IMG/VR virus record: IMGVR_UViG_3300026503_000257
Span: 1 to 22,686 of that record
Source: a virus
Direction: 5' to 3' (one strand)
Length of the DNA: 22,686 bases
Position numbers and translations under genes: made by a program. Numbering within the stretch: position 1 is the stretch's first letter; the number at the start of each line of letters is the position of its first letter. Positions 1-22,686 of this stretch are shown one piece after another. The notes under the pieces were generated by a model that searched no databases, was not told the DNA's origin, and saw only the letters and a list, made by a program, of their open reading frames with translations.

Positions 1-188
1 AAAATACCGTTTGCATAATATGTGTTGTTACCAGTTAAACTTAGATTATACAGTTGAAGTTCTGGTTCTCTTTCTTGTGGTACCCACGATTCAATTTTTA
101 ATTTACCTTGTTCAGTTACAAGAGTTGTTCCTATATTAATATCAACCAGAGGACCGCCATTATCATTTACAACATTTGCATATGCTTG
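1..188 (-). other. Open frame without a start codon, running off the window
   Basis: Read on the minus strand from base 188 to base 1, one frame stays open for 62 codons. The translation has ordinary protein composition, with segments such as GGPLVDINIGTTLV and LYNLSLTGNNTYYANGI. A TAA stop lies immediately upstream in frame (189-191), and no ATG, GTG or TTG occurs in frame after it, so I cannot assign an initiation site. It follows directly behind a terminator. It may be the 3' part of a truncated or rearranged gene, perhaps structural from its Gly/Asn/Thr-rich look, a gene with a CTG start, or a chance open frame. I do not recognise the family. Confidence 0.35.
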
Positions 189-194
189 TTACAA

Positions 195-221
195 TCAGTC
201 AAAAAAAGCCCCCGAAGGGGC
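195..221 (-). terminator. Rho-independent terminator with UUCG loop
   Basis: On the minus strand GCCCC-TTCG-GGGGC forms a five-pair G+C stem closed by a UUCG tetraloop and followed by seven T residues (201-207). It begins 6 nt after the stop codon of the 92-residue gene at 228-506, so it should end the transcript of the two small genes starting at 858. It is the only convincing intrinsic terminator I found in the window. Confidence 0.9.
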
Positions 222-227
222 AGTAGG

Positions 228-506
228 TTAAAAATCACAGATCTTGTTTGCCAGCTCGTTACGGGCATCCCTTTCTGCCAGCTGTCGGTTAGCATATAAC
301 CTTGCTTCAAATTCAGAACGTCCCATCTTTAAAGCAGCTTCAGTGTGGCTTTTGAGGAATCGTTCTCGTTCATTGTGGTAATCCTGTTCCATTTCATCCA
401 GCAAATCGTCTAGGTTGCTTATCATGTTGTCAAATGCAGCATCGCTCTCATAGTATGCTTGATCACGTTGTGCTTTACGTGCGGTGAAATCAATTACATT
501 ACTCAT
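228..506 (-). CDS. Small charged helical protein, unknown function
   Basis: Predicted product of 92 residues starting MSNVIDFTARKAQRDQAYY. The start at 506 is chosen because AAGGAG sits six bases upstream of this ATG. A longer reading of the frame to 608 would overlap most of the end of the preceding gene and has no such site. The protein is very rich in Glu, Asp, Arg and Lys, probably mostly alpha-helical, with an acidic stretch around residues 29-40 and a basic/acidic C-terminal half. It has no signal peptide, membrane segment or cysteines. It is the last gene before the terminator at 195-221 and follows the 113-residue gene by 10 bases, so the two are likely cotranscribed. I do not recognise the family; small early host-takeover proteins of T4-like phages often look like this, but that is inference. 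Confidence 0.75.
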   Translation of the reverse strand: MSNVIDFTARKAQRDQAYYESDAAFDNMISNLDDLLDEMEQDYHNERERFLKSHTEAALKMGRSEFEARLYANRQLAERDARNELANKICDF

Positions 507-516
507 GTTATGCTCC

Positions 517-858
517 TTATGCTGCAATCGCTGATTTTTTGATACTGTAAATAATGCCCTGCTTGCTGGCTTTGCGCTGCCATCCCTGACTTTCCAGATA
601 ATCCACATAGTCAGTGTATTTGGCTACGTCCTGGATGTTACGGTTAAACACTTTGATACTTGCAAGCGTTTTACGGTAATTAAGTTTGGTTTCGCTATCA
701 AAGTGCAACATGCTTAATACTTGCTCTGCACGTTCTAGTCTTAGTTGCAATTCTGCACTAAAGTGCGTTTTGTTTGCAGCGTTAGTGGTCTCTGCATTAA
801 GTGCTGCAAAGTATTTTTGTTGAGCTGTTTCTGCTTCTACTGTGTTGATAAATTTCAT
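517..858 (-). CDS. Unknown protein of 113 residues at head of the distal small operon
   Basis: The product starts MKFINTVEAETAQQKYFAAL and has a good AGGAGA ribosome binding site 7 nt upstream of the ATG. The N-terminal half (residues 5-70) is Ala/Glu/Leu-rich and probably helical. The C-terminal half carries a short basic segment, with a tyrosine-rich stretch (KYTDYVDYLESQGW) followed by RKASKQGIIYSIKKSAIAA. No catalytic motif, membrane segment or cysteine is visible. It is preceded by about 320 bp of non-coding DNA holding two promoter candidates, so its mRNA would have a long 5' leader. It is probably expressed early together with the 92-residue gene downstream. Function unknown. Confidence 0.75.
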   Translation of the reverse strand: MKFINTVEAETAQQKYFAALNAETTNAANKTHFSAELQLRLERAEQVLSMLHFDSETKLNYRKTLASIKVFNRNIQDVAKYTDYVDYLESQGWQRKASKQGIIYSIKKSAIAA

Positions 859-939
859 ATATTTTCTCCTGGCCTATTTCTGAGGCGGATTGTTTAAAAT
901 TAATGTTTTAGGTTTGTGGATTGCGTTTTTAGTTATGTG

Positions 940-969
940 TGTATACTAGCATGCATTTTGTAAGTGCAA
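940..969 (-). promoter_or_regulatory. Candidate sigma70-like promoter (proximal)
   Basis: On the minus strand TTGCAC (964-969) and TATACA (940-945) are separated by 18 bp. Both boxes differ from consensus, so this is weaker than the promoter at 1075-1103. A start near 933 would give a leader of about 75 nt to the gene beginning at 858. Confidence 0.35.
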
Positions 970-1074
970 TACTTGCTACACAAAACAGTGTTGGTTGCTA
1001 GCCTTCTGTGTGCTAGTCGTTTGCCCTCTACTGTGCCCTAGCTTTAGGTTCTAGGTAACCTTATTACAGTGTTT

Positions 1075-1103
1075 ATAATAGCAAAAGACACTAGATAAGT
1101 CAA
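1075..1103 (-). promoter_or_regulatory. Sigma70-like early promoter TTGACT-N17-TATTAT
   Basis: On the minus strand TTGACT (1098-1103) is followed after 17 bp by TATTAT (1075-1080). Spacing is ideal and both boxes are one base from consensus. The same TTGACT hexamer with N17 and a TAnnAT box recurs at 5831, 14335 and 19398, which suggests one phage promoter class read by host RNA polymerase. It should drive the 113- and 92-residue genes. Confidence 0.65.
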
Positions 1104-1178
1104 ATTTATGATGTGTTGTAAGTGCTTGATTTTATTGAAATTTTAAAAATAATGCAGATATTTGCACTAAAATACTGG

Positions 1179-1691
1179 TTAAAATATGAATTTTTCCCAG
1201 CTGGGATGCTTGATATGCACAGACATAGCGGTCTTGTTCTTTACTAGATCATAGTAACTTGGTGGGACAGGTTTCCTTGACGGCAAAGGAGTCAGGTCAT
1301 TTCCCTTATCACTGTTACACGGCTGACATGCTGTAACTACATTTTCAAAGGAAGTGTCTCCGCCTTTACTTACCGGAAGTACATGGTCTATGGTAGCAGT
1401 GCTGTAGGATAGATCTATATCACAATACTGGCATTTAAAACTGTCTCGTAGAAATACATTGTACTTGGAAAATCTAACTTTGGTGTTTTTCCTTACGTAT
1501 GTCTTTATCATTATCACGGCAGGAACTTTAGTTTCCCACGTGGGACTGCTGACCATCCATTCGTCATACCATTCTAGTACATGTACTTTGTCGAGCACCA
1601 TATACTTAACAGACTCTTGCCAACTAATTGCGCTAAGTGGAAGCACTGAGTAAGGTTTACCGTCTGCATTCAATACCAATGTGTCGCTCAC
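1179..1691 (-). CDS. HNH endonuclease (McrA/COG1403-like)
   Basis: A 170-residue HNH nuclease that would cut DNA with a metal held by the beta-beta-alpha fold. The zinc-binding and catalytic landmarks are visible: C87xxC90, D102-H103 (IDHVLPVSKGG), N117 and C122xxC125-N126. The N-terminal 70 residues (LVLNADGKPYSVLPLSAI, then a KVRFSKYNVFLRD segment) match the layout of the COG1403 type of free-standing HNH proteins. The start is a GTG at 1691, supported by TAGGAG at 7-8 bases. It follows the SGNH gene by 29 bp and is the last gene before the 320-bp non-coding region. It could be a homing endonuclease, a nuclease acting on host DNA, or part of genome processing. Phage genomes carry all three and the sequence does not decide. 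Confidence 0.9.
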   Translation of the reverse strand: MSDTLVLNADGKPYSVLPLSAISWQESVKYMVLDKVHVLEWYDEWMVSSPTWETKVPAVIMIKTYVRKNTKVRFSKYNVFLRDSFKCQYCDIDLSYSTATIDHVLPVSKGGDTSFENVVTACQPCNSDKGNDLTPLPSRKPVPPSYYDLVKNKTAMSVHIKHPSWEKFIF

Positions 1692-1700
1692 GACAAACTC

Positions 1701-1725
1701 CTATTATCTAATAGTTTTATTTACG
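1701..1725 (-). promoter_or_regulatory. Late-promoter-like octamer plus A+T hairpin before the HNH gene
   Basis: On the minus strand CGTAAATA (1718-1725), a partial match to the T4 late octamer TATAAATA, is followed by the palindrome CTATTAGATAATAG (1701-1714), whose right arm runs into the GGAG of the HNH ribosome binding site. The stem is A+T-rich and weak. The layout resembles the stronger element at 3467-3496. Confidence 0.3.
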
Positions 1726-2794
1726 CAAAGTCTGTGTAATTCTCTTTAAAACTGATTTCGAAACGGTCAGCAAGTTCTTTCATAAAGGTGCCACTACTAT
1801 GACTAGCGTCTCTACCAACTTCGTTGAATATGTCGGGACACCATTCTCTTTCAACAATCAATCCTTTCCTTTGATAATATTTGTAGGCATCATTGGGATT
1901 TTCAGTATCATTGGCTAATATAGCTTGGGGTATCTTATAACTAGACTTCTCGTCTATTTGTTGAACCAGTGACTCATCATCGAACCCAGCCATTCGATCA
2001 TTGACATACTCTACTATCGGTACATTGTGCGCCCGGCATAATAAAATTAGGTATTCTCGCTTAATTAAAAACTCTGTTACTATATGCATTTCACTTTTCG
2101 CAAAGTGACCTTTAGCTACCAGTTTAACGTCTAGCGGCAGATCGTCTCTGGGGTCAGCAGGCGAAATCGGAAAAACATCTTTCGACAGTTTGTTCCCTGG
2201 AATACCATCGATAATTGTGGACATAATATCTTCCTCGACTCGACTAGCATTGTCTGATACTATTAATGTTCTATATAAATCGGGCCACCATACTGCTACT
2301 GCCTTAGGTATGTACCCTTTATCGAAAAACGCTCTAGCAACCCATATGCAATAATCCACGCCTTGCCCACCAGAGCCTAAATTCCAATTAGGCAGGTTTA
2401 AAGCATTCGCTACACGTTGCGGCCAGGCTTCATGGTCTCTAACTCCTACACCAAATGTATGACTGCACCCTAGGCTCATTAGCCCGGGCATGCTTTTTTC
2501 AAAGTTGTCAGGTGTTCTAAAGTTTCTGTTGTTTGTGGTGTACAACATCTCGTCTGGATCGTTGTATGGCCTATGGGAATGCTGGTTTGATCTTATTTTT
2601 AATAAGTGTTGGTTACTTTCTCTACTCCAGTATTTTGGGTGATCCGACGGAACATATTGTACTTGATGGAAGCCATTAGGTAGTTTTTTTACAATGCCGT
2701 TACCACCTTCAATCCCATCGTGGTAGTCCATTAACCTCGGTAGCCTTGTTTGTGGGCCAATTGGTGGTATATGATTAAAGTTTGGTGAGGACAT
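1721..2794 (-). CDS. SGNH/GDSL-type hydrolase
   Basis: A 357-residue protein with the layout of an SGNH hydrolase (esterase or acyl/acetyl hydrolase). The nucleophile block is SLGCSHTFGVGV around residue 107, with the Ser in a GCS context instead of GDS. A Gly/Asn block follows (NLGSGGQGVDY, about 138-148), and the block V Asp-x-x-His is DASH near the C-terminus (about 330). The first hundred residues are a Pro/His/Tyr-rich N-terminal extension without a known fold. No signal peptide or membrane segment is seen. The gene follows the 124-residue gene with a one-base gap and has a weak ribosome binding site, so translation is probably coupled. In phages such enzymes are usually thought to trim acetyl or acyl groups from surface glycans, but the substrate here is unknown. 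Confidence 0.7.
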   Translation of the reverse strand: MSSPNFNHIPPIGPQTRLPRLMDYHDGIEGGNGIVKKLPNGFHQVQYVPSDHPKYWSRESNQHLLKIRSNQHSHRPYNDPDEMLYTTNNRNFRTPDNFEKSMPGLMSLGCSHTFGVGVRDHEAWPQRVANALNLPNWNLGSGGQGVDYCIWVARAFFDKGYIPKAVAVWWPDLYRTLIVSDNASRVEEDIMSTIIDGIPGNKLSKDVFPISPADPRDDLPLDVKLVAKGHFAKSEMHIVTEFLIKREYLILLCRAHNVPIVEYVNDRMAGFDDESLVQQIDEKSSYKIPQAILANDTENPNDAYKYYQRKGLIVEREWCPDIFNEVGRDASHSSGTFMKELADRFEISFKENYTDFA

Positions 2795-2795
2795 G

Positions 2796-3170
2796 TTAAT
2801 CTAGATCTTTAGCAAATTTTTCTACACTGGAGTCAGACAGTTTAAGCCACATAGCATCGTCCCCATTGAATAGATATAGAAATTTCTTATCTAGGTAGTA
2901 AGGCCACTGCATTTTTTCATGCAGTTTGATTAATAGAGATTTTTGTAGACCGGAATCTCCTAACATAAATTTATACGCCTCATATCTTTTTGATAGTACT
3001 TTGAAGCCTGTTGACGTTAATCTCAGACCTGACACAGTTGTGTCAGTATGTTGTAGATTTTTAAACATCATATAGCAGACCTCTTTGACTGTGAGAGGGG
3101 CCAATGCTTGGGTGTCTTGTTTTATTGCGCTACAAATTTGATATTGTATACTATTCTGCAATGTCGCCAT
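2796..3170 (-). CDS. Unknown 124-residue protein
   Basis: The product starts [20 protein letters not shown] and overlaps the end of the 104-residue gene by 20 bp. It is a mixed alpha/beta protein with a middle segment (about 48-75) rich in Leu, Ser and Lys, and a C-terminal segment rich in aromatic residues ([19 protein letters not shown]). No catalytic motif, signal peptide or membrane segment is visible. The tight overlap on one side and the one-base gap to the SGNH hydrolase on the other place it in a 104-residue/124-residue/SGNH/HNH run, probably under the late-type promoter at 3489-3496. I do not recognise the family; a virion or assembly role is only a guess from the late-type promoter. 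Confidence 0.75.
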
Positions 3171-3465
3171 TGATCTTATTTTCTATAATCTCAACGCCTT
3201 CAGTTAATCTTACTACAGTAAACTCTTTTGTATTAAAAGTTTTGTTTAGCTTTTCTGCAAGATTAAATGCATGGCCACTATTGCTAAAGGACACCTTTTT
3301 ATATTTAGGTCCAGGGTAAGATACTAATTTGTTGAGTGTGCGTAAATTAATTGGATTACCTTGGTAAAAGACGCTGTAGATAGCATCAGCTGCAAGAATT
3401 TGCTCTGCTCTGTATGTATCTTTATAAACTGCTTCTAACAGTATCGTGGGCTTTGGTCTACTCAT
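3151..3465 (-). CDS. Unknown 104-residue protein under hairpin/late-promoter control
   Basis: The product starts [18 protein letters not shown]. The N-terminal part ([25 protein letters not shown]) looks like a small alpha/beta domain. The middle is basic ([26 protein letters not shown]). I do not recognise it. The start at 3465 is chosen because AGGAGA precedes it by about 10 bases, and this site lies inside a 9-bp hairpin (3467-3488) directly next to a GATAAATA octamer. This suggests the protein is needed late and its translation from upstream read-through is suppressed. It overlaps the 124-residue gene by 20 bp. The start and regulation are clearer than the function. Confidence 0.75.
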
Positions 3466-3466
3466 G

Positions 3467-3488
3467 AGTGTATAGTCTCCTATACACT
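3467..3488 (-). promoter_or_regulatory. Translational hairpin sequestering a ribosome binding site
   Basis: On the minus strand AGTGTATAG-GAGA-CTATACACT is a perfect 9-bp stem with a GAGA (GNRA-type) loop. The Shine-Dalgarno AGGAGA spans the stem end and loop, and the ATG of the 104-residue gene lies one base past the stem. In long transcripts the site should be masked. Confidence 0.7.
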
Positions 3489-3496
3489 TATTTATC
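3489..3496 (-). promoter_or_regulatory. T4-type late promoter GATAAATA
   Basis: GATAAATA on the minus strand matches the T4 late consensus TATAAATA except at the first base. It abuts the hairpin at 3467-3488. In T4, transcription starts about six bases past the octamer, which would fall inside the 5' arm of the hairpin (around 3483), so late transcripts could not form it. The same octamer occurs once more on this strand, upstream of folE. Confidence 0.5.
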
Positions 3497-3526
3497 TAAA
3501 AAACAGTTAAAGCAAGTTTTAATAAA

Positions 3527-3763
3527 TCAAACAATATCTTTTTCTTTTAGAATTGCCATGAACTGTGTATACCCTCCAATGCTTTCTCCGTCTACAACAA
3601 TCTGGGGGAATGTTTTTGCGTTAGGGAATTGCTCTAGAAGTTCGTCTCTATTATAGTCCACATCTAGTTTCTTGACCGTATAATCGAGGTCACAAGACTG
3701 TGCTGCGTACTCTGCTGCGTCACAGTAAGGGCACTGTGGCTTGCTATATATTGTTACTTTCAT
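3527..3763 (-). CDS. Glutaredoxin
   Basis: A 78-residue thiol-disulfide oxidoreductase of the thioredoxin fold. The active-site motif CPYC is at residues 12-15 within KPQCPYCDAAEYAA. The cis-proline segment TFPQIVVDGESIGGY (about 51-65) with a GG pair for glutathione binding is complete, and the length is normal for a phage glutaredoxin. In T4-like phages glutaredoxin regenerates the phage ribonucleotide reductase with electrons from glutathione and so supports dNTP supply. No reductase gene lies in this window. The start is the ATG at 3763, preceded by AGAAAGAGG. The preceding 49-residue zinc-ribbon frame overlaps it by 20 bp. Confidence 0.93.
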   Translation of the reverse strand: MKVTIYSKPQCPYCDAAEYAAQSCDLDYTVKKLDVDYNRDELLEQFPNAKTFPQIVVDGESIGGYTQFMAILKEKDIV

Positions 3764-3893
3764 TTATTTTTCCTCTTTCTTTGATACCGCAGTTTATGCA
3801 TAAGGTGCCTAGTATCTCGTGCCAGAACCAGCCAACTTGAAAAGTGTCTCTATTACATTTACTACAGTATCTATTTATTTTAGGCTTATTCAC
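3744..3893 (-). CDS. Mini zinc-ribbon protein (49 residues, GTG start)
   Basis: A short frame between the 63-residue gene and glutaredoxin that starts with GTG at 3893, overlapping the last bases of the upstream gene, and ends with TAG at 3744 inside the glutaredoxin gene. The product begins MNKPKINRYCSKCNRDTF and has two CxxC knuckles, C10xxC13 and C32xxC35, 18 residues apart, separated by an aromatic-rich segment (GWFWHEILG) and followed by a basic patch. This is the classic layout of a small zinc ribbon. The ribosome binding site is weak (GGCGG), so translational coupling to the upstream stop is likely. The conserved Cys pattern and the fact that it fills an otherwise empty 120-bp gap are the reasons to accept it. 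A DNA- or RNA-polymerase-binding role is possible but not shown. Confidence 0.6.
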   Translation of the reverse strand: MNKPKINRYCSKCNRDTFQVGWFWHEILGTLCINCGIKERGKINESNNI

Positions 3894-4077
3894 TAGTGAA
3901 GTTTCCGCCGCTAAAAACTACCTCACTATCTTCTTTAGGGTCTGTTGACTTTATAGTAGCGACTTCTTTGAGCACTTCATTTAAAAATGTTGTGCTCAAC
4001 TCTACTGTAGGAACACCAGCATCAATGAGCTTTTCAATATGTACTTGTAGTTTTTCTACGGCAGACATCTCAGACAT
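3886..4077 (-). CDS. Unknown 63-residue helical protein
   Basis: Small acidic protein starting MSEMSAVEKLQVHIEKLID, probably helical through residue 45 with a flexible Ser/Gly C-terminal tail (VVFSGGNFTSE). It overlaps the 177-residue gene upstream by 8 bp and the zinc-ribbon frame downstream by 8 bp, so the three genes are probably translationally coupled. An alternative start at the fourth codon is possible. No cysteine, membrane segment or known motif is seen. Confidence 0.7.
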   Translation of the reverse strand: MSEMSAVEKLQVHIEKLIDAGVPTVELSTTFLNEVLKEVATIKSTDPKEDSEVVFSGGNFTSE

Positions 4078-4603
4078 CTTGGATCTCGAGCATTGTTCTC
4101 TTCTGCTTATTCAATTGCTTTAGCCGTTGCTTTACTTCTATTTTAGATTTAAATGGACCTTCGTAGCCGTATTGTAATAACGTGCTAACTTTAGGACAGT
4201 TACCGCTCTTCCAACCTTTTTCAAAGTTAATGCAGTACCAACCAGCAGCATAAAACACTGTGCTAGATTCTGTTTTTGCAAACAACGGAATGTCTGCCAT
4301 ATAGTACTCAGACTCTTTGTCTACAGGAACAGGATTGGGATAGTCTACTGCATACCCCTTGATATAAAATGTACTAGGTTGCGTAATATCAATAGTGGTT
4401 TCATCATCAAAAACAAAACTATTGTTAAAGAAATCTTTAACGTCTTCGCTGTTATCAAACAGTATAGTTTCTGTTTTGTCCAAATAAGTATACTTGTCTT
4501 GCACAGTTCTATGCAGGATTCCCACGTGCCGCTCATCGTCGTTTACAATCCAAGCATCCTCGCTGATCTTTTGCAACTGTACTTGATCTTTAAATTTAAT
4601 CAT
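4070..4603 (-). CDS. Unknown 177-residue protein
   Basis: Starts MIKFKDQVQLQKISEDAW with AAGGAG placed 9-10 bases upstream inside the end of the preceding gene. The first 80 residues look like a beta-rich domain with a Val/Thr/Asp pattern. The middle (PVPVDKESEYYMADIPLFAKTES) is acidic and the last 40 residues (GPFKSKIEVKQRLKQLNKQ) form a basic helix. Two cysteines occur near residues 129 and 140. I recall proteins of this general appearance beside replication genes in T4-like marine phages, but I cannot name a family or a function. It sits in a chain of 8-20 bp overlaps downstream of the FEN exonuclease gene, so it is probably expressed with the replication genes. Confidence 0.75.
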   Translation of the reverse strand: MIKFKDQVQLQKISEDAWIVNDDERHVGILHRTVQDKYTYLDKTETILFDNSEDVKDFFNNSFVFDDETTIDITQPSTFYIKGYAVDYPNPVPVDKESEYYMADIPLFAKTESSTVFYAAGWYCINFEKGWKSGNCPKVSTLLQYGYEGPFKSKIEVKQRLKQLNKQKRTMLEIQDV

Positions 4604-4790
4604 TTCGACTTTCTCCTTTCACTAAAATTCTAGGTTCGCTTGTACCAAATTGTCTGGCATAAACAGTTTTACCACCGTCTGGTGATTCGTAAATGTAAGG
4701 AACCTTTCCCTGAGTTCCGTATCTTCGTTGATAGTTTGGATTTTTCAACTTCTCAAACATCTCATCAATGTTACTGTCTAACTCGCCCAC
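4596..4790 (-). CDS. Unknown 64-residue protein, GTG start
   Basis: Starts with GTG at 4790 inside the end of the exonuclease gene (20 bp overlap). A GGAGA site seven bases upstream supports this start over the internal ATG at codon 11. The sequence has an acidic helical beginning (GELDSNIDEMFEKLKNP) followed by a Tyr/Gly/Arg-rich portion (YQRRYGTQGKVPYIYESPDGG) that ends in a basic segment. Such small Gly/Tyr/Arg-rich proteins often have extended structure. Function unknown. It overlaps the next gene by 8 bp. Confidence 0.7.
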   Translation of the reverse strand: MGELDSNIDEMFEKLKNPNYQRRYGTQGKVPYIYESPDGGKTVYARQFGTSEPRILVKGESRND

Positions 4791-5763
4791 CCAACATCTC
4801 CGAATACTGTGATGCGCTCTCGCCCATTCGCTGCAAGTTCCACTTACCGCAGAACTTCATAAAGTGCAGTCCGATAGTACCTACAGCATCCTTTGCTGAT
4901 TGTTCTTCTATAGCAAGTTTGCATCGTGTCTTTACTTCTTCTGGTTGCAACGTGAGGTCAATCAATATACGATTACGTTCGAAGTCATCCTTAACACGAT
5001 GTTCTACATCTTCGTGGTCTACCCAACGTTGTAACATAAAGTTATTGTAGTCAAACCCAGCATTCTTTCTATCTGCAAATGCCTCTGCAATACCAATCTT
5101 ATTCTTACTGCCTTTCTTCCTAGCACCAGGGTACGCACTGAACACGTTGTCAGTCGCATCACCACGCACACACTTCTCAAACAGAATATACTCAGGATCG
5201 CCTAATACCTTGTCTTCTCCTGTCTTCTTGTCTTTAACTATCTTACCTGTTTTGAGATCTTTAAACCCTTCAAGACTAACAACTTGATCAGTAGTGCCGT
5301 TATACTGCGTTACATTGGGAGCAATGAGCTGATAAAAGTCGCTGTCAGTACTAATAATGTAATGATTATCGTCTGGCTTCTGTTGGATCCAAGATGCTAT
5401 CAAATCATCTGCTTCTGCTGTAGGACAGTGTAGCACGGAGCAATTAGTCCTGTCCTTAAAGAACTGTACCATATCGTCGTATGCTTCAAAGTACATTTCA
5501 TCGTCTTCCTGCTCGCGGACACTACGCTTGTCTGCAACTACTTTACGGTTTGCTTTGTAAGGTGTAAAAAAGTCCTTACGCCAGCTACGGCCTTCTAAAC
5601 ATAGTACGATATGATCACCATCGAACTCTCTCCAACACTTGTTTAAACTGTTAAACATGATATGCATAGCCATGCCAATTTTAGTATCAATGTCCTGACC
5701 ACGCCCACCTACATGCTTTGCTCGCATAAACATGTTTAAGCCGTCAACTAACAAGTAATTCAT
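4771..5763 (-). CDS. rnh: 5'-3' exonuclease / T4 RNase H-like FEN nuclease
   Basis: A 330-residue flap-endonuclease family enzyme that removes RNA primers and 5' flaps during lagging-strand synthesis. Metal-ligand motifs are all present: VDGLN (D7), TAEADDLIASW (E117, D119, D120), ISTDSDFYQL (D140, D142) and VRGDATDN (D202, D205). T4 RNase H has 305 residues, so this is a little longer. The expected helix-hairpin-helix region follows after residue 205. The gene lies about 5 kb from the FolE gene and far from gp43. A promoter inside the preceding gene (5831-5859) would give it independent expression with a leader of about 60 nt. The start is the ATG at 5763, with AGGA about 10 bases upstream. 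Confidence 0.93.
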   Translation of the reverse strand: MNYLLVDGLNMFMRAKHVGGRGQDIDTKIGMAMHIMFNSLNKCWREFDGDHIVLCLEGRSWRKDFFTPYKANRKVVADKRSVREQEDDEMYFEAYDDMVQFFKDRTNCSVLHCPTAEADDLIASWIQQKPDDNHYIISTDSDFYQLIAPNVTQYNGTTDQVVSLEGFKDLKTGKIVKDKKTGEDKVLGDPEYILFEKCVRGDATDNVFSAYPGARKKGSKNKIGIAEAFADRKNAGFDYNNFMLQRWVDHEDVEHRVKDDFERNRILIDLTLQPEEVKTRCKLAIEEQSAKDAVGTIGLHFMKFCGKWNLQRMGESASQYSEMLGGRVRQ

Positions 5764-5772
5764 ACAAATATC

Positions 5773-6012
5773 CTATATTTCATTAATGATATCATCGAAC
5801 GGACTATCTTCTGTCCATTGCTTAGTGACTATTTTACGCTCTTTTGCGGCAATAGTCAAGTCTTTTATGAGATCAATATTCATGGTAGAAAATTGTTTTA
5901 GCAATTGTAGTAGTTCATCGTCAGTTAAATCATCCACAAATGTTTTGATGCTAGGAGAAAGTATCTCTTTGACGTACTTGGCTAGCTTGGTTTCAGCTGT
6001 CGTCTGAGTCAT
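5773..6012 (-). CDS. Unknown 79-residue acidic helical protein
   Basis: Starts MTQTTAETKLAKYVKEILSP and overlaps the preceding gene by 20 bp. The sequence suggests three helices (residues 7-20, 24-42, 46-65), with an acidic segment DDLTDDELLQLLKQF and a basic segment KERKIVTKQ. No cysteine or membrane segment. The promoter at 5831-5859 lies inside its coding sequence. Function unknown. Confidence 0.7.
   Translation of the reverse strand: MTQTTAETKLAKYVKEILSPSIKTFVDDLTDDELLQLLKQFSTMNIDLIKDLTIAAKERKIVTKQWTEDSPFDDIINEI
5831..5859 (-). promoter_or_regulatory. Sigma70-like promoter TTGACT-N17-TAAAAT inside a gene
   Basis: On the minus strand TTGACT (5854-5859) and TAAAAT (5831-5836) are exactly 17 bp apart inside the 79-residue gene. 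A start near 5824 would give a leader of about 60 nt to the FEN exonuclease at 5763. The shared TTGACT box with three other sites strengthens it. Confidence 0.55.
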
Positions 6013-6514
6013 CGTCTTTGTTCCTATAACGGATTACGTCACCATTCTTACCATATCCACCTTCCAAACCAAAGTCCATGTCAGCTTGTTCTTGTAATAA
6101 CACAGTCCTGCATACATCGTTAAACCACAGATTAACAATGTCTTCGTCGCTTTTACCCTTGTATCCTGTGTCCATTAACATTTTAACAAATTCGTCGTTC
6201 CAGTCTAGTTCCATGAATCCTTGTTTAGGATCTTCTGGATTCACGTCAACGTTTTTAACGTCAACCCAAGGCTCGTGTTTTAAATTAGCAGATGTTTTAT
6301 GATACTCGCTTTGTGTGATATCCTCATGCTTTAATTCAATCTCGAGTTTTGCTAATTTAGCACTAACATCATCTTCTGCATTTATCTCTGCCAGTCTGAG
6401 TTCTAAGTCCTTACCGTCATAGTAGTACTCTGCTTCAGCTGTTTGTCGTGTCTTTCCTGATAGTCCCCAGCTCGCCGGTAGTAATTTAAACGGTATTAGT
6501 TTTTTATGTTTCAT
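5993..6514 (-). CDS. Unknown 173-residue acidic protein
   Basis: Starts MKHKKLIPFKLLPASWGLSG with AGGAAAATAAT before the ATG and follows queE with a one-base gap. After a basic N-terminus (1-25) the protein has a long charged helical segment (about 35-75), a segment rich in Trp, Asp and Val (PWVDVKNVDVNPEDPKQGF), and a very acidic tail ending DDDSDDS. The acidic tail suggests an interaction with basic proteins or a DNA-mimic surface, but this is inference. Function unknown. Confidence 0.75.
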   Translation of the reverse strand: MKHKKLIPFKLLPASWGLSGKTRQTAEAEYYYDGKDLELRLAEINAEDDVSAKLAKLEIELKHEDITQSEYHKTSANLKHEPWVDVKNVDVNPEDPKQGFMELDWNDEFVKMLMDTGYKGKSDEDIVNLWFNDVCRTVLLQEQADMDFGLEGGYGKNGDVIRYRNKDDDSDDS

Positions 6515-6515
6515 A

Positions 6516-7403
6516 TTATTTTCCTATTGCGTTGCCATATATGTGTACGTGTACTCGGCTTGTGTAATTGTATCCACGTTGTATTGCTTCATCGGCTATA
6601 CTTGCTTCTGTTTGTACCAAGCCTTCGAATGTACCGCCGACACCCATAATCCATACTGGGAAGTTACATCCTGCTTCTCTGAATAGTTTGGTATTTTCTT
6701 CTACTTCTCTCCAACTTTCATCAGTGCCATTTACTACAAATTTTAGTTGACCACGACTAGAGACTTCGGCATACTTACCTACCACTTCAGGCTGAATAGC
6801 CTTTTTAGATTTCTCACCAGCAGTGCTCCACAGTTTAGGACTGATACTCCAATACCATTCTTTGCCTTCACATCTAGTATAACAACGATTAATATAATCA
6901 GCAAACTCGTCAGTGATAGGTCTAGTACCATTTGTTTCTACAGTAACAAAGTTGGGCATATTATCTCTTTTAGCAAACTCGTCTAACACACCAATCATAC
7001 CTGGCTGTGTGTTCTTTAACATAGGCTCGCCACCTGTAAACACCATGTGCGTTTCTTGTAATGTTGCAGGATGAATAAAGCTACCGTGCGGCAGAAGGGC
7101 TGTAAGCTCGTCTACTGCATCCTTTACACTACGATCGGTAATGAGATGCTTAAACTTCTTACTCCACGTATACGAACTATCACATCCTTTGTCAAACACA
7201 GGAAGATCAAACACATTATCGATGTGCGTGATATCAATTTTCTCATATGGTAAGTCGTATGTGCTAGGGTCAGTAGGATCTGTTTGACCAAAGCCATTGC
7301 ATTGTAAATTACACAAAAAGAATCTCATCCACAGGCTAGGTATGCCTACATACTGCCCTTCTCCTTGTGCTGAATAAAATGTTTCGCTGTACTTTAAGTT
7401 CAT
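6516..7403 (-). CDS. queE: 7-carboxy-7-deazaguanine synthase, QueE-like radical SAM enzyme
   Basis: A 295-residue radical SAM enzyme expected to convert 6-carboxytetrahydropterin (CPH4) into CDG, the third step of the preQ0 pathway. Family signs are the N-terminal SETFYSAQGEGQYVGIPSLW, cluster cysteines C31 and C35 (CNLQCNG), the SAM-binding MVFTGGEPML (about 120-129), VTVETNGT and SISPKL. The third cluster Cys appears to be C74 in KGCDSSYTW, which matches the CDTxxTW of QueE, but about 36 extra residues lie between C35 and C74. Length exceeds the usual 210-245. It overlaps the preceding 88-residue gene by 4 bp (ATGA). Together with FolE and QueD it forms a CDG-making set. An activase related to NrdG is less likely because of the SYTW and ETNGT context. 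Confidence 0.88.
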   Translation of the reverse strand: MNLKYSETFYSAQGEGQYVGIPSLWMRFFLCNLQCNGFGQTDPTDPSTYDLPYEKIDITHIDNVFDLPVFDKGCDSSYTWSKKFKHLITDRSVKDAVDELTALLPHGSFIHPATLQETHMVFTGGEPMLKNTQPGMIGVLDEFAKRDNMPNFVTVETNGTRPITDEFADYINRCYTRCEGKEWYWSISPKLWSTAGEKSKKAIQPEVVGKYAEVSSRGQLKFVVNGTDESWREVEENTKLFREAGCNFPVWIMGVGGTFEGLVQTEASIADEAIQRGYNYTSRVHVHIYGNAIGK

Positions 7404-7666
7404 ATGTCTATGCCCTTTAACTTGAGATACACCATCTCATCTGGTGTAGCCCATTCTGTTCTGTTCAAGTGGTGTCTGGGGAATTGCGGCGGGTCTATTT
7501 TCATTTTCCTAGTTCTAGTGTAACCTACTCTAAACCAAATTAACGACTTATTAAAAGTAGACCTTCTTGGAAAAAGTACAAAGGTTTTCTTCCAATCACT
7601 GTATATTAGGTTATCTGCAGAATAAATATAGTCTACAGCATTACCGCTCTCACCCGGAATGGGCAC
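7400..7666 (-). CDS. Unknown 88-residue basic protein, GTG start
   Basis: Begins with GTG at 7666 that shares one base with the stop of the upstream gene (TAGTG), and ends overlapping the queE start by 4 bp. This complete coupling between the DUF433-like gene and queE suggests one translation unit. The sequence is aromatic and basic (DWKKTFVLFPRRSTF, then WFRVGYTRTRKMKIDPPQFPRHHLN) and could bind nucleic acid or a partner enzyme. No known motif, cysteine or membrane segment is seen. Function unknown, though its position invites a test for a role with QueE. Confidence 0.7.
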   Translation of the reverse strand: MPIPGESGNAVDYIYSADNLIYSDWKKTFVLFPRRSTFNKSLIWFRVGYTRTRKMKIDPPQFPRHHLNRTEWATPDEMVYLKLKGIDI

Positions 7667-8202
7667 TACATACCCATCCGTTCTTTTGTTTCTAAGTATT
7701 CATCGTAGTCTAAGTCTTGGCGTGTGCGCTCAATATCAACTAACACATTGGGTATATTTCTTATTAGAGCACTGTTAACTAATGTTTCTATATCAGTTAG
7801 ACTATGCTCTCCCCGTTCATGTAAGTCGATTATTCTTAGACAACAAACTCTCAATGCTAGGTTTACTAGTGTTGTAAAGGATTGTTTGTGCGGATAGTAC
7901 TGAAGCGAAGCTGCTAGTAGTTTCATATACGGAACTTGATGCAGCCTAGTAATTTCTATTACAACATCAAATTCATCTTTACCCACATTTATCAAGTCAA
8001 GTAACTGATCGTCTGGTGCTCCAGGTAACGTGGTATTTTCTGCATAAAAACTAATAGCATCCACAATGTCTTGCCTGTCCATCGATGGATAAAGTTCATA
8101 CAATTTTTCAAATGTTGCCCCACTTGCAATCTTATCACAAATGCCATCGACTGGGACAAGCCCGTTTGTTACAACGAATGTGTTCTGTCTTTTCTCGATC
8201 AT
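7666..8202 (-). CDS. Protein with DUF433-like N-terminal helix-turn-helix
   Basis: 178 residues. The N-terminal segment VPVDGICDKIASGATFEKLYELYPSMDRQDIVDAISFYAEN (given here by ends: residues about 17-57) follows the DUF433 pattern of a winged helix found in antitoxins, with PVD, an A-S-G-A turn, YPS and a D-I-V-D-A-I-xF helix. The rest (60-178) is helical with a Leu/Ile-rich core and no known motif. Usual DUF433 proteins are about 75 residues, so this has an extra C-terminal domain. It follows folE by 10 bp. A regulatory role near the deazaguanine genes is possible, as is a simple DNA-binding protein. Confidence 0.7.
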   Translation of the reverse strand: MIEKRQNTFVVTNGLVPVDGICDKIASGATFEKLYELYPSMDRQDIVDAISFYAENTTLPGAPDDQLLDLINVGKDEFDVVIEITRLHQVPYMKLLAASLQYYPHKQSFTTLVNLALRVCCLRIIDLHERGEHSLTDIETLVNSALIRNIPNVLVDIERTRQDLDYDEYLETKERMGM

Positions 8203-8212
8203 TGTTAGTGCC

Positions 8213-8890
8213 TTATTTAGATGAGTTTACAATGTTCATGAATTCAGCACGAACGTCTGGTTCGTTCTTAAAGCAACCTCCTAGCTTGCTAGTGATTGTT
8301 GAGGAGCCTGTGTCCTCGACACCTCGACTCTTAACGCAATAATGTTGTGCATCAACAATAACTCCAATATTGGGCGTATCTAATATATACGACAATGCAT
8401 GATAAACTTGTTCAGTTAATCTTTCTTGGATTTGTGGACGTTTAGCAAAATATTCAACAACTCTGTTAAGTTTACTAAGTCCTAGCACTCTTTCATTTGG
8501 GATGTAGCCCACTGTAGCAACACCATCAATTACAACAAAGTGATGCTCGCAGTTTGATTGAACATTAATGTTACGCTCAATAACCATTTCGTCGTACTTC
8601 ATTTTATTGTCTACTGCTGTACACTTTGGGAATGCTTCGTAGTCAAGTCCCCAAAAGATTTCGTTAACATACATCTTTGCCACACGCTTAGGTGTGTCCA
8701 TAAGACTGTCATCTGAAAGGTCTAGCCCCATGACGTTCATGATGTTTTTAAAGTGTTCTTCGATTAGATCAATTTTATCTGTACGAGAAAACCCGTTGTT
8801 ATCAACTGGTGTTTCAACACCCATCTTTACTAGATGTTCGTGTACTCTGCGACCCAGATCTGGGTCAGTTTTAGTCTTATTATAAGCCAT
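8213..8890 (-). CDS. folE: GTP cyclohydrolase I, FolE
   Basis: A 225-residue enzyme that opens GTP to 7,8-dihydroneopterin triphosphate, the first step toward deazaguanines and folate. The zinc ligands are visible: C114 in CEHHFVVIDG with H116/H117, and C185 in AQHYCVKSRGVED. The C-terminal part of the active site, with TGSSTITS and a GCF ending, is complete. Length matches the bacterial enzyme (about 222). The start at 8890 has a strong AGGAAGGAG site, and the gene lies behind a composite promoter region (8943-8972). In this window it feeds QueD and QueE, so the purpose is most likely base modification, not folate. It acts as a decamer in the cytoplasm in other organisms. Confidence 0.96.
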   Translation of the reverse strand: MAYNKTKTDPDLGRRVHEHLVKMGVETPVDNNGFSRTDKIDLIEEHFKNIMNVMGLDLSDDSLMDTPKRVAKMYVNEIFWGLDYEAFPKCTAVDNKMKYDEMVIERNINVQSNCEHHFVVIDGVATVGYIPNERVLGLSKLNRVVEYFAKRPQIQERLTEQVYHALSYILDTPNIGVIVDAQHYCVKSRGVEDTGSSTITSKLGGCFKNEPDVRAEFMNIVNSSK

Positions 8891-8933
8891 TCGATTCTCC
8901 TTCCTAACGCGGATTTAAATTTTTGAATTGTGT

Positions 8934-8951
8934 TGCTACCTTTGTGTAGCA
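8934..8951 (-). promoter_or_regulatory. 5'-terminal hairpin upstream of folE
   Basis: TGCTAC-ACAAAG-GTAGCA on the minus strand is a perfect 6-bp stem with a 6-nt loop. It starts about six bases past the GATAAATA octamer, so a late transcript would begin with the hairpin. It lies more than 30 nt upstream of the folE ribosome binding site and does not mask it. A role in mRNA stability is a guess. Confidence 0.45.
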
Positions 8952-8972
8952 TTTATATTTATCAACTGTCAA
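8943..8972 (-). promoter_or_regulatory. Composite promoter region for folE
   Basis: On the minus strand TTGACA (8967-8972) and TACACA (8943-8948) stand 18 bp apart, a plausible sigma70 promoter, and between them lies GATAAATA (8956-8963), a T4-type late octamer. The region overlaps the end of the upstream 64-residue gene. It suggests that folE can be transcribed both early by unmodified host polymerase and late. Confidence 0.45.
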
Positions 8973-9156
8973 GTTTGATAATACCATTTTCCCAATTTTC
9001 TACTACATCCTCAGCATAGTGGATGCTTTTATTGAGCAATGTACGTGTCTCTTTCATAACACCATCCTCGAACAAGTCGACGACATAAGTCATGTCAGGG
9101 CCTTTAGTACCATCGCTGATATATTTAACTTTTCTTATTTTTGCAATACGTTCCAT
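8962..9156 (-). CDS. Unknown 64-residue protein
   Basis: The chosen start is the ATG at 9156 that overlaps the stop of the phosphoribosyltransferase gene by one base (TAATG), with GTGGAAG as ribosome binding site. A start four codons earlier (9168) is also possible. The product MERIAKIRKVKYISDGTKGP has a basic N-terminus and an acidic helical C-terminus (HYAEDVVENWENGIIKLDS), with alternating hydrophobic residues that suggest a small beta-sheet followed by a helix. Function unknown. The folE promoter lies in its 3' end. Confidence 0.7.
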   Translation of the reverse strand: MERIAKIRKVKYISDGTKGPDMTYVVDLFEDGVMKETRTLLNKSIHYAEDVVENWENGIIKLDS

Positions 9157-9617
9157 TACTTCCACCATTCCTCATAAGGAAAAACGATCCAATTGTTATC
9201 CTCAAGTTCAATTTCTTCTGCATAATAGTCTACACCATCGAACGAACTTGATTGCTTGTTAAATATTGTAGCATATCTGATGTCAGAATACAAGCTATTA
9301 TTTTTATTAATAGCTTCAGATATACCAGACAGAGTGCTACCAGTGTCGTTGATATCATCGATAACAAGAATATCTGTGTTACTATGATTGCTTAAAATAC
9401 TTTGTAGTTGTTCAGCATCTTCGAAATCACCATCCCTTGTTTGCCAGTTGAATCCTTCGAACGGAACGTTTAAATAGTGACTGAGCATTACACCGGGTAT
9501 ATATCCTCCTCTACCAGGCCCAATTACTACACCTGGATTAAACGAGTCCAAGGAAATCATACGCACCAAATCAGCAAGGTATGATTCTAAATCATCCCAT
9601 GTATAAAATTTCTTCAT
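9156..9617 (-). CDS. Phosphoribosyltransferase
   Basis: A 153-residue type I phosphoribosyltransferase-fold protein. The PRPP-binding loop ILVIDDINDTGSTL (about residues 82-95) with the adjacent Asp pair is typical, and the P-P loop region VVIGPGRGGYIPGVML (about 30-45) resembles hypoxanthine/xanthine-guanine transferases. The length fits the Gpt type. Such enzymes join a nucleobase to PRPP. In this phage it could salvage guanine/xanthine for nucleotide supply, or act on a deazapurine, which is speculative. The start is the ATG at 9617, overlapping the epimerase stop (TGATG). The GTG one codon upstream is a less likely start. Confidence 0.85.
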   Translation of the reverse strand: MKKFYTWDDLESYLADLVRMISLDSFNPGVVIGPGRGGYIPGVMLSHYLNVPFEGFNWQTRDGDFEDAEQLQSILSNHSNTDILVIDDINDTGSTLSGISEAINKNNSLYSDIRYATIFNKQSSSFDGVDYYAEEIELEDNNWIVFPYEEWWK

Positions 9618-10600
9618 CACGTTTTCCTTTTAGATTTTGCAGATTGCCATTTGATCTCATCTCTGATAATATCTTCAATAGACATAGCAGGACTCCATCC
9701 TAATACTTTAGCGGCTTTGCTATTATCTGCAAAAGTACCTACCATATCACCCGGTCGCCTAGGCGTAATAGATGTATCAATCTCTGTGTCTAGTTCTTTT
9801 GCAACCAGATCAACAAGTTGTTTTGTGCTGACAGGATTGCTACTACCAATGTTTAATGTAGTTGAATCGCCACCGTCACTCAAGTAGTTAACAGCGGATT
9901 GGAACGCTCTTGCAACGTCACTCACGTGGGTATAGTCACGAATGTTTGTTCCGTCTACAGTGTCGTAGTCGTCGCCGTTAATCTCAAACCCTTCGTTCTC
10001 CATAGCTTTTCGTGTAAGTATGGGAAGAACATGAACAAGCGGATCTTTTTGATAACCGTATCGGCCATTAGCACTGCCTGCAACATTAAACAGTCTCAAG
10101 TTAACAAAGTTAAAATCGTTTGCCGTTGCATAGTCTTGGATAATTTGCTCACAGATCATTTTTGATCTGCCATATGGATTGATTGGACTTAGGCTATCGT
10201 CTTCTTTGAACATACCATTGTCTTGTTGGCTTGTACCGTATACACTACTACTTGATGCAAATATAAAGTTCTTTACACCAGCGTCAGCGCAGTTATTAAG
10301 CAAGTTGATTGTTTGATAGACATTTTGTGTGTACGTGGTCGCCGGGTCCTTCATACTAGCTGGTACACTGTTATTTGCCGCTATATGAATAACTACATCA
10401 GGTTTAAGTAACTTTAATATACCGTTAACTTGTTTGTTATCAACCTCAAACGGGTATTGGGTTACACCTTCTAATGTGCGTTTGCTTTTATCAATGTTAA
10501 CAACATTGTATCCGCTGTCTGATAACAATCGACAAACGTTACTTCCAATAAAGCCGCTGCCTCCCGTTACAACCACAGATTTTTCTGTTATGTTATTCAC
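9617..10600 (-). CDS. NAD-dependent sugar epimerase, GalE-like SDR
   Basis: An extended short-chain dehydrogenase of 327 residues, the family of UDP-glucose 4-epimerase and dTDP-glucose dehydratase. The Rossmann motif TGGSGFIGS lies at about 11-19, the catalytic ASSSSVYG serine segment near 113-120, and the NPYGRSKMICEQ tyrosine-lysine pair near 140. The C-terminal RPGDMVGTFADNSKAAKVLGW segment is typical of GalE-like epimerases. The start is the GTG at 10600, because AGAGGA lies seven bases upstream and it overlaps the stop of the glycosyltransferase gene (AGTGAATAA). A longer reading to 10639 is unlikely. It follows a GT4-like glycosyltransferase, so it probably supplies a nucleotide sugar to it. 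The sugar and final acceptor are not known. Confidence 0.9.
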   Translation of the reverse strand: MNNITEKSVVVTGGSGFIGSNVCRLLSDSGYNVVNIDKSKRTLEGVTQYPFEVDNKQVNGILKLLKPDVVIHIAANNSVPASMKDPATTYTQNVYQTINLLNNCADAGVKNFIFASSSSVYGTSQQDNGMFKEDDSLSPINPYGRSKMICEQIIQDYATANDFNFVNLRLFNVAGSANGRYGYQKDPLVHVLPILTRKAMENEGFEINGDDYDTVDGTNIRDYTHVSDVARAFQSAVNYLSDGGDSTTLNIGSSNPVSTKQLVDLVAKELDTEIDTSITPRRPGDMVGTFADNSKAAKVLGWSPAMSIEDIIRDEIKWQSAKSKRKT

Positions 10601-11651
10601 TTGTGTGTCCTCTAATAATTGTGTACAGTTTCTCACCACTGAAAAACTCTTTTCTTAAATTGCTTTCCAAATCTTGTATTCGATTATCTCGTTCGTAACT
10701 AGGAGTAAGAACTGCTTGTATGTATTCAACTATCTTATCCTTGTGGTTCAAATAGCTGTCCCAATCCTCTGTCCATGCACTTGGATATTTAAAGTAGTCA
10801 TCGTACATCTCTGTATAACTAAGTCTGTCTGGAACAATAGGTTGAGCACCTACAATGGCTCCTTCGTAACAACTGATGCCTAATGTTTCTTGTGTGTTAG
10901 CACTGAACACTGCTTTGGCTTTACCAAGTAGATCATGATACTCGTCTTTGGTTAGCGTTTGTTCCTGACAAACAATAAAGTCTGTGTCTGGAAAGCTGTT
11001 AGCTAAGTCTTTGAAAATATCAACTTGTTTTTCAGGTGCGACCCGATGAGGGAATAGTACAATATCTTCTTTGTCGGCAGAAGTATGTGTGTCTAATAAT
11101 CCCTTCATGTACTCCATTGGCCAACCCACTTTGTGAATTTTATTTAAATCCACATCTGGGAATGCCTCTAAAAATAATTCTATATGAAAGTCGGTAGCAT
11201 AAAAATTATCATCGAAGGCATTGAACATTGCAAGTTCTGTGTGTCTGCACCATGGAGCGTTACCTATCAGCCTTCCTAAAAAGTCTGCTGGGTCATAACT
11301 ACCGGCATGCCACATGCCTCCGATTTTAATTTTTACATCAAGTAATTCAGCCATATACTTTAATTGAAGAACTGTAGGGTTCCAAGCATCAGTGTATAAG
11401 AAGTAGTCTCCGTCTTGTACAGTACCGTCTGCAAACATCTGGCTAATTGTTTTCAGTTGCTCGCTTTTCCAGTAATTAGTTCCACTGAAGTTTAAAAATG
11501 CTCCCGGAGTTGTGTCTTGAGGAGCATCAGCTGGTCCCTCTATAACATGTACCTCTAGCCCAGCATCACGCATTTGCTGAGGCAAATGCTTTTTCCACTG
11601 CGCAGTGTATCTTGTTTCTACAGGTTCTATTTCAACTAAGTATACTTTCAT
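10593..11651 (-). CDS. GT-B glycosyltransferase (GT4-like)
   Basis: A 352-residue protein whose C-terminal half has the retaining GT4 layout: the donor-binding FPHRVAPEKQVDIFKDLA (about 199-216), KAVFSANTQETLGISCYEG (about 250-268) with the E-x7-E motif, and GAQPIVPDRLSYTEMY. The N-terminal half is less like GT4 and has a Trp/His/Cys-rich middle (GGMWHAGSYDP, APWCRHTELAMFN). No membrane segment is seen, so it acts in the cytoplasm. It transfers a sugar from a nucleotide donor. The acceptor might be an outer-membrane or capsule intermediate, a protein, or a modified DNA base. It sits immediately upstream of the GalE-like gene, which it overlaps by 8 bp. Confidence 0.85.
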   Translation of the reverse strand: MKVYLVEIEPVETRYTAQWKKHLPQQMRDAGLEVHVIEGPADAPQDTTPGAFLNFSGTNYWKSEQLKTISQMFADGTVQDGDYFLYTDAWNPTVLQLKYMAELLDVKIKIGGMWHAGSYDPADFLGRLIGNAPWCRHTELAMFNAFDDNFYATDFHIELFLEAFPDVDLNKIHKVGWPMEYMKGLLDTHTSADKEDIVLFPHRVAPEKQVDIFKDLANSFPDTDFIVCQEQTLTKDEYHDLLGKAKAVFSANTQETLGISCYEGAIVGAQPIVPDRLSYTEMYDDYFKYPSAWTEDWDSYLNHKDKIVEYIQAVLTPSYERDNRIQDLESNLRKEFFSGEKLYTIIRGHTSE

Positions 11652-11653
11652 AA

Positions 11654-11836
11654 TTACATGCTGTTCTTTTTATCTTGAATTTCTGCACGTCTAGTCTTAG
11701 CTAGTTTACCTAAATCGCCTAATGCTTTACGAGCACGAGCTGATGCAGCTTTCACACCCTTTGATTCGAATTTTTCACTCTCCTCTAAGTATGTTTCCAT
11801 TGCCGCTTTGATTTGTAAATGTGTTTCTGAACTCAT
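11654..11836 (-). CDS. Hc1-like small basic DNA-binding protein
   Basis: A 60-residue, Ala/Lys/Arg-rich protein starting MSSETHLQIKAAMETYLE. The core KAASARARKALGDLGKLAK (residues 29-47) followed by TRRAEIQDKKN follows the pattern of the chlamydial histone H1-like Hc1 family (KAAxxRxRxxxxxLxKLAKxxR). Such proteins condense or coat DNA. In the phage it could compact host or phage DNA during takeover or packaging, which is inference. Two helices are likely. It lies between two glycosyltransferase-like genes, 2 bp upstream of the GT4-like gene. A good AAGGAGAGAAC site precedes its ATG at 11836. Confidence 0.75.
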   Translation of the reverse strand: MSSETHLQIKAAMETYLEESEKFESKGVKAASARARKALGDLGKLAKTRRAEIQDKKNSM

Positions 11837-11852
11837 AGTTCTCTCCTTAGTG

Positions 11853-12887
11853 TTATTCCGTATTTGATACGGATTCGATTATGGCACCATAATTTTTTTG
11901 ATATTCCATTAGGGTGTCGTAATTATGTTGTAATATTTCTGCAGTTTCTAGTGAATACATATCGATATGCATTTGTTTAATGGACAGTCCTTTTAGCTGT
12001 TCCAGCACATGATTCATTCTCTTGTCGTCATCGAGCGAATCGTATCTTTCGTCAAATATGTGTGGGAAGGTTTTAAATCCCATTTTGCGTAACTCTTTCA
12101 ATGAATTTTTATTACCGATAAGTAAGAAAGGTCTCTTATTATATATGCTTCGGAATATCTTCTCACTGAAAAATACTGGTTCCCAATGCGCTAATTGTGC
12201 ACAATGAAACTGATCATGGAAATAAAATGTTTCAGGGACCAAGTCGAAGTAAGTTCTATCGTAAATATCAAAAAACTCTTTCCCTGGATCTTGAAAGGTT
12301 CTGCGCTCCATTACAGTTTTGTGTCCCTCAGCAGACTTTGGAACTTTGTCGTGAAACCATGGATGTAACTCTTCCTTAAAGTCGTTTATCCATGTCCATT
12401 CGCAACTGTCAATGAGATTATTTTCGTAGATATAATTCATTGCTTCGATACGATGGTCTCTTGGCTCTCCGCACAAGTATGTGAATAACTTTTCTCTGTG
12501 GGTATTGTTTCGTAATACCTCATATTGTGCATGGTAATCAGTTGTGTTTGTGACAAGTACGGATGCCCAAATTGGATAGTATGCTACAGTTAGTCTACTA
12601 CTTGGGTTGTTTTCTTTGCACCACATATCGTATAGATCTTGGACATTAACATTACCCCACCATAGTGTTACTAAACTGGGGTCAACGGATGCAATACTGC
12701 ACTGCTCGTATATAACAGTAAACAAGTCCATGCCACGAGAAGTGTGAGTAGATTGCCTATCCGGATCTATAAAAAGCCCGCCCTCAGTGATTAAGTCCAT
12801 TGAGATAGTCTCGCCAGCTGGCATCAGGGCTAACTCTTCGTGCAAAGTTTCGCCTGGGTAACCTGAATACAGCTGGATATGATTCAT
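11853..12887 (-). CDS. Putative glycosyltransferase-like protein (GT10/GT47-like C-terminus)
   Basis: 344 residues. The C-terminal portion EPVFFSEKIFRSIYNKRPF followed by LLIGNKNSLKELRKMGFKTF (about 235-275) resembles the nucleotide-sugar binding half of fucosyl- and exostosin-type glycosyltransferases, in which a T/S-E-K-x-xx-x-l segment and a KPFIxxG-x-xGSL loop are typical. The N-terminal half has an unusual Trp- and Asp-rich sequence and no recognisable motif. No signal peptide or membrane segment is visible. It overlaps the stop of queD (ATGA), so the two are translated together. It is the second glycosyltransferase-like gene in a 2.3-kb stretch. Confidence in a glycosyltransferase is moderate; an unrelated conserved phage protein is possible. 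Confidence 0.6.
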   Translation of the reverse strand: MNHIQLYSGYPGETLHEELALMPAGETISMDLITEGGLFIDPDRQSTHTSRGMDLFTVIYEQCSIASVDPSLVTLWWGNVNVQDLYDMWCKENNPSSRLTVAYYPIWASVLVTNTTDYHAQYEVLRNNTHREKLFTYLCGEPRDHRIEAMNYIYENNLIDSCEWTWINDFKEELHPWFHDKVPKSAEGHKTVMERRTFQDPGKEFFDIYDRTYFDLVPETFYFHDQFHCAQLAHWEPVFFSEKIFRSIYNKRPFLLIGNKNSLKELRKMGFKTFPHIFDERYDSLDDDKRMNHVLEQLKGLSIKQMHIDMYSLETAEILQHNYDTLMEYQKNYGAIIESVSNTE

Positions 12888-13252
12888 TCCTGATACTCTA
12901 TTTCACAACCATTTTCGTTGTCTTCTGCAACAGATATCTTTAGCCAGCGGTCTGGGTACTTGGCTTGTACATGCTCCGCTAAATCATCTGCGATCATTTC
13001 ACAGCTCTTGTAATCCAACTGCAATGTGTCTTGTGTGTACAGTCTTTCCATCCAGCGTTTAAACTGAATAAACTCCACGTCTCTGTCATTGTGGAACACT
13101 TCAAGCCAAACTTTAAAATGGAATATATGTCGGTGGGGATATCCTAAAAAAGATACGTCATCCCAATCGCCTGTTGCTAGATTGGGATCAGTATCAGCGC
13201 CTGGATACTTGTGTACACCTTCCTTTTGAAACGTTACCCAAATACTTCTCAT
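12884..13252 (-). CDS. queD: 6-carboxytetrahydropterin synthase-like protein, QueD
   Basis: A 122-residue member of the QueD/6-pyruvoyl-tetrahydropterin synthase fold, expected to turn dihydroneopterin triphosphate from FolE into CPH4 for QueE. Zinc ligands fit H14 (EGVHKYPG) and the H40-x-H42 pair (GYPHRHIFHF). The segment LDYKSCEMIADDL (79-91) matches the PTxEN helix, and E110 fits the catalytic Glu. The usual catalytic Cys four residues before the HxH is a Leu (L36), while C84 lies in the helix, so the chemistry may differ. The start is the ATG at 13252, overlapping the stop of the 24-residue peptide (TGATG) with GAGGA upstream. A TTG one codon earlier is not preferred. I recall close relatives of this sequence type in T4-like marine phages. 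Confidence 0.85.
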   Translation of the reverse strand: MRSIWVTFQKEGVHKYPGADTDPNLATGDWDDVSFLGYPHRHIFHFKVWLEVFHNDRDVEFIQFKRWMERLYTQDTLQLDYKSCEMIADDLAEHVQAKYPDRWLKISVAEDNENGCEIEYQE

Positions 13253-13326
13253 CAATCGTCCTCAGTTTTTATTACTATCCAAACTACTAGTATACTAAAC
13301 AATATTCCTGCAAATGCATATTCCAT
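13252..13326 (-). CDS. 24-residue membrane peptide
   Basis: A short frame starting ATG at 13326, which shares one base with the stop of the cytochrome gene (TAATG), and ending TGA at 13252-13254, overlapping the queD ATG. The product is MEYAFAGILFSILVVWIV plus a charged tail (IKTEDD). Residues 4-18 form one hydrophobic helix, long enough to span or anchor in a membrane. Ribosome binding would be by coupling. Its perfect fit between two coupled genes and its composition argue that it is real. It could be a partner subunit or anchor of the cytochrome, or a small holin-like or regulatory peptide. No database match can be given. Confidence 0.6.
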   Translation of the reverse strand: MEYAFAGILFSILVVWIVIKTEDD

Positions 13327-13802
13327 TACGCATCACTACCAAACGTATCGATATACTCTGCTAGGTCTTTGATGTCATCCTCTGACAACATACCTGCTTG
13401 CCCCCACATAAGTGCACTCTGTGCCCCTACTGTTTCTCCTGCTTTGTAACTACGTAAACGATCTACGATATATTCCACAGTCTGTCCTGCAAGCATGGGA
13501 CCAACTCCGCCTTGCCCACGTGCTCCGTGACAAGCACCACAAGAAGCATATTTTGCTTGCCCGGGCATAACATCAGCAGATGCTAATTGCACTCCGGCGC
13601 TTACAACATAGGCACTTGCTGACCCAGTAAAGTTTGCAGGTTCAGCAGATACGTGAACTACACCGAAGCCTTTGATTCTTTCTTCGATGCCTGCTAGTTG
13701 TTCTTTTGTAGTATCAGTACGTTTTGCTGCGAACACAGCTTGCTCGCCACAGCCGCCAATGAACAGTGTTGCTGCTAAGATTGTTGTTGTTAATAGTTTC
13801 AT
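13326..13802 (-). CDS. Lipoprotein cytochrome c, class I
   Basis: 158 residues. The first 18 residues are a signal peptide ending in a lipobox (FIGGC18), so the mature protein is probably a lipid-anchored periplasmic cytochrome. A single heme motif C88-G-A-C91-H92 lies in KYASCGACHGARGQGGVGP. The Met ligand is probably M132 (or M138) in QSALMWGQAGMLSEDD. The C-terminal SEDDIKDLAEYIDTF helix is typical of class I cytochromes of the c553/c5 type. Between residue 26 and 86 is a Ser/Ala/Val-rich segment with no known domain. The mature protein would carry electrons in the host respiratory chain and rely on the host Ccm/Ccs machinery. A phage-encoded cytochrome c is unusual. Overlaps the upstream gene by 4 bp (ATGA) with GGAG upstream. 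Confidence 0.93.
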   Translation of the reverse strand: MKLLTTTILAATLFIGGCGEQAVFAAKRTDTTKEQLAGIEERIKGFGVVHVSAEPANFTGSASAYVVSAGVQLASADVMPGQAKYASCGACHGARGQGGVGPMLAGQTVEYIVDRLRSYKAGETVGAQSALMWGQAGMLSEDDIKDLAEYIDTFGSDA

Positions 13803-14032
13803 GTGTTATCTCCGTCAAAATATTTAACATCACTTTTATTAAAAGGTTTATTATCGTCGCCTTTGACCAAAGAAACTAGTCGGGCGATCTCGTCTTTAAC
13901 CTTGAGTTTGGTTTTCTTAAGAAAGTTTACTCGCATATCACCTTCATAGTTTTCACTTGCAAGCTCAATTTGACTATCAAGTCTTTTGTGTTTTGTTTTA
14001 AGAACTTCAATTCTATCTTTCATTGTAGTCAT
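13799..14032 (-). CDS. YdcH/DUF465-like coiled-coil protein
   Basis: 77 residues with the pattern of the DUF465 (YdcH) family: HKRLDSQIELA (15-25), then FLKKTKLKVKDEIARL (37-52), a helix-turn-helix coiled coil. The family is short (about 60-75) and its function is not established. A C-terminal tail of 25 residues (GDDNKPFNKSDVKYFDGDN) is added here. The start at 14032 is preferred over the ATG three codons later because AGGAGGAGA is five bases upstream. It overlaps the 65-residue membrane protein by 20 bp and the cytochrome gene by 4 bp, so translation is coupled to both. Confidence 0.75.
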   Translation of the reverse strand: MTTMKDRIEVLKTKHKRLDSQIELASENYEGDMRVNFLKKTKLKVKDEIARLVSLVKGDDNKPFNKSDVKYFDGDNT

Positions 14033-14210
14033 CTTCTTCTCCTCCTAAGCACTTTCTGTCTTCAGGTTCAATTGGATTATCGTAATAATCGTGCGTTCCT
14101 GCTCTGTACCTTGCTTTCTTTTCGCTGACTAGAACACAACTCATATATGCCATCCATCCCATGCCCGCAAGAAAAATCAAACTGAATATAGTTTGTATTA
14201 CTTCAATCAT
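14013..14210 (-). CDS. Single-span membrane protein, 65 residues
   Basis: Residues 4-28 (IQTIFSLIFLAGMGWMAYMS) form one membrane segment. The following KKARYRAGTHDYYDNP and an acidic tail (PEPEDRKCLGGEEDDYNER-like) would lie on one side, with a basic cluster after the helix. The role is not known. Its gene overlaps the 41-residue gene upstream and the YdcH-like gene downstream, and it may be linked to the cytochrome that follows. No heme or metal motif is visible. Confidence 0.7.
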   Translation of the reverse strand: MIEVIQTIFSLIFLAGMGWMAYMSCVLVSEKKARYRAGTHDYYDNPIEPEDRKCLGGEEDDYNER

Positions 14211-14328
14211 CGGATAGCTCTGCCGTTGTGTTATAAAGACCTTTCATACTTTCGATAACTGCAATAATCTCTTCGACTTCGTCAGCATCATCTTTAGTAT
14301 CAATTTCTATTTCAATTTTAATTTTCAT
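14203..14328 (-). CDS. 41-residue acidic protein, probably leaderless
   Basis: Starts at the ATG at 14328 and ends TGA at 14203, overlapping the next start by 8 bp. The product is MKIKIEIEIDTKDDADEVEE with a short amphipathic tail (IIAVIESMKGLYNTTAELSDD). The beginning is alternating Lys/Ile/Glu, which suggests a beta strand followed by an acidic helix. A near-consensus promoter ends six bases upstream of this ATG, so the mRNA would begin at the start codon and no ribosome binding site is seen. Function unknown; it may serve mainly to start translation of the operon. Confidence 0.65.
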   Translation of the reverse strand: MKIKIEIEIDTKDDADEVEEIIAVIESMKGLYNTTAELSDD

Positions 14329-14334
14329 AATAAT

Positions 14335-14363
14335 ATTATACTGTATATAGGATCAATAGTCAA
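14335..14363 (-). promoter_or_regulatory. Near-consensus sigma70 promoter TTGACT-N17-TATAAT
   Basis: On the minus strand TTGACT (14358-14363) and a perfect TATAAT (14335-14340) are 17 bp apart. The upstream box lies in the 3' end of the PsiE-like gene. The predicted start (about 14328) coincides with the A of the 41-residue gene ATG. It would drive the 41-, 65- and 77-residue genes, cytochrome c, queD and further genes. Confidence 0.75.
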
Positions 14364-14799
14364 CCATTTTATTTGGCGTATCACCCCTTTGCTCCCTCAA
14401 ATTCACCTTTTCCAAACTAAGTTTATCCTTCAAACTCAATACATATGCACTCGCAGCAAGTATAGCAATACCTGTTGTTTCATAAAGTATAAATTCAGGC
14501 TCAGTTCCTTTAGTTGTTAATACAATCATTCTAGTCAGTGCTGTGATTGCAATAATGATAGGTAGTGTGACTGGTATTCTATGATCTTTATAAAATGCAC
14601 CAACCATACCTAATATTTCTGCGTAAATAAACAATAGGAATAAGTCGGCCAATGCCATCTTTCCGCTTGTTGTGAACATATGCAAAATATCAAACCCAGC
14701 TGCCCATACTGTACCTGCTACAATAAACAATAGCAATGCTTTTTCCATATGCATAATAATTCTATGGACAGAGTTCTTATATTTTCTACTGAATGACAT
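14353..14799 (-). CDS. psiE: PsiE-like four-helix membrane protein
   Basis: 148 residues with four hydrophobic segments (about 18-42, 50-66, 75-92, 106-122). The central stretch FIYAEILGMVGAFYKDHRIPVTL and ITALTRMIVL follows the phosphate-starvation-inducible PsiE pattern, with an aromatic/acidic E in the second segment and an R in the third. The C-terminal tail is charged and cytoplasmic. PsiE is induced by phosphate starvation in E. coli, but its biochemical role is unknown. In a marine phage it fits other phosphate-related auxiliary genes. The ATG at 14799 overlaps the upstream stop (TAATG) with GAGGTAAT upstream. Confidence 0.75.
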   Translation of the reverse strand: MSFSRKYKNSVHRIIMHMEKALLLFIVAGTVWAAGFDILHMFTTSGKMALADLFLLFIYAEILGMVGAFYKDHRIPVTLPIIIAITALTRMIVLTTKGTEPEFILYETTGIAILAASAYVLSLKDKLSLEKVNLREQRGDTPNKMVDY

Positions 14800-15329
14800 T
14801 ACTCTATTACCTCGTCGCCCACATATTCAGTCCAATCGGTGTACTTGGATCTGTCTTTGAGGTCGTGTAAACTGTGGCACCAAACACCTGTGTTTGTTCC
14901 TTTGAATGATTTATCATCTAGTTTGAGTGTTGTATTGTAGTTAAACAATTTGATATTCGGAAGTCGAACAGCAATCATAGGGATAAATTTATTGTAGTCA
15001 GTCCAGCCGTTATCGTGAAACCATTCGTGATTAGCATAGGAGCTGTCGAAATCAAGTGTGACCCATACATCAGCGTCTAACAGTTGCGTAATAATGTAAT
15101 CCCATTCTGCCCACGAGTTCGAATCATCTTGTGGCTGAAATGAGTCAGCACATCCTAAGTACACATGATCAATTTTGTTGTTTAGACATCTTGCTAAAAT
15201 CTCCTTAACATTTTGTCTACCAATAACAAACAACGTTTTTTTGCCATACAGAGGAGTATGCTCAACTTCAGTACCAATAAAGAACTTTGGATCGTCTCCA
15301 AAGTTGGTCCTACCTTCTACTGTTGCCAT
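14799..15329 (-). CDS. Conserved T4-like phage protein, unknown function
   Basis: 176 residues starting MATVEGRTNFGDDPKFFIG. A Rossmann-like beginning KKTLFVIGRQNVKEILARCL (about 30-49) is followed by DHVYLGCADSFQP, a segment VWVTLDFDSSYA (about 88-99) with acidic residues, and a C-terminal GVWCHSLHDLKDRSKYTDW (about 148-167). I recall proteins with this layout in T4-like marine cyanophages, always annotated as hypothetical. The LDFD segment and a His/Trp/Cys-rich C-terminus suggest a metal-binding or catalytic protein, but no fold can be named. It overlaps the MDR dehydrogenase gene by 13 bp and is coupled to psiE, so its partners may be the two dehydrogenases upstream. Confidence 0.75.
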   Translation of the reverse strand: MATVEGRTNFGDDPKFFIGTEVEHTPLYGKKTLFVIGRQNVKEILARCLNNKIDHVYLGCADSFQPQDDSNSWAEWDYIITQLLDADVWVTLDFDSSYANHEWFHDNGWTDYNKFIPMIAVRLPNIKLFNYNTTLKLDDKSFKGTNTGVWCHSLHDLKDRSKYTDWTEYVGDEVIE

Positions 15330-16207
15330 GTTAAATATGTCCTGTTCTTGTCTATGCTTGTTGTTCTGTTGTTAAATGCAGTACCGGCTTCTGTAGTAGG
15401 ATACTCGGCGCCCCACATATCGTCAACGTTAATGATATTCTTTTGTACTAATAAGTTTGCCTTAACCATACTGTTATAAAACGTTTTTGTTCTCGGACTA
15501 GGAAAATCCGTTCTAATCGATTTCCATAGAAACGGAGCAAAGTCTACATCACCGTGCTTCTCTGCACACATTAAATAGTGACCATTGTTATTAAGTATGT
15601 CGGCAGTAAAATACTTTATATGACTCGACAAGTCGACAACTACATCATACTGATCAGATAGATTATGTTCTCGCCTAGCACCTTTATCATCCCACCAGTC
15701 AGAGTATGCTTTACCTGTTACTGTAACATTACGTAATCTGCTTTTGTTATTGTACTCTAACACTTCATATATTACTCTTGCTAAGAAGCCTGTGCCTATC
15801 ATTAGCAATGACCTATTACCTAATTTACCAATTATGTCTGCAATGTTTACAGCACATGCCACAGGCTCTAGTATATATTTAGGCATTGCCGCTGGAACAA
15901 CAACAAATTCTCCGTCTCTAACATTATAGTAGTCTGCAAATGCAGGCTCTCCTCTAGTGGCTACAATGTCGCCTACCTTTGCAGTACTTACATTTTTGCC
16001 AACAGACATAACTTCGCCTAGCCCTTCATGCCCGTGCATGTTATCAGGCAACATGTTCATGTCACCATTAAACATGGCTACGTCACTACTGCATATACCT
16101 GTGTATATAGACTTAACTACTATTTGGTCTTCGGTGTGTTCAGGTTTATCCCACTCGATATGAGATATTGTCTTATCGCTGTTCACTTTAATTAAATTAC
16201 ATTTCAT
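15317..16207 (-). CDS. Zinc-dependent MDR dehydrogenase lacking the structural zinc lobe
   Basis: 296 residues of the medium-chain alcohol dehydrogenase superfamily. The GroES-like domain has C39 (TGICSSD), H60-E61 (MHGHEGLGEV) and EPVACA as catalytic zinc ligands, VGDIV near 77-81, and an NAD(P) loop LLMIGTGFLARVIYEVL near 135. Directly after VGDIVATRGEPAFADYYNV the usual four-Cys structural zinc lobe is missing, and total length is 50 residues below normal. It overlaps the Gfo/Idh/MocA gene by 11 bp. With that enzyme it could oxidise or reduce a sugar or polyol. The substrate is unknown. Confidence 0.85.
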   Translation of the reverse strand: MKCNLIKVNSDKTISHIEWDKPEHTEDQIVVKSIYTGICSSDVAMFNGDMNMLPDNMHGHEGLGEVMSVGKNVSTAKVGDIVATRGEPAFADYYNVRDGEFVVVPAAMPKYILEPVACAVNIADIIGKLGNRSLLMIGTGFLARVIYEVLEYNNKSRLRNVTVTGKAYSDWWDDKGARREHNLSDQYDVVVDLSSHIKYFTADILNNNGHYLMCAEKHGDVDFAPFLWKSIRTDFPSPRTKTFYNSMVKANLLVQKNIINVDDMWGAEYPTTEAGTAFNNRTTSIDKNRTYLTWQQ

Positions 16208-17078
16208 TTTCGTGGTACCTTTCTAGCTGACTATGTATCCATAGATCCATATCAATGTGGTCTTGGTAACTATCTTTCTCTGAACGTGCTATCATTCTTC
16301 CGTATGCGTCATTAGGGCATAACCCAAACCGCCATTCGTATGTGCTGTCTTCTGTGTATACTTTTACACTCTGATCATCAATGCCAGTCTTCCATCCTGC
16401 TTTTATTGTAACAGGCACATTGTTCCAAGTCCAATGCTCTTCGGCATAGTCACACACATCATATACACCTTCTGCATTTACATTACCGTAGTTTGTTGAT
16501 AATAATTCTTCTAGTTCCCACTGTCTTGTTTTAGTATGGCTCACAAAAGACATCTCTGTTAACGGAACAATTTTACTTAGGTTACAATATAAGTGTGGGA
16601 ACAAATCTAAAGCCACTCCACCCCATGCAAGTTTTTTATTTGTGAACCAACTACCCGGACTAGGAACACGATTTGCATTCAACCATGATACTTCAATCTT
16701 GGTTGGTCTTATACTCTTATTCAACAGATCGTCTAGTGCGCCGTATGATGTTCGATATAGATTATTTTTACACATGATGTACTTTGTATCAGTGTATCTA
16801 TTCTGCAGGCGTGTTAATGCTTCCACACTGGGTAAACCAGGCTTTTCAATAAACACAGTTTTGCAATACATACCAACTTTTTCGGCAATAGGAAGGTGTG
16901 TAAAATTAGGCGTACAAATAACAGCAACATCAAATTCTCCACGAACATCGTCGACGTTGTTATAATTTGCTGTAACAACTTGCTGATCCACAGTTGTGAC
17001 TGTGTACCCTAACTGAGTTAACTCAGGTAAGTAAACGTTAGACCCTATACCCCCTAGACCAACAAGTAATGCTCTCAT
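16197..17078 (-). CDS. Gfo/Idh/MocA family oxidoreductase
   Basis: 293 residues. The N-terminal Rossmann fold has GLGGIGSNVYLPEL (7-20), VAVICTPNFTHLPIAEK (51-67) and the family signature FIEKPG with E78-K79-P80. The C-terminal half holds the beta-sheet domain, with WLNANRVPSPGSW, GGVALDLFPHLYC (D and H likely at the active site) and a Trp-rich last segment. These enzymes oxidise or reduce sugars, inositols or related compounds with NAD(P). It starts within the dpdA stop (ATGA) with a AGGAGA site and is followed by the MDR enzyme, so the two probably act in one short pathway, perhaps to make a sugar or side chain. Confidence 0.9.
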   Translation of the reverse strand: MRALLVGLGGIGSNVYLPELTQLGYTVTTVDQQVVTANYNNVDDVRGEFDVAVICTPNFTHLPIAEKVGMYCKTVFIEKPGLPSVEALTRLQNRYTDTKYIMCKNNLYRTSYGALDDLLNKSIRPTKIEVSWLNANRVPSPGSWFTNKKLAWGGVALDLFPHLYCNLSKIVPLTEMSFVSHTKTRQWELEELLSTNYGNVNAEGVYDVCDYAEEHWTWNNVPVTIKAGWKTGIDDQSVKVYTEDSTYEWRFGLCPNDAYGRMIARSEKDSYQDHIDMDLWIHSQLERYHENEM

Positions 17079-18610
17079 AGTTCTCCTACTAGCTCTCCGA
17101 GTGCCTCTTCTTGAATAGCATCAAACTCTCCTTCGACTTGTTGCTCTACTTCCTCATCGAAGAACATACTAGCAGCACTAGTCTTAAATGCAGTATCATG
17201 ATCTTTGTGTTTGTTATTGCTAACGTCATTTAGGAATTCATGCGCATCATCTAACAATTGGTGAGGATTGTCGCTTTGGAATAACTCTTCAACAAACGTG
17301 TTAAACATCAGTAAGTTTCTAGGAGTGTATAAACTCTCTTGATTGAGTTTCTTACCCTTCTTCTGCCAGCTTCTCCAATCCAACTTGTAGTTTTCAAACT
17401 CAATAGTTGCTAGACTATTTGCTTCCTGTACTGCTCTAATATGCATGTAAACATTGTGTGCCATCAGCATACCATACGTAAAACTATCCCAAGAAGTTTT
17501 ACCTTCTTTGTTGATCTTGTTTAACATACCGGGAGCATACCAATTAACATCACCAGTTACAAGCCTACTACCAATCTCACTCTCCCACGGGAAAGGATTA
17601 GCAGACAAGTTACCAGGACTAAAGTGTGAGTTCGCTTTATTGTCGAAGCACTTCTCCATTATGTAACTCATTTGTTCACTGGTAATTTTATTACGTGTGT
17701 ATACTAATCCATTAGCACTACTGATATATGGACTAGCACAATCAAAACTAACTGTGATGTTTGGATTAACATGCTCTCTGAGTTGTCGTTGCACACTTGT
17801 AAGCATAACTGCCCACTCTAGTTTACTTGTACCCAAGAAGTGAATCCAATCTCGATCCTGTAGTTTTTCATCATCACGTAAAGTAATGATACGTTTCAGT
17901 GCCATGTGCATGTCACGGATATTATTACCACCCATGCCCCAGCCTTCTGTGTCGTAGTCCTTAACTTTTTGATACCATTCTTCTGCATCTTCCCAATAGG
18001 TTCCTTGCAGTACATTCAAGAACTTTGTCTTGCCTTGTCTATGATCCATAAACCAATCTAAGTTGTATGCAGTACACTTCAAGCACTCATCAAAGTTCTG
18101 TAGTCCAGTCTTCTCTCTAAAGCCCGGCTTACATGCCCAGCTAGGAACATCAAACGTCATACTCCAGTCTGCTGTGTGTTCTAGCCAGTTAAGGATCTTG
18201 CCCCTAACTTTGTCAGCATCGCCTTTGTATCCAACATCGCCAGGCTTCTCAAAGAAGTTTTCCCAGTCAAACTTAATAACACCTTTACCAATCTGGAAAC
18301 CACCTGAATCCCCTACGATAGTTGTGTTAGCTCTGTCTCTATGTTGTATGATGTGTTCCATTACCTTACTCTTCTCTATGTCCAAGTAAGCATGTCCAGC
18401 ACTATACAACCCTTTGTTATAGTAGTAGTAACCCTTCTCTTTGTCCAAGAAGTTCATGCCCTCAAAGCCATGTTCGAAGCCTTTGGGTACTCGACCGTCC
18501 GGAATATATCCATCCACACTGTTGCATCTGCCTAGTAGCTCTGTCATAAAGCCACTAATAGCTGGGAGGAAAGTTGCGTAATCGCTATGCTTGGAGGATA
18601 GATCTCTCAT
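17075..18610 (-). CDS. dpdA: TGT-fold 7-deazaguanine transglycosylase, DpdA-like
   Basis: A 511-residue relative of tRNA-guanine transglycosylase. The two acidic catalytic sites are visible, DSGGFQ with D101 (Asp102 in bacterial TGT) and SFDCASP with D290 (nucleophile Asp280 in TGT), the latter followed by ANGLVYT in place of RNG-xxFT. VLQGTYWEDAEEW and GWGMGGNN match the base-binding regions. The CxCxxC zinc site of tRNA TGTs is not seen. The length and a C-terminal extension of about 150 residues rich in Glu/Asp fit phage DpdA, which replaces guanine in DNA with a deazaguanine. It lies one base after gp45, with the ribosome binding site AGGAG in the end of that gene, and before the Gfo gene, and would use CDG or preQ0 from FolE-QueD-QueE. 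A tRNA enzyme is less likely. Confidence 0.85.
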   Translation of the reverse strand: MRDLSSKHSDYATFLPAISGFMTELLGRCNSVDGYIPDGRVPKGFEHGFEGMNFLDKEKGYYYYNKGLYSAGHAYLDIEKSKVMEHIIQHRDRANTTIVGDSGGFQIGKGVIKFDWENFFEKPGDVGYKGDADKVRGKILNWLEHTADWSMTFDVPSWACKPGFREKTGLQNFDECLKCTAYNLDWFMDHRQGKTKFLNVLQGTYWEDAEEWYQKVKDYDTEGWGMGGNNIRDMHMALKRIITLRDDEKLQDRDWIHFLGTSKLEWAVMLTSVQRQLREHVNPNITVSFDCASPYISSANGLVYTRNKITSEQMSYIMEKCFDNKANSHFSPGNLSANPFPWESEIGSRLVTGDVNWYAPGMLNKINKEGKTSWDSFTYGMLMAHNVYMHIRAVQEANSLATIEFENYKLDWRSWQKKGKKLNQESLYTPRNLLMFNTFVEELFQSDNPHQLLDDAHEFLNDVSNNKHKDHDTAFKTSAASMFFDEEVEQQVEGEFDAIQEEALGELVGEL

Positions 18611-18611
18611 C

Positions 18612-19367
18612 TTAACTCCTAGCCGGTAGTAAGTATGTGTAGTTGCCTAAGCCACTGTCTACAGTTAGTTGAAGTAAGCCTTGATTATTAAAGCTCATAC
18701 TAACATTTGAGCTATCACCTAATCGAAGAATCTTTAATACAACTTCAAGAGGCCAATTCCATTCTGTAGTGATGTCTCCACTAACATTGTTATCAATAAG
18801 AATCTTAGTTCGGTTGCTACCCAATGTGCCTACGTAGAAATATAATGCACCGTTCTCAGTTTTTGGCATAAAGTTTGCTTCATAAGAACCTAATACTCCA
18901 GTGAAGTAGCCCAAATCTTGTAGCATCTTCTTAGTAGGAGAAATAGTTACATCAAATGCTGCACCTTTAAACTTAATGTCTTTTAACTGCTGATTGATAA
19001 CATCAGCTAACATAAATCTGTAATGAGCATCCGTACCTTCTGTAGTCTTAAATTCTACTTCAACAGGTACTTCTTCATCGTTTCGAGTTTGCTTTAGTAC
19101 TTGTATAGTTGCACTCTCATCGTCAAAGCCAGGATACTGTAAGTAACCCTTCAGTACGTTCATAGTACTTAGACCCACAGTTGAACCTGCAAAGTCTACA
19201 ACAGGGTTAGCTGTCTCGCCCTTAAAGATAACTGTTTTGTCTGCGTCTACAGTTTCTACTACAGTTTCTGATGTAGTACCTTTGATCTTTACCATTTCGA
19301 ATATACCCAGGTCGTGAGTGTGTCTCACAACATCTTTCAGCACATCTTTAATATAATTGTTACTCAT
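18612..19367 (-). CDS. 45: Sliding clamp, gp45-like
   Basis: A 251-residue processivity clamp (T4 gp45 is 228). The N-terminal MSNNYIKDVLKDVVRHTHDL is typical, followed by two PCNA-like halves with repeated beta strands (TVIFKGETANPVVDFAG and NTVGLSTMNVLKGYLQY types) and the C-terminal NNQGLLQLTVDSGLGNYTYLLPA. It forms a trimeric ring that ties polymerase gp43 to DNA and, in T4, activates late transcription through gp33 and gp55. The start is the ATG at 19367 because GGAGGAAACT lies directly before it; a start four codons earlier has no site. A TTGACT-N17-TACAAT promoter lies 30-60 bp upstream, and dpdA follows with a one-base gap. Confidence 0.93.
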   Translation of the reverse strand: MSNNYIKDVLKDVVRHTHDLGIFEMVKIKGTTSETVVETVDADKTVIFKGETANPVVDFAGSTVGLSTMNVLKGYLQYPGFDDESATIQVLKQTRNDEEVPVEVEFKTTEGTDAHYRFMLADVINQQLKDIKFKGAAFDVTISPTKKMLQDLGYFTGVLGSYEANFMPKTENGALYFYVGTLGSNRTKILIDNNVSGDITTEWNWPLEVVLKILRLGDSSNVSMSFNNQGLLQLTVDSGLGNYTYLLPARS

Positions 19368-19397
19368 AGTTTCCTCCAAATAGAACTAGTTGTGTGT

Positions 19398-19426
19398 ATT
19401 GTATATGATATATTTAGAAAAGTCAA
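19398..19426 (-). promoter_or_regulatory. Sigma70-like promoter TTGACT-N17-TACAAT for gp45 operon
   Basis: On the minus strand TTGACT (19421-19426) and TACAAT (19398-19403) are 17 bp apart in the gap between the small membrane protein gene and gp45. The start near 19391 leaves a leader of about 25 nt before gp45. It should also drive dpdA and the two dehydrogenases. Confidence 0.7.
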
Positions 19427-19659
19427 GCTGATTCCGAGTCTTTTCTTCGATTTCTTTTTTCAAAATATAATCTCATGTATGTTTTTCTTGCTATTGCTAC
19501 TACTGTGAATATGATTGTAAAGAAAATGGTTGTTAATAGCACAGACATTTCGTATGTTCTTGCAATAACAATCAGTCCCATGTTTAACGGAAAGTTAATT
19601 AATAATGCAATGCCAGTGTCTGCTACTGCCTCTTTAAACGCCGCAAATTTAGAATTCAA
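19423..19659 (-). CDS. Small two-helix membrane protein (DUF7220-like), TTG start
   Basis: 78 residues with two membrane segments (about 13-32 and 37-56) and a basic C-terminal tail (RKTYMRLYFEKRNRRK). The start TTG at 19659 is chosen because GGAGG stands six bases upstream, whereas a GTG at 19680 has no such site. The pattern FPLNMGL, then IFFTIIFTVVAIARKTYMRLYF, resembles small phage membrane proteins of the DUF7220 kind (P near the end of helix one, a T-V-x-S/A-I-x-R-x-Y-x-x-R helix two). It overlaps gp43 by 11 bp. Function unknown, possibly membrane anchoring of replication or a role in lysis. Confidence 0.65.
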   Translation of the reverse strand: MNSKFAAFKEAVADTGIALLINFPLNMGLIVIARTYEMSVLLTTIFFTIIFTVVAIARKTYMRLYFEKRNRRKDSESA

Positions 19660-22342
19660 AGAATGCCTCCAGTGTTTCACTTTCGTTAGCTCTATTAAGA
19701 TCCCATCCCATAATGCCGATCACATTACCAATCTTCTTATCTAGTACAGCCTTTTCCATAGCCTCTTCATCGAACGGCAAATCTTTAAACCATTGAGGCA
19801 ACTGAAGTTCGTCTGTAGGATATGCTATGCTGGCATAGTTCATTGCATTATTCTTCAAGCGGCAAACGACTACCTTAGCACCATCCATAATTGATGTGCT
19901 ATAGTTATCGCTGTTCGCAAATTTTAGATTGTTGTAATTAATACTAGCACGTACATGTCCTGGTATCATTTTGTTTTCTTTTTCTTCCTTTAACGCATTT
20001 AACTTATACAAACGTTCATGCCCACCTGGGCCTTTGATTTGTTTGTTATACTTTTTTGTGTATGTAGTCAAATTGTTCACACGCTTAGGCATACCTTTAC
20101 GCCAAGGATCCATTGAGCGAAACTCCTTCTTGAACTCTTTGATTTTTAAGATAACATCATCTTCGGTAAAGCCTTCTAATGCATCATCGAGGATCTCTTC
20201 TAGGAAGTCTTGTACGAACTCAGGCGTGTCTGAACGCTTAATGTCCATACCCATGATCTTTAGTTTGCCGCCTTCTGGCTGCCAGCCTTCTAAGTCTAGC
20301 ACCTTAATAGCATAACGCTTCTTAGTAATAAACACACCTGACTTTCCAACTACTTCTCTACCTGCCTTCATTACAGCGCCAGCTGACAGCGGAACATTAA
20401 ATGTATCGTGTAACCATTGTGGGAAAGTATCACTAACAGTATCTGAAACATGGTCGTACAATTTAATAGCACCTTCCATATCTAGCGTTTGTCCTTCTGG
20501 CAACGCCGGAACAGCACTAAAATACACAGAGTCAGTATCACCGTATATCATACAGTCTCCTGTGTGATCATACTTACCTGTGAACAGTTCGTTTGTTTTC
20601 GCCCCCATATGTTTCGTGATTGCTCTGCCAGTGAGCGTTGTACTTTGCCCAATGCGCTTATCGTAAAACCTACAACCCGGATTAAGAATAGCACCATACA
20701 AACTGTTCAAGTTAATCTTCTTAACCAACTGTCTTTTATCCCAAAATGCAATCTGCTCAGGGTCAGTGGCTTCTTTCTTCTTTGCTTGCAGTTCTTGCCG
20801 CTCTGCATACCAACGCTCTAGTAGTCCTGGCACAATGCCTTGGAAGTCTGTTCTAAAGATAGTACCGTTAGCACTAATGTTCCAAGGTTGCCCAGAGTTA
20901 AAAATTAAATTATACACGTCAGCGCCTGTAGTTTCTACGCTACCACCAGTCTCCATATCCAATATTAGAGGCTTGTTTATGTCCTTATCCATCACAAGCT
21001 CATATTCGTTGCTTCCGAACTTGCCTAACCATGCGTCAGCAAATGAGCTTTTCTCAAGTTTCATTTTACTATCAATTTCTTCGTCAGTATAGACAGGCTT
21101 GAGCTGACCTACTATAGTCTCCGGAGCCATGTTAAGTGCTCTAAACACACTAGGATACAGTGAATTCAAATCCATACTGCCAATCCATTTGTGGAAACCT
21201 TTCTTAGGGAATGCAACATACGCACCAGCTGCTTGTGTACTTTCACCCGGATCGCTACGCCTTCTGTCAGGGACTACATATCCACGCCGGTGTGCTTCGT
21301 TAATGATTGCTTGCTCTGTGGTTGCTACAGCACCCATCGTAGTAAACAGCAATACAGTGTTATCGTGAGCGATAGTATTTGCTAAGTCGATGAACTGTAA
21401 TTTTTTATCTAACTTGTCCAGCAACATAACGTCTTGGATATTATATTCAATGAACTTAGCATAGTCATGATTATAAAGACGATCTAATGATCCTTCGTAT
21501 GCAACTTTCTTTTCGCCTACTTCGATCTCGCCGATAAAGTCTAGTCTGTAACTGTGTCGCTCTTCATAATTGAACTTTCTATACAATTGCATATAGTCCA
21601 AATGCACACGCCCTACTAGGTCATAGCTCTGTCGTTCCTCACCGAAGTTATCATACGTCCTATCTTTTGGAAGTTGATCAAATAAGCACAGTTTTCGAGT
21701 TTCTGCCTTGCCTAGTACTTTGATAATACGATTAACAGTATACGGAATATCATATCCTTCACTGTTCCATCCACTTAGAATGTCTGCATCATCTATCAAT
21801 TGCAAAAAGACTTTAAGCATTTCGGCTTCGTCTTTGAACAACAACACTTCTTTATACTGACTGCCAATGGCTTGGGCTTGCTCCCAAGTAAGTGTCTTAG
21901 GTGGGACTGTTAAACACACCATTGCGTCCATCCACTGCAAGTAAACACCGATAGCTGTGATAGGCATGAATGCTTCTTCGGGTGAACTAAAACCTCTTAC
22001 TGGGTCAAAGTCCACCTCAATATCAAACATACATGTATGTAGCTTTGGCGGCTCTACTCCGTTATAATGTAATGCAAGTGTCTTGTTCAGAGGCTTAATA
22101 TCAGTCTCGAATAGTTTTCCACTTTTTCTAGCAATAGCTACATTCTTTCTGAAATCTTTGAAGTTTTTGCATGATACTTCAGTGACTTTGTCACCATACA
22201 CGCTTTGTGATTTGCCCTTAGGATCTGGGTAATAAAAATTGTACACCGGCTTATGCTCAGTGATAATTCGCTTGCCGTCAACACGCTCTGACACATGTAT
22301 GACATCGCGACTCTTGTCATGATGTGCATCAACATAACTCAT
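19649..22342 (-). CDS. 43: DNA polymerase, family B, gp43
   Basis: 897 residues against 898 in T4. The exonuclease motifs are FDIEVD (D107, E109), LSGWNSEGYDIPY (190-201) and Y300-NIQD304. The polymerase motifs are A, SMDLNSLYPS (D391); B, KKINLNSLYGA (541-551); and C, IYGDTDSVY (599-607). All catalytic residues are present, so the enzyme should replicate with proofreading. The last residues, ETLEAFFEF, match the clamp-binding peptide of T4 polymerase. The start is the ATG at 22342, with AAGGAG upstream and a hairpin at 22360-22381 that may be a translational operator. A modified-base phage needs a polymerase and clamp that tolerate deazaguanine, but nothing in the sequence shows an adaptation. 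Confidence 0.97.
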   Translation of the reverse strand: MSYVDAHHDKSRDVIHVSERVDGKRIITEHKPVYNFYYPDPKGKSQSVYGDKVTEVSCKNFKDFRKNVAIARKSGKLFETDIKPLNKTLALHYNGVEPPKLHTCMFDIEVDFDPVRGFSSPEEAFMPITAIGVYLQWMDAMVCLTVPPKTLTWEQAQAIGSQYKEVLLFKDEAEMLKVFLQLIDDADILSGWNSEGYDIPYTVNRIIKVLGKAETRKLCLFDQLPKDRTYDNFGEERQSYDLVGRVHLDYMQLYRKFNYEERHSYRLDFIGEIEVGEKKVAYEGSLDRLYNHDYAKFIEYNIQDVMLLDKLDKKLQFIDLANTIAHDNTVLLFTTMGAVATTEQAIINEAHRRGYVVPDRRRSDPGESTQAAGAYVAFPKKGFHKWIGSMDLNSLYPSVFRALNMAPETIVGQLKPVYTDEEIDSKMKLEKSSFADAWLGKFGSNEYELVMDKDINKPLILDMETGGSVETTGADVYNLIFNSGQPWNISANGTIFRTDFQGIVPGLLERWYAERQELQAKKKEATDPEQIAFWDKRQLVKKINLNSLYGAILNPGCRFYDKRIGQSTTLTGRAITKHMGAKTNELFTGKYDHTGDCMIYGDTDSVYFSAVPALPEGQTLDMEGAIKLYDHVSDTVSDTFPQWLHDTFNVPLSAGAVMKAGREVVGKSGVFITKKRYAIKVLDLEGWQPEGGKLKIMGMDIKRSDTPEFVQDFLEEILDDALEGFTEDDVILKIKEFKKEFRSMDPWRKGMPKRVNNLTTYTKKYNKQIKGPGGHERLYKLNALKEEKENKMIPGHVRASINYNNLKFANSDNYSTSIMDGAKVVVCRLKNNAMNYASIAYPTDELQLPQWFKDLPFDEEAMEKAVLDKKIGNVIGIMGWDLNRANESETLEAFFEF

Positions 22343-22359
22343 TGTTTCTCCTTCTTCAA

Positions 22360-22381
22360 TGCGCCACTTGTGGCTGGCGCA
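22360..22381 (-). promoter_or_regulatory. Hairpin upstream of the gp43 start: candidate translational operator
   Basis: TGCGCCA-GCCACAAG-TGGCGCA on the minus strand is a perfect 7-bp stem with an 8-nt loop, ending 17 bases before the ATG and just before the ribosome binding site. In T4, gp43 represses its own translation by binding a 5-bp hairpin with an 8-nt loop at the same place. The loop sequence differs from T4. Confidence 0.5.
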
Positions 22382-22405
22382 ATACCCGCATAAATAATTA
22401 GCTTG

Positions 22406-22669
22406 TTAAAGCGTTCTGCCAACAGTTTCTAGGATAGTCTCTAGTTGATCAAACTTGTCTGACTCTTCACCAAAACTCGCTTTGTGTGCAATCTTAATTG
22501 CTTTGTTAAGCACACCGGGTTTTAGGTCCATTTCTTCTGCAATAGCCTTTACTGTTTCTCTGAGTCCAGTCTGCAACAAATCAACCTCTGCCAGTACCTG
22601 CTCACCTTCCTGAATGAGCCGCTTTAACCTAGCTTGCTCTTCGCCGTTAAAACTTCTGTTAAATGCCAT
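22406..22669 (-). CDS. dsbA: DsbA-like double-stranded DNA-binding protein
   Basis: 87 residues starting MAFNRSFNGEEQARLKRLIQ, with AGGAGG upstream. The layout fits T4 DsbA (89 residues): helices 10-35 and 36-50 with ETVKAIAEEMDLKPGVLNKA, then a basic IKIAHKASFGEES and a C-terminal acidic helix DQLETILETVGRTL, comparable to the T4 ELGVDGKMFNRLL and ETEEVLELYDTVF parts. In T4 it binds late promoter regions and aids transcription. It sits just upstream of gp43, 63 bp before its start. Similarity is recognised by eye only, so the assignment is moderate. Confidence 0.65.
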   Translation of the reverse strand: MAFNRSFNGEEQARLKRLIQEGEQVLAEVDLLQTGLRETVKAIAEEMDLKPGVLNKAIKIAHKASFGEESDKFDQLETILETVGRTL

Positions 22670-22686
22670 ATAGCCTCCTGTGAATG

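Follow-up and report, generated by a model that had tools for sequence, protein, structure and literature searches.

Why is the ribosome-binding site of a small, conserved phage gene folded into a perfect hairpin that begins directly behind an octamer of the T4 late-promoter type? This arrangement is found in the 22.7-kb IMG/VR fragment IMGVR_UViG_3300026503_000257, which was analysed over its whole length of 22,686 nucleotides (hereafter, the window) and which also encodes a T4-type DNA polymerase (positions 19649–22342) and a PolI-type exonuclease (4771–5763). A leader and gene identical to those of the window are present in a 340-kb contig of the same phage (L081 = G001).

Organization of the locus

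Read on the minus strand from position 3496 to 3463, the sequence is GATAAATA AGTGTATAG GAGA CTATACACT C ATG. The octamer GATAAATA (positions 3489–3496) is followed by the 5' arm of the hairpin, AGTGTATAG (3480–3488), a GAGA tetraloop (3476–3479), and the 3' arm, CTATACACT (3467–3475), which ends one base before the start codon. The hairpin (3488–3467) thereby forms a perfect 9-bp stem closed by the GAGA loop, with the ATG at 3465–3463. The Shine-Dalgarno sequence AGGAGA (3476–3481), located 10 nt before the ATG, has its first two bases within the stem, and its last four constitute the loop. The first-pass annotation had described an octamer abutting a perfect 9-bp GAGA-loop hairpin that holds AGGAGA and is followed by the ATG, and both its description and its coordinates proved exact.

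The gene behind this hairpin (3151–3465, minus strand) encodes a conserved phage protein of 104 aa (MSRPKPT...) with at least 591 relatives in IMG/VR; among cultured phages, relatives occur in PA5oct and its kin, Atu_ph07, Phosso and SCTP-2. Identity to the window protein is 60–80% in the aligned IMG/VR relatives and falls to 38% in SCTP-2. No match was found in PHROGs, the sole Pfam match was sub-threshold (SspH, small acid-soluble spore protein, residues 16–45), and these searches revealed neither a GIY-YIG nor an HNH endonuclease domain; blastn against the phage collection found nothing. The AlphaFold model shows a confident small fold (pLDDT 86), and a fold search with this model retrieved no PDB match and only two uncharacterised viral proteins; the protein may represent a new small fold.

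Upstream and co-directional lies a glutaredoxin/thioredoxin-like gene (3527–3763, minus strand; PHROG 22, E = 1e-18), whose stop codon is situated 30 nt before the octamer. The terminator scan found no terminator-like site between this gene and the octamer, and the gene is a possible source of read-through RNA.

The octamer as a probable late promoter

In the 340-kb contig, GATAAATA occurs 61 times, versus 15 occurrences of the reversed pattern used as a control, and 46 of the 61 copies have an ATG within 90 nt that opens an ORF of at least 60 aa. The same phage encodes a homologue of gp55, the T4 late sigma factor (E = 7e-24), and gp55 matches were also present in eight of the ten other related records searched, T4 left aside. 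Since the octamer is enriched, is followed by ORFs and is accompanied by a gp55 homologue, GATAAATA is very probably the late promoter of this phage, and its recurrence in homologous leaders, described below, is consistent with this assignment. Within the 22.7-kb window, DATAAATA showed no enrichment (four copies found, 6.2 expected). The T4 clamp Pfam model matched nothing in the relatives, a result counted neither way because the clamps may be too diverged.

The only other GATAAATA in the window (8956–8963, minus strand) is located 65 nt before a GTP cyclohydrolase gene (8890–8213), and a TGCTAC/GTAGCA hairpin comes next after it. On the same strand, a QueE-like gene (6516–7403) and the GTP cyclohydrolase gene (8213–8890) lie near one another, a pairing that suggests a 7-deazaguanine pathway, perhaps serving DNA modification.

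In T4, late transcription starts roughly a helical turn beyond the TATA box (PMC2988020). With this layout, the predicted late start of the window gene is position 3483 on the minus strand, 6 nt past the octamer, and five of the nine bases of the 5' arm lie upstream of it. The octamer-ATG spacing in the 340-kb contig points to the same start: it is exactly 5 nt in 12 of the 46 genes, 6 nt in three and 0–4 nt in none, with single cases at 7 and 10 nt and the next group beginning at 17 nt. An SD-like motif is present in 24 of the 29 leaders of at least 15 nt. The spike at 5 nt recurs in a second phage (G003), where most of the ORFs exceed 120 aa, and is missing from T4 in the same pattern search; examples are L098, L100, L106 and L117 in the 340-kb contig (G001) and L310–L324 in the second phage. 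Given a T4-like start and a spacing of 5 nt, these late mRNAs would begin at the AUG. Among the papers searched, none on leaderless late mRNAs in gp55-type phages was found.

Predicted masking of the ribosome-binding site in the window

Both the minimum-free-energy and the centroid fold of the gene strand contain the 9-bp hairpin. The stability of the whole 121-nt gene-strand stretch is ordinary (z = −1.0), so folding energy alone shows nothing above chance, and fold stability was left out of the evidence for this reason. A fold of the + strand, with a 12-bp hairpin and a z of −3.8, was dropped because that strand is antisense. No meaningful match was obtained in Rfam.

The cost of opening the RNA from the Shine-Dalgarno sequence to the ATG distinguishes the two expected transcripts. 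It is predicted to be 11.3 kcal/mol in read-through RNA versus 3.3 kcal/mol when the RNA starts at octamer +6, in which case the fold prediction leaves 4 bp of the stem. Both values agree with what the first-pass annotation had proposed, namely that read-through RNA keeps the site masked and that a start about 6 nt past the octamer frees it. When the assumed start offset was varied, the cost was 7.6 kcal/mol at 4, 4.0 at 5 and 3.3 at 6, and this order was unchanged at 25 and 15 °C; all the other energies reported here are model values at 37 °C. The masking difference of the window was matched by none of 20 dinucleotide shuffles of the leader, and the gene ranks second for hairpin masking among the 46 octamer-followed genes of the 340-kb contig. 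The remaining 4-bp stem is predicted to be weak; if it still formed in the late RNA, it could count as a point against the regulation proposed below.

Conservation of the octamer and of masking in relatives

We assembled 183 leaders, consisting of a first set of 85 (that of the window included) and a hold-out of 98 distinct leaders taken from two additional scans; each scan comprised the best 80 matches, and the hold-out leans to close relatives of one clade. The leaders of relatives are mostly unalignable. In 180 of the 183, a T4-late-type octamer nevertheless lies no more than 70 nt from the start codon, with [N][AC]TAAATA found within 70 nt of the ATG in 83 of the 85 first-set leaders and 97 of the 98 hold-out leaders.

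A finder of longest stems was discarded, as it returned many spurious AT-rich stems, and opening energies were used instead. Masking was measured as the cost of opening positions −14 to +3, comparing an RNA that begins 60 nt upstream of the octamer end with one that begins at octamer +6. By this measure, the first-set leaders lost on average 5.99 kcal/mol at the late start, against 2.02 kcal/mol for dinucleotide-shuffled leaders (p = 3e-13), and those of at least 12 nt lost 6.49 kcal/mol. The hold-out behaved likewise, with a mean loss of 6.89 kcal/mol versus 1.49 kcal/mol for mononucleotide-shuffled leaders (p = 1e-17; 97 leaders), the loss being at least 3 kcal/mol in 89 of the 97. The control, consisting of the other octamer-driven genes in the same loci, each assigned to its first plausible ATG, showed a mean loss of 1.75 kcal/mol (p = 1.5e-14), and a loss of 5 kcal/mol was reached by 64% of the targets versus 10% of the control genes.

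The dependence on the start position was pronounced. The mean opening cost in the hold-out was 7.8 kcal/mol at offset 1, 5.7 at 4, 3.9 at 5 and 3.6 at 6, declining slowly thereafter. Because the cost collapses between offsets 4 and 5, the leader geometry is tuned to a T4-type start. This collapse and, independently of it, the 5-nt spacing indirectly support a late start at octamer +6, which would lie inside the 5' arm.

To evaluate the pairing of the two arms, the 5' part of one leader was joined to the 3' part of another. Masking with the leader's own partner exceeded that with a swapped one in the first set (6.50 versus 2.55 kcal/mol; own better in 56 of 65, p = 2e-9) as well as in the hold-out (6.89 versus 4.78 kcal/mol; own better in 74 of 97, p = 2.5e-9). 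In an alignable group, TATRYGTA, the own partner was better in 26 of 26, and the third stem position is occupied by G-C in 13 leaders, A-U in 12 and G-U in one. The sequences in all these comparisons are related and are not independent events. Loss of the stem in relatives had been set beforehand, in the first-pass annotation, as the outcome that would speak against the hairpin; across the 180 leaders, the octamer or the sequence before it continues to be needed for masking, which in most of them is predicted only for RNA that reaches upstream of the octamer, and the arms co-vary.

Masking was weak or unclear in L014, L018, L020, L021, L028, L033, L034, L040, L045 and SCTP-2, and weak in Phosso and PA5oct. 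A same-strand ORF ends at most about 45 nt from the octamer in all but a few loci. In some relatives its stop codon adjoins the octamer, and there a terminating ribosome might open the hairpin.

Three leader architectures

The relatives realise the masking in different ways. Most relatives share the layout of the window leader, with a 5' arm that begins within the octamer or directly behind it and a 3' arm that reaches the AUG or stops close to it. The octamer occupies the loop or upper stem in L004, L008, L017, L026, L038, L053 and Atu_ph07, where the 5' arm is upstream of it; masking in Atu_ph07 is strong, at 6.8 kcal/mol. A third class comprises 15 first-set leaders with an octamer-ATG spacing of 5–10 nt; its masking is weaker, with a mean of 3.7 kcal/mol versus 2.4 kcal/mol for shuffles. 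As the ATG follows almost directly after the octamer in this class, the late RNA would carry little or no leader.

Comparable leaders were also observed at other genes. In the 340-kb contig (G001), a hairpin comes right after the octamer at a 231-aa gene (L134: AGTGTAA CGAGGAG TTTTACACTT ATG) and at a 492-aa gene (L097: CTGCT ATACTG AGCAGGATATAAT ATG), and both may be under the same kind of control. In L020, an octamer of its own, GCTAAATA (end near base 9510, + strand), precedes the glutaredoxin-like gene that lies upstream of the target, and the masking of that gene's leader drops by 7.6 kcal/mol when RNA begins at the late start.

A probable late-only translational lock and its alternatives

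We consider it highly likely that translation of the gene is locked until late infection in the manner of T4 gene e, a proposal that is strong as an in silico inference and unproven as biochemistry. Read-through RNA from the upstream replication-region genes would carry both arms, and its 9-bp hairpin would hold the Shine-Dalgarno sequence and the bases beside the AUG, blocking translation. The gp55-like sigma factor would start RNA at GATAAATA, with the first base falling within the 5' arm, some 6 nt beyond the octamer. In this late RNA only 4 bp of the stem could form; the ribosome-binding site would open and the protein would be made.

Alternatively, the hairpin could be an autoregulatory operator, with translation repressed through binding of the 104-aa protein or of a different phage protein, like T4 gp43 on its own mRNA. 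Such operators exist in T4 (PMC3014915), and the hairpin directly precedes a small conserved protein, at the start region of its own gene. An operator recognised by its sequence would be expected to retain the bases that are read, yet the stems and loops differ widely in sequence, as do the length of the loop and the register, even though the proteins are 60–80% identical, and the conserved recognition sequence or loop expected of a gp43/gp32/RegA-type operator is absent among the relatives. The constant feature is instead where the 5' arm lies with respect to the late start. Because the stem and loop sequences vary so freely, we regard an operator as unlikely.

Still less probable is that the inverted repeat is part of the promoter, serving as a DNA hairpin or protein-binding palindrome required for initiation, as in phage N4. 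The repeat does abut or enclose the octamer in many relatives. However, it is missing from most other octamer promoters in the same loci, which makes this explanation improbable, and in leaders ranging from 5 to 55 nt its 3' arm keeps to the start codon and shows no constant spacing from the octamer.

An attenuator or terminator that halts read-through RNA before the gene ranks lower again. Its stem would be just 9 bp with three G-C pairs, and the hairpin is followed by C-ATG-AGTAG; the lack of a T-run after the hairpin makes termination unlikely. What lends the idea some appeal is that a terminator-like hairpin stands upstream of the octamer in a few relatives with weak or no masking, namely L014, L020, L021, L084 (Phosso) and L086 (PA5oct), a pattern that involves few lineages, comes from a post hoc scan and depends on the terminator criteria. 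The placement of these hairpins suggests that in the five relatives a terminator may replace masking, and it is because of them that blocking read-through expression seems to be what matters, a need that both solutions would share. Least probable of all is that the inverted repeat arose by chance in the AT-rich leader DNA and regulates nothing, a reading that agrees with the ordinary stability of the whole-leader fold (z = −1.0) and is already refuted for the family as a whole by the shuffle, control-gene, swapped-partner and hold-out tests.

Relation to known translational locks

The late-only lock favoured here has published precedents. In T4 gene e, the read-through RNA folds and masks the ribosome-binding site, and RNA from the late promoters directly before it, which lacks the 5' strand of the structure, is translated (PMC3014915). 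Measured in the same way, the gene e leader shows the same opening-energy signature as the window leader, with masking of 11.6 and 14.0 kcal/mol from its two promoters. The two loci differ in that the window gene has one promoter rather than two, in the octamer (GATAAATA versus TATAAATA in gene e), in the location of the Shine-Dalgarno sequence, which in the window lies mostly in the GAGA loop, and in their products, gene e encoding lysozyme, to which the window gene is unrelated. The lysozyme-like gene of the window phage itself has an octamer and no such hairpin.

T4 soc and gene 49 are late genes whose Shine-Dalgarno sequence or AUG is likewise sequestered in long RNAs (PMC3014915). The first-pass annotation had cited genes e and soc as examples of the same timing mechanism. 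Both are indeed published cases and gene e scores high; soc, by contrast, has a weakly structured leader of only 1.8 kcal/mol by our measure, and since soc is a reported case, the measure is imperfect.

A late RNA lacking the 5' part of a hairpin that masks the ribosome-binding site has also been described for T4 I-TevI, I-TevII, I-TevIII and segB and for Aeh1 mobE (PMC2988022). These resemble the window gene in the placement of the late promoter. They are homing endonucleases encoded by mobile genes, whereas the window gene is conserved, occurs in hundreds of contigs and encodes no endonuclease domain. The mechanism, of the T4 e/I-TevI type, is thus already known; the gene, the breadth of conservation and the apparent leaderless form in relatives are new.

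More tentatively, in a generalization that we judge slightly less probable than its opposite, a large group of uncultivated jumbo T4-like phages would place this lock on one conserved gene, with the octamer either at the base of the 5' arm or within the loop of a hairpin over the ribosome-binding site. That hairpin would have been rebuilt many times, and in one subgroup (octamer, 5 nt, ATG) the late RNA would begin at the AUG itself, so that the lock would exchange a start codon hidden in a hairpin for an mRNA with no leader. Some of these gp55-type phages would then use leaderless late mRNAs generally.

Locks of the T4 type have been described for single genes, mostly those of mobile endonucleases, lysis and a few late proteins. 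That the same lock is kept over very diverse phages on one highly conserved gene suggests that early production of its protein is selected against, and the lock provides a first handle on this protein family. The octamer-ATG spacing, in turn, predicts where late RNAs begin and that one class of them has no leader.

Follow-up and report, generated by a model that had tools for sequence, protein, structure and literature searches.

The preQ0-archaeosine systems of phages 9g, CAjan and Rosebush (Hutinet 2019, PMC6884629) insert a deazaguanine into DNA and are among the known systems closest to the locus described here. This locus lies in a stretch of 22,686 nucleotides (the window) whose source is a large marine phage. 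Those systems share with the locus FolE, QueE, a DpdA/TGT-superfamily enzyme and clustering of the genes. The present cassette differs in that no QueC was found and no QueF above cut-off, in that its DpdA is distant from 9g DpdA, and in the addition of a QueD-paralog, a protein termed x14799, a glycosyltransferase and sugar enzymes. The same 2019 paper contains the suggestion that phage Bipper inserts CDG for lack of QueC (PMC6884629). A deazaguanine synthesis and incorporation system has already been predicted for PA5oct, the same kind of phage; the portion of that source available ties no glycosyltransferase or QueD-paralog to the deazaguanine system (Iyer 2021, PMC7824862).

Glucosyl- and arabinosyl-hydroxymethylcytosine of the T4 type resemble the present case in that a phage glycosyltransferase, with sugar-tailoring enzymes, is proposed for a modified DNA base. 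However the acceptor in the cassette would be a purine, not a pyrimidine, and would be made by base exchange. The thymidylate-synthase/hydroxymethylase family PF00303 was not found in four of the six phages searched (the window phage, ACP17, X1 and BUCT-ZZ01), thus a hydroxymethyl-pyrimidine is no obvious acceptor there; the other two, PA5oct and Phosso, each have a member of this family. In galactosyl- and mannosyl-queuosine of vertebrate tRNA, eukaryotic enzymes attach the sugar to the cyclopentene ring of Q. These are also sugars on a 7-deazaguanine derivative, but they differ from the proposed system in the tRNA target, the eukaryotic enzymes and the cyclopentene attachment. Work by Cui in 2023 reportedly found dCDG in phage DNA, and DpdL is said to have been proposed there as a CDG decarboxylase of the dCDG/dDG phages; that work reportedly involved no glycosyltransferase. 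The cassette is like those phages in that its pathway would stop at or branch from CDG.

Window bases 2,596–22,686 match a 339,794-base contig (G001) at 100% and belong to the same phage. The cassette is widespread in environmental phages. FolE, QueE, the DpdA-like gene and all other listed cassette genes are on a single strand, the minus strand, to which all window coordinates below refer. The order is DpdA, (Gfo/Idh, ADH-like), x14799, QueD-paralog, GTa (GT4-type), (epimerase), phosphoribosyltransferase, FolE, QueE. The sequence-only reading had placed FolE, QueE and a DpdA-like transglycosylase on the same strand of the window, and profile matches and residue conservation bear out all three. 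It also described them as scattered among unrelated genes, which is not confirmed, as a good number of the genes in between belong to the conserved cassette. A sliding-clamp-like protein (18612–19379), homologous to Phosso “sliding clamp beta” and PA5oct gp170, adjoins DpdA and is regarded as context outside the pathway. The cassette sits close to DNA polymerase and clamp genes.

FolE (8213–8890) is GTP cyclohydrolase I (NF006824, 316 bits against a cut-off of 202, E 1.1e-94). The sequence at 6516–7403 encodes a QueE-type radical SAM CDG synthase that matches phrog_2076, “QueE-like” (E 1.7e-50); NCBIfam QueE models score far under their cut-offs, the best giving 35 bits against 240. A long insertion separates the second and third cluster cysteine, and of these cysteines C31 and C35 are invariant among 133 homologs, while C74 is conserved in 132 of them. 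The true PTPS/QueD gene, of family PF01242, is at G001:151014-151394, separate from the window paralog. A separate PF01242 gene is present in 13/19 records, including all eight named phages, and in just 7/14 of a second set of further large contigs.

The open reading frame at 12884–13255 (TTG start at 13255 or ATG at 13252) had been called QueD. It matches phrog_17812 only (E 1.3e-32), a PHROG family of unknown function, and is a QueD-fold paralog rather than the pathway enzyme. Its structural model (pLDDT 90.8) has E. coli QueD 4ntk as best PDB match (E 2.4e-4, TMq 0.69) and displays the T-fold of PTPS/QueD; structural comparison gives Z 11.0 and rmsd 2.8 over 109 aligned residues, with dihydroneopterin aldolases tying within 1 Z. 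The zinc-type histidines H15, H41 and H43 are kept in 269, 270 and 270 of 270 sequences, and a conserved Glu is also kept. True QueD has a Cys four residues ahead of the first HxH histidine (5/5 QueD aligned), which we take to be the catalytic Cys. All 270 paralog sequences have Leu at this position, which, like the presence of a separate PF01242 gene, is not expected of the pathway QueD. The paralog, which is also present in Cellulophaga phage phiST, is a candidate CDG-processing enzyme and a candidate DpdL. The leading guess for its reaction is that it would decarboxylate CDG to 7-deazaguanine.

The DpdA-like DNA guanine transglycosylase (17075–18610) is 511 amino acids in length. Pfam, PHROG and NCBIfam searches were all without a match, but comparison with a mixed DpdA/TGT set gives hhalign 92.5% (E 4.9e-7), which places the protein in the TGT superfamily by sequence. 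Its value against the DpdA of ACP17/X1 type is 95.1%, and the latter gives 92.3% against E. coli TGT; two DpdA subfamilies are present among cassette-bearing phages. Taken by itself, E. coli TGT gives a weak direct match (17%, E 0.0015), with QG, GG and FDCxxP in register, and the match to the single 9g DpdA sequence is also weak (0.6%). D101 of the DSGGFQ motif and D290 of the FDC motif (FDCASP), presumably the catalytic-type aspartates of TGT/DpdA, are kept in 214/214 sequences. A tblastn search with the window DpdA, made with DpdA2 of Vibrio phage nt-1 in view, finds 13 records at 1e-5, the sole Vibrio record being 2.275.O.

GTa (10593–11651) is a GT4-type (GT-B) glycosyltransferase. PF00534 is under cut-off in the window protein and over cut-off in the X1 homolog. 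R203, K208 and E263 are found in all 235 sequences, and position 255 is E in 182 and D in 53; the R..K pair and the EX7E-type motif (E255/E263) are presumably the functional residues of a retaining enzyme of this type. From its linkage, the acceptor may be a deazaguanine base in DNA. In close relatives the gene is preceded, by synteny, by x11654 (11654–11836, 60 aa). GTb (11853–12887, 344 aa) overlaps the QueD-paralog by 4 bases and appears glycosyltransferase-like by eye alone, Pfam and PHROG searches being without a match. It is present in loci L006 (same phage), L008 and L019 and is not widely conserved.

An NAD-dependent nucleotide-sugar epimerase/dehydratase (9617–10639; PF01370, E 2.9e-53) overlaps GTa by 47 bases as called from a GTG start. 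A Gfo/Idh/MocA oxidoreductase (16197–17078; PF01408, E 3.4e-8), putatively for sugar oxidation, overlaps DpdA by 4 bases and keeps the Lys of its EKP motif in 54/55. A short zinc-ADH-like (MDR) oxidoreductase (15317–16207; PF08240, E 2.9e-11) nearly always accompanies it, their locus counts differing by at most one, and the pair occurs in identical order in PA5oct gp123–gp122. The Gfo/Idh gene is not general: it is found in 18/34 GTa-anchored and 4/28 paralog-anchored loci, and in 1/16, 10/20 and 7/36 loci of three other paralog seeds.

The conserved cassette protein x14799 (14799–15329) has no assigned function and resembles QueE in structure only weakly. Foldseek gives no match at E ≤ 0.001; the top VIA row is B. 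subtilis QueE (5th5, Z 6.4) on a model of pLDDT 68, and profile comparison with QueE gives 0.3%. A phosphoribosyltransferase is encoded at 9156–9620 (PF00156, E 3.1e-12). Its BUCT-ZZ01 homolog adjoins QueE and is annotated as a xanthine-guanine PRTase, and the enzyme is a candidate for salvage of guanine released by DpdA.

At least 584 IMG/VR stretches encode a relative of the glycosyltransferase and at least 573 a relative of the QueD-paralog. The loci scanned are mostly the best 80 matches per anchor and are mutually related; wide flanks means at least 7 kb on both sides. Among 34 wide-flank GTa-anchored loci the QueD-paralog is found in 33, DpdA in 33, QueE in 32, FolE in 31 and x14799 in 31, and among 28 wide-flank loci anchored on the paralog, GTa is found in 28 and DpdA in 27. 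With three divergent paralog seeds and at least 5.5 kb on both sides, 72 loci show GTa in 68, DpdA in 63, FolE in 61, x14799 in 57 and QueE in 39. The replication clamp is equally constant (33/34 GTa-anchored loci); since the loci are related, part of the linkage is due to shared ancestry. Within the best 80 matches for each anchor, the available DNA shows no other deazaguanine gene at three GTa loci and one paralog locus. GTa is missing from 4 of the 72 wide paralog loci, and at 1e-5 none is detected in 5/10 named paralog-bearing lineages (our own grouping). Glycosylation is therefore not obligatory.

The isolated phages PA5oct, Phosso, ACP17, X1 and BUCT-ZZ01 carry the greater part of the core in rearranged form. 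In each of these GTa adjoins the paralog, DpdA or both, in varied orders, and in ACP17 it belongs to a series, running from x14799 to QueE, in which each gene abuts or overlaps the next. Phosso DpdA and PA5oct FolE are far from the remaining cassette genes. Isolated carriers include one phage whose host is Synechococcus elongatus PCC 7942, and the PA5oct group, with eleven Pseudomonas records. In the matched phage records phrog_17812, GTa and x14799 are mostly labelled hypothetical protein. In phage PhiXhv-12 a related glycosyltransferase has Gat-QueC, a Gfo/Idh protein and a deacetylase of the PIG-L type as neighbors; our own models detect no DpdA, QueE or FolE in that region, and FolE is elsewhere in PhiXhv-12.

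The absence of QueC from the window, as claimed earlier, is confirmed by search. None was found in the 339,794-base contig (completeness not given) other than one weak sub-cut-off match, NadE-like by eye; short QueC-like proteins are present in some cassette contigs. There was no match in PA5oct, Phosso, ACP17, BUCT-ZZ01, RHph_I1_18, phiST, Bakedbeans or Ahp1, X1 has a sub-cut-off match that is NadE-like by eye, and D479 has a partial QueC-family match; QueC over cut-off is missing from 9/10 named paralog-bearing phages. QueC-family matches over cut-off occur in 6/14 of the further large contigs, and several of them are short and combine SGGxDS with cysteines near the C-terminus. By comparison, 12/14 bacterial control genomes have QueC over cut-off. 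Vibrio phage 2.275.O, the only one of 12 with QueF over cut-off, has a DpdA of the same family as that of the window, with QueC, QueF and a gene for a transporter nearby. Both 2.275.O and PhiXhv-12 carry QueC and are without the paralog by tblastn.

CDG synthesis together with base exchange is well supported by sequence as the best reading of FolE, QueE and DpdA, and to this extent the earlier proposal of a path from GTP stands; DNA would be the target of the exchange. The part assigned to “QueD” falls, as that protein is the paralog, and insertion of CDG therefore leaves out the conserved paralog, x14799 and the glycosyltransferase. The best reading overall, to which we give about even chances, is QueC-independent deazaguanine exchange and then base glycosylation. 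The sequences show the enzyme identities, active-site conservation and cassette linkage, and no QueC was found in the same-phage contig; from these we infer DNA as the target, the sugar, its linkage, the paralog's reaction, guanine salvage and base glycosylation. CDG would be made from GTP by phage FolE, the QueD encoded elsewhere in the genome and QueE, with no QueC of the phage's own in use. The paralog would convert CDG to the base used, the DpdA-like enzyme would swap this base for guanine in DNA, and the phosphoribosyltransferase would recycle the displaced guanine. GTa, fed in the window phage by the epimerase, Gfo/Idh and ADH-like sugar-tailoring enzymes, would add a sugar to the modified base. 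A specific form is offered tentatively: the paralog decarboxylates CDG, DpdA inserts 7-deazaguanine, and the GT4-type enzyme puts the sugar on C7, which is exposed and nucleophilic, or elsewhere on the base. The product might be a C-glycoside, and the environmental phages sharing it would form a very large group.

Deazaguanine DNA may instead bear no sugar, with CDG or paralog-made 7-deazaguanine inserted and GTa and the sugar enzymes serving, for example, a host surface polysaccharide or virion protein. The phages and loci with the paralog and no GTa fit this, as do the CDG insertion suggested for Bipper (PMC6884629) and the assignment of jumbo cyanophage glycosyltransferase clusters to polysaccharide modification (PMC7824862). 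The position of GTa next to the paralog or DpdA, rearranged, in five isolated phage lineages and at almost every wide-flank locus examined, and its place inside the ACP17 series, argue the other way and make the sugar-free case somewhat improbable. If host QueC, perhaps with QueF, were borrowed, preQ0 or preQ1 would be inserted with the paralog as an accessory QueD, and some relatives might use their own short QueC-like protein. QueC is common in the control bacteria, expression of 9g dpdA by itself is enough for preQ0 to appear in E. coli plasmid DNA (PMC6884629), and the gene neighbors of the 2.275.O DpdA and the short QueC-like proteins are in keeping with such borrowing. It is nevertheless unlikely, given that QueC over cut-off is missing from nearly all named paralog phages and present in the paralog-free 2.275.O and PhiXhv-12, and that all eight named phages tested carry a separate true QueD, though only half of the further large contigs do. 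Membership in the TGT superfamily would also allow the DpdA-like protein to act on tRNA, the cassette then altering host translation and not DNA. The nearby DNA polymerase and clamp genes, and the action on DNA of its distant relative 9g DpdA (PMC6884629), render this highly improbable.

If exchange followed by base glycosylation is correct, a single widespread cassette would bring together two known forms of DNA armour, 7-deazaguanine exchange and the glycosylation of bases, by placing a sugar on a base-exchanged purine. Phages would then have a novel type of armour for their DNA with which to meet the defences of bacteria, and functions would follow for phrog_17812 and GTa, and perhaps for x14799.

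Bases 2,596–22,686 of the window, which is an entire IMG/VR record of 22,686 bases, are identical to part of G001, a 339,794-base contig of the same phage; the match is made up of alignments of 17,056 and 15,609 b that overlap each other. Therefore a larger share of the phage genome is open to search. FolE (8213–8890) displays a clear match to a curated model. QueE (6516–7403) is a member of phrog_2076 and keeps the three cluster cysteines; the curated QueE models match it only below their cut-off. The DpdA-like transglycosylase (17075–18610) matches the DpdA/TGT profile set. These three assignments of the sequence-only reading are borne out. The link of the DpdA-like protein to E. coli TGT is stepwise, via the ACP17/X1-type DpdA. 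Its two catalytic-type aspartates are invariant among 214/214 homologs. Direct profile comparison with the single 9g DpdA or the single E. coli TGT is weak, Pfam, PHROGs and NCBIfam show no match, and PDB sequence searches with this protein and with x14799 (a conserved cassette protein, 14799–15329) give no meaningful relative. DpdA of phages ACP17, X1 and BUCT-ZZ01 belongs to a subfamily other than that of PA5oct and the window. The Vibrio phage VH7D region, a candidate source of DpdA2, has no gene annotated as DpdA2.

The 12884–13255 open reading frame encodes a 123 aa protein whose sole family match is phrog_17812. It had been taken for the pathway QueD, but it is a paralog: a separate PTPS gene is found in 8/8 named phages searched, and the Cys position is Leu in 270/270 homologs. 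The zinc-type histidines H15, H41 and H43 and Glu86 are retained. The AlphaFold2 model (pLDDT 90.8) displays a T-fold, and E. coli QueD takes the top places in the Foldseek search (E-value = 2.4e-4). VIA gives ties between QueD (Z 11.0), PTPS (11.8) and dihydroneopterin aldolase (10.9). Profile comparison with true QueD reaches 85.7% when deep (271 vs 35 sequences) and only 34.5% when shallow (8 vs 5 sequences); four unrelated cassette families give 0.1–1.1%. The PDB sequence search ranks thioredoxin first (E-value = 0.16) and PTPS second (E-value = 0.56). A separate PF01242 QueD is present in 13 of the 19 records searched, among them G001 and all eight named phages; the six records that lack it are all IMG/VR records under 82 kb. 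A second set, of contigs of 82–328 kb, has it in 7/14. Because of the fold, the Leu pattern and the separate QueD, the paralog is best seen as an additional member of the pathway.

QueC had been claimed to be absent. This holds for the window, which has no match, and for G001, where the one match (E-value = 6.1e-5, positions 2–61) is below the cut-off and lies on a protein that is NadE-like by eye. The QueC search that covered G001 gave four matches, L035 (the one above the cut-off, together with its neighbours), L036, L037 and L038. The proteins inspected were those of L035 and L038; L038:922–1866, which is in G001, looks by eye like a NadE-type NAD synthetase, and L035 has a similar protein. 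PA5oct, Phosso, ACP17, BUCT-ZZ01, RHph_I1_18, phiST, Bakedbeans and Ahp1 show no QueC match, X1 shows a sub-cut-off match on a protein that reads NadE-like, and D479 shows a partial match above the cut-off that lacks the SGGxDS motif. Vibrio 2.275.O and PhiXhv-12 have a full QueC (in PhiXhv-12 as Gat-QueC) and no QueD-paralog by tblastn. Cassette contigs L239, L240, L241, L243, L244 and L245 encode QueC-superfamily proteins of ~200–300 aa with SGGxDS and C-terminal cysteines. A QueC-family match above the cut-off occurs in 6/14 large cassette contigs. The case for QueC-independence therefore covers the phage of the window and the majority of the isolates, but not the group in its entirety. Sub-cut-off QueF matches in G001 and PA5oct fall within the FolE coordinates and were rejected.

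The layout had been described as scattered, however an ordered cassette recurs in most relatives. The usual order is Pol, clamp (18612–19379 in the window), DpdA, (Gfo/Idh, 16197–17078; ADH-like, 15317–16207), x14799, QueD-paralog, the GT4-type glycosyltransferase GTa (10593–11651), (epimerase, 9617–10639), the phosphoribosyltransferase (PRTase, 9156–9620) and FolE in either order, and QueE. Many gene junctions in the window overlap, by 1–47 b. In a GTa-anchored scan, 34 of the best 80 loci have at least 7 kb on either side; these contain QueD-paralog (33), DpdA (33), clamp (33), QueE (32), FolE (31), x14799 (31), PRTase (25), epimerase (19), Gfo/Idh (18) and ADH (18). The paralog-anchored scan gave 28 such loci of the best 80, with GTa in 28, DpdA in 27, FolE in 26, x14799 in 25, PRTase in 23, epimerase in 21, QueE in 20 and Gfo/Idh in 4. 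Paralog seeds from ACP17, BUCT-ZZ01 and X1 added 157 loci, 72 with at least 5.5 kb on either side. In these wide loci the respective counts are 12/16, 20/20 and 36/36 for GTa, 9/16, 19/20 and 35/36 for DpdA, 13/16, 15/20 and 11/36 for QueE, and 1/16, 10/20 and 7/36 for Gfo/Idh. The loci do not count as independent trials: they are related, some contigs recur across scans, and the clamp is no less constant than the cassette genes.

A stronger argument than the locus counts is that isolates of different lineages hold these proteins together in varied orders. ACP17 has QueD-FolE-x14799-DpdA-GTa-paralog-QueE, and X1 has FolE-x14799-GTa-DpdA-paralog-QueE with QueD elsewhere. The order in BUCT-ZZ01 is QueE-PRTase-QueD-FolE-DpdA-paralog-GTa, and in Phosso paralog-GTa-FolE-QueE with a distant DpdA; x14799 was not found in either. 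PA5oct displays three blocks, DpdA-GTa-paralog-PRTase-QueE, Gfo/Idh-ADH-x14799, and FolE with QueD. Five paralog-bearing lineages (RHph_I1_18, the phiST group, Bakedbeans, Ahp1 and D479) show no GTa at 1e-5.

GTa displays GT4-type motifs, with R203, K208 and E263 each in 235/235 sequences and position 255 always E or D. ERYT, near the N-terminus, is invariant as well, but this motif is the pattern by which the sequences were collected. The sugar-tailoring partners differ by phage: Gfo/Idh, ADH and epimerase in the window, PIG-L deacetylase and Gfo/Idh in PhiXhv-12. There the gene at L063:9669–11192 is labelled L-glutamine-D-fructose-6-phosphate aminotransferase but encodes a glutamine amidotransferase fused to QueC (Gat-QueC); genes for PIG-L, a glycosyltransferase and the Gfo/Idh protein come next. 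In the 24.7 kb region of PhiXhv-12 examined, the cassette models detected none of DpdA, QueE and FolE; the FolE of this phage sits elsewhere in the genome. The X1 open reading frame before x14799 is PIG-L-like by eye, with no Pfam match. Loci L102, L103 and L117 have GTa and no other deazaguanine gene in the sequence examined; split cassettes or another use of GTa are possible.

A hydroxymethyl-pyrimidine was considered as the acceptor of GTa. PF00303, the thymidylate synthase and hydroxymethylase family, was not found in G001, ACP17, X1 and BUCT-ZZ01, i.e. 4/6 phages; PA5oct and Phosso have a PF00303 protein and may have such an acceptor. The predicted role of GTa is addition of a putative sugar to a deazaguanine.

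The x14799 family is present in most cassettes. Foldseek finds nothing at E ≤ 0.001, the top VIA row is QueE at Z 6.4, under the trust level, and the QueE profile comparison fails, thus no known fold is assigned. As the best VIA row is QueE, x14799 may be a decayed QueE-like protein. Also inside the cassette, 13326–13802 encodes a cytochrome c-like protein (PF00034, E-value = 8.7e-10) that has a 47% homolog in locus L019; inspection by eye shows CGACH as its haem motif and an N-terminus resembling that of a lipoprotein. Downstream of the cassette are, by eye, SGNH-hydrolase-like (1721–2794), glutaredoxin-like (3527–3763) and HNH-like (1179–1691) open reading frames.

Deazaguanine systems of jumbo phages, PA5oct among them, are already published (PMC7824862), and modification by the QueC substrate has been considered for Bipper (PMC6884629). 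No mention of glycosylated deazaguanine in phage DNA turned up among the listed papers on deazaguanine with glycosyltransferases and on PA5oct, or in passages of PMC6884629, PMC13282480, PMC7824862, PMC13329287 and PMC12783734.

The gene identities support a predicted conversion of GTP to CDG by phage enzymes. Base exchange by the DpdA-like protein is supported by homology, and DNA would be its target. The fold, the linkage and the lack of QueC suggest that the QueD-paralog acts on CDG. Decarboxylation as its reaction is a guess that leans on DpdL, a CDG decarboxylase reportedly proposed by Cui 2023; a literature search for DpdL gave no match. The linkage of GTa points to glycosylation of the exchanged base, and the displaced guanine would be recycled by the PRTase.
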